Shown piece after piece: positions 1 through 52,164 of a stretch of DNA of 52,164 nucleotides; the first letter of the stretch is position 1, and each line of letters starts with the position of its first letter. The DNA is taken from positions 1 through 52,164 of the forward strand of contig JACRBM010000051.1 in the NCBI GenBank assembly GCA_016219275.1. The letters run 5' to 3'. The notes under the pieces are model-generated. The model saw only the letters and a list, made by a program, of their open reading frames with translations. It was not told the DNA's origin and did not search any database. This DNA is from Chloroflexota bacterium (lineage in GTDB: Bacteria; Chloroflexota; Anaerolineae; UBA4142). The translations under genes and the position numbers were made by a program.

Positions 1-2
1 CT

Positions 3-113
3 GGACGCGGATGGAAACGTGACTGTGCGCAAGCCATGCTCGCTGGGTTGAGTGAACTTCACAGCGGTCGTTTTGATAAGGCTTGGCAGAAAACCGTGCC
101 CATTGTCATCTGA
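3..113 (+). CDS. C-terminal end of an unidentified protein (partial at window edge)
   Basis: An open frame enters from the left edge and ends at a TGA at 111-113, giving 36 residues that include the stretch AQAMLAGLSELHSGRFDKAW. The other two forward frames close earlier (at 49-51 and near 20). I do not recognise a family from so short a piece. A promoter for the next gene follows at about 157, consistent with a gene ending here. It could still be a chance open frame. Confidence 0.4.
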   Translation, partial: GRGWKRDCAQAMLAGLSELHSGRFDKAWQKTVPIVI

Positions 114-156
114 AGTCGCCGACACTTTTGCGGTATACTCATTGGGTGACTAGGAT

Positions 157-185
157 TTGTCTACGGATTGCCTTTATGTTACAAT
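157..185 (+). promoter_or_regulatory. Sigma-70-type promoter for the first lipoprotein
   Basis: TTGTCT at 157-162 and TACAAT at 180-185 are separated by 17 bp. A strong ribosome-binding site (GAGGAGG, 231-237) and the ATG at 248 follow, so the leader would be about 55 nt. Prediction from hexamer match only. Confidence 0.5.
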
Positions 186-247
186 ATCCGCCGTTATACC
201 GCGCACCAACACATAATGGTGTAATGTTCTGAGGAGGATTCAATTCG

Positions 248-1006
248 ATGAATTTTGGAATGTTGCGTAGTGCAGTATTGATTCTGTTGACCCTCGTTCT
301 GGGCGCGTGTGGACCCGAACCGACTCCAACGCCAGTACCAACCGCCACGTCTATCCCAACCGCGACGCTGGTGCCCGGCACACCAACTCCAACATCAACC
401 CCAACCCTCACGCCGACTGTCACGACGACACGCGTGCCCCCCACGCCCACCGCGACACCTACACCGACGTTTACTCCAACACCCAATCCACGCGATTTGT
501 TGGTGAACGCGTTTAGCAGCGCCGTCCAAAAAACCAAGACGTACATGGTGCGGGTCGTGGAAGAAGGACGGTTGATCGCCGTCGTTTTGCCGGATCGTTT
601 TCTCCAACTCGAGAGCGACTATTTCCTCAGAATTGGCGCGACGACTTATTTTTACGACCCTGCCGGCAAATTGGTTGCGCGCAACGCACCAGCGCCTTTT
701 TTTGATCGCGTCGATTTGCGCATCCTGCGCGATCATGTTCTCCAAATCAAACAAGCCACTGCGTTGCCACCCACCACGATTGATGGCGTCCCCTGCATCG
801 GTTATCAAACGACGTTCGCGGTCTCGCGTCCCGAACTACCCAAAACGCCAGGTCCCACGCCACAAATGGTCACCGTCAATCAGCCAGTCAAAATTTGGAT
901 CTCGACCAAAGACGGCTTTCCCAAACAAATCAATTTGGGTGATCCTACGCCACTCACGCTGATCTTTTCCGATTTCAATGACCAGTTCGAAATAGTCGCG
1001 CCGTAA
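248..1006 (+). CDS. Secreted lipoprotein with Pro/Thr-rich linker
   Basis: The 252-residue product begins with a lipoprotein signal peptide: a short hydrophobic stretch ends in the lipobox LGAC with Cys21 as the probable lipidated residue. Residues 22 to about 80 are a PTPTP-type low-complexity linker, typical of surface lipoproteins in Chloroflexota. The remaining ~170 residues form a compact domain beginning near NPRDLLVNAF, predicted mostly beta, that resembles LolA/LppX-type lipoprotein carrier folds in style, but I cannot name a family with certainty. Start chosen from GAGGAGG 10 nt upstream. It sits alone between its own promoter and a strong terminator, so it is probably monocistronic. 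Anchoring on the outer face of the cell membrane is inferred from the lipobox. Confidence 0.85.
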   Translation: MNFGMLRSAVLILLTLVLGACGPEPTPTPVPTATSIPTATLVPGTPTPTSTPTLTPTVTTTRVPPTPTATPTPTFTPTPNPRDLLVNAFSSAVQKTKTYMVRVVEEGRLIAVVLPDRFLQLESDYFLRIGATTYFYDPAGKLVARNAPAPFFDRVDLRILRDHVLQIKQATALPPTTIDGVPCIGYQTTFAVSRPELPKTPGPTPQMVTVNQPVKIWISTKDGFPKQINLGDPTPLTLIFSDFNDQFEIVAP

Positions 1007-1072
1007 TTTAGCGCCTGCATTTGACGATCAGACGTGTCGTTCACTCTTTCGCAAAACAGTGTAGCCGAAATC

Positions 1073-1110
1073 AGAATCCAGGTTTCTTCCGGAAACCTGG
1101 ATTCTTTCTT
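1073..1110 (+). terminator. Rho-independent terminator after the lipoprotein gene
   Basis: Perfect 14-bp stem (1073-1086 with 1092-1105) around a 5-nt loop, followed by TTTCTT. The arm AGAATCCAGGTTTC is identical to the arm of the terminator at 6288-6321 on the other side of the A2M gene. Confidence 0.85.
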
Positions 1111-1222
1111 GTTCACCAAGGAACATTTCCGACTTTACCAGCGTCTTGAAATTAACACGGCAAGCCCTACCACGTTTTTCCACGCTTCATGCCTTCAAAT
1201 CTGGATGTAACACTTTTGATTC

Positions 1223-1251
1223 TTGAATTGTAACACGTCTTGTCCTAAAAT
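1223..1251 (+). promoter_or_regulatory. Probable promoter of the A2M gene
   Basis: TTGAAT at 1223-1228 and TAAAAT at 1246-1251 with a 17-bp spacer, in the otherwise gene-free 1007-1380 stretch between the upstream terminator and the A2M start. Confidence 0.45.
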
Positions 1252-1277
1252 CGAGGCAGATTTGTTGCATGTTAGTC

Positions 1278-1363
1278 GTTGGAAATTGGAAGTTGGATCA
1301 GTGCCTACCGCTAAACCATCTTTCCGAGTTCCAACCTCTAACTTCCAATCTCCAACCTCCAAC
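1278..1363. repeat. Two facing arrays of degenerate 7-bp units
   Basis: At 1278-1298 three units of the type GTTGGAA follow each other; at 1329-1363 five units of the type CTCCAAC follow. The second array is the reverse complement of the first, so the pair can fold into a hairpin. They lie just before the A2M ribosome-binding site (AAGGAG, 1367-1372). Similar 7/8-bp-period arrays occur at 25104, 36938, 38012, 39716 and 51947. Confidence 0.7.
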
Positions 1364-1380
1364 CAAAAGGAGATGCCAAA

Positions 1381-4300
1381 ATGAACAGTGTCCTTGCGCT
1401 GGTTCGCTGGTTCTGGCAAAAACGCGTGGCTGTCACGGTGGCAGCCATCCTCCTGTTCCTCGCCGCGATGATCGCGGCAACGTACTTGGCGTTCAACCCA
1501 CTCACGGTCGAATTCGACAACCAAAAAACGATTGTCGTCGGTCCGACCCAGTTCGCGCCCGAAAACCCATCCGCCGTCCGCGTCGTCGTGCGCGATCTCA
1601 ACGATCAGCCAATTGCGAACGCGAACGTCACGGTGATGCTCGCGCCCAAGGGCTTGGGGTTCCCGCAAACACTCTACACCGGCAAGACCGATGCGCGCGG
1701 CACCGCGCCCGTGTCGTTCACAATCCCGGAAAACACCGCGCGCGAAATGAATCTCGTCGTCGAAACGAATTCCAACGTCGGACGCGACCGCATTACGAAA
1801 GAGATCACCGTTCAGCGAAGTTACAAATTACTCATTACGACGGACAAACCCCTCTACCAACCCGGTCAACTCATTCACCTGCGCGCGCTCGCGCTCGGCG
1901 CGCTCGATCGCGTGCCGGCAAAAAATCAGAGCATTGAATTTTTGATCGAAGATCCGAAAGGCAACAAAGTCTATCGCAAGACCGTTCAATCATCCGCGTA
2001 CGGCATCGTCAGCGCGGATTTTCAACTCGCGGACACGGTCAATGCCGGCAACTACAAAATCACCGCAACACTCGGCGACACGAAATCGGAAAAGACGGTG
2101 AACGTGAAACCGTACCTCCTGCCGAAATTCAAAATCGTCGCTGAAACCGAACGCACCTACTATTTGCCGGGCGAACGTGTGACCGGCAAACTGCGCGTGG
2201 ATTATTTCTTCGGCAAGCCGGTCGCCAAAGGCGAGGTGACGATCAAGGGCATCGTCTACGATGTTGCACGCGCCGAGACGATCAACCTCGCCGGCAAGAC
2301 GGACGACACGGGCGCGTACGCGTTCTCGTTCACGCTGCCAAATTATTTCGCGTCGTCCGGGCTCACTAAAGACCGCGCCGATTTCGGTCTCGAAATTTCG
2401 GTGACCGATCAAGCGAATCACACCGAGCAAACCTCGTTGACGCTCCCGATTGCGAACGGCGCGATCATGATTGACGCCGTGCCCGAAAGCGGCACGCTCG
2501 TCGCGAACGTCGAGAACATTGTCTACGTACTGACCTCGTTGCCGGACGGCTCGCCGCTGGAAACCGAATTGACGATTAGCGGCGCTGGCGCGCCATTGCA
2601 AGCGCACGCCGGCAAGTACGGACTCGCCGAGATTCGTTTCAAGCCGCAGTACTCGAACCTCACGCTCGCGATCGCCGCGCGCGACGCCAAGGGTCGCACC
2701 GTGATGCGCAACATTGCTCTACGCGCCGAACCGACCGCGCAAATCTTGCTGCGCGCCAACCGCGCGACATATCGCGTCGGCGAGACGATGAGACTCGATG
2801 CGTTCGTCACCGGCGGCGCTGGCTCGGTGTTCTTCGATCTCATCAAGGAAAAACAAACGTTCTCGACGCGCGCGGCAGATGCGAACAACGGTCGCGCGAG
2901 TGTAGACATTGACGTGACACCGGAACTTGCCGGCACCGTCCAGGTTCACGCCTACCAAGTCGAACGCGATGGCACGATCAAGCGCGACACGCGCGTCGTC
3001 GTCGTCGAGCACGCCGGCGAGTTGAACATCGCGATCAAACCCGACCGCGATGTGTATCGTCCCGGCGAAATGTCCCAAGTCACGTTCAACGTGACGAACC
3101 ACGAAGGCAAGGGCGTGCAATCCGCGCTCGGCGTGACTGGTGTGGACGAAGCCGTATTCGCGCTCGCCGAGCAAGACCCAGGATTTGCGAAACTGTATTT
3201 CCTCCTGCAAAACGAACTACTCGAACCGAAATACCAGGTCAAGGGATTTGCGCTGCCAGAAGTCGTCAGTTACGAAACAGCCAAGCCCATCGAACTCCGC
3301 ACCGCGCAAGACCTGTCCGCGCGCGCGGCGTGGGCGAACGCCACGCCATTCGACCTGACGATGCGCGTCAACTCCTTGCCGGAAAAACAGGCGGCGGCAA
3401 CCAAAGCCGAGCGAGAACGTTTTAACAATCTCTTCGATGCGCTCGCGGTCGTTCTCTCGATTGTGCCGTTGCTGTTCGGCGGATTCGTGATGGCGTGCCT
3501 CAACGCGAAAAACATCCTGGGCAAAGCGATGGCGTGGTGGGCAGGCGCGTTCGCGATCTATTTCATCGTGTCGCCGATTCTTGTTAGCGGCGCGCTCGTT
3601 ATCGGCGCGCTTATGTTTTACTTTAAACTCGGGTTGCTCGTCCTCGCGATGCTTGGATTCGCGTGGATTGTCGCGCTTGGTTTTCTGGTCGCCCATGCGA
3701 TCGCGAAGCAGGATCGCCGGCTCCAAATCGCGATTGCGCTCCTCGTTGCGTACCTCATTCTGTTCGGCATCCTGGGAACCTTTGCCGGTCAAGTTGACCT
3801 GGGCGGCACGCGCATGTTGGTCATCCTGTTGACGTTTCTTGCCGGACTCGCCGCGCTCGTGTTGCTCGGCGGCGGCTTGATTCTGCAAGGAGAAAAAACG
3901 CCCGGCTATGCGGCGATCATCACCACCCTCCTCGTCATCTTTACCGCGATTCTCCTGTGGCAAATGCCAAACGTGAGTCCGCTCTTGCGCGTGATGGGAA
4001 ATCCGGCAATCTATAACCCGGTCGGACAACTCACCGGTTGCGCGTCGCAAACCGCTGCACCAACCGCCGCACCGGCGATGCAACGCGCGGCGGCAACTGC
4101 CGCGCCCGCGCCCACCTCTGCGCCGGCGGCTGAAGCGCAGAAAGCGACTGCCGCCGGACAAGAACCACCACGCTTGCGCCAATATTTTCCGGAAACGCTC
4201 TACGTCAATCCGCAAGTCATCACCGACGAGCGTGGCAACGCGACGATTGAAATTCCGCTCGCCGATTCGATCACGACCTGGCGGCTCGCGGCGATGGCAT

Positions 4301-6270
4301 CGTCGCAACGCGGCGAACTCGGGTCGGCGAGCGCGGGACTGCGCGTGTTCCAAGATTTCTTCGTTGACCTCGATCTGCCGGTCGCGCTGACGCAGAACGA
4401 CGAGATTTCAATTCCCGTCGCGGTGTACAACTATTTGCCGCAAACGCAAAAAGTGCAACTCCAAGTCGAAAAACAATCCTGGTTCCAACTGCAGGACGAC
4501 GCGGAGAAATCCATCACGATTGCGTCGAACGACATTGACGTGATCTACTTTCGCATCAAGGCGATGCAATTTGGAATGCAGAGATTGAAAGTGACCGCGC
4601 TCGGCGAAAAAATGTCGGACGCGATTCAACGTGAGATTCGCGTCTATCCCGACGGCAAGCCGTTCGAATTGACGCAGAGCAACTGGCTCAAGGGCAACAC
4701 GACCCAGGTCGTCGAACTGCCGGCGCAAGCAATTCCCGGCGCGTCGCGCATCGAAGTAAAAATCTTTCCGGGCGTGATGAGCCAGGTCGTGAACGGACTC
4801 GACGGTCTTTTGCGAATGCCCTTTGGCTGATTTGAGCAAACGACGTCGGTGACGTTCCCAAATGTTCTCGTGCTCAATTACTTGAAAGCCACCAAGCAAG
4901 CATCGCCCGAAGTTCAACTGAAGGCGGAGAATTTCATCGCGATCGGTTATCAACGCCTGTTGACGTTCGAAGCGACGGGCGGCGGGTTCTCGCTGTGGAG
5001 CGGCGGGACGCCCAGCGTGATGCTCAGTGCGAAAGGTCTGCTCGAATTCGGCGACATGGCGCGCGTATATCCAATTGATCCATCGCTGCTCGAACGCACG
5101 CGCCGCTGGTTGTTGTCGAAACAACAATCGGATGGAACCTGGGTCGGCACCGCTGCCTGGGATCATCCACCCGAGTCGGCATCCCAGGATCGCTTGCCGC
5201 TCACGGCAGTCGTCGCGTGGGCAATTGCCGAATCCGGCGGCAAGAACGAGTCAGGGACAAGTCGCGCCATCGCGTACATCAAGGAAAACGCGTCACGCGC
5301 GAACGATCCGTACACGCTCGCGCTCGTTGCTAACGCACTCGTCGCGTACGACCCGAATGATTCCACCGCACGCGATGCGCTGGCGCGGCTCAATCAGATG
5401 CAAGTCGCGGAAGGCGAGGGCGCGTACTTTGCGACCAAGGTCGGCTCATTCACCGGCGCGTATGGCGTTTCCGGCAACATCGAAACGACCTCGCTTGCGG
5501 CGTACGCGTTCTTGAAAGGACACGCCCACACCGATACGGCGCAACGCGCGCTGACGTACCTCATGCAAAAGAAAGACGCGCGCGGTACCTGGGGCACGAC
5601 ACAGGCGACGATTCTCGCGCTGCGCGCGCTCGTGCAATCGGCGATAGACGCCGGCGAGCCGGCGCAGGACGCGACCGTGCGCGTGTCGTTCAACGGCGCG
5701 CAAGCCAAGCCCATCGTCGTCAACAAGGAAAACTCGGGCGTCGTCCAGGTCGTCACGTTCGACGACGTCAACCCTGGGACGAATCGCCTGGCGTTCCAAG
5801 TCGAGGGCAAGGGCTCGCTCGCGTATCAAGTTTCGACGAATTACTACTTGCCTTGGTCGGCGGTGCCGCCCACGCCGGAAAAAGACAAACTGGTGGACAT
5901 TCAGGTGCGGTACGATCGCACGGCGCTCGCGGTAAATGATGAAGTCGGCGTGACCGCGACGATTCGCTTGGTGAAGGAGGGCAAGGCGCGCATGTCCATC
6001 ATTGATCTCGGCGTGCCGCCTGGCTTTACCGTCGCGACCGAAGACCTGGACGCCGCGGTCAAATTGAAAAACATCGCGCGCTACGAATTGACCGGGCGAC
6101 AGATCATCGTCTATCTCGACGAGTTCGATTCGAAAAAACCGGTGACGTTGGCGTATCACTTGAAAGCGAAATTCCCGTTGCGCGCGCAAGCGCCCAGCTC
6201 GACGACGTACGATTACTACAATCCGACCGTCGGCTCCACGCAAGCGCCGCAGTTGTTGACGGTTAAATAA
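1381..6270 (+). CDS. Bacterial alpha-2-macroglobulin with in-frame TGA at the thioester cysteine (candidate selenoprotein)
   Basis: Read through one TGA, this frame gives 1629 residues. Residues 15-37 form a signal-anchor helix. Macroglobulin-like domains follow, with the hallmark TDKPLYQPGQ near 155. About six membrane helices lie at roughly 685-860, then an Ala/Pro/Thr-rich linker (885-930) and the A2M domain from YFPETLYVNP at 935. The thioester domain starts at 1150 and a receptor-binding-like domain ends the protein. A2M proteins trap proteases and can bind them covalently through a Cys-Gln thioester in the motif CxEQ. Here the codon in the Cys position (4828-4830) is TGA: the frame reads RMPFG, stop, FEQTTS. 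The frame stays open for 480 codons after it, with conserved thioester-domain sequence. The internal membrane block between MG and A2M domains is unusual. AAGGAG lies 8 nt before the ATG. Alternatives are a nonsense mutation or a base error; a separate gene starting at GTG 4849 is unlikely, as it lacks a ribosome-binding site and would begin mid-domain. Confidence 0.9.
4828..4830 (+). other. In-frame TGA at the thioester Cys codon (possible selenocysteine, residue 1150)
   Basis: The family motif here is GCxEQ; the DNA reads GGC TGA TTT GAG CAA, so only the Cys codon is altered, one base from TGC or TGT. TGA is used as an ordinary stop elsewhere in the window (for example at 22334-22336 and 33404-33406), so a genome-wide reassignment is excluded; site-specific recoding or a mutation/error remain. 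Confidence 0.5.
4842..4856 (+). promoter_or_regulatory. SECIS-like hairpin downstream of the in-frame TGA
   Basis: Five perfect pairs (4843-4847 with 4851-4855), extendable by a G-U pair (4842/4856), close a GGU loop at 4848-4850. Seventeen nucleotides separate the TGA from the loop. Bacterial SECIS elements lie inside the reading frame just after the UGA, with a short upper stem and a G/GU at the loop start; the E. coli fdhF element has a GGU-containing loop at almost the same distance. A competing longer pairing (4832-4838 with 4871-4877) is also possible. Recognition by SelB is inference. Confidence 0.45.
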
Positions 6271-6287
6271 CCGGCATCGTCTAAAAA

Positions 6288-6321
6288 AGAATCCAGGTTT
6301 CTCGAAAGAAACCTGGATTCT
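6288..6321. terminator. Bidirectional terminator between A2M and the convergent TPR gene
   Basis: Perfect 15-bp stem (6288-6302 with 6307-6321) with loop CGAA, preceded by an A-run at 6283-6288 and followed by GATTTT, so it can serve both strands. The arms repeat the sequence of the 1073-1105 terminator. Confidence 0.85.
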
Positions 6322-6337
6322 GATTTTGCGCGCGACT

Positions 6338-8317
6338 CTAGCGCGAGGGTTTGCGCTTGCGCGCGGCGGCGCGGCGCGGACGCGCTTGCGTCGCGACCGG
6401 TTTCTTGGGCGCTTGACCGTGCGCGTTGAGCCACTCGACCGCGCCAGGCGTGCGTCGCCAATAGTTGAGATGATCCGCTGCATACGCAATCGCTTCGCGT
6501 TCGTCGCCCATGCCGATCAGGTCGGGCAGACGATTGGGCACGCGCTTGCGCCCCGTCAAGTACGCCGGCACATGCGGATTTTCTTCGAGCGCGTCGGCGA
6601 GCGCCTTGTTCGCGCGCGCCGTTGCGCCGTGCTTGCGAAATGCCAATAGCGCGCGCGTGTATTGCCACGTCGCCGACCAATCGTCGTGATATTGTTTGAG
6701 CAGCGGCGCAATCTCCTCGTCGCGTTCGAGTTGCAACAGCAAATCCACGAGCAAATAACGAATCCCCTGATTATCATTCGGATTCAAGCGCAACATCTCG
6801 CGATAATGCGCGAGCGCGTCCTCCTGGCGATTCAAACGCCACAGCGTTTCGGCAAGTCCATGGCGCGCGCGCATGTACGGACGCGTTTCCAGCAAGCCCC
6901 AAAAGTGACCGGCATTCTCCGCAAAGAATTCTTTGCCTAACGCGCGCGCGCCCGCCGCGACGCCTTGCGCGTAATACTCCATCGCGCGTTGCAGTGTGTC
7001 TGCCTCTTCCTGCGCGAGCAACACGTACGCATCCGCGCAGTCCGCGGAAATCGTCAGCGCGTCGTGCGCCAGCGCGATGCGCTTGGCGGGATTCGTTTCC
7101 TCGAACGCATCGTACATCAAATCCTGCGCGCGATCTAAAGCAGATTCGGATGTCTCGCCACGTCCCATTTGGCGCGCGAGTTCTTGCATCGGACGCTCCA
7201 TCACGCGGCGGTCGAACGCGCGCGGCTCGTCGTCTTTTTCCACATCACCCTCAAAATCCGCCCACTCGACGCGTTGCGCGGGTTGTTCGGCAAGCGGCAA
7301 ATCGCCCGCGGGATATTTCACCGCGACCTGAAGGGTGCCCGCATGTGTTGGCACATAGAGCGTCATTTCGATGGGTTCGAAATCGCCGCGCCCGTTCGGC
7401 TTCAAATGATCGCGCACGAGCATTGGAATCGCGCGGAGCGCGACCTCGTACCACAAGAGTTCGGCGCGTGTGGGTCGCCGCACGGTGCGCGCTTTTTCGA
7501 CGACGACGACAATCGGGTACGCGTTCGGCGCGGCAATCGCCCAGCCGAATTTTTCGATCGCGTCGAGATCGTCGAACGGCATTTTGGTTGCGTCGTCGAA
7601 AAAGCACGAGTGCAAACCCTCGGCGGGAATCGCGTCAAGCGGATTATCGTCTTCGGTGAACGTGCGCCGCACATTGTCCCAGGTCGGATACATCGCCAAA
7701 CCGTACTCGACGCCGCCTTGCCCCATCACAATCGCGTACCGAAATTCATTTTCGTACGGATGCCGCAACGCGAGCGCGTGATAATTGCTCAGTTGCACCC
7801 ACGGCGCGGCGCGATAAAATTCGGCGGCGGCAGCGTAAAAACTCGCGATGAGTTCGGGAGAGACGTTGGGCACGGCGACGAGCGCGGGATTCTCCGGTGT
7901 GCCCTGGCGCATGTGCGTTTCGAGTTCGCGGATAATGTCGCGCACTTCGTCGGGCATCGGCGCTTCGATGAGGTCTATTTCGAGTTTAGCGTCGGCGAAG
8001 AACGCTAGCAGTTTCTCGGCGAGCGCAGAATCACTGACGACGAGACGTTGCGGCGCGCCCGGCTTGCCGCTGTTCGGTGTGGGATGGCGCGCCGCGTTCG
8101 ATAACGCGTCCCAGACTTGGCGCGGCGTGGGCGACCCAGGAACAAGTTCCGTGCCGCGCATCGCGCCATCGTCCGCGTTGAAGGTGATGATGATGTACGG
8201 GCGGTAAGGTTTTTCGTCGGGCGGCGCAACCCAGGTTCGCAATTGCGCGGTCGCGATGAGCCAGGTTTCGTCAAGACGCGGCAGTCGCGCCAGCCCGCCG
8301 GCAGTTGATCGTCGCAT
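6338..8317 (-). CDS. TPR-like (ST7-type) protein with conserved N-terminal domain of unknown function
   Basis: The 659-residue product has no signal peptide or membrane helix and is probably cytosolic. Residues 1 to about 360 form one or two globular domains of unknown function (start RLPRLDETWLIATAQLRTWV), which I associate from memory with the DUF6930/DUF7309 proteins. The C-terminal half is helical and repeat-rich: helix pairs around ALAHDALTISADCADAYVLL and RHGLAETLWRLNRQEDALAH are TPR-like and recall the ST7 family. The last ~20 residues are a basic tail (RPRRAAARKRKPSR). The start at 8317 is chosen because AAAGGAG lies 6-7 nt before the ATG; an upstream extension to 8500 would translate a palindromic repeat and is rejected. 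It converges on the A2M gene and appears monocistronic. Function unknown; a protein-protein interaction role is inferred only from the repeats. Confidence 0.8.
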   Translation of the reverse strand: MRRSTAGGLARLPRLDETWLIATAQLRTWVAPPDEKPYRPYIIITFNADDGAMRGTELVPGSPTPRQVWDALSNAARHPTPNSGKPGAPQRLVVSDSALAEKLLAFFADAKLEIDLIEAPMPDEVRDIIRELETHMRQGTPENPALVAVPNVSPELIASFYAAAAEFYRAAPWVQLSNYHALALRHPYENEFRYAIVMGQGGVEYGLAMYPTWDNVRRTFTEDDNPLDAIPAEGLHSCFFDDATKMPFDDLDAIEKFGWAIAAPNAYPIVVVVEKARTVRRPTRAELLWYEVALRAIPMLVRDHLKPNGRGDFEPIEMTLYVPTHAGTLQVAVKYPAGDLPLAEQPAQRVEWADFEGDVEKDDEPRAFDRRVMERPMQELARQMGRGETSESALDRAQDLMYDAFEETNPAKRIALAHDALTISADCADAYVLLAQEEADTLQRAMEYYAQGVAAGARALGKEFFAENAGHFWGLLETRPYMRARHGLAETLWRLNRQEDALAHYREMLRLNPNDNQGIRYLLVDLLLQLERDEEIAPLLKQYHDDWSATWQYTRALLAFRKHGATARANKALADALEENPHVPAYLTGRKRVPNRLPDLIGMGDEREAIAYAADHLNYWRRTPGAVEWLNAHGQAPKKPVATQARPRRAAARKRKPSR

Positions 8318-8338
8318 GAATTCTCCTTTGGAAATGTA

Positions 8339-8359
8339 GGACAAGTTGCCAACTTGTCC
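8339..8359. repeat. Small palindrome (9-bp arms, 3-nt loop)
   Basis: GGACAAGTT-GCC-AACTTGTCC just upstream of the TPR gene start. A related half (CAAGTTGGAAACCTGCGCTAC) lies at about 8391. Member of a dispersed class of short palindromes also at 15636, 19520, 20885, 44622 and 44748. Confidence 0.7.
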
Positions 8360-8425
8360 CAGTTCGCTTGTACAGCAACCCCGTGCGGCAAGTTGGAAAC
8401 CTGCGCTACGATTCATCGCGCGGTT

Positions 8426-8454
8426 AATTATATCGCAGTTAGCGTTCCGCGCCA
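8426..8454 (-). promoter_or_regulatory. Promoter of the TPR gene
   Basis: On the minus strand TTGGCG (8454-8449) and a perfect TATAAT (8431-8426) are separated by 17 bp, about 110 bp upstream of the chosen start. Confidence 0.55.
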
Positions 8455-8501
8455 AACGCGGATTCGCAAGTCGCGCGCGTTTATCATTTCGCCAAATCAC
8501 G

Positions 8502-10742
8502 CTACGCGCCGCGCGACTTGTCGAAATGACACGGGTGATGGACGGCAGCGGTTAGTTCACTCAACAGACGAATCAACTCGGTGGGACTGAACAGATTGAA
8601 TTTGGCATGTGACGGTGTCATGCCAACCTTGATCGAGTACGCGGTCGGCGGCAGAATCTTGAAGATGTCTTCATCCGAACCGTCGTTGCCAGCCGCCAAA
8701 ATAAAATCAAAACTCGGATCCGCGAGCCAGTGCATAATGGACGTGCCCTTGCTCACCGAAGCGCTACGTACCTCAACGATTTTGTTGCCCGACAGCACTT
8801 GCACATCCGTATTCGCGATAAAGTGAACCAGATCGTCCACCAGTTCTTTTGCGCGCGCCGCGCCGAGACCAAGGTCTGCTTTGCGATAATGCCACGCGAT
8901 CGAAAACTCCTTCTCCTCGACGAATGAACCGGGCACCCGATCCGCGTACAGGTCGAGGATCGGTAGAACCTGGGTCTTCCAATCGTTCTTCAAGGGTCTG
9001 AACAAACGCCACGCGCCATCCTTTTCGCTCAACCATGCGCCGTGCTCGGCGATTAAGTTAACGCCGAGCGCGCCAAACCAAGCGGAGAGCGTTTCCTTGT
9101 CGCGTCCGCTGATGAGCACTACCACATTGCTTTGGTCCGCGGCGAATGCCGCGAGAATACGGATCAGGTCTTTGCTGGGTTTTGCCGTCTGCGGTTGCTC
9201 GGTGAACGGCGCGAGCGTGCCGTCGTAATCCAGAAGAAACAATCGGCGTTGGGCTTGATGGAAATCCTCCGTCAGTTTTTGTACCGCAAAGTAGCCCAGG
9301 TATTTGGCGTCGAATTTTTCTTGCTCGCCGTGGATCGCAATCAGGGTTTGGACGAACTCACTCGCCCAGCTCACGACGTCGTACCGCTTCAAGCGCGTTT
9401 GCATGATCGTGTTGCGCCGGATCTGCTCGTCCCGGGGCATCTCCAGGGCTTCTTTGAGCGCGCGCGCAATGTCCTCCGCGTGATTGGGATTGATGATGAT
9501 GGCTTCGCCCAATTCTTTTACCGCTCCCGCCATCTCGCTCAGAATCAAGACCCCCGTTTGATCCGTGCGCGTGGCGATGTACTCTTTTGCCACCAGGTTC
9601 ATGCCATCGCGCAACGGCGTGACCAGCACCACGTCCGTCGCCGCGTACAAGGGCACGAGCGTAGTAATCGGCAGAAATTTGTATTGATACAGAATCGGAG
9701 TCCATGTGAGCGTCCCAAATTCACCGTTGATTTCTCCGACCAGTCCATCAATCTGGCTCTTGGTTTCTTGATAATGCTCGACCCCGATGCGGGAGGGGAC
9801 AACAATCATGGACAGCATGACTTTTTCGCGCCATTCCGGATTCTTCTCGAGAAAGCGCGCATAGCCGTGCAGGCGATTGATCACCCCCTTGGAATAATCC
9901 AAGCGATCCACCGACAAAATGATCTTGGCGTCTGGGAAGGTTTTCCTCAGTTTGTTTTTGGACTCGCGCGCCTCGGGGCTATGGGCGATCTTCTGGAATC
10001 GTTCGAAATCAATCCCCATCGGAAACGTTTCGGCTTTTTTGATGTGCCCATCTACGATCATTTTGCCCATGGTGTGTTCGTGTCCCAGCAAACGCAGCAC
10101 GCAGCGCAAAAAGTATTCGGTGTAATCGTGCGTGTGGAACCCAAGCAGGTCTGCGCCCAAAAGACCCAGCAGGATTTCTTTGCGCCAAGTTTCCGGCATC
10201 AGCCGAAAGATCTCAAACGATGGAAACGGTATATGGAGAAAAAACCCGATCGGCACATCGGGCGCGCGCGCGCGTAGCATCCTGGGCAGCAGCATCAGGT
10301 GGTAGTCGTGAACCCATACGACATCGCCCGGTTTTAGAATTTCCAACACCGTGTCGCAAAAAGTTCGATTGACTTGTTCATATTGGTTCCAATAATCCCA
10401 ATCGTACACCGCGTAGGTTGGGAAATAGTGAAAGAGGGGCCAAATAGTCTTGTTGCAAAAACCGAGGTAGAACTTGTCCATCGCTTCTTCGGTGAGGAAG
10501 ACTGGGTAGGCGTTGAATTCGCGCGCGCGCGTTTTCAACGCTTCTCTTTTTTCGCCCTCCGCGGAGGCGCCGGGCCAACCGATCCACACATAGTTGAACT
10601 GGGTGAACCCCGATCCTTTCAACGAATCCAGGTAGGCGCTCAATCCCGAGACGAGACCGCCCACACTGTCTTTGAATTTCAACTGCCCTTCCTCATCCAC
10701 GGCAGTAATGGGCAATCGGTTCGATACGATTAACAGTCGCAT
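8502..10742 (-). CDS. otsAB: Bifunctional trehalose-6-phosphate synthase/phosphatase
   Basis: A 746-residue fusion of both enzymes of the OtsA-OtsB trehalose pathway: UDP- (or GDP-) glucose plus glucose-6-phosphate gives trehalose-6-phosphate, which is then dephosphorylated to trehalose, a compatible solute. Residues 1 to about 475 are a GT20 glycosyltransferase with the N-terminal SNRLPI, the glycine-rich loop GGLVSGL and the motif WVHDYHLMLLP. Residues about 490-745 are a HAD phosphatase with the nucleophile motif DYDGTL near 505-510, LISGRDKETL, and the late acidic motif GNDGSDEDIF. All key motifs are intact. AAAGGA lies just before the ATG. Cytosolic. Fused OtsAB proteins are known in several bacterial groups; the fusion guarantees equal amounts of both activities. 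The neighbours on the same strand include stress-type proteins (CsbD, YeaQ), which fits a role in osmotic or desiccation stress, but they are not obviously one operon. Confidence 0.95.
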   Translation of the reverse strand: MRLLIVSNRLPITAVDEEGQLKFKDSVGGLVSGLSAYLDSLKGSGFTQFNYVWIGWPGASAEGEKREALKTRAREFNAYPVFLTEEAMDKFYLGFCNKTIWPLFHYFPTYAVYDWDYWNQYEQVNRTFCDTVLEILKPGDVVWVHDYHLMLLPRMLRARAPDVPIGFFLHIPFPSFEIFRLMPETWRKEILLGLLGADLLGFHTHDYTEYFLRCVLRLLGHEHTMGKMIVDGHIKKAETFPMGIDFERFQKIAHSPEARESKNKLRKTFPDAKIILSVDRLDYSKGVINRLHGYARFLEKNPEWREKVMLSMIVVPSRIGVEHYQETKSQIDGLVGEINGEFGTLTWTPILYQYKFLPITTLVPLYAATDVVLVTPLRDGMNLVAKEYIATRTDQTGVLILSEMAGAVKELGEAIIINPNHAEDIARALKEALEMPRDEQIRRNTIMQTRLKRYDVVSWASEFVQTLIAIHGEQEKFDAKYLGYFAVQKLTEDFHQAQRRLFLLDYDGTLAPFTEQPQTAKPSKDLIRILAAFAADQSNVVVLISGRDKETLSAWFGALGVNLIAEHGAWLSEKDGAWRLFRPLKNDWKTQVLPILDLYADRVPGSFVEEKEFSIAWHYRKADLGLGAARAKELVDDLVHFIANTDVQVLSGNKIVEVRSASVSKGTSIMHWLADPSFDFILAAGNDGSDEDIFKILPPTAYSIKVGMTPSHAKFNLFSPTELIRLLSELTAAVHHPCHFDKSRGA

Positions 10743-10824
10743 TTTTTCCTTTCACAGGAACGGGAAACTGCCCAATTCGGGTCGCCCAATTTTCCTAATG
10801 GACAAGCCGAAACTGAACAAGGCA

Positions 10825-10911
10825 TTTAGGACGCGGACACATCGCGCGCGAATGAACGCGGATATTTTTCGTATCCGCGAAAATCCGTACGCGAAGCGTC
10901 CGCGTCCTAAA
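10825..10911. repeat. Nested inverted-repeat element (cruciform-like)
   Basis: Outer arms of 14 bp (10825-10838 with 10898-10911, arm TTTAGGACGCGGAC) enclose an inner 8-bp hairpin (10857-10864 with 10872-10879, arm CGCGGATA). It fills most of the 230-bp spacer between otsAB and the HEAT protein gene. It resembles miniature non-coding repeats rather than a plain terminator, as no T-run follows directly on the minus strand. Confidence 0.7.
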
Positions 10912-10972
10912 ATTCTTTGCTTTCTGTACAACGATTCGTGTATCCGATTTGGTGTCGGTGCGGGTGTACGCT

Positions 10973-12193
10973 CTATGGCGGCAGCGCATAACGCCAGGGC
11001 TTGCCATTGGCTAAACCGAACAGATAACCTGGCGAGTCTGCGTCTACGATGAGGTTCGTCGTGAGCGCATGGATCGGCGAACCGGGCAACCAGACCCAGG
11101 TGTTACCATTATCGCTGCTAGAGAAAACGCCGAGTGGATCGAGCATCCCAGGGTACATGCTCGACCCGACGAGCGCGGCATATAACTGATGTGCGTTTTG
11201 CGCGTCAACCGTGATCGCCGTCATCGTCAGTTGCGTCGGCGTATGCAGCCCGAATTGGAGATGTTGCCACATTATACCGCCATCAGAACTGTGATACAAA
11301 CCGGAATTGGCGGTTGCCAAGTAGATGATCTTTCCATCCGGACCAGTGACCAGATCGAGCGGAGCGTCGGGTAGCCGGCTGATAAAATCCCAGGTTGTGC
11401 CGCGCCGCACGTACAGATCACTTCCGGTAACTGCGTAGAGCATTGGATGCGTGGATCTAGTTACCGAGATATCCCGCACACGATAATCTGGGACGCCAAG
11501 TTCTTTGGCAATCTCTGCCTTGATCATGCTCACGGCAGATTGCGCCGCTTCACGAACCTCCAAACTATCCTCGTTCACTTGAAGCACTTCGAGGCGCGAC
11601 AGATTTTGCCATGCGTAAATTTCGCCCAGGGATAGCGCCGCCTCCGCCCGCACACGCGCATGCGGATCGTGCGTTGCCGCTGCCAGCGCGGCAATTGCAC
11701 GATATTCCCGGCGCATTCCAAGCACTTGAGCCGCGCCCGCGCGCACCCCGGCGTCGGAATCGTTCAGCGCGTCCAACAGCACTGGTACAACTTTGGACGA
11801 AGCGCCCTTGAGTAAAGTAAGCGACAACTCGCGATGAGATGGCGTTTCGTTTTGCTTCAGCCCTGGTAAGAGACTGTGATATGCATCCAGCGTATCTACC
11901 GTCGCCAATTGACGCGCGTTTTGTTCGATGGTTGGAGCATTCTCCGCACGCCCAGTGTGATTCGTCGAATGGTCAGTCAAGCCGCGCGGCGCTGTTTGCG
12001 CCGCACTCGGATTTGCCTCGCGTGGCACGGTTAACGGAGTGGCAGATGGCGCGGATGAACGGATGCCGTATGCCACGAACAATGTAACGGCTATCGAAAA
12101 CAATGCCAGCTCCAGCAATCGCGTCCTGGATGGAATCCTCAGAGATGTCTGGAATGGATGCGGTGCGTGATGCCAATGGATGCGGTGCATCAT
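10973..12193 (-). CDS. Membrane-anchored protein with HEAT-like repeats and a sialidase/BNR-like propeller half
   Basis: The 406-residue product has an N-terminal signal anchor (about residues 25-46, LLELALFSIAVTLFVAYGI), a Ser/Ala/Pro-rich stretch, HEAT-type helical repeats at about 115-220 (for example VVPVLLDALNDSDAGVRAGA and VRAEAALSLGEI), and a beta-rich C-terminal half with BNR-like sequences (GLYHSSDGGIMWQHL, GVFSSSDNGNTWVWL) as in WD/sialidase-type propellers. The HEAT part is typical of scaffold or lyase-like domains; the BNR part of secreted propellers. The combination suggests an extracytoplasmic protein-binding role, but no enzyme function can be assigned. AAAGGAGGG lies directly before two ATGs (12193 and 12190); either may be used. 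Confidence 0.75.
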   Translation of the reverse strand: MMHRIHWHHAPHPFQTSLRIPSRTRLLELALFSIAVTLFVAYGIRSSAPSATPLTVPREANPSAAQTAPRGLTDHSTNHTGRAENAPTIEQNARQLATVDTLDAYHSLLPGLKQNETPSHRELSLTLLKGASSKVVPVLLDALNDSDAGVRAGAAQVLGMRREYRAIAALAAATHDPHARVRAEAALSLGEIYAWQNLSRLEVLQVNEDSLEVREAAQSAVSMIKAEIAKELGVPDYRVRDISVTRSTHPMLYAVTGSDLYVRRGTTWDFISRLPDAPLDLVTGPDGKIIYLATANSGLYHSSDGGIMWQHLQFGLHTPTQLTMTAITVDAQNAHQLYAALVGSSMYPGMLDPLGVFSSSDNGNTWVWLPGSPIHALTTNLIVDADSPGYLFGLANGKPWRYALPP

Positions 12194-12270
12194 TCCCTCC
12201 TTTCTGGGAATTGGCGCAGATATCTCACCCGACGATGACGAGTCGCCAAGCGGATGCTCGCTCGGATAGG

Positions 12271-12498
12271 TTAGTGACCGACGAGCGCCCGGTGAGCCTT
12301 TTCGAATTCGCCCAGTCGTTGTTGGATCTGCTTTTCGGCGCGTTGCGCGCTATACGCGTATCGCGCCATGAGTACGCTCACGAGAATATCGTAGTGACCG
12401 TTGATCGCTTCCAGGTCGTCGTCAGTGAGTCGGTCCCACCACATTTTCATTTGTGGTTGCAATTGATTCCAGTTGCCCATCAGCACATCTTGCATCAT
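12271..12498 (-). CDS. CsbD-like general stress protein
   Basis: A small 75-residue helical protein. The sequence MMQDVLMGNWNQLQPQMKMW followed by WDRLTDDDLEAINGHYD is the CsbD/UPF0337 pattern (GxWxQLKGxxKxxWGKLTDDDL). CsbD-like proteins are induced by general stress in many bacteria; the molecular role is unknown. The start at 12498 is preferred over 12567 because AGGAGA stands upstream of the double ATG and the family begins here. Two genes further on the same strand is a YeaQ-like membrane protein, another small stress-associated family, 71 bp upstream. Confidence 0.8.
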   Translation of the reverse strand: MMQDVLMGNWNQLQPQMKMWWDRLTDDDLEAINGHYDILVSVLMARYAYSAQRAEKQIQQRLGEFEKAHRALVGH

Positions 12499-12569
12499 TC
12501 TATTCTCCTGTCTCGGATTGTCAGTTCGAAAGCGTTTGAGGTTGCCCAAATGACCTGACAATTCCATGA

Positions 12570-12836
12570 TTACAGACCACGCATCGGGCGCGCGATCAAT
12601 CGCAAGACCGAGATCGTGACGAGCGCACCCAGGAACGCTACGATGATCGTGGGCAGGTTAATGCCGGTAACCGCATCGTGGATGTTGAACAACGCTGTAG
12701 CGAGAAATCCTCCGACGAGAGCGCCGACAAAACCGATGATGACGTCTCCCAGCAATCCGTACCCGCCGCCGCGCATGACTGCGCCTGCCAGCCAGCCGGC
12801 GATCAAACCAACGACAAGCCATGACAATATGCCCAT
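12570..12836 (-). CDS. GlsB/YeaQ/YmgE-family small membrane protein
   Basis: 88 residues with three hydrophobic helices and glycine-rich turns: GILSWLVVGLIAGWLAGAVM at the N-terminus and GDVIIGFVGALVGGFLATAL in the middle are the family signature (also called transglycosylase-associated protein; no enzymatic activity is established). Family members are stress-induced inner-membrane proteins. AAAGGAG stands 8 nt before the ATG. It lies upstream of the CsbD-like gene on the same strand, so co-expression under stress is plausible. Confidence 0.9.
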   Translation of the reverse strand: MGILSWLVVGLIAGWLAGAVMRGGGYGLLGDVIIGFVGALVGGFLATALFNIHDAVTGINLPTIIVAFLGALVTISVLRLIARPMRGL

Positions 12837-12872
12837 GCGTGTACTCCTTTCATTTTGCTGCGAAAAGGTCGG

Positions 12873-13313
12873 TTACCGTTTACGCAATCGTGTCCGACTC
12901 GTCATCAATCGCCCATGCGGATGGTTGAAACCTGGATGCCGGCGTCGCCGTATTTTCTTGGCGCGCTTTTCGATTACCGGCACGATCTCGGCAAACTGTG
13001 TGGACTTGTCGAAAAAGAAATCCGCACCCGCGTCCAGACATTTTTTCTGATAGTACGGATAGTTCGTCAGGACGATCACAGTCGGCGCAGGATTGATTTG
13101 CTTGATGGCGCGGAGCACATCCAGTCCCGTACCTTCTCCCAGCAAGCGAAGATCCAAAAGCACCATGTCCGGTTTGAGACGCAAGATCATTTGCGTCGCC
13201 TCACTCGCGCCAGCCGCTTCGCCGACGATTTCAATATCGCTGACCTGGGCAAGTAGCCGGGTCAGTCGCTGGCGGATAAAGACCGAATCATCAACCAGAA
13301 ATATCTTGAGCAT
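12873..13313 (-). CDS. Stand-alone response regulator receiver protein
   Basis: 146 residues consisting of one receiver domain and a short basic tail (KKIRRRRHPGFNHPHGR). The acidic pocket is VDDS (Asp8, Asp9), the phosphoacceptor is Asp54 in VLLDLRL, the switch Thr/Ser lies in VIVLTNYP and the Lys in FFFDKS. No output domain follows. The start at 13313 is set by the family N-terminus (MLKIFLVDDS); the ribosome-binding site is weak. No kinase is adjacent; a decayed LuxR-type DNA-binding fragment lies 200 bp upstream on the same strand, hinting that a former partner or output gene was lost. Confidence 0.85.
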   Translation of the reverse strand: MLKIFLVDDSVFIRQRLTRLLAQVSDIEIVGEAAGASEATQMILRLKPDMVLLDLRLLGEGTGLDVLRAIKQINPAPTVIVLTNYPYYQKKCLDAGADFFFDKSTQFAEIVPVIEKRAKKIRRRRHPGFNHPHGRLMTSRTRLRKR

Positions 13314-13511
13314 GGTCGCACGTGATGAGCGGAAAAACTCTACCGCGCCGAATACACTAGTCCAAAGTTCGCCCGGCAGCAACCCTCAAAACAACCACAT
13401 CCGCGTCGTCCTAATTTCTATTCGCGTGTCGAATTTCTTTTGACAAGAAAACAAAAACCTAACAAACATTTAATCTCTCTTCAAGGTCCTAACATTAGAA
13501 AAACCATAATC

Positions 13512-13604
13512 CTATTCGATCAACCGATTCTCGATCGCATCGCGCGCGAGTTCAGCATTGCCACGCATGTTCATTTTTTGGAGAATGCGTAAGTGATAGG
13601 TAGA
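13512..13604 (-). pseudogene. Remnant of a NarL/LuxR-type HTH (C-terminal end only)
   Basis: The minus-strand frame ending in TAG at 13514-13512 reads STYHLRILQKMNMRGNAELA followed by RDAIENRLIE, matching the last helices of NarL/FixJ-family response regulators (typical pattern VSTYRARILEKMxxxxNAELxRYAI). Upstream of this the similarity stops and no receiver domain or start can be found, so only the tail of a gene remains. Confidence 0.5.
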
Positions 13605-13820
13605 ACAGAGTGAGGGCACGATCATTGATGACGGAGGAACCGGACCGGAGAACTGCACGGTGTCTAGGCAATCCGTATGCTATCACACCCTTTGTTTGGT
13701 TACAAGAGGGCATGTAAAAATATCGAAAGCGCTGCGACGGCGGTTCAGCCCATCCTCGCAAAGGTTACTGATCACTTTGAGCCATCAAACCTTCACAAGG
13801 TTCATTTGTCATGGAAAACA

Positions 13821-13866
13821 AAACCTGGAAACGCGAGAATAAATTCGCGTTCCCAGGTTTCATTTT
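13821..13866. terminator. Terminator hairpin at the end of the Cys-pair lipoprotein gene
   Basis: Arms 13821-13836 and 13845-13860 pair over 15 of 16 positions around an 8-nt loop. On the plus side CATTTTTC follows; on the minus side TGTTTTCC. The core AAACCTGG recurs in the hairpins at 1073 and 6288. Confidence 0.7.
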
Positions 13867-13882
13867 TCTATTCATCAACGTA

Positions 13883-15460
13883 TCAGCGCGGCATCTTTTG
13901 CATCGCCAGCATCATCGCGCTCAACGCGCCGTCTTCCATACGTTGCTCGCTGACAAGCGCGGCGATGACGAAAAGTGTTTCGCCTCTTTGCGCGACGAGC
14001 GCGGCATAGCGACCGCCGCTGAATTCACGCCAGACCCAGATCGCGCTGTCGCCCAACCCATCCATGCGCTTGACGCGCACAGCGGTTGCGTCGCGCGCCG
14101 CGTCAGGAAAATCGCTCAGCATCTCGCGGAACCACGCGCCGGCAGTGTACATCGTCAACAGTTTGGCGGACAGAATGCTCGACGCGCGCGGGTTCGCCGC
14201 TTCGATTACGCTGGCGATGCCGAGTAATTGCTCCAAGCGTTTGTTGTCTGTGAGTTTCCCGGCGATGACCGCGCGATCGGATTGCGCCGACGCGGGCAAC
14301 ACGGCTGGCACATTTGCCGGCGCGAGTTTGTTCGGCGTATACGCGACGCTGCCAAAGCCGCACAGTCCGCGCACGGTCACGCGACTGCTTGGCACGAGGA
14401 ACAAGGTCATTTCGGTTGGCGATTCCTTGACCGCTTCACCCAGGATTTCCGCCGCGTCGCCGCGCGTCAAGTCAGGACAACCGGAAAGTGATATTGGAGT
14501 CGTCATCCGCGGCGCGAACGACACGACGACTAGCGTCGCTTCGTACTCGTTCGCGGCGATCTCTTTGCTCGCAAATTCTTGTTGTGGATAGGGTGTCAGC
14601 GCGTTCAGGAAAACGGTGTACGATTCGAATACAGTACTGCGTTTGAAGGCGCTGTCAGGATTCGCGTCCAGGGTCAGGCGCTCGGTCTTGCCGTCGCGTT
14701 GCAGAGCCACGACGACATTCGCCGTACCGCTCGTCGCGCATAGCGCTCGCATTGGACAACGCGAATCTTGCTGCATGGCTTCAAAGGTCGCTTGCATTTT
14801 GTCGTCCAGCGTGACGGTCTGTCCAACCTTGAGCGTAAACGGTTCGGCAAGTCGCGGCGCGGACGAAACCAGTGATCCCGCGCGCACGCGTAGCGTAGCG
14901 CGATAATCGTCCATCGGCATCGGCGTTCCGACCGCTTGCAGACGCGGCGCGACATCCATCAACTCGACGACATAGCCGCCGAATGCGCCGCGTTGTCGGT
15001 AATCGGCTGGGCTGTTGCTCAGATCGAATCGCGCGGACTTGCCATTGCTCTCGACCGTAATCAGCACGCGAACTTTTCCCGCCTGGACACAGGCAACGTT
15101 GACCGGACAGCGTGAGTCTTCACGGACGGTCGTGAAGAAAACGCGCGTGTTGTTCGCGTCGGCGAGCGTTGCCCATTGACTCACCTTGAGCGTGAAGGGT
15201 TCGTTCAGGCGCGCGGTGATTCCATTCGTTGCGGCAAGTGTAGGTGTTGTCATTTGTGGCGTCGCCGTTGCTGTCGCACTGCTGAGTGGCATCGCGGTCG
15301 GCGTGACACGCGCGGGAATCGCGGTCAAGGTCAGCGGATAAGTAGTCGGCGCCGGTTCCCAGGGCGATTCGCGCGGCGGCAGGAGTGGCGTATTACACGC
15401 GACGAGTAACGCGGCGATAATATATACAACGCGCGCGAATGAAATCGAATGACGCATCAT
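13883..15460 (-). CDS. Lipoprotein with a duplicated DSRCP Cys-pair module
   Basis: 525 residues, secreted: hydrophobic signal with lipobox LVAC, Cys22 likely lipidated, then a Pro/Thr-rich linker to about residue 80. Two copies of a ~110-residue module follow. Both begin EPFTLKV, contain a conserved pair of cysteines (DSRCPVNVACVQAG and DSRCPMRALCATSG), then GKxxRxxL and an FxxYxVxL strand; the spacing suggests one disulfide per module. The last ~190 residues form a different domain (from SGCPDLTRGDAAEILGEAV) that looks like an alpha/beta domain known from other Chloroflexota lipoproteins, function unknown to me. Start at 15460 follows AAAGGAGA and the lipobox; the longer frame to 15592 would cover a repeat. 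It ends at a terminator hairpin, so likely single-gene. Confidence 0.85.
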   Translation of the reverse strand: MMRHSISFARVVYIIAALLVACNTPLLPPRESPWEPAPTTYPLTLTAIPARVTPTAMPLSSATATATPQMTTPTLAATNGITARLNEPFTLKVSQWATLADANNTRVFFTTVREDSRCPVNVACVQAGKVRVLITVESNGKSARFDLSNSPADYRQRGAFGGYVVELMDVAPRLQAVGTPMPMDDYRATLRVRAGSLVSSAPRLAEPFTLKVGQTVTLDDKMQATFEAMQQDSRCPMRALCATSGTANVVVALQRDGKTERLTLDANPDSAFKRSTVFESYTVFLNALTPYPQQEFASKEIAANEYEATLVVVSFAPRMTTPISLSGCPDLTRGDAAEILGEAVKESPTEMTLFLVPSSRVTVRGLCGFGSVAYTPNKLAPANVPAVLPASAQSDRAVIAGKLTDNKRLEQLLGIASVIEAANPRASSILSAKLLTMYTAGAWFREMLSDFPDAARDATAVRVKRMDGLGDSAIWVWREFSGGRYAALVAQRGETLFVIAALVSEQRMEDGALSAMMLAMQKMPR

Positions 15461-15499
15461 GGTTCTCCTTTGATGCCAGATCAATATTGTCGTACCGTT

Positions 15500-15563
15500 C
15501 ATCCTTGCGAAGGTCTGAAAGCGCGCTTCCTCGACGAAATGATTCGCAACCTTCGCAAGGATG
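15500..15563. repeat. 15-bp inverted repeat of the CCTTGCGAAGG family
   Basis: Arms 15500-15514 and 15549-15563 are perfect reverse complements (CATCCTTGCGAAGGT) 34 nt apart. Each arm contains the near-palindrome CCTTGCGAAGG, which also occurs at 25993-26007. The 15461-15786 spacer otherwise holds another small palindrome and the secG promoter, no gene. Confidence 0.65.
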
Positions 15564-15635
15564 GGCTGTAGATCAAAATCGTCGGCAGTCATTAGACGTC
15601 ACGATGCCGCATTCGGTTCCGCGCGAACAACGAGA

Positions 15636-15652
15636 GCAATTTTCCAAATTGC
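15636..15652. repeat. Small palindrome
   Basis: GCAATTT-TCC-AAATTGC; nearly identical to the palindrome at 19520-19538. Confidence 0.65.
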
Positions 15653-15728
15653 CCCACAATTTCGCACTCCATTTTTTGATTGGCAAACCAATTGTGGCAA
15701 ATGCGTCGTCCCTACCGCCATCGCGAAT

Positions 15729-15757
15729 TTGCCCCTTGCCGCGTCTTTTGCTATAAT
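15729..15757 (+). promoter_or_regulatory. Promoter of secG
   Basis: TTGCCC (15729-15734), 17-bp spacer, perfect TATAAT (15752-15757); the start codon follows 30 bp later. Confidence 0.65.
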
Positions 15758-15786
15758 GCGCCCACTCTCGCTTGGAAGGAAAGACC

Positions 15787-16005
15787 GTGTATCTCAACCT
15801 CATTCAGATTATCATTTCGGTGACGTTGATCGTCGTCATCCTGCTCCAGATCAAAGGCGACACGACCGGGGGCGTGTTTGGCGGCGCGGGCGTCGCGCGC
15901 ACGCGGCGCGGTTTAGAATTGCGCCTGTTCCAAATCACCATTGCGTTGTCCGTGATCTTTCTCCTCATCTCTTTCTTCAGCGCGTTCCTCGCGGTGCGCT
16001 CCTAA
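15787..16005 (+). CDS. secG: Preprotein translocase subunit SecG
   Basis: A 72-residue protein with two membrane helices (residues 2-22 and 45-68) joined by the glycine-rich loop GDTTGGVFGGAGVARTRRG, the SecG pattern. SecG is the small auxiliary subunit of the SecYEG channel and helps SecA-driven protein export. The GTG at 15787 is chosen: GGAAGG ends 6 nt upstream, whereas a TTG at 15772 would overlap this site. It has its own promoter and is followed by a hairpin and a peptide-binding protein gene, so the two may be read together only partly. Confidence 0.9.
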   Translation: MYLNLIQIIISVTLIVVILLQIKGDTTGGVFGGAGVARTRRGLELRLFQITIALSVIFLLISFFSAFLAVRS

Positions 16006-16045
16006 CGCGCGCCTCGTTACCATACTGTTTAGCCAAATTGGACGC

Positions 16046-16077
16046 AACCCGTTTTCCATCAAACCGGAAAACGGGTT
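16046..16077 (+). terminator. Terminator-like hairpin after secG
   Basis: Perfect 12-bp stem (16046-16057 with 16066-16077), 8-nt loop. The tail (TGCCCTCTT) has few Ts, so termination may be partial. Confidence 0.55.
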
Positions 16078-16120
16078 TGCCCTCTTGTGAACTAAACAGG
16101 ATTGCTTTTTCTAATTCGGT

Positions 16121-18337
16121 ATGAAGCACATTCGCTGGCAGTTGTTGATCGCGCTCGTGGGCGTCGTGTTCCTCAGCGTCGTTTTGGCGTTGCTGGCATT
16201 CGGCGCGAACACGATCGAACGTCCGGACGTCGGCGGCACGTATGTCGAAGGCATTGCCGGTCGTCCCAACGCGATCAATCCCATCTTCGCGCAGTACAAC
16301 GAAGTAGACCGCGATCTCGCGTCGCTCATTTTCACCGGCTTGACGCGCGCGGACGAGAACGGCAACCTCAAGCCCGACCTCGCGACCAAATGGAGCGTTG
16401 CGCCGAACGGCTTGGTCTACACGTTCACATTGCGCTCCGACGCGTACTGGCACGACGGCGAACGCTTCACCGCAGACGACGTGCTCTACACGTTTCGCAC
16501 ACTCCAAGACCCAGGGTGCCGATGTCCGCCGGACCTGATGGCGTTTTGGCGCACGGTCGCCATCAGCGCGACCGACGCCGCGACGATTCGCTTTCAATTG
16601 ACGCAACCGTACGCGCCCTTCCTCGATTACACGCGGATGGGCATTCTCCCCGCGCATCTCTTGAAAGACGTGTCACCGTCCGAGTTGGCGACGCAACCAT
16701 TCAATCGCCGACCCATCGGCACGGGACCCTTCCAGGTTGCGGAACTCACCGCGAACCACATCCTGCTCGACGCGAACCCGCGCTACTATGATGACCCACG
16801 CCCGTACCTTGGACGCATTCAATTCAAATTCTATCCGGATTACGAAACGATTTTCACCGGCTATACGCGCGAGGACGTCGAAGGCATCGCGCGCGTGATG
16901 CCGTCGTATCTCGGCAAAGCGCGCAATCAACCAAATCTGACATTATACAACGCGCGCATCGGCGGCTATTCGTTCGTACTCTTCAATTTATCCAAAGCGC
17001 CCTTTCAAGACAAGAACGTGCGCCAAGCTTTGCTGTACGCCACCGACCGCCAGCACATCGTCAACGATGTGTTGCAAGGACAAGGCATCGTCGCGGCGTC
17101 GCCCATCGAACCTGGGTCATGGGCGAATAATTCGATCATCAATCCGTACCCCTTCGATCTCGAAAAAGCGAAAGCAATTCTCGACGCCGCCGGCTGGCGC
17201 GACCCCGGCGATGGCACGCGCGCGAAAGATCGCGTGCCACTGGCGTTTACGCTGACGACGAGCGACGATCCAACACGCGTCGCGATCGCGAACGACCTCG
17301 CCAAGACGTGGCAAACGATTGGCGTCAAAGTCGCGGTGCAATCCGTGCCCGCCGCGCTCCTCGCGCCGAACGTCCTGCGCCCGCGCGTGTTCGACGCGGT
17401 GTTGTACGAATGGCGCACCTTGGCGAACGATCCCGACCAGTACGAAAATTGGCACGAGACTCAAATTCCCGACGCGTCACACGGCGGACAAAATTATAGC
17501 GGATTGAAAGATCGCGACATTAGCGAAACACTCGAAGCCGCGCGACGCACGAGCGATCAAGCCAAGCGCGCTGAGTTGTATCGCAAATTCCAAGAATTGT
17601 TTGCCGACCGCGTGCCGGCATTGTTGCTCTACTATCCGGTCTACACTTACGGCGTGGATGCGCGCGTGCACGGTGTGCAACTCGCGCCGATGCTTACGCC
17701 GAGCGACCGCTTTCGCAGCGTAACGCAGTGGTATCTCAAAACAAAACGCGTGCTGGCGAACGCGCCCGATGAACCGACGCGCACGCGTCCCGCGCCGCCG
17801 CCCACCGCAACCGCGACGCCGACACTTCCACCCACGCCCGCGCCGCCGACACTTCCACCGCCGACGATTCCGCCAGCAACTATCGCGCCACCCACTGTCG
17901 CGCCGACGATTGCGGCAACGTTGACGCCAATCACGCCGGGAACGACGCTCACACCGACCACGCCGGTCACCGCGACCCAGGTCATCATCGTCGTCGTCGC
18001 GACGCCCGCGCCCAGCACAACGCCCGCTGGGCAATGCGGCGGATTGAACGGCGTGATCAAAGCGCCCATCGCCGGCGCAACCGTTGCCGGTTTGGTCGAG
18101 ATTCGCGGCACGGCGAACGCGCCAAGTTTCGGTTATTGGAAACTGGAATACCGCGCGGACGCGAATCCAAATTACACGCAACTCTTTCGTTCGGACCGGC
18201 CGGCGAACGACCAAGTGTTGAGTCTCTGGTCTACGCGGACGGTCGCCAACGGCGCGTACTGGCTCCAGTTGAGTGTCGTTGATAGCACCGGCAACTTTAG
18301 TTCACCGTGCCAAATCCGCGTAAACGTCGCAAATTGA
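16121..18337 (+). CDS. Peptide ABC-transporter substrate-binding protein (OppA/DppA family) with Ig-like tail
   Basis: 738 residues. An N-terminal hydrophobic segment (about 7-28) without a lipobox serves as signal anchor. Residues 35-540 are a family 5 solute-binding domain: GTYVEGIAGRPNAINPIFAQ, LATKWSVAPNGLVYTFTLRS and the cluster YWHDGERFTADDVLYTFR are its classical motifs. A Pro/Thr-rich linker follows (about 546-630), then a ~100-residue Ig-like beta domain (GVIKAPIAGATVAGLVEIRG) with a Cys near each end. Such proteins deliver oligopeptides or related solutes to ABC permeases; no permease genes are adjacent, so partner and ligand are unknown. The extra C-terminal domain is unusual for OppA and could bind cell-wall or extracellular polymer. 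No clear Shine-Dalgarno precedes the ATG. A strong terminator follows. Confidence 0.9.
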   Translation: MKHIRWQLLIALVGVVFLSVVLALLAFGANTIERPDVGGTYVEGIAGRPNAINPIFAQYNEVDRDLASLIFTGLTRADENGNLKPDLATKWSVAPNGLVYTFTLRSDAYWHDGERFTADDVLYTFRTLQDPGCRCPPDLMAFWRTVAISATDAATIRFQLTQPYAPFLDYTRMGILPAHLLKDVSPSELATQPFNRRPIGTGPFQVAELTANHILLDANPRYYDDPRPYLGRIQFKFYPDYETIFTGYTREDVEGIARVMPSYLGKARNQPNLTLYNARIGGYSFVLFNLSKAPFQDKNVRQALLYATDRQHIVNDVLQGQGIVAASPIEPGSWANNSIINPYPFDLEKAKAILDAAGWRDPGDGTRAKDRVPLAFTLTTSDDPTRVAIANDLAKTWQTIGVKVAVQSVPAALLAPNVLRPRVFDAVLYEWRTLANDPDQYENWHETQIPDASHGGQNYSGLKDRDISETLEAARRTSDQAKRAELYRKFQELFADRVPALLLYYPVYTYGVDARVHGVQLAPMLTPSDRFRSVTQWYLKTKRVLANAPDEPTRTRPAPPPTATATPTLPPTPAPPTLPPPTIPPATIAPPTVAPTIAATLTPITPGTTLTPTTPVTATQVIIVVVATPAPSTTPAGQCGGLNGVIKAPIAGATVAGLVEIRGTANAPSFGYWKLEYRADANPNYTQLFRSDRPANDQVLSLWSTRTVANGAYWLQLSVVDSTGNFSSPCQIRVNVAN

Positions 18338-18346
18338 TTTTTCAAC

Positions 18347-18382
18347 CAACCCGCTTTCGTCACGAAGGCGGGTTGCTGTTTT
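18347..18382 (+). terminator. Terminator after the peptide-binding protein gene
   Basis: Stem of 13 pairs (18347-18359 with 18363-18375, one G-U) with a 3-nt loop, then CTGTTTTG. Confidence 0.8.
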
Positions 18383-18405
18383 GTAATCGTTCAGTCCGCT
18401 CTGTT

Positions 18406-18433
18406 ATTGCGAGGAACGCAACGACGAAGCAAT
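18406..18433. repeat. REP-like element ATTGCGAGG...GACGAAGCAAT
   Basis: A 28-bp copy of a widespread intergenic element beginning ATTGCGAGGA and ending CGACGAAGCAAT. A second, inverted copy with a 4-nt longer centre lies at 30373-30404. Confidence 0.6.
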
Positions 18434-18445
18434 CACCCCTCCCAA

Positions 18446-18468
18446 CCCTCCCCTTAACAAGGGGAGGG
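18446..18468. repeat. 10-bp palindrome
   Basis: CCCTCCCCTT-AAC-AAGGGGAGGG, directly after the REP-like element; no T-tail, so more likely a repeat than a terminator. Confidence 0.6.
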
Positions 18469-18489
18469 CTAGGCAGGGTGCACCGTTTT

Positions 18490-18518
18490 TTGACATTTCA
18501 GCGGGACCGCGCTATAAT
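18490..18518 (+). promoter_or_regulatory. Consensus sigma-70 promoter of the Fur/PerR gene, possible operator overlap
   Basis: Perfect TTGACA (18490-18495) and TATAAT (18513-18518) with a 17-bp spacer. The -10 region continues as TATAATCAATAATGATT, which partly resembles a PerR/Fur box, so the regulator may control its own gene; this is a loose match only. Confidence 0.75.
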
Positions 18519-18551
18519 CAATAATGATTCCAAGTTAGGAATTGCTCCAAA

Positions 18552-18992
18552 ATGACTAACGACCGCGCGAACGAATTTGCACAAGCCCTGCGCCAAGCCG
18601 GCTTGCGCCTGACGCATCCGCGTTTGGCGATTTGCCAACTATTAGCGGACGATACATCGCATCCGACCGCGACGCAACTCCACGCGCGCTTGCGCGGCGA
18701 TTTTCCTTCGCTCAGTCTCGCCACCGTGTACAGCACGCTCAACACGCTCGTAGCACTGGGGTTGGCATACGAACTCGGCAACGCGGGCGACGGGCAAAAG
18801 CATTACGACCCAGACACCGCGCCGCACGCGAACCTCATTTGCACGCGTTGTCACCAGATCCGCGACCTCGACGATCACGCGCTCCAAGCCGTCAGTCAGC
18901 GTGTCGCGCACAAATCGGGCTATCAAATCCAGGGCGCGCGCATCGTGTACTATGGCGTGTGTCCGGCGTGCGCGAAACGCCGTAACCGATAG
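18552..18992 (+). CDS. Fur/PerR-family metal-dependent repressor
   Basis: 146 residues. The winged-helix domain spans about 5-85 (RQAGLRLTHPRLAICQLLAD, then SLATVYSTLNTLVALGLAYE as recognition helix). The dimerisation part has the metal-binding pattern HYDPDTAPHANLICTRC and ends in CPAC: two CxxC pairs form the structural zinc site, and the His/Asp cluster the regulatory site. The HYDPD/HANL pattern and the direct neighbourhood of rubrerythrin point to PerR-type peroxide sensing rather than Fur iron control, but this is inference. The gene starts 34 bp after a consensus promoter, has only a weak ribosome-binding site, and is followed 29 bp later by rubrerythrin on the same strand, so both are probably one transcript. 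Confidence 0.9.
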   Translation: MTNDRANEFAQALRQAGLRLTHPRLAICQLLADDTSHPTATQLHARLRGDFPSLSLATVYSTLNTLVALGLAYELGNAGDGQKHYDPDTAPHANLICTRCHQIRDLDDHALQAVSQRVAHKSGYQIQGARIVYYGVCPACAKRRNR

Positions 18993-19021
18993 ATCAAACC
19001 CACATTCCTAAGGAGGAAAAA

Positions 19022-19459
19022 ATGGTCCCCGAATCAGTCAAGCAAGAACTCGCCGGCGGTTTCGCCGGTGAATCGCAAGCCAACCGCAAGTATCTTTTCT
19101 TTGCCAAGAAAGCGGAAGAAGAAATTAGCTTTGCGCCGTCCGCCGAAGTCGCCGACCTGTTGAAAGAGGTCGCGGAATTGTTCCGCGAAACTGCCGAGGA
19201 AGAAACCGCGCACGCATACGCGCACCTCGTCGCGATGGAAGGCATCCACGACACGCTGGACAACTTGAAGGTCGCGTTCGACGGCGAGACGTACGAGTAC
19301 ACCACAATGTATCCCGCCTCCGTCAAAGCCGCGCAAGCCGCCGGTCGCGCCGACATCGCGCGTCAGTTCGAATCCACGTCGTCGGCGGAGAAACGCCACG
19401 CTGCGCGCTACGAACGCATGATGCAACGCTTGAAAGAAGCGTACGACCGAGCCAAGTAA
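19022..19459 (+). CDS. Rubrerythrin (without rubredoxin domain)
   Basis: 145 residues forming a four-helix ferritin-like di-iron domain. Iron ligands are visible as Glu in GESQANRKY, the EEETAHAYAH motif, and the second ExxH in STSSAEKRHAARYE. The usual C-terminal rubredoxin domain (two CxxC pairs) is absent, so an external electron donor is needed. Rubrerythrins reduce hydrogen peroxide in anaerobes. A very strong AAGGAGGA stands 5-6 nt before the ATG. The gene lies between a PerR-like repressor and a GlpC-like Fe-S protein, which could be the regulator and the electron supply respectively. Confidence 0.95.
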   Translation: MVPESVKQELAGGFAGESQANRKYLFFAKKAEEEISFAPSAEVADLLKEVAELFRETAEEETAHAYAHLVAMEGIHDTLDNLKVAFDGETYEYTTMYPASVKAAQAAGRADIARQFESTSSAEKRHAARYERMMQRLKEAYDRAK

Positions 19460-19519
19460 TTTCGCCGATGAGTGGCGAGTACCGCGCGATGCAGTACTCG
19501 CCACATTCTTTTGGGGTAA

Positions 19520-19538
19520 GGCAATTTTCCAAATTGCC
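19520..19538. repeat. Small palindrome between rubrerythrin and the Fe-S protein gene
   Basis: GGCAATTT-TCC-AAATTGCC; an 8-bp-arm palindrome, near-identical to 15636-15652. Confidence 0.65.
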
Positions 19539-19550
19539 CGCAAGGTGAGT

Positions 19551-20780
19551 ATGAGCACTCCAACTCCAGTCCTTCAATGGGACGCGATGCACAAGCGTCT
19601 GAAAACCGACACGAAAAAGTGTTACTATTGCGGCATCTGCGAACCGCTCTGTCCGGTTTTCACGCCCTTGTTCAAACTGCTCGCGCGTGAGTACGAAGAG
19701 AACGGCGCCCCGATCCGGCGCGAAGAGTTTGAACCGATGATGGATCTCTGCTACTATTGCAAACTGTGTTTGCCGGCGTGCGGCATCGGCGTGGATTTCC
19801 CGCGCCTCGCGCTGGATTACAAAATTATGCGCGTCAAGGAACGCGGGCAAACGTTGCAAAACACGATACTGATGAGCCAGGAAACCATCGGCAAGTTGAG
19901 CAGTCCAGTCGCGCCGATCTCGAACTGGGCGCTCTCGAACGGATTGAATCGCCGCTTGATGGAAGCAGTCGTCGGCATTGACCGTCGCCGCACGATGCCG
20001 AAAATCGCGAGCGAAACATTTCCACGCTGGATGAAGCATCACAAAAAGAAACCTGGGACGAGCGGGCGCAAGATTGCGCTCTTTTCCGGTTGCTTTACCG
20101 ATTACTACGATCCCGCGGTCGGCATCGCGGCAATCCAGGTGCTCGAACGCAACGGCGTAGACATCGTTTATCCGCCACAAAGATGTTGCGGCATTCCGAT
20201 GCTCACCGAAGGCAGTCTCGACAAAGCGCTGCAAAATTTCGAGTACAACACCAGCGTCCTCGCACCACTCGTCAAAGAAGGTTACACGATTGTCGTCCTC
20301 GATGGTCCGTGCGCGATGACGTTTCGCCAAGAAGTACCGCAATTCCTCAAGACGGTGGACGCGCGCAACGTCGGCTTTCGCGTACGCGATATCAATCAGT
20401 ACTTGATGGAGCTGGTCAAGCGCAACGAACTCGATACGAACTTCAATCCGGTTGAAGGTGCCATCGCGTATCACGCGTCATGCGCGGCAAAGTTGCAACG
20501 CATCGAGACAGCCGGTTTCGAATTGCTCAAATTGATTCCTGGGTTGACCATTGAACGCGTGGACAAGGGCTGTTGCGGATTCGACGGCTCGTTCGGTTTC
20601 AAAAAACAATCGTATGAGATCGCGAACCAGGTGGGCGCGGAATTGTTCGCGTGGGTGAAATCTACCGGCGCGAGTGAAGCGATCACCGATTGCCCGCTGT
20701 GCGAAGTGCAAATCGCCGATGGCGCACGCGTGCGCACCGCGCACCCGATTGAAGTGCTTGCACGCGCGTATGGATTCTAG
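19551..20780 (+). CDS. GlpC-like heterodisulfide-reductase-type Fe-S protein
   Basis: 409 residues, soluble. N-terminal part: two [4Fe-4S] motifs, CYYCGICEPLCP (residues ~24-35) and CYYCKLCLPACG. C-terminal part: two CCG domains, with RCCGIPM and KGCCGFDG and preceding single Cys, as in GlpC and HdrB/D proteins. Such proteins pass electrons between flavin dehydrogenases, quinones or thiols. No flavin subunit is adjacent. Position 92 bp after rubrerythrin on the same strand suggests a role as electron-transfer partner in peroxide reduction; this is inference from context. AAGGTG lies 4-5 nt before the ATG at 19551; a GTG at 19545 is also possible. A perfect terminator follows. Confidence 0.85.
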   Translation: MSTPTPVLQWDAMHKRLKTDTKKCYYCGICEPLCPVFTPLFKLLAREYEENGAPIRREEFEPMMDLCYYCKLCLPACGIGVDFPRLALDYKIMRVKERGQTLQNTILMSQETIGKLSSPVAPISNWALSNGLNRRLMEAVVGIDRRRTMPKIASETFPRWMKHHKKKPGTSGRKIALFSGCFTDYYDPAVGIAAIQVLERNGVDIVYPPQRCCGIPMLTEGSLDKALQNFEYNTSVLAPLVKEGYTIVVLDGPCAMTFRQEVPQFLKTVDARNVGFRVRDINQYLMELVKRNELDTNFNPVEGAIAYHASCAAKLQRIETAGFELLKLIPGLTIERVDKGCCGFDGSFGFKKQSYEIANQVGAELFAWVKSTGASEAITDCPLCEVQIADGARVRTAHPIEVLARAYGF

Positions 20781-20796
20781 TTTCCCAACTTCATCC

Positions 20797-20832
20797 GAAC
20801 GGCGAGGAAATTTCCTCGCCGTTCTTGTTTTT
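20797..20832 (+). terminator. Terminator closing the peroxide-defence group
   Basis: Perfect 28-nt palindrome (20797-20810 with 20811-20824) followed by TTGTTTTTC. Confidence 0.85.
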
Positions 20833-20842
20833 CAAAAATGAT

Positions 20843-20871
20843 TTGACGATAGCGCGGCAAGGTGATAAACT
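20843..20871 (+). promoter_or_regulatory. Promoter of the dihydrolipoyl dehydrogenase gene
   Basis: TTGACG (20843-20848), 17-bp spacer, TAAACT (20866-20871). Confidence 0.5.
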
Positions 20872-20884
20872 GTGCCACGATTTC

Positions 20885-20903
20885 GGGCGAGGCAACCTCG
20901 CCC
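20885..20903. repeat. Small palindrome
   Basis: GGGCGAGG-CAA-CCTCGCCC in the leader of the next gene. Confidence 0.65.
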
Positions 20904-20929
20904 CTACATAACAACACGGTAGGTGATGA

Positions 20930-22336
20930 ATGGCAGACTCGCAATTTGATTTGATCGTTCTCGGCGGCGGACCGGGCGGATACGTTGCCGCGATTCGCGC
21001 CGCGCAACTCGGCATGCAAGTCGCGCTCGTCGAACGCGACAATCTCGGCGGCGTTTGCTTGAACTGGGGCTGCATTCCAACAAAGGCGCTGCTCAAAAAC
21101 GCGAACGTCGTCGAGACGTTCAGCCACGCGAACGATTTCGGCATCCAGGTCGAAAAATTCTCCGCCGATTTTGGCAAAGCGATTGATCGCAGTCGCGTCG
21201 TTTCGAACCGGCTCGTCAAGGGCGTCGAGTTCTTGATGAAGAAAAATAAAATCCAGGTTTTCAAAGGCGAAGGGGTCCTCACCGCCGCGAATCGCATCGA
21301 ACTTAACCGTGCGATTAATCGCACGGAGGACGGGCGCGGATTAACCGCCAAGAACATTCTCATCGCGACCGGCGCGCGCGCGATCACGATTCCCGGTCTG
21401 CCGCTCGACGGCAAAGACGTCATCACCTCACGCGAGGCGCTCGAACTGCGCGAACTACCGTCGCCCATCGTCGTCGTCGGCGCGGGACCAATCGGAATGG
21501 AATTCGCGTACATTTATCGCGCGTACGGCGCGGAGGTGACGGTCGTCGAAATGTTGCCGCACCTCTTGCCGCGTGAAGACGCCGAAGTGAGCGCGGTCGT
21601 CGAAAAAGAAATGGGCAAACTTGGCATCAACTTCCGGCTCAATACCAAGGTCGAGAGCGCGGAAAAAGTGAACGGCAAGGTGCAGCTCAAGGTGTCAAGC
21701 GCGGGCAAGACGGAAACCATCGAAGCGCAAAAAGTGCTCGTCGCGATTTCGGTCAAGCCGAACAGCGAAAACCTGGGTCTCGAAGCGCTCGGCGTCGAGA
21801 TGACGCGCGGCGCGATTGGCGTGAACGACCAGATGCAAACGAACGTGCCGGGCATTTACGCAATCGGCGATGTGACGATGAAGTTACCGCTCGCGCACGT
21901 CGCGTCGCATCAAGGTGTAATCGTGGCGGAAGCGATTGCCGGCAAAAATCCGCGCCCGCTCGATTTGAACAACGTGCCGCGGTGCACGTACTGCACGCCC
22001 CAGGTCGCCTCGCTTGGTTTGACCGAACAACAAGCGAAAGAAGCCGGGCACGATGTGCGCGTCGGCAAATTCAATTTCCGCGCGAACGGCAAGGCGCTCG
22101 GCATCAACGAGTACGAAGGTTTCGTCAAACTCGTCGTGGATAAAAAGTACGGCGAGATTCTTGGCGCGCATTTGGTCGGTCCCGAAGTGACCGATCTAAC
22201 CGGCGAACTAAGTCTCGCGAAATCCATGGAACTGACACCCGCTGAACTCGCGCACGCGGTTCACGCGCACCCGACGCTGACCGAAGTCATCGCCGAAGCC
22301 GCGCTCGATTCGATGGGTGAGTCAATTCATCAGTGA
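20930..22336 (+). CDS. lpdA: Dihydrolipoyl dehydrogenase (E3)
   Basis: 468 residues, the usual length. FAD-binding GGGPGGYVAA near the start, redox disulfide motif GGVCLNWGCIPTKALL (CxxxxC), NAD-binding GAGPIGMEFAYIYRAYG, second FAD motif GIYAIGDV, and the catalytic His-Glu pair in HAHPTLTEVIAEAALDSMGE. It reoxidises dihydrolipoamide of 2-oxoacid dehydrogenase complexes or the glycine cleavage system with NAD+. No E1/E2 genes are in the window, so the complex served is unknown. TAGGTGA precedes the ATG. The following phosphatase gene is in the same frame 30 nt later. Confidence 0.95.
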   Translation: MADSQFDLIVLGGGPGGYVAAIRAAQLGMQVALVERDNLGGVCLNWGCIPTKALLKNANVVETFSHANDFGIQVEKFSADFGKAIDRSRVVSNRLVKGVEFLMKKNKIQVFKGEGVLTAANRIELNRAINRTEDGRGLTAKNILIATGARAITIPGLPLDGKDVITSREALELRELPSPIVVVGAGPIGMEFAYIYRAYGAEVTVVEMLPHLLPREDAEVSAVVEKEMGKLGINFRLNTKVESAEKVNGKVQLKVSSAGKTETIEAQKVLVAISVKPNSENLGLEALGVEMTRGAIGVNDQMQTNVPGIYAIGDVTMKLPLAHVASHQGVIVAEAIAGKNPRPLDLNNVPRCTYCTPQVASLGLTEQQAKEAGHDVRVGKFNFRANGKALGINEYEGFVKLVVDKKYGEILGAHLVGPEVTDLTGELSLAKSMELTPAELAHAVHAHPTLTEVIAEAALDSMGESIHQ

Positions 22337-22366
22337 AATTGAGTCGACACGATCCGAATTACGTTT

Positions 22367-22951
22367 ATGCGGCACGGTCGTTCACGTGCCGACGACGAAG
22401 GTGTGCACGAGGGGCGGTACGATTCGCCGTTGACCGATGTCGGACGCGAGCAAGTGCGAATGCGCGCGATGACCTGGTTGTCCGAGCGCGTTCATTTCGA
22501 TTGCATCATCGCGAGCACCTTGCAACGCGCACTCGAGTCGGCGAACATTATCGGCAACACACTGGGTGCGCCGGTCGAAACCGATCCCGATTGGATGGAA
22601 CTGGATAACGGTCCGCTCGCCGGCATGTCGCGTTCGGACGCACAGGAGCGTTATCCGCGCCCCGCGTTTCGGAATCCGTACGAACCGTTTTGCGGATCAG
22701 GCGAAAGTGATTGGGCAATCCACAGTCGCGCCGCGCGCGCAGTCGAAAAAGTGATTCGGCGTGGCGCGGGCAAATACTTGGTCGTCGCGCACGGCGGCAT
22801 TCTCAACGCGGCGATGCGAACCCTTGTCGGCGCGCCGCCAAGCGTGAATGGGCAAGGCATCTGGTTCAGTTTCGGCGACACCGGTTTTGTGCGAACGCAT
22901 TACGTACCCACAAAACATCAGTGGGTGATCGAGGAATTTAAACCGGGTTAG
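22367..22951 (+). CDS. Histidine phosphatase (phosphoglycerate mutase superfamily)
   Basis: 194 residues from the first ATG. The catalytic RHG motif stands directly at the N-terminus (MRHGRS), with the later features STLQRALESANIIG and VVAHGGILNAAMR carrying the second catalytic His. Substrate unknown; the family includes sugar-phosphate and nucleotide phosphatases. Odd point: family members have a beta strand before RHG, and the DNA upstream does encode IRITF in frame (22352-22366), but there is no ATG/GTG/TTG before a TGA at 22340. Either a rare ATC/ATT start is used or the strand is lost. Downstream of lpdA in the same direction, probably co-transcribed. Confidence 0.8.
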   Translation: MRHGRSRADDEGVHEGRYDSPLTDVGREQVRMRAMTWLSERVHFDCIIASTLQRALESANIIGNTLGAPVETDPDWMELDNGPLAGMSRSDAQERYPRPAFRNPYEPFCGSGESDWAIHSRAARAVEKVIRRGAGKYLVVAHGGILNAAMRTLVGAPPSVNGQGIWFSFGDTGFVRTHYVPTKHQWVIEEFKPG

Positions 22952-22967
22952 CGCGTGGTGATAAGTT

Positions 22968-23216
22968 ATGATCATTGCTGGACAAGATTACGCAAACCGC
23001 TTGGCATATCAAAAACAAGTCGAGGTGTTTCGCCGAATGACTGGCGAAGAACGTCTTGCGCTTGCCTTTGCCATGTGGCAGACCGCTTGCGACATTGCGC
23101 GTGCCGGAATCCGCGCGCAACATTCAGAATTTTCTCCAGCTCAGGTAGACCGCGAACTTGCGCGAAGGATAATGATCGCGAATGGAGCAACAAGAATTAT
23201 TTCTGCGCGTCATTGA
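22968..23216 (+). CDS. Small conserved protein paired with a nucleotidyltransferase
   Basis: 82 residues, helical, no membrane segment. The pattern MTGEERLALAFAMWQTACDI followed by RAGIRAQHSEFSPAQVDREL ARR is one I know from Chloroflexota, Thermus and cyanobacterial genomes, where such small proteins sit directly before a nucleotidyltransferase-fold gene. The function is not established to my knowledge; a toxin-antitoxin-like or regulatory partnership is inferred from the arrangement. Its end overlaps the nucleotidyltransferase start by 35 bp, indicating translational coupling. Confidence 0.7.
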   Translation: MIIAGQDYANRLAYQKQVEVFRRMTGEERLALAFAMWQTACDIARAGIRAQHSEFSPAQVDRELARRIMIANGATRIISARH

Positions 23217-23730
23217 GATTCTTGACACACTAAATATCCCCTACATGGTCACCGGCTCATTCGCTGTGAATTTCTACGGAATTCCGCGTACGACGCATGA
23301 CATTGATCTGGTCGTTCAGATCCAATTGACGGACGCGGATCGTCTGGCGCGCGAGTTCCCTCCCGATTTCTACGCTGATCCCGAATCCATGCGCCAAGCG
23401 ATTCAACAGCAGTTCATGTTCAATGTAATTGATCCGGGGTCGGGCGTGAAAATAGATTTCTGGATGCTCAGACACGACGCGTATGATATAGAACGCTTCC
23501 AACGTCGTCGCGCGCAATCTGTGTTTGGGAAAATAATCTGGATGCCCAGCCCTGAGGATGTCATTCTGTCGAAACTGCTTTGGTACAAAGAGGCGCAAAC
23601 AGACAAGCATCTGAACGACGCGCGTGGAGTATGGGACGTGCAAAAAGAATCTTTGGATCTGGGCTATCTGCGCGAATGGGCATCTAAATTGACCGTCCGG
23701 AATTCGTTTGAGGAATTAGAACATTCATGA
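23182..23730 (+). CDS. Nucleotidyltransferase-fold protein (AbiEii/MenA-like)
   Basis: 182 residues. The motif GSFAVNFYGIPRTTHDIDLV fits the DNA polymerase beta-type nucleotidyltransferase fold: GS, then DxD (HDID) as metal ligands, and a third acidic position in VKIDFWML. Proteins of this kind include AbiEii/MenT toxins and MenA/HEPN-MNT antitoxin-like partners; which side this one plays is open. It overlaps the small gene before it by 35 bp and the FAD oxidoreductase after it by 4 bp (ATGA), so three genes are coupled. Confidence 0.75.
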   Translation: MEQQELFLRVIEILDTLNIPYMVTGSFAVNFYGIPRTTHDIDLVVQIQLTDADRLAREFPPDFYADPESMRQAIQQQFMFNVIDPGSGVKIDFWMLRHDAYDIERFQRRRAQSVFGKIIWMPSPEDVILSKLLWYKEAQTDKHLNDARGVWDVQKESLDLGYLREWASKLTVRNSFEELEHS

Positions 23731-25106
23731 CACAACGCATCGCGATTATCGGCGGCGGCTTTGCCGGCATGACCGCCGCGTACGAATTGCAAAAACTCGG
23801 CTATCAAACTTTTTTGTTCGAGCGCATGTCGGAACTGGGCGGACTCGCCAGCACGTTTCCAATTGAAGGCACGCGGCTCGAACGCGGCTATCACCACTGG
23901 TTCACGAGCGACACGCACATCATCGCGCAGATGAATGAACTGGGTCTCGGCGACCGCGTACAGTGGATTCCCTCGAAAACCGGTTGGTTCGAGAACGGCA
24001 AAATCTGGAATATGGTCACGCCGGTGGATGTGCTGCGCCTCGGCACGATTCCGTTCGTAGACCGATTGCGGCTCGGCATGGCAGTCGCGTATCTTACGTA
24101 CCTGCAAGCGAACAAGAACAATCTCGCCAAGTACGAACAAATCACCGCGATGGAATGGTGGAAAAAGTACGGCGGACGCGCGGTCTGGGACAAGGTGTGG
24201 AGTCCAATGTTTCGCGGCAAGTTTGGCGCGGAAGCCGAACACATTTCGATGGTGTATATCTGGTACAAGATCGTTCTCCGCATCGGCTCGCGGCGCGGCG
24301 TGAGCAAAGAAGAGTTGGGGTACCCGCGCGGCTCATTCCAGGTGTTGATTAACGCGCTCGAAAACGCGATCAAGAAGCTCGGCGGAAAAATTTATCTCGG
24401 CACGACGGTGAAACGCGTCGTCGTCGAGAACGGTGTGGCGTGCGGACTGCAATTCGCGGAAGATGAAACGTCACAGAAGGCGCAGAGGGAACTTGGTGTA
24501 GAGGGAACTGAGGGAACTGCGCGGTTTGATCGTGTGATTTGCACCGCACCATCGTTTGCCGCGCTGAAAATCGTCAACGAGTTTCCGCGCGAGTACGTCG
24601 CCAAGATGAACGCGGCAAAATATATGGCGGCGGTATTGCTCGTTCTGAAACTCAAGCAACCGATGACGCGAATTTATTGGATGAATATCGCCGACCGTTC
24701 GATTCCGTTCGTCGCGACCATCGAGCAAACCAATTTTCTTTCGCCGGAAGTGTACAACAATAAACGCATTGTCTACGTGTCCAACTATCTCGACGCGTCC
24801 AGCCCGTACTTTCAAATGTCGCGCGACGAATTGTTCAACGCGTATCTGCCGCATTTGAAAAAACTCAATCCGCAGTTTTCGCCGGACTGGGTTGAAGAGG
24901 TGTGGCATTTCAAAGAAGCCGCCGCGCAACCGATTGTGCCGTTGAACTATTCCAAGCAAATCCCGGAACATCGCACGCCGATCCGTAATTTGTACCTCGC
25001 GAACACGACCCAGATTTATCCGGAAGATCGCGGCACGAATTATTCGGTGCGGCTGGGAGAAGAAATTGCCAAGATGGTAGATGCGGATGTGAAACAAGTG
25101 CAATAG
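23727..25106 (+). CDS. NAD(P)/FAD-dependent oxidoreductase (amine-oxidase/protoporphyrinogen-oxidase-like)
   Basis: 459 residues. N-terminal dinucleotide-binding motif IAIIGGGFAGMTAAYELQKL with the following acidic LFERMSELGGLAST, typical of the flavin amine oxidase/phytoene desaturase/UDP-galactopyranose mutase group; the C-terminal FAD contact lies in LYLANTTQIYPEDRGTN. GYHHWF after the first domain is common in a branch often found with glycan or isoprenoid genes. The substrate is unknown. At residues about 248-265 an insertion rich in Glu/Gly (encoded by 24466-24519) has repeat-like DNA and looks foreign to the family. The start overlaps the nucleotidyltransferase stop by 4 bp. Confidence 0.85.
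   Translation: MTQRIAIIGGGFAGMTAAYELQKLGYQTFLFERMSELGGLASTFPIEGTRLERGYHHWFTSDTHIIAQMNELGLGDRVQWIPSKTGWFENGKIWNMVTPVDVLRLGTIPFVDRLRLGMAVAYLTYLQANKNNLAKYEQITAMEWWKKYGGRAVWDKVWSPMFRGKFGAEAEHISMVYIWYKIVLRIGSRRGVSKEELGYPRGSFQVLINALENAIKKLGGKIYLGTTVKRVVVENGVACGLQFAEDETSQKAQRELGVEGTEGTARFDRVICTAPSFAALKIVNEFPREYVAKMNAAKYMAAVLLVLKLKQPMTRIYWMNIADRSIPFVATIEQTNFLSPEVYNNKRIVYVSNYLDASSPYFQMSRDELFNAYLPHLKKLNPQFSPDWVEEVWHFKEAAAQPIVPLNYSKQIPEHRTPIRNLYLANTTQIYPEDRGTNYSVRLGEEIAKMVDADVKQVQ
24466..24519 (+). repeat. Repeat-derived insertion inside the FAD oxidoreductase gene
   Basis: The DNA consists of degenerate 9-bp units (CACAGAAGG, CGCAGAGGG, then TGTAGAGGG, AACTGAGGG), unlike the surrounding high-GC codons. 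It is in frame and adds about 18 residues (TSQKAQRELGVEGTEGT) in a surface-loop position before FDRVICTAPS. Confidence 0.5.
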
Positions 25107-25180
25107 TTCGGTAGTTGGATAGTGTGATAGTTTCCCGTCACTCTCGAGTCCCGAAACCTGAAACCTGGAACCTGAAACGG
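25104..25180. repeat. Arrays of 8-bp and 7-bp units after the FAD oxidoreductase gene
   Basis: 25104-25135: four 8-bp units TAGTTCGG, TAGTTGGA, TAGTGTGA, TAGTTTCC; the first TAG is the stop codon of the gene. 25153-25180: four 7-bp units of type GAAACCT, ending at the ribosome-binding site of the next gene. Confidence 0.75.
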
Positions 25181-25187
25181 AGAAGAT

Positions 25188-25970
25188 ATGAAACTCGCCA
25201 TCACCGGCAAAGGCGGCGTCGGCAAGACGACGCTAACCGGTTTGCTCGCTTACGCGTACGCCGCGCAAGGGCGCAAGGTGCTTGCGATTGATGCCGACCC
25301 GTCACCGTGCCTGGGCGACGCGCTCGGTTTTTCCAAAGAGACGCTCAAAGGTATCCAGCCCATCGCCGAAATGGAAGACTTGATTCTCGAACGCACGGGC
25401 GCGCAGAAAGGACAGTACGGCGGCTATTTCAAAATCAATCCGCGCGTGGACGATATTCCCGATCGCTTCTCCGCGATGAATCGCGACATCAAGTTACTGC
25501 AACTCGGCTCGGTGGATACCGGCGGTTCCGGGTGCATTTGCCCCGAAAGCGTTTTGCTTAAATCGCTCGTCACGAACATCTTGCTCTCGCGCAACGAAGT
25601 CGTGCTGATGGATATGTACGCCGGCGTCGAACACTTGGGTCGCGCGACGGCAGATTCGGTGGACGCGCTGCTCATCGTCGCCGAACCGACCGCGCGTTCG
25701 CTCGGCACCGCCGCGCAAATTCGCGATCTCGCCAGCGACATCAAAATCACACGCCTCTTTCTCGTCGGCAGTAAAGTACGCAATGACGAAGATCGCGAGT
25801 TCATCCGCAAGAATTCGCCGGGACTAGAAGTTCTCGGTTTCATTTCCGCCGATCCGGCCGTGCTCGAAGCGGATCGCAACGGCTTGGTGTTGTACGATCT
25901 CGCGCCGGCGCTCGCCGCTGAAGCGCGCGCGCTTGCCGCGTCGCTCGATCAGATCATTCCGCCGGCATAA
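25188..25970 (+). CDS. CooC-like ATPase (nickel-insertion maturation factor family)
   Basis: 260 residues of the MinD/SIMIBI class. Deviant Walker A GKGGVGKTT (7-15), Walker A' AIDADPSPCLGDAL, and the CooC signature CxC at 116-118 (GSGCICPE) that binds Ni or Zn between two subunits. CooC/AcsF proteins deliver nickel to carbon-monoxide dehydrogenase/acetyl-CoA synthase using ATP. No CODH genes are in the window, so this may be an orphan copy or serve a remote cluster. GGAGA stands before the ATG, directly after a 7-bp repeat array. Cytosolic, probably dimeric. Confidence 0.85.
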   Translation: MKLAITGKGGVGKTTLTGLLAYAYAAQGRKVLAIDADPSPCLGDALGFSKETLKGIQPIAEMEDLILERTGAQKGQYGGYFKINPRVDDIPDRFSAMNRDIKLLQLGSVDTGGSGCICPESVLLKSLVTNILLSRNEVVLMDMYAGVEHLGRATADSVDALLIVAEPTARSLGTAAQIRDLASDIKITRLFLVGSKVRNDEDREFIRKNSPGLEVLGFISADPAVLEADRNGLVLYDLAPALAAEARALAASLDQIIPPA

Positions 25971-25992
25971 GAGGTTGCTTGGGAATTCAGCC

Positions 25993-26007
25993 AACCTTGC
26001 GAAGGTT
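25993..26007. repeat. CCTTGCGAAGG palindrome
   Basis: AACCTT-GCG-AAGGTT; a degenerate partner (CAACCCTCGCAAGGTTTC) lies at about 26073. Same family as the 15500-15563 inverted repeat. Confidence 0.55.
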
Positions 26008-26132
26008 TAGCCAACAAAACAAGGTGAGTTCACAAGCAAGAAACGCATCATTGAGAAATGCGTTTCCAATCAACCCTCGCAAGGTTTCTTGATGGCTTGG
26101 CGTCAAACAAATTTGCTTTGGAGATTACTTCG

Positions 26133-26603
26133 ATGACACGCACGCGCCTGCTCGTCTGCATTTCATTTTTCGTCGCGACGTTGCTGGGTTGTACTGCGCC
26201 CGCCGTCAACACGCCGACCCCGCTGCCAGTTCCAACACGTCCCACCGTCACGGTCGAGCCGATGCCTGGCGCGCTCGTCGAATACAAACGCGTCGGCGGC
26301 ATAGTTGGCTTTAACGATCACCTCGTCATTCAACCGGACGGCAAGGCGACCTTAACGCGGCGCGCCGGCAAATTCGATTTCACACTTGGCGGCGAGCAGA
26401 TCAAGCAAATCCAAGCCGCGTTTCAGATTGCGGGATTTGCGAATTTGCGCGAAGGTCCGTCCAAGCTCCTTGTGCCGGATGAATTATCGTACGTCATCGT
26501 CTATCAAGGCAAAGCGTTTCGTACCTCCGACACGCAAATGCCCGCCGAGTTACAACCGGTGATGGCGATTTTGAACGGAATCGTTGACGCCAAAGGCAAG
26601 TGA
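26133..26603 (+). CDS. Small lipoprotein of unknown function
   Basis: 156 residues: signal peptide with lipobox LLGC, Cys20 as probable lipidated residue, a short Pro/Thr linker (NTPTPLPVPTRPTV), then one ~115-residue domain (GALVEYKRVGGIVGFNDHLV onward). The pattern of this domain, a glycine-rich strand followed by NDHLVI.PDG.A.L.RR, is common in secreted proteins of Chloroflexota and recalls the beta-lactamase-inhibitor/PliI-like or DUF-type lipoproteins; I cannot assign a function. The start at 26133 is fixed by the signal peptide and a TTGGAG 9 nt upstream. Confidence 0.8.
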   Translation: MTRTRLLVCISFFVATLLGCTAPAVNTPTPLPVPTRPTVTVEPMPGALVEYKRVGGIVGFNDHLVIQPDGKATLTRRAGKFDFTLGGEQIKQIQAAFQIAGFANLREGPSKLLVPDELSYVIVYQGKAFRTSDTQMPAELQPVMAILNGIVDAKGK

Positions 26604-26622
26604 CTTGTCCGCAAAACATTCA

Positions 26623-26653
26623 GCGCGACTGGAAAACCCAGTCGCGCTTTTTT
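26623..26653 (+). terminator. Terminator after the small lipoprotein
   Basis: Perfect 10-bp stem (26623-26632 with 26638-26647), loop AAAAC, followed by TTTTTT. Confidence 0.9.
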
Positions 26654-26714
26654 GTTGCTCTGACGTGGCGAGCCGCCGAAGGTGCGGATGGCTCGCCCGC
26701 CCGCAAACTTTTGT

Positions 26715-26769
26715 TTGACAAGTCGGCGACGCGCGTGGTATAATGAATCTACCAAACGGTCGGTAGATT
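26715..26769 (+). promoter_or_regulatory. Promoter and operator of the TetR-controlled operon
   Basis: TTGACA (26715-26720) and TATAAT (26739-26744) with an 18-bp spacer. Directly downstream, over the expected transcription start, lies the imperfect palindrome AATCTACC (26746-26753) / GGTAGATT (26762-26769) around AAACGGTC, a typical TetR/FadR-type operator. This position would block initiation, so autorepression by the next gene is likely. Confidence 0.75.
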
Positions 26770-26794
26770 TATCCTCACAGACGAGGAGGACGTT

Positions 26795-27388
26795 GTGCGG
26801 AAGAAAAGCGCGCCAGACCCAGCCAGCCAAAACGAACACATCTTTGCCGAAGCCGTCCGCATCTTTCGCGAAAAAGGCTACCACGCCACCTCGATGCAAA
26901 ACATCGCCGACGCGGTGGGCTTGCAAAAAGGCAGTCTCTACCACTACATCTCCAGCAAAGAAGATTTGCTCTATCGGATTTTTGAGCACAGTTCCGGCGC
27001 GATGACGCGCGACCTCGAAACAATCGTCACGTCCAAAGACTCCCCGACCGACAAACTGCGGCAAGCGATTCAAGTCCACTTGACCTCGTTGTGCGAGCAA
27101 CTCGACATCTATGCGGTTTATCTTTCCGAGCGCCGCGCGTTGACGAATCGTCGTTATGCCCAGGTGCGCGCCGAAGCGGAAGAGCACGCGCGCCTGCTCG
27201 AAAAAATCATTCAGCAAGGCGTGACGACCGGCGACTTTCGCGCGACCGACGTCAAAATGACCACGCTCGCAATCCTGGGTATGTGCAACTGGTTGTATCA
27301 ATGGTACTCGCCCGATGGTCGCCTCTCGCCCGAACAAATCGCCGCGACGTTTTCCGATACGATCATCAATGGTCTCAAACGCAAATAG
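26795..27388 (+). CDS. TetR/AcrR-family regulator (FadR/KstR2-like)
   Basis: 197 residues. N-terminal TetR HTH: IFAEAVRIFREKGYHATSMQ, NIADAVGLQKGSLYHYISSK, EDLLYRIF; then a helical ligand-binding domain with the ERR pattern (VYLSERRALTNRRYAQVR) known from regulators of fatty-acid and steroid degradation. Starts with GTG, with GAGGAGG 5-6 nt upstream. It lies directly behind a promoter with a TetR-type palindrome and heads a row that contains a CoA-transferase and an acyl-CoA dehydrogenase, so an acyl-CoA ligand and control of this operon are inferred. Confidence 0.9.
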   Translation: MRKKSAPDPASQNEHIFAEAVRIFREKGYHATSMQNIADAVGLQKGSLYHYISSKEDLLYRIFEHSSGAMTRDLETIVTSKDSPTDKLRQAIQVHLTSLCEQLDIYAVYLSERRALTNRRYAQVRAEAEEHARLLEKIIQQGVTTGDFRATDVKMTTLAILGMCNWLYQWYSPDGRLSPEQIAATFSDTIINGLKRK

Positions 27389-27456
27389 ATTTTCGGTGCG
27401 CTCGCGCGCAAAGCGAAAACCCAAAATCCCAAATCGAAATTTCAACAGGAGGATGT

Positions 27457-27888
27457 ATGGCACTGCTAACCGTAGGCGCACCTGCCCCGGCGTTCAAGGG
27501 CATGAACCTGACCGGACCTGAGATCAACTCGGAAAATTACAAAGGCAAGAAACCAGTCGTCCTGATTTTCTCGAGCACGCGGGTTGATCCCGCGCAAATC
27601 AGCGCGGTCAAAGCAATGTGGATAAAGTACCGGGAAAAAGCCGAGATCATCACCATCTCGTACAAACTGCCCAGCGTCTCAATGGCGAAATCGTTCATGC
27701 AACAGATGGGCGCGAAATTCCCGGCGATGTACGATCCAGCGCAGGCGGTTTACAAATTGTTCGGCGTCGAAAACCCGGTCGGCATCGTCATCATTGATGC
27801 GAACGGCAACATCGTTCACGCCGCCGAAGCGCTCGAAACCAAAGACACCAAAGCGCTCGAAGACGCGATCGTATCCCAGGTCGCCTAG
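27457..27888 (+). CDS. Thioredoxin-fold (peroxiredoxin-like) protein lacking the catalytic cysteine
   Basis: 143 residues with the redoxin layout: GAPAPAFKGMNLTGPEINSE, then KPVVLIFSSTRVDPAQISAV, and a C-terminal KLFGVENPVGIVIIDANGNI. In AhpC/TSA or deiodinase-like relatives the segment after VVLIF carries the reactive Cys (or Sec), as in SxTCPP; here it reads SSTRVDP and the whole protein has no Cys at all. No TGA is present either. It may be a redox-dead binding or scaffold version. AGGAGGA stands 4-5 nt before the ATG; the CoA-transferase starts 14 nt after its stop. Confidence 0.75.
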   Translation: MALLTVGAPAPAFKGMNLTGPEINSENYKGKKPVVLIFSSTRVDPAQISAVKAMWIKYREKAEIITISYKLPSVSMAKSFMQQMGAKFPAMYDPAQAVYKLFGVENPVGIVIIDANGNIVHAAEALETKDTKALEDAIVSQVA

Positions 27889-27902
27889 AAATTGTTCGTG
27901 TG

Positions 27903-29069
27903 ATGAAACCACTCGACGGTATTCGCATTCTCGATCTCTCGCGTCTGTTGCCCGGTCCGTACTGCACGATGCTCCTTGCCGACCTGGGTGCGGAGGTCAT
28001 CAAAATCGAAACGCCGGGACTGGGCGATTACATGCGCCTGATTCCGCCGTTCATCTCCGACCCGCGCACCGGCGAAGCGATCAGCGCGGCGTACTGGATG
28101 GTCAATCGCAACAAGCAAAGTCTCGCGCTCAACTTTCGCAACGCGCGCGGCAAGGACGTGTTCTTTCGCCTCGCGCAAGACGCGGACGTGGTGATCGAAT
28201 CGTTTCGCCCGGGCGCGGCGGCGCGCTGGGGCATCGGCTACGACGCGGTACGCGCGGTCAACCCGCGCATCGTTTATTGCTCGTTGAGTGGCTATGGACA
28301 GACGGGACCGTACCGCGATCGCGCGGGACACGATTTGAATTATCTCGCGCTTGCCGGGTTGCTGGCGGCGAATGGCGCGGCGGAGGGCGCGCCGATTCCG
28401 CCGCCGATTCAAATCGCGGATTTGAGCGGCGCGATGCTCGCGACGATTTCGATTCTCGCGGCAATCGTCGGACGCGGCAAGACCAGCGAAGGACAGTACC
28501 TCGACGTGGGTTTGTTCGACGGCGCGTTGTCGTGGGCGGGCACGATGATCGGCGGAACGTTCGCGGCGGGCGAACCGATCACGCGCGGCAAGATGCAGTT
28601 GAACGGCGGGATGGCGTGCTACAACGTTTACACGACGCGCGATGACAAACACCTCGCGCTCGGCATCATCGAACCGCACTTTTGGCAAACGTTCTGCAAT
28701 GCGATCGCGCGCCCCGATCTCAAGGATCGCGCGTACGCGGCGGACGCGATTCCTGAAGTCGCCGCGATCATGCGCGCGCGTTCGTTCGACGAGTGGATGC
28801 AACTCCTCGGCGCGCTCGACGTGTGCATCGAACCGGTGCGCGATTTTCGCGAGGTCCTGAACGACCCGCATGTTCGGCAGCGCGGGTTAGTGGCGCAACT
28901 CGGCAACGTGCCGGCAATCGGCTCGGTGTTCGTGTTTGCAAAAACAGACGCGACACTGCCGCCGCGTTTGGGCGAACACACCCGCGCCGTGTTGCAGCGC
29001 GCGAACATGCGCGATGAAGAGATCGCGCAATTGGCGGACGCGCAAGTTATCAAAATCGGTGAACCGTAA
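27903..29069 (+). CDS. CaiB/BaiF-type (class III) CoA-transferase
   Basis: 388 residues. N-terminal PLDGIRILDLSRLLPGPYCT and ADLGAEVIKIETPGLGD are the family signature; GYGQTGPYRDRAGHDLNYLA is the second conserved block, and the catalytic Asp is expected in QIADLSGAML (Asp173), which is intact. These dimeric enzymes move CoA between carboxylic acids or racemise 2-methylacyl-CoA. The start codon is ATG 27903 (a GTG at 27900 is also possible) without a clear ribosome-binding site, 14 nt after the preceding stop, so translation is probably coupled. The next gene is an acyl-CoA dehydrogenase, which suggests activation and oxidation of an organic acid. Confidence 0.9.
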   Translation: MKPLDGIRILDLSRLLPGPYCTMLLADLGAEVIKIETPGLGDYMRLIPPFISDPRTGEAISAAYWMVNRNKQSLALNFRNARGKDVFFRLAQDADVVIESFRPGAAARWGIGYDAVRAVNPRIVYCSLSGYGQTGPYRDRAGHDLNYLALAGLLAANGAAEGAPIPPPIQIADLSGAMLATISILAAIVGRGKTSEGQYLDVGLFDGALSWAGTMIGGTFAAGEPITRGKMQLNGGMACYNVYTTRDDKHLALGIIEPHFWQTFCNAIARPDLKDRAYAADAIPEVAAIMRARSFDEWMQLLGALDVCIEPVRDFREVLNDPHVRQRGLVAQLGNVPAIGSVFVFAKTDATLPPRLGEHTRAVLQRANMRDEEIAQLADAQVIKIGEP

Positions 29070-29116
29070 ACAGTCCACTTGGCACCATCCACTATTCTCA
29101 CCAAAGGAGGGAGAGT

Positions 29117-30280
29117 ATGCTTGGGTTTGATCTGACGGAAGAACAACTGCGGATGAAAGAAATGGCGCACGAGTTTGCGGAAAAGGAAATCCGCCCGGTC
29201 GCGCCAGAGTACGACGAGAAAGAGGAATTCCCCTGGTCTGTGATGTGTAAAGCCGCCGACGTGGGTTTGCTGGGGTATCAAATTCCGGATGAGTACGGCG
29301 GCGCGGGCGTGACGAGCCACCTCACCGATTGCATCGTGTCCGAAGAATTGTTCTGGGGCTGCGCCGGCACCGCCACTTCGATGGGCGCGATCATGCTCGG
29401 CGCGTTGCCGATCCTCATCGCGGGCAACGAAGCGCAAAAGAAAAAATATCTCACAATGCTGACCGGTCGGCGCAAGAATGGCAACCCGATGCTCGGCGCG
29501 TACGCGCTCACCGAGCCGGAAGCCGGCAGCGATGCCGCATCCATCAAGACGAGTTCGCGGAAGGTGGATGGCGGATACATCATCAACGGAACCAAACATT
29601 TCATTACCAACGGCGGCATCGCGGATGTGTACGTCGTGTTTGCGACCCAGGATCCGGGCAAGGGCGCGGACGGCATTGACGCGTACATCGTCGAAGGCGG
29701 ATACGACGGCGTCAAGCCCGGCAAGAAAGAAAAAAAGATGGGCATTCGCGCGTCGCACACCGCGCAGGTGCATTTCGAGGACGTGTTCGTGCCGGCGGAA
29801 AATCGGTTGGGCGAGGAAGGCGAAGGATTTTTCATCGCGATGCAAACGTTCGACCATTCGCGCCCGGTGATCGCGACCGGCGCGGTCGGCGTGGCGCGCG
29901 CGGCTTTCGATTTCGCGCTCGCGTACGCGCAAGAGCGCAAACAATTCGGTCGCCCCATCGCGAAACAACAAGTGATTCAGTTCATGCTCGCGGACATGGC
30001 GACCGAGATTGACGCGGCGCGTCTGTTGTGTTGGCGCGCGGCGTGGTTGCTCGACCAGGGCGAGCCGAACAACAAAGAAGCTTCGATGGCGAAGCAGTAC
30101 GCCGCGGACATGTGCATGAAGGTGACGACGGACGCCGTGCAGATCGTCGGCGGGATGGGGTACATGCGCGACTATCCGGTCGAAAAATTTATGCGCGACG
30201 CCAAGATCATGCAGATTTACGAAGGCACGAGCCAGATTCAGAAACTGATCGTCTCGCGTTTCCTGATCGGATTTGGATAG
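29117..30280 (+). CDS. Acyl-CoA dehydrogenase
   Basis: 387 residues, normal length. N-terminal helical domain (FDLTEEQLRMKEMAHEFAEK), middle beta domain with the FAD/substrate motif YALTEPEAGSDAAS and FITNGGIADVYVV, C-terminal domain with the catalytic base Glu369 in IYEGTSQIQK, as in short-chain acyl-CoA dehydrogenases. It oxidises acyl-CoA to 2-enoyl-CoA and passes electrons to ETF. Strong AAAGGAGGGAG before the ATG. Last gene of the TetR-controlled row, closed by a terminator. Substrate chain length cannot be told from sequence by eye. Confidence 0.95.
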   Translation: MLGFDLTEEQLRMKEMAHEFAEKEIRPVAPEYDEKEEFPWSVMCKAADVGLLGYQIPDEYGGAGVTSHLTDCIVSEELFWGCAGTATSMGAIMLGALPILIAGNEAQKKKYLTMLTGRRKNGNPMLGAYALTEPEAGSDAASIKTSSRKVDGGYIINGTKHFITNGGIADVYVVFATQDPGKGADGIDAYIVEGGYDGVKPGKKEKKMGIRASHTAQVHFEDVFVPAENRLGEEGEGFFIAMQTFDHSRPVIATGAVGVARAAFDFALAYAQERKQFGRPIAKQQVIQFMLADMATEIDAARLLCWRAAWLLDQGEPNNKEASMAKQYAADMCMKVTTDAVQIVGGMGYMRDYPVEKFMRDAKIMQIYEGTSQIQKLIVSRFLIGFG

Positions 30281-30302
30281 ACCGCGTGCTCACGCACGGC
30301 TG

Positions 30303-30343
30303 CCGGCAGATCAGCAACGGCGCTGGTCTGCCGGTTTCTTTTT
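30303..30343 (+). terminator. Terminator of the acyl-CoA operon
   Basis: 13-bp stem with one G-U pair (30303-30315 with 30322-30334), 6-nt loop, tail TTTCTTTTT. Confidence 0.8.
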
Positions 30344-30372
30344 GCAAAGCAATCTCCGATTCGCACGCGGAC

Positions 30373-30404
30373 ATTGCTTCGTCGCCAACTGCGCTTCTCG
30401 CAAT
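30373..30404. repeat. Inverted copy of the REP-like element
   Basis: Reverse complement reads ATTGCGAGAAGCGCAG then TTGGCGACGAAGCAAT; matches 18406-18433 apart from the centre. Confidence 0.55.
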
Positions 30405-30425
30405 GACATCTGAACGATTACCTTT

Positions 30426-30454
30426 TTGCTTTGCGCGTCGAAACACGCTATAAT
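30426..30454 (+). promoter_or_regulatory. Probable promoter of the histidine kinase gene
   Basis: TTGCTT (30426-30431), 17-bp spacer, perfect TATAAT (30449-30454). It lies downstream of the in-frame codon at 30431, supporting the later start at 30503. Confidence 0.5.
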
Positions 30455-30502
30455 CGTGAGCACAAGATTCGTATTCGATCCGCATCTTTGGAGACCACCG
30501 CG

Positions 30503-33406
30503 ATGTCTGCAGTACCGTTTGTCGGCAACATTGACGATGCGTCCTTCACCCCAGCCGAAGCGTGCGCGCTTGTGCGTCTACTCGACGCGCTCCAACTCCA
30601 CGCGTCCGACCGCGATGCGTTGTTGCGCGCCGCGTTCGAGCGCGTCTGCCAAGCGTTCAACGGCGCCGGCGGTTGCGCGCTGATCCACCCATCCCCCTTG
30701 CGTCTGGCATATCATTCGAATCTCCCCCCCGCGCTTGTCGCACATCTGCAAAATGCGCTCCCCGCCGAAGAAGTAGACTCGGTCGCGTTCGCGCAGAACG
30801 CGTTCGCCGCGCACAACGTCGCGTGCGACATCCTGCCGTTGACCGCGCGCGACCGAATCGTCGGCGTTCTCTGCATCACCACTGCCTCACATTCGCCGGC
30901 GTGCGGCGACGTGTGGCGCGCGCGTGCCGGCGCGTGGATTGGCGACGCGCTCGCACGCGCGCACGAGCAGACGCTCCCCCGCCAATCCATCGAGTGGTAT
31001 CGCGAGTTTGTCGAACACAGCCCGGACGCCATTTGGGAAAGCGACGCGCAAGGACAACTCGTCTTTGTGAATGATGCGACGTGCGAGTTGCTCGGATATA
31101 CGCGCGCCGAGATGCTCGCCAAATGCGTCAAAGAATTCGAACAGGACCCGCTGACCTATCGTGACGCCGTGCGGCGGGAATTGCGCGACAAGGGCATGTT
31201 GGTCAACAAACTGGCGCACCTGCGAACGAAGAATGGGCTGATCAAAACGTTTCGTTTCACCACGCGCCAGGTAAGCGACCAACAAGGCAACCCCATTCGA
31301 TTTCAAACCATCATGCGCGATGTGTCGGATCAGGAAGAGTTGGCGCACTCGTTGCAACTCAGCAATCAGGCGCTCGCCGCGTTGAATGGCATCGCCAATA
31401 TTTTCAGCCGACCGTCCGAATTGTCGCACGCATTGACCTTGGTCTGCGAACAGATCGCTTCGATCACTGGCATGGAAACCGTTGCTATCCACCTGATAGA
31501 CCCAACCCGGTCGTTTCTCGACATGGCGGCGCAGCATGGTCTCAGCGACACATTACTGCCCCAAGTTCAACGGCTAGGTCTGGACGATCCGATCACGCGC
31601 AGCATCGCCCTTGAAGGGCGCGTGATCGCCGAGCGCGATGTAATGACATTCGTGGGGACCGGCTTCGCCGGTCCCCGCAGCGAAGGGTATCACGCGGGAA
31701 TCTGCGCGCCGATTCGCCGGCGCGGCGAATCCGCCGGCGTGTTGTTCGTCGGCAGCCGGCTCGTCACCGGGTATCGGCAATCGGACGTGGACCTATTGAC
31801 GAACGTGGCGAATCAAATCGGCGTGGCGCTAGAAAACGCCGACCTGTATCTGCAAATGCAAAACCGCGTCCGCGAGTTGGAGGGCTTGGCGCAACTCAGC
31901 ACGGCTTGCGTCTCGACGCTCGACCCCGACTCGTTGTATCGCCTCGTCGTAGATTCGACGCTCGAATTGCTCGCGGCGGATGTCGCGGAAATTCGCCTGG
32001 TGGAAAACACGCACCTTGCGCGCGTAGCGATTCGCTTGCGCGACGGCGAACCGCGTTCCCACGCGCCGATCAGTCTCGCTGGGCTGGAGGCGCTGGTCAA
32101 CTCGCACAAGCCGCTCATCATCAACGACCGGGACAACGACCCACATACGACGCCGGAAATCCGTGATGCGTTGGCGCTGAGCGACTGGCGCGCGATGCTG
32201 GCGGTGCCGCTGTACACACACGATCGCTTGATCGGCACGTTGGCGGTTTTACGCGCGCTGCCGCATCCCTGGTCGCGCAAAGAGACTGATCTGTTGCGCA
32301 CCGTCGCGAATCAAGTCGTCAACGCCATTTACAACGCGCAGTTGTTTCAAAAGGTGCTGGCAGAACAACGGCAAACCAAAGCGATTTTCGACAGCGGACT
32401 GAACGGGCTGTACGTGACCAATGCGCGCGGATACCTCACGATGTTCAACGACGCGGCGGAACACTTAACCGGGTGGCGGCGCGACGAAGCGATCGGGCAA
32501 CCCTGGGAGAAAATTTTTGCCAACGCCGACGACTCGCCGGACAAATCGCTGGTGCATCAAGTCATCGCTGCGCGCAAAAATGTTTATCCGCGCGCCGGGC
32601 GCACGATTCAGCGGCGCGACGGCACACGCATGCCGGTGCTCGAAGCCGCCGCGCCGTTGTTCGACGACAAAGGCAGCGTCCTCGGGATCGTCGGCGCGTT
32701 GTGGGATCTTTCGCGCGAGAAACAAGCGGAATTGGAACGCGCCAACTTGATGGAAGTTTTCGCGCATCAATTGAGCACGCCGCTCACCACGCTCGTCAAC
32801 GCCGCGGAAATGCTCGAACGACCCAGTTTGAAACCAGCGCAACGTGCGGTATTGCTCGGCATTCTCAAGAACGAAGGCGCGCGGTTACAGACTTTTGCGC
32901 GCCAATTCCTCGGCAAAAAAGGCGCGTTCGCTTCATCCGCGCCGGTCAACCTGCAAGCCCTGTCGCTTCTACCATTGGTCGAATCCGCCGTGCAACGATA
33001 CCGCACCGACAATCGGCAGCATCGTCTTCGCATCAAGACGACCCGCCCCTTGCCGCTTGTGCTAGCAGACCCGGAACGCGTCGAGCATGTGCTCGCGAAT
33101 CTGCTCGACAACGCAGTCAACTATTCGCCGGAAGGCACGCCCATTACCATCGCGCTCCGCGCAAGCGACGCGCACGTCGAAGTTGCGGTTACGGATCAAG
33201 GCATCGGGATTCCGCTCGACGAGCAGGAGTTGATCTTTCAACGTTTTTATCGCGTGAGACAACCCACCGGCGAACGCGTTCACGGACACGGGTTGGGATT
33301 GGCAATCGTGCGCGAAATGGTCACCGAAATGCAAGGGACGGTGTGGGTGGAAAGCCGCGTCGGCAACGGCGCGACATTTCGTTTTACATTGCGGAGGCAG
33401 AAATGA
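30503..33406 (+). CDS. Multi-domain sensor histidine kinase (GAF/PAS, cytosolic)
   Basis: 967 residues, no membrane helix. Order: a GAF-like region (20-150), PAS (about 160-285, WYREFVEHSPDAIWESDAQG), GAF (300-460, HALTLVCEQIASITGMETVA), GAF (470-630), PAS (640-740, IFDSGLNGLYVTNARGYLTM), HisKA with phosphoacceptor His755 in VFAHQLSTPLTTL, and HATPase with LLDNAVNYSPEG, DQGIGIP and GHGLGLAIV. All catalytic boxes are present. It senses a cytosolic or diffusible signal, unknown. TTGGAG stands ~10 nt before the ATG. The stop overlaps the start of the response regulator (ATGA), so both are made as a pair. Confidence 0.9.
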   Translation: MSAVPFVGNIDDASFTPAEACALVRLLDALQLHASDRDALLRAAFERVCQAFNGAGGCALIHPSPLRLAYHSNLPPALVAHLQNALPAEEVDSVAFAQNAFAAHNVACDILPLTARDRIVGVLCITTASHSPACGDVWRARAGAWIGDALARAHEQTLPRQSIEWYREFVEHSPDAIWESDAQGQLVFVNDATCELLGYTRAEMLAKCVKEFEQDPLTYRDAVRRELRDKGMLVNKLAHLRTKNGLIKTFRFTTRQVSDQQGNPIRFQTIMRDVSDQEELAHSLQLSNQALAALNGIANIFSRPSELSHALTLVCEQIASITGMETVAIHLIDPTRSFLDMAAQHGLSDTLLPQVQRLGLDDPITRSIALEGRVIAERDVMTFVGTGFAGPRSEGYHAGICAPIRRRGESAGVLFVGSRLVTGYRQSDVDLLTNVANQIGVALENADLYLQMQNRVRELEGLAQLSTACVSTLDPDSLYRLVVDSTLELLAADVAEIRLVENTHLARVAIRLRDGEPRSHAPISLAGLEALVNSHKPLIINDRDNDPHTTPEIRDALALSDWRAMLAVPLYTHDRLIGTLAVLRALPHPWSRKETDLLRTVANQVVNAIYNAQLFQKVLAEQRQTKAIFDSGLNGLYVTNARGYLTMFNDAAEHLTGWRRDEAIGQPWEKIFANADDSPDKSLVHQVIAARKNVYPRAGRTIQRRDGTRMPVLEAAAPLFDDKGSVLGIVGALWDLSREKQAELERANLMEVFAHQLSTPLTTLVNAAEMLERPSLKPAQRAVLLGILKNEGARLQTFARQFLGKKGAFASSAPVNLQALSLLPLVESAVQRYRTDNRQHRLRIKTTRPLPLVLADPERVEHVLANLLDNAVNYSPEGTPITIALRASDAHVEVAVTDQGIGIPLDEQELIFQRFYRVRQPTGERVHGHGLGLAIVREMVTEMQGTVWVESRVGNGATFRFTLRRQK

Positions 33407-34179
33407 AAAACCCAGCGCCCGTCGGACTAGAATACAAAACGGGCAAAGCGCGCCGCGACGCGGCGCTGCACGCCACCGAGACGAACGCCAAACACAAAGA
33501 CCTGATTTTGCTGGTAGACGACGATCCCGTGGTTTGCCAAGTGCTCCAGGTCTTGTTGGAGGACGAAGGGTATCGCGTGATGCACGCGACGAACGGCGCG
33601 GACTGTTTGCAAATGGCGCGCAACCATCGTCCCGATCTGATCTTGCTCGATATCCTGATGCCGGGCAAGGATGGGCGCGTCGTGTGTCGCGAATTGCGCC
33701 CCATCTCCAACGCGCCGATCATTATGATGTCCGCCATCTCGGGCGATCAGGAAAAGGTCGGGCGGTTGAACGACGGCGCGGATGATTACATCACCAAACC
33801 GTTTAGCAATGCGGAACTGCTCGCGCGCGTGCGCGCGGTGTTGCGCCGGATGCATCCCGCGCAACGCACACGCATGTATCGCGATGACTCGTTGGCGATA
33901 GATTTCGACGCGCACGTCTTGATGGTGAACGGTGAAACGATCGCGCTCTCGCCGCGTGAATGGCGCTTGCTCGAGTACCTGCATCGTCATCAAGGGCGCA
34001 CCGTCCCCCGCGAAGCGCTTTTGCGACACGCGTGGGGCAAAGGATACGAGCGCGCGTACAGCTATCTCAAGGTGTTCATCTCCACGCTGCGGCATAAATT
34101 GCAAGACCCCGCGCGTCACCCGCGCTATATTTTTACCGCCTACGAAATGGGCTACCGTTTCGACCCGCCCAAAGGATGA
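33403..34179 (+). CDS. OmpR/PhoB-type response regulator
   Basis: 258 residues. A ~30-residue N-terminal extension precedes the receiver (DLILLVDDDPVVCQVLQVLL; phosphoacceptor Asp83 in ILLDILMPG; Lys in DDYITKPFS). The C-terminal winged helix has the OmpR pattern: ALSPREWRLLEYLHRHQGRT, LLRHAWGKGYERAYSYLKVF, FTAYEMGYRF. A transcription factor for unknown targets, partner of the overlapping kinase. The longer upstream frame is a shadow of the kinase gene. The gene ends at a bidirectional terminator. Confidence 0.92.
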   Translation: MKNPAPVGLEYKTGKARRDAALHATETNAKHKDLILLVDDDPVVCQVLQVLLEDEGYRVMHATNGADCLQMARNHRPDLILLDILMPGKDGRVVCRELRPISNAPIIMMSAISGDQEKVGRLNDGADDYITKPFSNAELLARVRAVLRRMHPAQRTRMYRDDSLAIDFDAHVLMVNGETIALSPREWRLLEYLHRHQGRTVPREALLRHAWGKGYERAYSYLKVFISTLRHKLQDPARHPRYIFTAYEMGYRFDPPKG

Positions 34180-34204
34180 GGGCGCATCGCCGCGCGAAAA
34201 AAAG

Positions 34205-34238
34205 AACGCGCCACCGGATACGCGGTGGCGCGTTTTAT
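34205..34238. terminator. Bidirectional terminator between convergent genes
   Basis: Perfect 12-bp stem (34205-34216 with 34223-34234), 6-nt loop, A-run before and TTTTATTT after; serves the response regulator and the DASS carrier. Confidence 0.9.
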
Positions 34239-34257
34239 TTCGAATCGGCGAAACAGT

Positions 34258-35721
34258 TTATTTGGGTGGCATTGCCATCAAGTACGGTGTGCCGATGCCG
34301 ATCAAGACGACCACAAAAATGACGCCAAAGATCAGACCCAGTTTCCAGAAATCGCCGCGCGAGATGTAGCCACTACCGTAGTAGATCGGCGAAGGACCGG
34401 TCGCGTACGGCGAAATGATGCCCATCAAGCCAAGCGCGTACACGCACATCAAGGCAAACGGGAGCATCGGGATGCCTTTGATCTGCATACCAACCGCGAG
34501 AATCACCGGCAACACCGCGGCGGTGTGCGCGCTGAGCGACGCAAAGAAATAGTGGATGAAGAAGAAGAGCGCAACCAGCAGACCCATCGCCATAATCGGA
34601 TCTATGCCCGCCAATGGCGCTGCCGCCAACTTGGCGAACCAAGCAACGAACCCGACCATGTTCAGACCGTTCGCGAGCGTGACCAGGGTGGCAAACCACA
34701 CGAGCACATTCCACGCGCCCTTGTTGGTGATGATTTCTTCCCAAGTTACTACGCTCGTGGCGAGCATCAACGCGATGCCGACCAGCACGACGGTCGTCGC
34801 GTTGATAAAGTTCTTGCCCAGGATTGGCAGATCGAACAAGTCATTCGAACCGGTGATCCAGAGGAAAATCGCGAGCACGACCAAGCCGATCATGACGAGT
34901 TCCTTGCTCGTGATGGGTCCCATCTTGTCCAGTTCTTTGCCCGCCCATACCGGAATTTCCTTGCTCGACTTGATTTCCGGCGGATAGATGAAATAGACCA
35001 GGACGGGTACGAGCGCGAGCAAAATCACGCCTATCGGCAAGAACCCTTGAAACCACTGCACCCAATTGATGTCGAGTTTCGTCGTGGTCTTGACGATGGC
35101 TAACGCGGCGGCATTCGGTGCGAGCGCGGTGATAAACATCGAACTCGTCACACACGTTGCCGCGAGCGCCGTCCACATAATGTACGAACCGATCTTGCGC
35201 GCGGTCGAATTCGGCTCGGAACCGTACAGCGCCGGAATGTTGCGAATGACCGGAAAGACCGTGCCCCCACTACGCGCCGTGTTCGACGGTGTGCCCGGCG
35301 CGAGCACCAGATCCGCCAGCGAGATGGCATAACCCAAACCCAGCGTGCTTCCGCCGAGCCACTTGACGAGCATCAACGCGACGCGGCGACCCAAGCCGGT
35401 CTTGTTATACCCCATCGAAAAAACGAACGCGCCGAAAATCAACCACACGGTTGTGTCGGCAAAACCGCTCAGCCCCCAATTGATGGATTGACCGATATTC
35501 GCGTTGACGTACCGCATCGCGGTGGCAAACGTGACACCGATCAAACCGATCGCGGCGGCGGGAATCGGCTCCAAAATCAAGCCGATAATCACGGCGGCAA
35601 AGAGCGCAAAGTACAACCACGCGCTCAACGTTAGTCCGGTGGGTGCGCCGACCAGGTAGCCATAGAGCGCAAGGATTGCCCATACCGCTAACGGCACGAG
35701 CACTTTGACGTTGACTTTCAT
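34258..35721 (-). CDS. DASS-family dicarboxylate carrier (tartrate/malate/2-oxoglutarate type)
   Basis: 487 residues with about 12 membrane helices. The N-terminal block PLAVWAILALYGYLVGAPTG, the SNT motif variant in LAPGTPSNTARSGGTVFPVI and the second half FFASLSAHTAAVLPVILAVG identify the divalent anion:sodium symporter/2-oxoglutarate-malate translocator group. It imports (or exchanges) C4-C5 dicarboxylates. The gene directly upstream encodes a tartrate/D-malate dehydrogenase-type enzyme, which suggests that the substrate is tartrate or malate. AAGGAGGA precedes the ATG, and a strong intrinsic terminator lies only about 15 nt before it, hinting at regulated read-through. Confidence 0.92.
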   Translation of the reverse strand: MKVNVKVLVPLAVWAILALYGYLVGAPTGLTLSAWLYFALFAAVIIGLILEPIPAAAIGLIGVTFATAMRYVNANIGQSINWGLSGFADTTVWLIFGAFVFSMGYNKTGLGRRVALMLVKWLGGSTLGLGYAISLADLVLAPGTPSNTARSGGTVFPVIRNIPALYGSEPNSTARKIGSYIMWTALAATCVTSSMFITALAPNAAALAIVKTTTKLDINWVQWFQGFLPIGVILLALVPVLVYFIYPPEIKSSKEIPVWAGKELDKMGPITSKELVMIGLVVLAIFLWITGSNDLFDLPILGKNFINATTVVLVGIALMLATSVVTWEEIITNKGAWNVLVWFATLVTLANGLNMVGFVAWFAKLAAAPLAGIDPIMAMGLLVALFFFIHYFFASLSAHTAAVLPVILAVGMQIKGIPMLPFALMCVYALGLMGIISPYATGPSPIYYGSGYISRGDFWKLGLIFGVIFVVVLIGIGTPYLMAMPPK

Positions 35722-35735
35722 TATTCCTCCTTGGG

Positions 35736-35771
35736 AAAAAATAAAACGCCTCCCAACCGATTTGAGAGGCG
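35736..35771 (-). terminator. Intrinsic terminator in the leader of the DASS gene (possible attenuator)
   Basis: On the minus strand a 10-bp stem with one G-U (35771-35762 with 35756-35747), loop ATCGG, is followed by TTTTATTTTTT and then at once by AAGGAGG and the start codon. It either ends the upstream dehydrogenase transcript or controls entry into the carrier gene. Confidence 0.8.
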
Positions 35772-35784
35772 CTCAACACCTAAA

Positions 35785-35850
35785 TGCAGAGGTGCGCGTC
35801 TCTGCACACCACACAAAACTGATTATACTACATTCATTTAAAAATCGCTA
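35785..35850 (-). promoter_or_regulatory. Possible promoter and first leader hairpin of the DASS gene
   Basis: Minus-strand TATAAT at 35827-35822 (no good -35) lies after the end of the dehydrogenase gene. Downstream, a 7-bp hairpin (35806-35800 with 35791-35785, arm TGCAGAG, loop ACGCGCAC) precedes the terminator hairpin. The arrangement resembles an attenuation leader; no known riboswitch class was recognised. Confidence 0.4.
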
Positions 35851-36921
35851 TTTTACCATCGCGCGCATTTTGGCGATGATCGCGTCTGTCACCTCTTTGG
35901 TTTTCGCCGCGCCACCCAAATCCGGCGTTAGCACGCGCCCGTCCGCCGTCACCGCTTTGATCGCGGCATCAATCATTTTCGCCGCGCGCTTTTCGCCGAT
36001 GAAATCGAGCATCATCGCGCCGCACCAAATCATCGCGATCGGATTGGCGATGCCCTTGCCGACAATGTCCGGCGCGGAACCATGCACTGGCTCGAACATC
36101 GAAGGATAGTCGCGTTCGGGGTTGATGTTGCCGCTCGCGGCGACGCCCATGCTCCCGCAAATCGCCGCGCCGAGATCAGTAAGAATATCGCCGAACAAGT
36201 TCGACGCGACGACCACGTCGAGCGATTCGGGTCGCAAGACAAAGCGCGCGGAGAGCGCGTCAATCAACACGCGCTCGACCGTGACCTCCGGAAATTCCTT
36301 GCCGACCTCGTCCACGATTTCATCCCAGAATGTCAGCGAGTGTTGTTGTGCGTTCGATTTCGTCGCGCTCACCAATTTCTTGCGCCGGCTCTGCGCGAGT
36401 TGGTACGAGTACCGCACCACGCGCTCCACGCCGACGCGGGAGAACACGGACGTTTCGATGGCAACTTCAATCGGCAAGCCGCGATGCGCACGACCGCCCG
36501 CACCGGTGTACTCGCCTTCGGTGTTTTCGCGGATGACGATGAAATCAATGTCGCCCACTTTTTTCCCGGCGAGCGGCGTCTTGACGCCGGGCAACAGTTC
36601 GCTCGGACGATAGCAGACGTACTGCTCGAATCCTTGGCAGATCGGCAACCGCAAACCGCGCAGTGAAATGTGATCGGGCACCGTCGGAAAACCGACCGCG
36701 CCGAAATAAATCGCGTCGAATGGTTTCAAAATTTTGAGACCATCGTCCGCCATCATCTTGCCGGTTTTCAAATAGTAATTGCATCCGTACGGAAAATACT
36801 CGTAACGAAATTGGTACCCGCCAGTCAGTTCGCCGGCAACATCCAACACGCGCACCCCTTCTGGAGCGACCTCTTCGCCAATCCCATCCCCGGGAATGAC
36901 CGCAATGTTATAGTCTCTCAT
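35848..36921 (-). CDS. Tartrate dehydrogenase/D-malate dehydrogenase-type beta-decarboxylating dehydrogenase
   Basis: 357 residues of the isocitrate/isopropylmalate dehydrogenase fold. AVIPGDGIGEEVAPEGVRVL at the N-terminus, DFIVIRENTEGEYTGAGGRA (substrate loop), the metal-binding Asp residues in LDVVVASNLFGDILTDLGAA, and the NAD-binding block MFEPVHGSAPDIVGKGIANP. Length and the YEYFPYGCNYYLKTGK segment fit the TtuC/DmlA/YeaU group, which oxidises tartrate or D-malate to oxaloglycolate or pyruvate with NAD+. Close homologs with other substrates (3-isopropylmalate) are possible. Start at 36921: AGGAGG is 4-5 nt upstream. The next gene on the strand is a dicarboxylate carrier, which supports the assignment. 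Confidence 0.85.
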   Translation of the reverse strand: MRDYNIAVIPGDGIGEEVAPEGVRVLDVAGELTGGYQFRYEYFPYGCNYYLKTGKMMADDGLKILKPFDAIYFGAVGFPTVPDHISLRGLRLPICQGFEQYVCYRPSELLPGVKTPLAGKKVGDIDFIVIRENTEGEYTGAGGRAHRGLPIEVAIETSVFSRVGVERVVRYSYQLAQSRRKKLVSATKSNAQQHSLTFWDEIVDEVGKEFPEVTVERVLIDALSARFVLRPESLDVVVASNLFGDILTDLGAAICGSMGVAASGNINPERDYPSMFEPVHGSAPDIVGKGIANPIAMIWCGAMMLDFIGEKRAAKMIDAAIKAVTADGRVLTPDLGGAAKTKEVTDAIIAKMRAMVK

Positions 36922-36937
36922 CGTACCTCCTAACTTT

Positions 36938-36963
36938 GCAAATTGCGAATGGCAAATTGCGAA
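36938..36963. repeat. 7-bp-period array upstream of the dehydrogenase gene
   Basis: The 12-mer GCAAATTGCGAA occurs twice, 14 nt apart (36938-36949, 36952-36963), with weaker units on both sides; the unit period is 7. Confidence 0.55.
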
Positions 36964-37002
36964 CTGTAATTCTACCGACCTGGGCGGATGCAGCAATTCG
37001 TA

Positions 37003-37068
37003 AACCACAGATTGCACGGATTGCACTGATTTATATTTTTATCAGTGCAATCCGTGCAATCTATGGTT
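37003..37068. repeat. Long hairpin repeat (28-bp arms, one mismatch)
   Basis: Arms 37003-37030 and 37041-37068 around TTATATTTTT. The arm contains GATTGCACGGATTGCACTGA, a sequence type seen as intergenic repeats in many environmental genomes. No T-tail, so a repeat rather than a plain terminator. Confidence 0.8.
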
Positions 37069-37121
37069 GCTTTCCCGTTCAACTCGGAAGAGCCCAAATT
37101 GTGAATAGAGACCTTTTGCTT

Positions 37122-37883
37122 TTAACGCAGTAGCAGCCAACCGGATACGAGCACGCCGACGACGACGATAAAATTACGCAAGTCGCGTTGATTGATCCGT
37201 TTCGCCAGGCGCGCGCCGAGATAACCGCCCAAGATCGCGCCAATCGCCATCCACACGGCGAGCTGCCAGACCACCAAACCGCGCCACGCAAAAAAACAGA
37301 ACGCGAGAAAGTTGATCATCGCGGCGAGAATCGTCTTCATCGCGTTCATCTTGTGCACATCGCGCAAACCCATGATGCTAAACGAACCCAGCATCAACAC
37401 GCCGATGCCCGCGCCGAAATAACCGCCATACGCCGCGATGAAAAACTGAAAGAGAAAACCCCACACGCGACCCAGCCATGAGACGTGTTCGATATCCACG
37501 TCGCGCCGCGTGAGTTTGGCGTACACATCTTTGAACGCGAACAACAACGTCGCAAACAAAACCAGGAATGGCACAACGCGTCGAAACGTTTCTTCCGGCG
37601 TAACGACGAGCGCGAACGCGCCGGCGAGACTGCCGAGCGCGCTCGGAATGAGCAACGTCCACACGAGCGCGCCGTCGCGTTCCGTGTCGCGCGCGTACGC
37701 GAACGCGCCGCTCACCGAGCCGGGCCACAACGCCGACGTGTTCGTCGCGTTCGCGTTGATCGTTGGAATGCCAAACGCGACGAGCGCCGGAAACGACACG
37801 AGCGTACCGCCGCCGGCAACCGAGTTGATGCCGCCCGCCAGCACCGCGGCAATGAACAAGCCAATAAAACCGATGAGTTCCAA
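37122..37883 (-). CDS. TauE/SafE-family membrane protein (YfcA-like)
   Basis: 253 residues, about eight membrane helices in two repeats; GFIGLFIAAVLAGGINSVAG followed by GGTLVSFPALVAFGIP and the second-half AAYGGYFGAGIGVLMLGSFS are the family signatures. These proteins export sulfite, sulfoacetate or related organic anions, or are of unknown substrate. The TTG at 37883 is chosen as start because GGAG stands 7 nt upstream and the first helix begins right there; the frame upstream is non-family. It lies upstream of the dehydrogenase/carrier pair on the same strand but is separated by the 37003-37068 repeat. Confidence 0.85.
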   Translation of the reverse strand: MELIGFIGLFIAAVLAGGINSVAGGGTLVSFPALVAFGIPTINANATNTSALWPGSVSGAFAYARDTERDGALVWTLLIPSALGSLAGAFALVVTPEETFRRVVPFLVLFATLLFAFKDVYAKLTRRDVDIEHVSWLGRVWGFLFQFFIAAYGGYFGAGIGVLMLGSFSIMGLRDVHKMNAMKTILAAMINFLAFCFFAWRGLVVWQLAVWMAIGAILGGYLGARLAKRINQRDLRNFIVVVGVLVSGWLLLR

Positions 37884-37960
37884 AGTAATGCTCCAGCGAA
37901 TAGAATTTTGTCGTGATAAAGATACGCAAATTCCATTATACGACGCGCGCGCTGATTCTC

Positions 37961-38008
37961 CAAAAAACAAAACGCGGACGCGCGAAGCAAAACACTCCGT
38001 GCGTCCGC
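37961..38008 (-). terminator. Terminator of the pyrroline-5-carboxylate dehydrogenase gene
   Basis: On the minus strand 8-bp arms (38008-38001 with 37981-37974, GCGGACGC) with a 19-nt loop, followed by GTTTTGTTTTTT. Confidence 0.7.
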
Positions 38009-38011
38009 ATT

Positions 38012-38050
38012 CCAACTAACGCACTATCAAACTACCGAACCATCGCACTA
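38012..38050. repeat. 8-bp-period array starting on the stop codon of the dehydrogenase gene
   Basis: Read on the minus strand from the stop codon: TAGTGCGA, TGGTTCGG, TAGTTTGA, TAGTGCGT, TAGTTGG. Same unit family as 25104-25135, in opposite orientation. Confidence 0.7.
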
Positions 38051-39691
38051 CCCAACGATCCACCGCGACTGTTCGCGCATGAATTGTTGAATATAGTACG
38101 GACCCAGCCCGCTCTTGCCGGTACTGCCGCTCCCTTTCCATCCGCCGAACGAGTTGACGCCGGGCCACGCGCCGGTCGTCGCGCCGGCGCGACGATTCGA
38201 GTACGTCACACCGGCTTGGATGTGGTCGAAGAAGTAATCAATCTCGCTCTGTTCGTGACTGTAAATCCCGGCGCACAATCCGTAATCCGAGTCGTTCGCA
38301 CAGCGCATCGCGATCTCGAACGAGTCCACGCCCGCGACGACGAGGATCGGCAGGAACAATTCTTCCTGGAACAATTTGTGCGTCGCCGGCAATGCGACAA
38401 TCGCCGGTTCGACGAAATAACCGTTTGCAAATTCGCCGCCGAGCGCGTTGCCGCCGAGCAGGAACGTGCCACCTGCCGCGCGCGCCTCGTTCGCCGCGCG
38501 CAAGTACACATCCACCGCGGCTTTGTTGATGACAGGTCCCATAAATGTCGGCTTGAGCGTTGGATCGCCGACCTTGACGCGGTCGCGCGTGTATTGGACG
38601 AGGAGTTCGAGGAATTTTTCCTTGACGCGATTGTCCACGTAGACACGCGAGCACGCGCTGCACTTTTGCCCGTCGAACCCGAACGCGGCTTTCATCACGC
38701 CTTCCGCCGCTTCGTCGAGATCCGCGCTCGCGGTCACAATCGCCGGATTCTTGCCGCCCATTTCCGCGATGACCGGCTTGGGATGATTTTTCGCGAACGT
38801 GTGATACAACTGCATACCGATTTCAAGCGAGCCGGTAAACACCATCGCGTCCACGCCGGGGTTCTCTTGCAATTCGACGCCGACCGCCGACCCAGGTCCG
38901 ACCATCAAGTTGAACGCGCCGTTCGGCACGCCCGCGTCCGCGAACGCGCGATAAATTTCGTACCCGGCGACCGGCGATTCGGACGAGGGCTTGAACACGA
39001 CTGCGTTGCCGGCGACGAGCGCGCCCGCACTCATCCCGGTCGCGAGCGCCATCGGAAAATTCCACGGCGCGATGACGCCCCACACGCCGTACGGTCGCAG
39101 AACGCTCATCGTCTTTTGCCCCGCTCCCGGCGATTCGAGCGGCAGCACGAAACCTTTGTGAAATTCCATCCGCTCGCAATAATAGCGAATCAACTCAGCC
39201 GATTCGTTCACTTCGGCGAGCGCCTCAGCGCGATTCTTGCCAACCTCGAACGCCATCCACGCGGAAATTTCGAAACGCCGTTCGACGATCAAATCGGCAG
39301 CGCGGCGCAAAATCTTGAGACGCGCGCGATAATCCAGCGCGCTCCATGCGGGAAACGCCGCGCGCGCGGCGCGAATCGCGGCGCGCGTATCCTCGCGCGT
39401 GCCTTTCGGAAAATAACTGACGACCCAGTTCGTGTTCACCGGACTCGCGTGCGCCATCTCGCCGGCGGACGACGCGCGCGCTTCGCCGTTCACGAAATTC
39501 GTAAAGTGCTTGCCGAGTTCGGCGCGTACCTTGGCGACGGCGGCGTCGTATGCTTCATCGTCTTTGGGTGTGACGGCGAGCGTCGCGTACGTAATCTTGG
39601 GCAGTTTGCCTTTTGGCGCGGCGGCTTTTTTCGCCGGACGCTTGACGATTGATTTCTTCACGGGTTTGGTCGGTTTCTTTTTGACTGGCAT
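38048..39691 (-). CDS. Delta-1-pyrroline-5-carboxylate dehydrogenase (RocA/PutA-type aldehyde dehydrogenase)
   Basis: 547 residues. Residues 2-30 are a Lys/Pro/Ala-rich extension (KKKPTKPVKKSIVKRPAKKA), then a regular aldehyde dehydrogenase: VIAPWNFPMALATGMSAGAL (NAD site), VFTGSLEIG, catalytic Glu in EMGGKNPAIV and nucleophile Cys in GFDGQKCSACSRVYV. The GQKCSACSR pattern is characteristic of P5C dehydrogenases, which oxidise glutamate semialdehyde to glutamate in proline and arginine breakdown. No proline dehydrogenase is adjacent. GGAGGA precedes the ATG at 39691; an upstream start at 39754 would lie in a repeat. The basic tail is unusual and may bind nucleic acid or another partner (inference). 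Confidence 0.9.
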   Translation of the reverse strand: MPVKKKPTKPVKKSIVKRPAKKAAAPKGKLPKITYATLAVTPKDDEAYDAAVAKVRAELGKHFTNFVNGEARASSAGEMAHASPVNTNWVVSYFPKGTREDTRAAIRAARAAFPAWSALDYRARLKILRRAADLIVERRFEISAWMAFEVGKNRAEALAEVNESAELIRYYCERMEFHKGFVLPLESPGAGQKTMSVLRPYGVWGVIAPWNFPMALATGMSAGALVAGNAVVFKPSSESPVAGYEIYRAFADAGVPNGAFNLMVGPGSAVGVELQENPGVDAMVFTGSLEIGMQLYHTFAKNHPKPVIAEMGGKNPAIVTASADLDEAAEGVMKAAFGFDGQKCSACSRVYVDNRVKEKFLELLVQYTRDRVKVGDPTLKPTFMGPVINKAAVDVYLRAANEARAAGGTFLLGGNALGGEFANGYFVEPAIVALPATHKLFQEELFLPILVVAGVDSFEIAMRCANDSDYGLCAGIYSHEQSEIDYFFDHIQAGVTYSNRRAGATTGAWPGVNSFGGWKGSGSTGKSGLGPYYIQQFMREQSRWIVG

Positions 39692-39715
39692 TTCGATTCC
39701 TCCTTCAAGATGATA

Positions 39716-39780
39716 GTAAACAAGTAGATTGGTAAACAAGGATACAAGTCTCACCGGTCTACTTGTCTACCTGTTTCCTC
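39716..39780. repeat. Facing arrays of 8-bp units upstream of the dehydrogenase gene
   Basis: 39716-39747: GTAAACAA, GTAGATTG, GTAAACAA, GGATACAA. 39757-39780: GTCTACTT, GTCTACCT, GTTTCCTC, which can pair with the first group. The rest of the 39692-40050 spacer holds nothing more than the promoter at 39959. Confidence 0.7.
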
Positions 39781-39958
39781 CTTACCATATTTCCCGAAAA
39801 TTGTAACCGCAATCGCAACGCGTGTCAAAAGTGTCTGGTTTGCTTCAATTCATCGGCGGTAGAATGCAGGTCACGTTTAGTCTCAAGTCTCGGAGTACGG
39901 CAAGTCTCGGCGGATTGCTGGTTTTCCGATCAATTTCCAATTTTCTTTACCCAGTTTT

Positions 39959-39987
39959 TTGACAGCGCAATTCATTCGCGATACAGT
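39959..39987 (+). promoter_or_regulatory. Promoter of the diguanylate cyclase gene
   Basis: Perfect TTGACA (39959-39964), 17-bp spacer, TACAGT (39982-39987). Confidence 0.55.
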
Positions 39988-40050
39988 AGATTGTATACCA
40001 TTGACGCGTCGCAAACGCTACTCGCGTGCGCCGCGTAAAGGAGAATTCAT

Positions 40051-42750
40051 TTGCAATTGGTCCGCCACCAAATCCAACACCTTCTTGTCGTCGCTATCCT
40101 TTTACTCGGGCTGGCGTTGACCAGTTTGTATAGTTACTTGTTGTTCCACACCCTGGCAGAAGTGTTTAGCGTCGGCGTCGGCATCGGTGTGTTCATCGTC
40201 GCATGGAACGCGCGACAGTGGATCGCCAATACCTATCTTTTGTTTATCGGAATCGGCTTTGTATTTATCAGCATCATAGACGTGGTGCATACGCTCGCGT
40301 TCAAGGGCATCGGTATCTTTCGCGAGTACGACGCTAACTTGCCCACCCAGTTGTGGGTCGCCGCGCGCTATCTCCAAAGTGTTTCGCTCCTCATTGCGCC
40401 GCTCTTCCTGCGCCGGCGGTTGCCTGGATCGTTCATCCTCGCCGGCTATAGCATAGTCACAATTGTTTTGCTCGGAGTGATTTTTGGAAACCTCTTTCCG
40501 GTCTGTTACATCGAAGGGGCGGGTCTCACGCCGTTCAAAATCGTCAGCGAATATATCATTTGCGCGATCTTCACCGCATCCATCTTTGTGTTGATTCGCC
40601 AGCGCCGCCACTTTGACCACGGCATTTTGAATCTCCTGATCTTCGCGACGATCGCCTCGATTGGTTCGGAAATCGCCTTTACGTCGTACTTGGGCGTGTA
40701 CGATCTTGCCAATCTGGTCGGTCACCTTTTCAAGGTCATTGCATTTTACTTGATCTATCTTTCGCTGATCGAAAGTGGTCTGCAAAGACCCTATGACTCG
40801 TTGTTTCGGAGTCTCAAACAAAGCGAGGAAAGCTTTGCGCGCAGTAACGCTTACTTTCGCGCGCTCACCGAAAATGCGCACGATTTAATTACCGTGGTGA
40901 ACGCGGATGGCACCGTGCGATATTGCAGTCCATCCATGCAACGGCTCCTCGGCGATACCGTTGCCGAGATCACCAATCAGAATATGCTGGATTGGATGCA
41001 TCCCGACGATAGAGTCACTTTGACGCGCACATTTACCGCGAGTCTCGAAAACCCCAACCAGGTCACCCACTTTCAAGTGCGGATCTGCCGGAAAGACAGC
41101 GATTGGGCGGTGATTGAAGGAACGATCTGCAACTTGCTCGCTAACCCGGCGGTGGAAGGGCTGGTTATCAACTCACGCGACATTACTGCGCGCAAAAAAG
41201 CGGACCAAGTAATCTCCAATCTCGCCAAGTTTCCCACGGAAAACCCCAATCCGGTATTACGCTTGAACTTGGAGGGCGTCATTCTGTATGCCAACCTAGC
41301 AAGCCAGGGTTTGCTCGCAGAATGGCAAAGCGTAGTGGGAAAATACGCGCCCCCGCTTGTATGCGACTTGGTCAGCCAAGCATTCAAGAACTCGTCGCGG
41401 ACCACCACGGAGATTGTTTGCGGCGAGCGAATCTTTTTATTCTACATTACGCCGGTCGTCGAGGGGGGCTATGCCAATTTCTATGGGCACGATATTACCG
41501 AACGCAAACGCGCGGCAGAAGCATTGCGCGAGAGCGAGGAACGATTCCGGCTTGCGTTCGAAAACTCGAACATTGGCATGGCGATGATAGACCTGAGCTG
41601 GCGTTTTCTGCGCGTCAACCATCGCTTGGGCGAGATTCTGGGCTACTCGGAAAACGAATTGATGGCTCTAAAAGTGAATGACGTGACGCACCCCGACGAC
41701 ATGGACACGAGTCCCCTGTTCGGTCGGCGCGCCCTCGCCGGAGAGATCGAGCATGACGAATTTGAGAAACGGTACATTCACCGGCAAGGGCAGATTGTAT
41801 GGGTGCGCGTGGCAAGTTCACTCGTGCGCGACGCGCGTGGCGCGCCGCTCTATTTTTTCTCACACGTCCAAGACATTACTGCGTACAAACAAGTGGGATT
41901 GCGTCTGCGCCAACTCTCGCGCGCCGTCGAGCAAAGCCCGGCGTCTATCGTCATCACCGATACGGACGGCACGATTGAGTACGTCAATCCAAAATTCACT
42001 CAAATAACCGGCTATACGTTTGAAGAGGCATTGGGCAAGAATCCGCGCATTTTGAAATCGGGCGAGATGGCGCAGGAAACCTACACCGAGTTGTGGAACA
42101 CGATCCTAGCGGGAAAAGAATGGCACGGCGAGTTTCACAACAAAAAGAAGAACGGCGAACGTTATTGGGAATCCGCCTCCATCTCGCCCATCGCCGATGT
42201 GTCCGGCAAAATTACGCATTTCGTCGCGGTCAGAGAAGACATCACTGCGCGCAAGCAGGCGGAGAGGCAATTGTACTATTTGAGCACGCACGATGCGTTG
42301 ACAGGGTTGTATAACCGAATGCACTTTGAGGCGGAGCTCGCGCGCCTGGAATATAGCCGCGCCTTTCCAGTGAGTGTGATCGTCGCCGACGCCGATAATA
42401 TGAAAGGAATCAATGATTCGCGGGGGCACGCGGCGGGCGATGAACTATTGCGGCGCGCGACCGCCGTGTTCCACCAGGTCTTTCGTGCGTCCGACATCAT
42501 CGCGCGCGTCGGCGGGGATGAGTTCGCCATTCTCTTGCCGGCGACGGACGCGTTCACCGCGGAGCAAATTTTGATGCGAATCCACGAAAAACTCGTCGAA
42601 TACCGGGCGACGACTACCGACTTGCCACTCGATCTTTCGCTCGGTGTGGCGACGACCGTAGACGACCACCTCGAAGAAACATTGAAACTCGCCGATCAAC
42701 GAATGTATGCTGACAAGCGCGCCCATAAGCAAAGTGTCAACACCCGCTAG
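40051..42750 (+). CDS. Membrane-bound PAS/GGDEF diguanylate cyclase (MASE3-like sensor)
   Basis: 899 residues. Residues 1-240 form about seven to eight membrane helices resembling a MASE3 sensor domain (WIANTYLLFIGIGFVFISII, then DVVHTLAFKGIGIF). Four PAS-type domains follow (about 270-390; 395-500, degenerate; 505-625; 635-755), the third and fourth with clear PAC ends. The GGDEF domain spans about 765-895 with THDALTGLYNRMHFE and the intact active site RVGGDEFAILL, so it should make cyclic-di-GMP from two GTP. No EAL domain. Start is TTG 40051 with AAAGGAG 8 nt upstream. Single gene with its own promoter. The HD-GYP protein 2 kb further on is the likely opposing activity. Confidence 0.92.
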   Translation: MQLVRHQIQHLLVVAILLLGLALTSLYSYLLFHTLAEVFSVGVGIGVFIVAWNARQWIANTYLLFIGIGFVFISIIDVVHTLAFKGIGIFREYDANLPTQLWVAARYLQSVSLLIAPLFLRRRLPGSFILAGYSIVTIVLLGVIFGNLFPVCYIEGAGLTPFKIVSEYIICAIFTASIFVLIRQRRHFDHGILNLLIFATIASIGSEIAFTSYLGVYDLANLVGHLFKVIAFYLIYLSLIESGLQRPYDSLFRSLKQSEESFARSNAYFRALTENAHDLITVVNADGTVRYCSPSMQRLLGDTVAEITNQNMLDWMHPDDRVTLTRTFTASLENPNQVTHFQVRICRKDSDWAVIEGTICNLLANPAVEGLVINSRDITARKKADQVISNLAKFPTENPNPVLRLNLEGVILYANLASQGLLAEWQSVVGKYAPPLVCDLVSQAFKNSSRTTTEIVCGERIFLFYITPVVEGGYANFYGHDITERKRAAEALRESEERFRLAFENSNIGMAMIDLSWRFLRVNHRLGEILGYSENELMALKVNDVTHPDDMDTSPLFGRRALAGEIEHDEFEKRYIHRQGQIVWVRVASSLVRDARGAPLYFFSHVQDITAYKQVGLRLRQLSRAVEQSPASIVITDTDGTIEYVNPKFTQITGYTFEEALGKNPRILKSGEMAQETYTELWNTILAGKEWHGEFHNKKKNGERYWESASISPIADVSGKITHFVAVREDITARKQAERQLYYLSTHDALTGLYNRMHFEAELARLEYSRAFPVSVIVADADNMKGINDSRGHAAGDELLRRATAVFHQVFRASDIIARVGGDEFAILLPATDAFTAEQILMRIHEKLVEYRATTTDLPLDLSLGVATTVDDHLEETLKLADQRMYADKRAHKQSVNTR

Positions 42751-42878
42751 ATGATCCGATCCAAAATGTGCGCGCCAAATAAAGACGCGGTTCTTATTTC
42801 TGGCAGGCGCGTGCGCTTTTGTGAAAACAAAAACCTGGGGAACCTGAATACTCCAAACCCGTACGGTTGGTTCTGGTT

Positions 42879-42907
42879 TTGACATCCCGCGCGCACGCGA
42901 GTACAAT
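42879..42907 (+). promoter_or_regulatory. Promoter of comM
   Basis: Perfect TTGACA (42879-42884), 17-bp spacer, TACAAT (42902-42907); start codon about 50 bp downstream. Confidence 0.7.
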
Positions 42908-42958
42908 CTTTCGGCAATTGCACGCGGGTACTCATTCTCGCACGATGGAGACACGCCA

Positions 42959-44482
42959 ATGCTCGCCAAAGTCACCAGTTGCGCGGTCGTCGGTCTCGAC
43001 GGCGCGCTCGTGGATGTCGAAGTCTACATCTCCAACGGTCAACCTGGGTTGACCATCGTCGGTCTCCCCGATGCCGCGGTGCAGGAATCACGCGAACGCG
43101 TGCGCGCCGCGATCAAGAACTCTAGTTTCGCCTATCCCTTCGACAAGCGCATCACGGTCAACCTCGCGCCCGCCGATCTTCGCAAAGAAGGACCAGCGTA
43201 CGATTTGCCCATCGCGGTTGGTCTGCTGATCGCGTCCGAACAAATCCACGCGGATCTGACACGCACGCTCATCATCGGCGAGTTATCGCTCGACGGAATC
43301 GTGCGTCACACGAACGGCGTCCTGCCGATGGCGGCGGTTGCGCGCGAACGCGGTTTCGATGCGCTCTTCGTTCCTGCCAGCGATGCGCCCGAAGCCGCCC
43401 TCGTCCCCGATGTAAAGGCGTATCCCATCGAAACATTGTTCGCGCTCGCCGCGCATTTGAACGCGCTGCAACCACTCGCGCCGTACTGCGCGTCGCGCGA
43501 TTTTTCGCCGGACACGGCGCCCAGTTACGCAACCGATTGTGCCGAAGTGCGCGGACAGGAACATGTCAAGCGCGCGCTTGAAGTGGCGGCGGCGGGGCAA
43601 CATAACTTGTTGATGATGGGTCCCCCAGGCGCGGGCAAGACCTTGCTCGCGCGTTCGTTCCCTTCGATTCTGCCCAACCTCACGCTCGAAGAATCCCTCG
43701 AGATCACGCGCATCTATTCGGTGAACGATATGTTGCCGAGCGATTCACCACTCGTGCGGCATCGCCCGTTCCGCGCGCCGCATCACACGATTTCGCACGC
43801 GGGTCTCGTCGGCGGCGGACGGTGGCCCCGCCCCGGCGAAATTTCGCTGGCGCATCGCGGCGTGTTGTTCCTCGACGAATTGCCGGAATTTGATTCGCGC
43901 AGTCTTGAGGTGATGCGCCAACCACTCGAAGACAAGGTCGTAACGATTTCGCGCGCGCAAGGCTCGCTCACGTTCCCAGCGAATTTTATGCTGATCGCTG
44001 CGATGAATCCCTGTCCCTGCGGCTACTATGGCGACCCTGTCAAAGAGTGTACCTGCTCGCTTTCGAATGTGTTACGCTATCAAAAACGCATCAGCGGTCC
44101 GTTGCTCGATCGGATTGATATTCACATCGAAGTGCCGCGTGTGGATTACGAGAAACTCTCCGGCGACCGGCTCGGCGAAACATCGGAGACGATTCGTGCG
44201 CGCGTGGAGAACGCGCGGACGCGCCAACGCGCGCGGTTTGCCGGCACAAATCTGCAATGCAACGGCGACATGGGACCGGCGGAAGTGCGGCGGTTTTGCG
44301 AGATAGACAGCGCGGGGAAAAATCTTTTGCGCGCGGCGATGCAACAAATGCAGATGAGTGCGCGCGCGTATCATCGCATCTTGAAACTGGCGCGCACGAT
44401 TGCCGATCTGGCGGACTGCGATAAAATCGAAACGCCGCATTTGGCGGAGGCGATCCAATACAGACCCAGGAAGCAGGCGTAG
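42959..44482 (+). CDS. comM: YifB/ComM family AAA+ ATPase
   Basis: 507 residues, full length. N-terminal Lon-protease-like fold domain (LAKVTSCAVVGLDGALVDVE, then GLPDAAVQESRERVRAAIKN), AAA+ core with Walker A GPPGAGKTLLARSF and Walker B GVLFLDELPEF, and the C-terminal Mg-chelatase-like lid with a Cys-rich stretch (NPCPCGYYGDPVKECTCS). ComM is a hexameric helicase that promotes branch migration during natural transformation; orthologs occur widely also in species not known to be competent. All motifs are intact. TGGAGA lies 9 nt before the ATG; own promoter upstream. Confidence 0.93.
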   Translation: MLAKVTSCAVVGLDGALVDVEVYISNGQPGLTIVGLPDAAVQESRERVRAAIKNSSFAYPFDKRITVNLAPADLRKEGPAYDLPIAVGLLIASEQIHADLTRTLIIGELSLDGIVRHTNGVLPMAAVARERGFDALFVPASDAPEAALVPDVKAYPIETLFALAAHLNALQPLAPYCASRDFSPDTAPSYATDCAEVRGQEHVKRALEVAAAGQHNLLMMGPPGAGKTLLARSFPSILPNLTLEESLEITRIYSVNDMLPSDSPLVRHRPFRAPHHTISHAGLVGGGRWPRPGEISLAHRGVLFLDELPEFDSRSLEVMRQPLEDKVVTISRAQGSLTFPANFMLIAAMNPCPCGYYGDPVKECTCSLSNVLRYQKRISGPLLDRIDIHIEVPRVDYEKLSGDRLGETSETIRARVENARTRQRARFAGTNLQCNGDMGPAEVRRFCEIDSAGKNLLRAAMQQMQMSARAYHRILKLARTIADLADCDKIETPHLAEAIQYRPRKQA

Positions 44483-44621
44483 AAAATGGTTGCGCTATTC
44501 AGATTTCTAAAGTTTTTGGACACTTTGGAGATCTGAACGTCCTCAATCCGAAAGGAATCTGCTCTAAGCAACGCTCGCATCCCCGATGGTGACCCGACAC
44601 TGAATCGTGGAGTCAAAATGG

Positions 44622-44765
44622 GGCGATTGAAATCGCCTTTAGTGGGCGTTCCGCCGGGCGTCCATCCCTCATTGCATTCGGGACAATTGCCTACGTGGAC
44701 GCCGCATTTCGCCTGCGTAGGCGGGCGACCAGCCAACGGCTCATGCGGGGCAATTTCAATTGCCC
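44622..44765. repeat. Composite palindromic repeat region
   Basis: The 306-bp spacer 44483-44788 has no gene. It starts with a hairpin-prone stretch (CTAAAGTTTTTGGACACTTT at about 44508) and contains GGCGATT-GA-AATCGCC (44622-44637) and GGGCAATT-TC-AATTGCCC (44748-44765), which frame about 110 bp of GC-rich DNA. Confidence 0.6.
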
Positions 44766-44788
44766 ATGTTCAGATCACGCTCCACGAT

Positions 44789-47700
44789 TTAATGGAGTGC
44801 TACCTCCCCGATCAGTTGCAAGAAAATCTCAACGACTTGAAGATCAAAGTGCCGGCCGGCTTGAGCGCGGATATGTTCGCGCACCTCTTGTTTCGAAAGC
44901 GCCGTGCGGTACGGTCGGTCCGACGACATCGCGTCCCACACATCTACCACCGCGAAGATTCTTGCGGACAGCGGAATTTGTTCACCGCTCAACCCGCGCG
45001 GATAACCGGTCCCATCCCACTTTTCGTGATGACAGTGCGGAATGTCCAGCGCGTGGCGCAAGTATTCAATCGGCGCGAGCATATTATACGCGTACTCCGG
45101 ATGCTTGCGCATGACCTTCCACTCTTCGTCGCTCAACGCGCCCGGTTTGAGGAGGATGCTGTCCGGGATGCCCATTTTGCCGATGTCGTGGAGCAGCGCG
45201 CCCCGGCGAACTTGAACCAATTCCGCCTCGTTCAGACCCATCGCGCGCGCGAGACGCAGCGTCATCTCGGTGACGCGCTGAGTGTGCCCTTCCGTCTCTT
45301 TGTCGCGCAGATCGAGCGCGCGCGACCAACCCTCGATGGTCGCATCATACGAAAGCACCAGTTCGCTGTTCGCACTCTGCAAACCGTTGAACAGTTCGGC
45401 GTTGTCTATCGCGATGGCGGCTTGCCCGGCGAGCGTTTCAAAAAAATCCATCCACTCGGGGTCGGGACTGAGCAGGGCGCGATGGAAAACTTCTAAAACG
45501 CCTTTGACCTTTCCTTTGGCAATGAGGGGAACACTCAAGTAGGCGATGAAATCCTCGCCCGCTGTGAGATGGGCTTTAGTGAATGGACGCGCTGCCTCTT
45601 TCAGATTGGGGATGCTGATCAGCCGGCGTTCCAGCGCGGCTTGACCAGCATGGTCCTCCCCCAGGCGCAGAGTCAAGCGCGTGATGCCGCTTCCCCGAAA
45701 ACCGCGTTCCGCGATGAACTCTAGCGTATTCAAATGTGGGTTGAGCAACAACACAGTGGCGGCATCCACGCGCAGTTGTGTCGTCACATGAGCAAGGAGA
45801 AGATCAAGTGTGATATGAAGGTCAATGTTGCTACCGATCGCTCTATCAATCGCGTGTAGGGCGGCGAGTCGCTCCACCTGCCGCTCAGTCTGTTCGTGCA
45901 AAGTCGCGCGGTGAATCGCATTCGCGGCGATATCGGCGATGGCGGTGAATAGACGCATCTCCCCGTCGCCCATCGCGGTCTTGCGCGCAATCCACAACAA
46001 GCCAATGATTTGTTCCTGGGCGATCAGCGGCACACCCGCGATGGCAGTACACCCGCCAATCAGATCCGGTCGGAACAGTTTCCGGTCGTTTGGCGCATCG
46101 TTGTTCAGGTAGGACTGGCGCGTGGCGAGAACTTGCGCCGTCAATCCTTTGCCCGGTGGAATGCGCTCGCCGGTGACAGGCGCCCAAATCCCCCGACCCA
46201 ATTCGGTTATCGTTTCACCACTGACTGGGTCAAGCATCTCAAATGCCGCGCCATCGGCGTTCAACAAAATCAACAATTGATCGAGAAGGATCGGCAACAT
46301 TGCCGCGCGAGTTTGCGCGACCCGCAAGGCAGTGCTTACATTCGCGATCGCTTCCAGTTCGCGCTCACGGTGCTTGCGCTCGGTGATGTCGCTCACCATC
46401 CCGCGCACAATCGGCGCGGCGACGCCTTCGGTGCGCAGCGTATTGGTGTATTCCCAGATTCGCTTTTCCCCGGTGCTGGTCTGTACCAGCATCAAGCCGC
46501 TGGCTGTTCCATCTCTCTGGATGGCGACCAGATATTCGGCAAACTGGTCGCGCACCTCGGGCGCGAGAATGTCGCGCAGGTTCATTTTCAAGAGAGTGTC
46601 TGCGTCAATCCCCAGTTGTTTTGCCGCCGCCGGGTTCACGGAGAGAATCCGTCCCTGCAAATCGTGGGTGCAGATCAGATCATGGCTGTGCTCCACCAGG
46701 TCGCGATAGCGATCCTCGCTCTCCCTTAGCGCCGCCTCCGCGCGTTTACGTTCGGTGATCAAGGTCAATGTCACGATGATCTGGGTTGGCGCATCGCCCG
46801 CGCTGGAACTCAGAATCGTCTCTCTGCTTTGCACCCATTCCCAATCGCCATCTTTCCGCTTGAGCCGGTACTCGATGGCGCTCGCGCCACCCGCCGATCC
46901 TCTTTGCATGACTTGATGCCAGTGCGCTCTCACCGCAGATAGGTCATCCGGATGAATGGCAAAGAAAATAGAACCTGGCGCAAGCAATTCACTTCGGGAA
47001 TACCCGCAAAATTCTTCACGATTAAAAAAGACCGTCTGGTTCTTGGTTAGATCCAACACATAGATAACGTCCGGCGAGTTAGTGGCAAGGCGATGAAAGC
47101 GCTCTTCACTTTCCTGCCGCGACTTTTCTGCTCGCTTGCGCTCGGTGACGTCGTGCGCGACGACGAGCGCGGCTGGGCGTCCGGCGAATTCTAATTTGTG
47201 AGAGACGATCTCGACATCAATGAGTGAACCGTTTTTGAGCCGGTGTCGCCACTCACCGGAAAATTGAATGTCGGGTCGCGTTTGTCGAACATTCTCAAGC
47301 AGACGCGCGACGTCTTCTGCCGGACGAATGTCCGTGATACGCATCTGCAAAAATTCGTCGCGCGAGAAACCATATTTGAGTACCGCGGTATCGTTGACCT
47401 CCAAGAAAGCCAGCGTTTCCAAATCGTAAACCCACATCGGATGCGGATTGTTGGTAAACAAATAGCGGAAAGATGTTTCACTTTCCTGGAGCGCCTCTGC
47501 CGCGCGCGTGTGTTCAACCCCCAGACGCCTTTTTTCGAGCGCAGCACGAATCACCAGTGGCAATCGCCGAATGTGTTTCGGCGTCTTGATCACGTAATCC
47601 GCCGCGCCGCGCTTGAGCGCCTCGACGGCAATTTCTTCTGAGCCGGTCCCAGTGACAATCACTACCGGCACTTGCGGATTTCTTGCATGAACGGCGTCGA

Positions 47701-47905
47701 GAACTTGGAGCCCTTCAAAGCCCAGGATATTGAAATCACTCAGCACGAGGTCATAATCGCCTTCGGCGAGCCGCGCTTCGAAATCCGCGCGCGATCTTGC
47801 TTCCGTGACTTGAAAACCACCCTGCTCTTTTTCCAACGCATCGCGCACCAACTCACGGTCGAGTGGGTAATCGTCAACGTAGAGAATGCGAATGAGTTCG
47901 CTCAT
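44789..47905 (-). CDS. REC-PAS-GAF-HD-GYP protein (cyclic-di-GMP phosphodiesterase)
   Basis: 1038 residues, cytosolic. Receiver domain at 1-125 (ILYVDDYPLDRELVRDALEK; phosphoacceptor in DLVLSDFNILG), three PAS domains (about 145-260, 270-390, 400-510), two GAF domains (about 520-670 and 690-840) and a C-terminal HD-GYP domain (about 860-1030) with LHDIGKMGIPDSILLKPGAL, the second His pair HCHHEKWDGTGYP and DVWDAMSSDRPYR. All metal ligands of HD-GYP phosphodiesterases appear present, so cleavage of cyclic-di-GMP is likely. Its start overlaps the end of the preceding response regulator by 4 bp; the receiver is probably phosphorylated by the kinase of the same operon. Confidence 0.93.
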   Translation of the reverse strand: MSELIRILYVDDYPLDRELVRDALEKEQGGFQVTEARSRADFEARLAEGDYDLVLSDFNILGFEGLQVLDAVHARNPQVPVVIVTGTGSEEIAVEALKRGAADYVIKTPKHIRRLPLVIRAALEKRRLGVEHTRAAEALQESETSFRYLFTNNPHPMWVYDLETLAFLEVNDTAVLKYGFSRDEFLQMRITDIRPAEDVARLLENVRQTRPDIQFSGEWRHRLKNGSLIDVEIVSHKLEFAGRPAALVVAHDVTERKRAEKSRQESEERFHRLATNSPDVIYVLDLTKNQTVFFNREEFCGYSRSELLAPGSIFFAIHPDDLSAVRAHWHQVMQRGSAGGASAIEYRLKRKDGDWEWVQSRETILSSSAGDAPTQIIVTLTLITERKRAEAALRESEDRYRDLVEHSHDLICTHDLQGRILSVNPAAAKQLGIDADTLLKMNLRDILAPEVRDQFAEYLVAIQRDGTASGLMLVQTSTGEKRIWEYTNTLRTEGVAAPIVRGMVSDITERKHRERELEAIANVSTALRVAQTRAAMLPILLDQLLILLNADGAAFEMLDPVSGETITELGRGIWAPVTGERIPPGKGLTAQVLATRQSYLNNDAPNDRKLFRPDLIGGCTAIAGVPLIAQEQIIGLLWIARKTAMGDGEMRLFTAIADIAANAIHRATLHEQTERQVERLAALHAIDRAIGSNIDLHITLDLLLAHVTTQLRVDAATVLLLNPHLNTLEFIAERGFRGSGITRLTLRLGEDHAGQAALERRLISIPNLKEAARPFTKAHLTAGEDFIAYLSVPLIAKGKVKGVLEVFHRALLSPDPEWMDFFETLAGQAAIAIDNAELFNGLQSANSELVLSYDATIEGWSRALDLRDKETEGHTQRVTEMTLRLARAMGLNEAELVQVRRGALLHDIGKMGIPDSILLKPGALSDEEWKVMRKHPEYAYNMLAPIEYLRHALDIPHCHHEKWDGTGYPRGLSGEQIPLSARIFAVVDVWDAMSSDRPYRTALSKQEVREHIRAQAGRHFDLQVVEIFLQLIGEVALH

Positions 47906-48351
47906 GGCTCACCCTCCGGCGGCGCGACGTTAAGCGAGAACCAGTATCCTTCGATTTGCCGAACGACGCTCAAGAATCCTTCGAACGAAACCGGCTTGAC
48001 GATGTAACTGTTTGCACCGCCGTCGTATGAGAGCGCGCGGTCGCCCTCTTCCTTCGACGAGGTGAGAATGACGACCGGCAGGCGCTTGAGGAGTGGCGTG
48101 TTCTTGACTTGGCGTAGCACTTCAAAGCCGTCAATGCCCGGGAGTTTCAGGTCGAGCAAAATGAGGTTCGGCAAGAGATACGCGTGGCGGTCGGCGTACT
48201 TGCCGCGCCCGAACAAATAATCGAGCGCGTCTTCTCCATTCGGCGCGACGTGAATCGTATTGAGCAAGCGCGCTTCACGAAACGCGTCGAGCGTCAACTC
48301 GACATCCATGCGATTGTCCTCGACGAGTAAAATGTGCGCCGATCTGTTCAT
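47902..48351 (-). CDS. Single-domain response regulator (Rcp1-like)
   Basis: 149 residues, one receiver domain of the Rcp1/CheY-like group often paired with phytochrome-type kinases: HILLVEDNRMDVELTLDAFR, phosphoacceptor Asp67 in LILLDLKLPG, Thr/Ser in VILTSSKEEGDR, Lys in SYIVKPVSFEGF. No output domain. Middle gene of the three-gene operon: 3 nt after the histidine kinase stop and overlapping the HD-GYP gene by 4 bp, so it probably relays phosphate between them. Confidence 0.93.
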   Translation of the reverse strand: MNRSAHILLVEDNRMDVELTLDAFREARLLNTIHVAPNGEDALDYLFGRGKYADRHAYLLPNLILLDLKLPGIDGFEVLRQVKNTPLLKRLPVVILTSSKEEGDRALSYDGGANSYIVKPVSFEGFLSVVRQIEGYWFSLNVAPPEGEP

Positions 48352-48354
48352 AGA

Positions 48355-50706
48355 TCACTCCTTCAACAACCTAACACAAAACGTACTCCCCTCGCCTACG
48401 CGTGACTCTACCCACACCCTTCCGCCCAACAACGCGACCGATTTTTTCACCGTCGCGAGTCCGATGCCGGTGCCGGGATAGTCCTCTTCACTATGCAAAC
48501 GCTGAAAGACGTTAAAGATTTTTTCGTGGTGCTCCGGTGCAATGCCGATGCCATTGTCGCGCACGCGGATGATAACATCTTTCCCCGCGGTTTGCCAATT
48601 GACCGCGATCTGCGCGGGCGCGTCCGGCTTGCGATACGTGAGAGCGTTTTCGAGCAGGTTCGTGAAAACCTGGGTTAACAACGTCTTGTCGCCGATCACG
48701 GTCGGCAGATCGTCCGCGACCTCCAACGTTCCGCCCATTTCCGTTAGCCGCGCGGACAGGTCGCTTGCGAGCGGCGCGAAAATCGCGCGCAGCGGCACCG
48801 GCTCGCGGCGCACACTCTGGCGTCCAAGACGCGAGTACTGCAAGAGATCGTCAATCAAATGTCCCATTCGCTCGCTTGCCTGGACGATGTTGTCAACGTA
48901 ATGCCTGCCTTCGTCGTTCAAGTTCGCGCGATGCCGGCGCGCAACGATTTCCGCAAAGCCGCTGACGGCGCGCAGCGGCGCGCGCAGATCGTGCGACACC
49001 GAGTACGAAAACGATTCGAGTTCCTTGTTCGCGGTTTGCAGTTGCGCGGTGCGCTCGACGACGCGCTGTTCCAGTTCGGCATTCAGTTTGCGGATTTCTT
49101 CTTCCGCGCGCTTGCGCTCGGTGATGACTTCGGAGAAGAGGATGATTCCGCCGATCTCGCCTGTGTGCACGTACCAGGGACGGATTTCCCAACGCACCCA
49201 ATCCAGTTCCCCATTGGCACGCGGGAATGGGTCTTCCCCTGCCTGTTCTATCGCTCCAGCCAAACATCGTCGGTGAATCTCTTTCCATCGTTCAGGAATT
49301 TCTGGAAAGACCTCGTAGTGCGAGCGACCAATCAAATTCTGCTCCCCCAAGTCATAATCTATGAGATAGCGCCGGCTTGCCACAATGTACTTCATTTCCT
49401 GATCGAGCATCGCGATGGCGGCGGGAGAATGTTCGACGAACAGGCGCAAGATTCGTTCCTCTTGTTGGATTTTCTCTTCCGCGCGTTTGCGCTCGGTGAT
49501 GTCGAGCGTCGTCCCGATGAAATATTTTTCGCCAGCCAATTCGATCACATCGCGCGAGAGCAACGCCGTGCCCATCTCGCCTGATTTCGTGCGGAACCTG
49601 GCTTCAAAGTTGCACAGCGATCCTTGCTCGCGCATGATCCGCATCATTTCCACGCGCTCGGCGGGATCCACCCACAACCCCGCTTCCAGCGCGGTCCGCC
49701 CGATCAATTCTTCGCGTGCGTAACCTAGCCGCTTTAGGAAACTGGCGTTCACGTCCACGTAGTGTCCGTCTGATCTACGGGTGATGCTGATTGCCACCGG
49801 ACTGGCGTAAAAGATTTTGGAGAATTTCTCTTCGCTCTCGCGCAGCGCCTCTGCCGCGCGTTTGCGCTCGGTGATGTCGCCCATCGCCGCGACCATCCCG
49901 ATCAATTCGCCACGCGCGTCACGCAACGGCGCGGCGTTGATGGACAAGATGACGCGCGCGCCGTCGGCGCGTTCAATAGCGTGCTCCACATCATACACCG
50001 GCTTGCCGCTCTGCATCACACGGACAAAAGGAAGATTCTCTTCTGGGAAATGCCCTCCGTCCACCGCGGTGATCTTCCAACCCGGATCGTTGTAAACTCG
50101 TTCCGTAATACCGCTGCGCGTCAATCCGAGGGTTTTTTCGGCGGCGGAATTGGCAAACGTAATGTGTCCTTGACGATCTAGAATTACAATGCTCTCCGGA
50201 ACGGTTTCGACGATGCGTGCCAGACGGTCTTCGCTTTCGCGCCGCGCCAGCTCCGCGCGCTTTTTGTCCGTGACGTCGTGAAAGAAAATCGCGAGTCCCT
50301 CTTTGGACGGATAGATGCGATTCTCAAACCAGCGGTCGTACGGCGGATAATATTCTTCGAGAAAAATCGGCTGTTGCGTCTCGACCGCCTTGTAGTACGC
50401 GTGATAAAACGGCTGCCCGATGCCTTCCGGAAATTCGGTCCAGATATGCTTGCCGATCAACTGCTCGCGCGTGCGCCCAAACGTCTGCGCGGCTTTGGCG
50501 TTGACGTAGGTGTAGCGCCAATCATTGTCCAGCGCGACGAAGGAATCCGAAACGCTTTCCAGGATTTTTTCGATTTGCGCCTCCGCGCCAGGGCGCGCGC
50601 GTTCTTGCTCTGCGCGTTTGCGCGTTGTAGCGTCGCGAGCAACGCTCTTGCTGGCAGTCCGTCTGCTTGCATGGCGCGGCGCATTGATTTTGCGATTCGC
50701 TTTCAT
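48355..50706 (-). CDS. PAS-rich histidine kinase (cytosolic)
   Basis: 783 residues. After a basic N-terminus (about 1-40) there are four PAS domains: 40-155 (ESVSDSFVALDNDWRYTYVN), 160-280, 285-405 (IFYASPVAISITRRSDGHYV) and 410-530. Then HisKA with His572 in ESFSYSVSHDLRAPLRAVSG and DLLQYSRLGRQ, and HATPase with ENALTYRKPDAP, DNGIGIAPEHHEKIF and GTGIGLATVKKSVALLGG. No GAF/PHY domain or chromophore Cys is visible, so it is not a phytochrome despite the phytochrome-like kinase core. First gene of the operon kinase, Rcp1-like regulator, HD-GYP protein. Confidence 0.93.
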   Translation of the reverse strand: MKANRKINAPRHASRRTASKSVARDATTRKRAEQERARPGAEAQIEKILESVSDSFVALDNDWRYTYVNAKAAQTFGRTREQLIGKHIWTEFPEGIGQPFYHAYYKAVETQQPIFLEEYYPPYDRWFENRIYPSKEGLAIFFHDVTDKKRAELARRESEDRLARIVETVPESIVILDRQGHITFANSAAEKTLGLTRSGITERVYNDPGWKITAVDGGHFPEENLPFVRVMQSGKPVYDVEHAIERADGARVILSINAAPLRDARGELIGMVAAMGDITERKRAAEALRESEEKFSKIFYASPVAISITRRSDGHYVDVNASFLKRLGYAREELIGRTALEAGLWVDPAERVEMMRIMREQGSLCNFEARFRTKSGEMGTALLSRDVIELAGEKYFIGTTLDITERKRAEEKIQQEERILRLFVEHSPAAIAMLDQEMKYIVASRRYLIDYDLGEQNLIGRSHYEVFPEIPERWKEIHRRCLAGAIEQAGEDPFPRANGELDWVRWEIRPWYVHTGEIGGIILFSEVITERKRAEEEIRKLNAELEQRVVERTAQLQTANKELESFSYSVSHDLRAPLRAVSGFAEIVARRHRANLNDEGRHYVDNIVQASERMGHLIDDLLQYSRLGRQSVRREPVPLRAIFAPLASDLSARLTEMGGTLEVADDLPTVIGDKTLLTQVFTNLLENALTYRKPDAPAQIAVNWQTAGKDVIIRVRDNGIGIAPEHHEKIFNVFQRLHSEEDYPGTGIGLATVKKSVALLGGRVWVESRVGEGSTFCVRLLKE

Positions 50707-50844
50707 TCTTTCACCTTCTCCACCGTCTACGCGATGAAGGCAAAACGTTAACGCCTCTGCTCCAAAACGATTTCATGCGTGCGGCTGTGTTTGCGGTCGA
50801 GGGTGCTCGACCTGGCATCATCCCATTCGTCGCGAAAACAAAAA

Positions 50845-50890
50845 GGCACCTACTGCGAATGCCCATGTATATGACAATCGCTTTGGTGCC
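50845..50890 (-). terminator. Probable terminator of moaA
   Basis: On the minus strand GGCACC (50890-50885) pairs with GGTGCC (50850-50845) over a 34-nt loop, followed by TTTTTGTTTTC. A further 7-bp hairpin lies at 50795-50812. The spacer 50707-50938 has no convincing gene. Confidence 0.55.
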
Positions 50891-50938
50891 CTCCCTCGCT
50901 AGTTGGCGATTCATGATCCCGTATTCCTGGGTCGTCGT

Positions 50939-51910
50939 CTACCCACCGATCTGAGACATGGCGCCGGCTTCGATCTTGAAATCATCGCCGAAGGGATGAT
51001 GCTCGGGTTTGGAATCTATCGCGCGCGCGAGCAACTCTTGCAAACCGGCTTCGCTGACGCCTTCGCACAAGGCGTGGCGCATATCCACGCCGCGGTCTCC
51101 GAACAGACACGCACACAACGAACCGGACGCGGTTACCCGAATTCGATTGCACGCGTTGCAAAAATGTTCGCTCGCCGGCGTGATAAAACCGACCGTGCCG
51201 CGCGCATTCGGGAGACGGTATGTCCGCGCCGGACCGTTGCCGCGTGGCGCGTCGCCTGCCATCAACGCGGGCAACCGCGCGATCAATTCATTCGCCGCGA
51301 TGAAATGCTGGGCGAAAAATTCGCGCGCCGCATCGCCCGCGCCGACCGGCATCAGTTCGATGAACCGCACGTGCCAATCGCGTTCGACAGTGAGCCGCGC
51401 CAAATCCTCGAATTCGTCGTCGTTGATGCCGCGCATCGCGACGACATTGATTTTGAGCGGCGCGAGTCCCGCCGCTTCCGCGGCGACGATCCCAGACCAG
51501 ACCGCGTCGAACGCATCCACGCCGACGATCTGTGCGAACCGCTCGCGGCGCACACTATCGAGACTGATGTTGACGCGGCGCAACCCAGCATCGGCAAGCG
51601 GCTGGGCTAGTCGGTCGAGCAAAAATCCGTTCGTCGTCAGCGCGAGATCGCGCACGCCGTCAATCGCGGCAATCGCGCGCGTAATGTCCACGATGTCGCG
51701 GCGCAAGAGCGGCTCGCCGCCGGTCAATCGAATTTTGGTGACGCCGAGCGCGACCGCGCTGCGAACCACGCTTTCGATTTCGTTGAGCGTGAGCGGCGAC
51801 GTGGATGGGGTGACGTATCCATCCGGCGCGCAATAGGCGCAACGAAAGTTGCACGCCTCCGTCACCGAGAGACGCATGTATTCAATGTTCCGACCAAACG
51901 TGTCTTGCAT
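50939..51910 (-). CDS. moaA: GTP 3',8-cyclase MoaA (molybdenum cofactor biosynthesis)
   Basis: 323 residues, radical-SAM enzyme. N-terminal [4Fe-4S] motif CNFRCAYC (CxxxCxxC), SAM-binding TGGEPLLRRDI, and the C-terminal second cluster motif CNACNRIRVTASGSLCACL typical of MoaA. It ends in GG, the C-terminal diglycine needed to activate SAM for cyclisation. Converts GTP to 3',8-cyclo-GTP, the first step of molybdopterin synthesis. No other moa genes are in the window. The ATG at 51910 follows AGGATT. Upstream is a repeat array, downstream a terminator-like hairpin, so it stands alone. Confidence 0.95.
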   Translation of the reverse strand: MQDTFGRNIEYMRLSVTEACNFRCAYCAPDGYVTPSTSPLTLNEIESVVRSAVALGVTKIRLTGGEPLLRRDIVDITRAIAAIDGVRDLALTTNGFLLDRLAQPLADAGLRRVNISLDSVRRERFAQIVGVDAFDAVWSGIVAAEAAGLAPLKINVVAMRGINDDEFEDLARLTVERDWHVRFIELMPVGAGDAAREFFAQHFIAANELIARLPALMAGDAPRGNGPARTYRLPNARGTVGFITPASEHFCNACNRIRVTASGSLCACLFGDRGVDMRHALCEGVSEAGLQELLARAIDSKPEHHPFGDDFKIEAGAMSQIGG

Positions 51911-51946
51911 GTTGGAATCCTGTAGTCAAAAATCAGCGGTCCGAAG

Positions 51947-51999
51947 CCAGGATTCAGAAGCCAGAAGAATAATTCTGAATTCTGAATTCTGATTCCTGG
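51947..51999. repeat. 7-bp-period array upstream of moaA
   Basis: ATTCTGA occurs three times in tandem (51972-51992), preceded by TTCAGAA/GCCAGAA units that are its reverse complement and framed by CCAGGATTC (51947) and CCTGG (51995), so the block folds on itself. Confidence 0.7.
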
Positions 52000-52054
52000 A
52001 TTCGCGTTTGTGAATAGTACGCGCCCTAGCAGTTTGTCGGAGAGGAATCGCGAA

Positions 52055-52164
52055 ATGCCTCCTCCCCGACCCAAGATCGCCAAATTTCTTTCGCAACCTG
52101 GGTCTCAGCGGGCTTTCTGTCGTCGTGCAGGCGCGCGAAAACTGCGCCGACAATTAGTCGGCCA
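52055..52164 (+). CDS. Possible start of an unidentified gene (cut by window edge)
   Basis: ATG at 52055 with GGAGAGG about 9 nt upstream opens a frame of 36 codons that runs off the window. The peptide begins MPPPRPKIAKFLSQPGSQRA and is Arg-rich. No family recognised; a chance frame in GC-rich DNA is equally likely. The rest of 51911-52164 holds the repeat array only. Confidence 0.2.
   Translation, partial: MPPPRPKIAKFLSQPGSQRAFCRRAGARKLRRQLVG

Follow-up and report, generated by a model that had tools for sequence, protein, structure and literature searches.

UGA at the thioester cysteine codon of a Chloroflexota alpha-2-macroglobulin: a predicted selenoprotein

The A2M gene and its product

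An alpha-2-macroglobulin (A2M) family gene with one in-frame TGA is found on the forward strand of the window, the 52,164-nucleotide stretch of Chloroflexota DNA analyzed here (contig JACRBM010000051.1 of assembly GCA_016219275.1). The original prediction had described this TGA as the single internal stop of a 1629-codon A2M frame, lying in the Cys codon of the thioester motif CxEQ, and translation of positions 1381-6270 bears this out. The context of residue 1150 is MPFG-U-FEQTTS (U being selenocysteine, Sec), after which 479 codons continue up to TAA. The features of the gene, in window coordinates, are as follows.

1381..6270, + strand: predicted A2M-family selenoprotein gene, 1629 aa with one in-frame TGA (translation, Pfam, homologues with TGA at the same codon)
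1426..1482, + strand: N-terminal signal-anchor helix, aa 16-34 (hydropathy)
2749..3165, + strand: A2M bait-region domain PF07703, aa 457-595 (Pfam)
3442..3966, + strand: insert of about six transmembrane helices, aa 688-862, in the interval between the bait-region and A2M domains (hydropathy)
4039..4170, + strand: Ala/Pro/Thr-rich linker, aa about 887-930, a candidate bait stretch from its sequence and its position just upstream of the A2M domain
4207..4464, + strand: A2M domain PF00207, aa 943-1028 (Pfam)
4771..5634, + strand: thioester (TED) domain PF07678, aa 1131-1418, containing Sec1150 and Gln1153 (Pfam; AlphaFold2 model)
4828..4830, + strand: putative Sec codon UGA, residue 1150, where CxEQ has its thioester Cys (69 Cys homologues have TGC/TGT at the aligned codon, 20 others TGA)
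4834..4867, + strand: possible lower SECIS stem, GAGCA 4834-4838 with UGUUC 4863-4867 (fold; weak)
4837..4839, + strand: codon of Gln1153, predicted acyl partner of Sec in a (seleno)ester ring (FEQ in 21/21 UGA genes; invariant in the family alignment)
4842..4856, + strand: SECIS-like hairpin, 6-bp stem of five Watson-Crick pairs and a closing G4842.U4856 (21/21 UGA loci versus 0/69 Cys loci; fits the bSECIS model)
5164..5166, + strand: His1262, aligned with the acyl-imidazole histidine of A2ML1/C3/C4B (phmmer alignment; family alignment)
5986..6231, + strand: C-terminal receptor-binding/CTMG domain PF07677, aa 1536-1617, with an invariant Y-x-Y-Y motif (Pfam; alignment)

With the exception of MG3, the Pfam domains MG2, MG4, A2M_BRD, A2M, TED_complement and A2M_recep are recognized over their curated cut-offs, in the order of the A2M family; no NCBIfam model matches the protein. 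Residues 932-1629 are predicted to adopt the A2M/C3 thioester-domain fold. The AlphaFold2 model of this region (pLDDT 86.1, pTM 0.81) matched A2ML1, TEP1, C5, A2M and C3 in Foldseek, with a best E of 2.4e-48 to 7q1y, and VIA-align superposed it on human A2ML1 (7q5z) with Z 41.5 and an rmsd of 4.9 over 675 residues.

The domain order around the TED, the CxEQ-type motif (here UFEQ) with its conserved Gln and the fold are those of E. coli YfhM/ECAM, Salmonella SaA2M and the animal proteins A2M, A2ML1, CD109, TEP1, C3 and C4. Unlike these bacterial and animal A2Ms, the family of the window appears to use a UGA-encoded Sec, with a SECIS, for the thioester Cys; it also carries the insert of about six helices between the bait-region and A2M domains, and most of its Sec forms lack the acyl-imidazole His. 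The insert is common to the Sec and Cys A2Ms of Chloroflexota and is missing from most homologues of other phyla. A second, distant A2M occurs in the same genome (G000:C45:5091-8465); it is about 26% identical, and its 1721-residue open frame has no internal stop.

UGA and the hairpin at the thioester codon

Comparison of the read-through protein with 99 relatives revealed ten other genomes in which the A2M holds exactly one TGA, in every case at the thioester codon. GTDB contigs were also scanned with an alignment that starts 3' of the TGA and so takes no account of it; the 80 loci recovered are a mixture of Cys and Sec forms. More loci came from searching 396 genomes of the class, and with duplicates discarded the set comprises 21 distinct UGA loci (the window included) and 69 Cys loci. 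All of the UGA loci belong to Chloroflexota or, for an unclassified record, group with Chloroflexota in the tree, and they are spread over nine or more family-level groups within the class. The stop at the thioester codon is UGA in all 21, never UAA or UAG. Conservation of the TGA and of the hairpin that follows it among close relatives was a check proposed with the original prediction: TGA recurs in 20 other loci, each with the hairpin, which none of the 69 Cys loci possesses. The Cys-form A2Ms of Chloroflexota, such as those of Longilinea arvoryzae (L058) and an Anaerolinea thermophila MAG (L084), belong to the same family, share its architecture and membrane insert, and are about 45-60% identical; they differ in having TGC or TGT at the site, in lacking the hairpin and in usually retaining the acyl-imidazole His.

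Elsewhere TGA had been taken for a normal stop, and it is indeed the ordinary terminator of some of these same A2M genes (L013, L014, L021). With the Sec machinery present as well, these terminators rule out reassignment of TGA throughout the genome. Several other long frames with one TGA occur in the window; these resemble either the ends of ordinary genes or the overlapping frames that a GC-rich genome leaves open.

The hairpin of the window gene comprises ACGUC (4843-4847), the loop GGU (4848-4850) and GACGU (4851-4855), with the loop separated from the TGA by 17 nt. These five base pairs, the loop and the spacing had been put forward as near to known SECIS geometry, and they are confirmed. 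The pattern ACGUC-G[G/U][U/C]-GACGU occurs in 21/21 UGA genes and 0/69 Cys genes. Its loop is GGU in 11 of the UGA genes, GGC in 7, GUU in 2 and GUC in 1; the closing pair is U-A in 13, G.U in 7 and A-U in 1, and in 9 genes an additional G-C pair extends the stem to 7 bp. The residue encoded across the loop varies among V, A, L and S in the UGA genes, and the third base of its codon is always G. Among the amino-acid-invariant degenerate columns in and around the TED, codons are also invariant at 4/70 in the UGA genes, at +5, +6, +8 and +11 after the UGA, and at 0/44 in the Cys genes. By pair count, the covariation score exceeds that of all 500 shuffles, a value that is inflated by relatedness.

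Published criteria for bSECIS elements specify a loop of 3-9 nt, a stem of 4-16 bp, an MFE of <= -7.5 kcal/mol and a distance of 16-37 nt from the UGA, with a G at one of the first two loop positions and most often G or U after it (PMC13188914). The hairpins agree with all of these, having a 3-nt G[G|U]N loop, 6-7 bp, a spacing of 17 nt and an MFE of -8.3 or lower (-8.3 to -11.8 kcal/mol in four genes over 42 nt). The folding energy of the window hairpin is ordinary (-8.3 kcal/mol, z -0.30 versus shuffles), and when the same residues are recoded synonymously, five Watson-Crick pairs arise at this place in about 5% of draws. Taken alone, this hairpin is weak evidence; compared across homologous sequences, the element goes far beyond chance. 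In the possible lower stem 88% of cells are paired, with little covariation. An Rfam search of the window gave no match.

Selenocysteine machinery and the exchange of Sec and Cys

The genome of the window (6.16 Mb, 97.9% complete, a draft of 107 contigs) encodes tRNA-Sec (70.6 bits), SelA, a full-length SelB and SelD, the set of genes that the original prediction had proposed looking for. Its SelD gene is interrupted in frame by a TGA, which lies in the usual CAGUASK context; with SelD itself predicted to contain Sec, the organism would have a second, canonical selenoprotein. A tRNA-Sec was present in 20/20 UGA-bearing genomes searched, at only about 50 bits in three of them (G031, G189 and G331), which is still above the family cut-off. 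Relatives with a Cys A2M also possess the Sec machinery, which is thus necessary, and not diagnostic, for this gene. Two tRNA-Sec candidates each were found in the UGA genomes G108 and G257 and also in G002.

In the SelD genes of these genomes (L124 1531-1580, L169-L186) the Sec codon is followed by two hairpins, the second of which, of the type GGCGCAG-GUU-CUGCGCC about 30 nt after the UGA, is strikingly conserved. A SECIS sequence common to the A2M and SelD of one genome was considered and rejected; the conserved SelD hairpins are of different primary sequence. One genome with a UGA A2M (L168, G374:C239; G374:C158) has two selD genes, one in the Cys and one in the Sec form.

The A2M gene shares with selenoproteins that rely on a bSECIS (FdhA, SelD and others) the placement of UGA at a catalytic Cys position, a hairpin right after it, the association with SelA, SelB, SelD and tRNA-Sec, and the existence of Cys homologues elsewhere. 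From these features and the homologue alignments we infer that the hairpin at 4842-4856 directs SelB and tRNA-Sec to decode UGA4828 as selenocysteine in an A2M, a reading that seems close to certain. The original prediction knew of no described selenocysteine A2M, and none was found in the full texts of open-access papers. The 2026 inventory of prokaryotic selenoproteins (PMC13188914) lists 119 families and names no macroglobulin or thioester protein among them, and the deep-Sep paper makes no mention of a selenocysteine A2M. Such genes would normally be mis-annotated as two proteins or as a pseudogene, so the family has probably been overlooked in databases.

The A2M tree requires four Sec/Cys changes, and Sec forms as a single clade are rejected (AU test p 5.6e-6). 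Conversions of this kind are known for other selenoproteins (PMC1794560), and the tree indicates that Sec and Cys have been interchanged more than once in this A2M family. In the sister group of the window's family, within the same order (G016, G019), Sec has likely reverted to Cys, since a Cys A2M stands alongside tRNA-Sec and lacks the hairpin.

The aligned acyl-imidazole His is kept in 55/69 Cys forms versus 1/21 Sec forms of the family alignment. The sole Sec form that keeps it is the window protein (His1262); it is absent from the 20 others. Tested on independent pairs, the association of Sec with this position gives a sign test p of 0.5, there being few independent switches. In C3, C4B and A2ML1 the His forms an acyl-imidazole intermediate and gives reactivity with hydroxyls, while human A2M, which lacks it, prefers amines and still makes a thioester (PMC7864068). 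Loss of the His would be consistent with a bond that can do without it, and the alignment is suggestive only on this point. Having Sec and Cys forms side by side provides a natural experiment on thioester reactivity in the complement/A2M superfamily.

A putative selenoester and competing readings

The A2M is predicted to be membrane-anchored and extracytoplasmic: a signal anchor together with membrane helices that are even in number (about six) would leave both the TED and the macroglobulin half outside. There the TED fold would, most likely, join the Sec1150 selenium to the side-chain carbonyl of Gln1153 in a ring, so that a selenoester replaces the thioester. The Ala/Pro/Thr-rich linker, 3' of the membrane helices, could serve as bait. 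Once a protease cut this stretch the domain would open, and the selenoester would acylate a lysine of the attacker and trap it, much as cutting of the bait has been proposed to expose the bond of the E. coli A2M and acylate the attacking protease (PMC4498604). The case for this selenoester mechanism of Sec1150 and Gln1153 is good, and an A2M with UGA4828 decoded as Sec, when weighed jointly with that mechanism, is highly probable.

Since selenolate leaves more readily than thiolate, the bond should react faster with amines, and it may not need the acyl-imidazole histidine. Most known bSECIS selenoprotein families are redox proteins, whereas the Sec of the A2M would serve an acyl bond as its leaving group. 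The inclination here is toward a genetically encoded protein selenoester with Sec as a non-redox acyl carrier and leaving group, the loss of His having followed the switch to Sec. The A2Ms would then add a selenoprotein family whose chemistry is acyl transfer, outside the ordinary redox use of selenium, and both the role of the conserved histidine and the question of whether a selenoester in a protein can combine stability with readiness to react are open to testing. An exposed selenoester might hydrolyze too quickly to be of use.

Sec1150 might alternatively remain a free selenol with redox activity, serving for example in metal binding or peroxide reduction, and form no selenoester with Gln. 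The selenoproteins known so far are for the most part oxidoreductases (PMC1794560, PMC13188914), and the loss of the acyl-imidazole His from most Sec forms might mean that thioester chemistry has been abandoned. Human A2M, however, makes its thioester without that His. Gln1153 with its neighbors and the Tyr motif of the C terminus are moreover invariant in the Sec forms, and the protein sequence has neither a resolving Cys nor a CxxU motif near Sec1150; besides residue 1150 the whole protein offers only the positions Cys706 and Cys887. A free selenol is accordingly an unlikely reading.

Much less probable again is that the UGA is a true stop, or one subject to regulated readthrough by an ordinary tRNA, yielding a short form without the TED and a long form without Sec. 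A hairpin 3' of a stop can raise readthrough, and the short product of 1149 aa would retain the anchor, MG and bait-region domains. Yet the stop is located only and always at the catalytic Cys, the other stop codons never take its place, Sec machinery accompanies it, and the hairpin conforms to the bSECIS model.

A pseudogene or an error of assembly or sequencing can be given almost no credence, even for a draft genome: the same TGA is repeated in 20 further loci from many independent assembly projects, among them one on a complete chromosome (L063, CP070811.1), which makes a base error untenable, and the gene, whose thioester domain runs on in frame past the TGA as first predicted, shows no further disabling mutation and remains under purifying selection 3' of the UGA and hairpin (pairwise dN/dS 0.13-0.42, well below 1).

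Other genes of the window include, on the reverse strand at 6338-8317, one for a protein that joins DUF6930, DUF7309 and an ST7/TPR-like region and, at 8502-10742 on the same strand, a fusion of trehalose-6-phosphate synthase and phosphatase. A cluster of large PAS/GAF sensor proteins with kinase, GGDEF or HD outputs is spread over 30431-33406, 40051-42750, 44789-47905 and 48355-50706.
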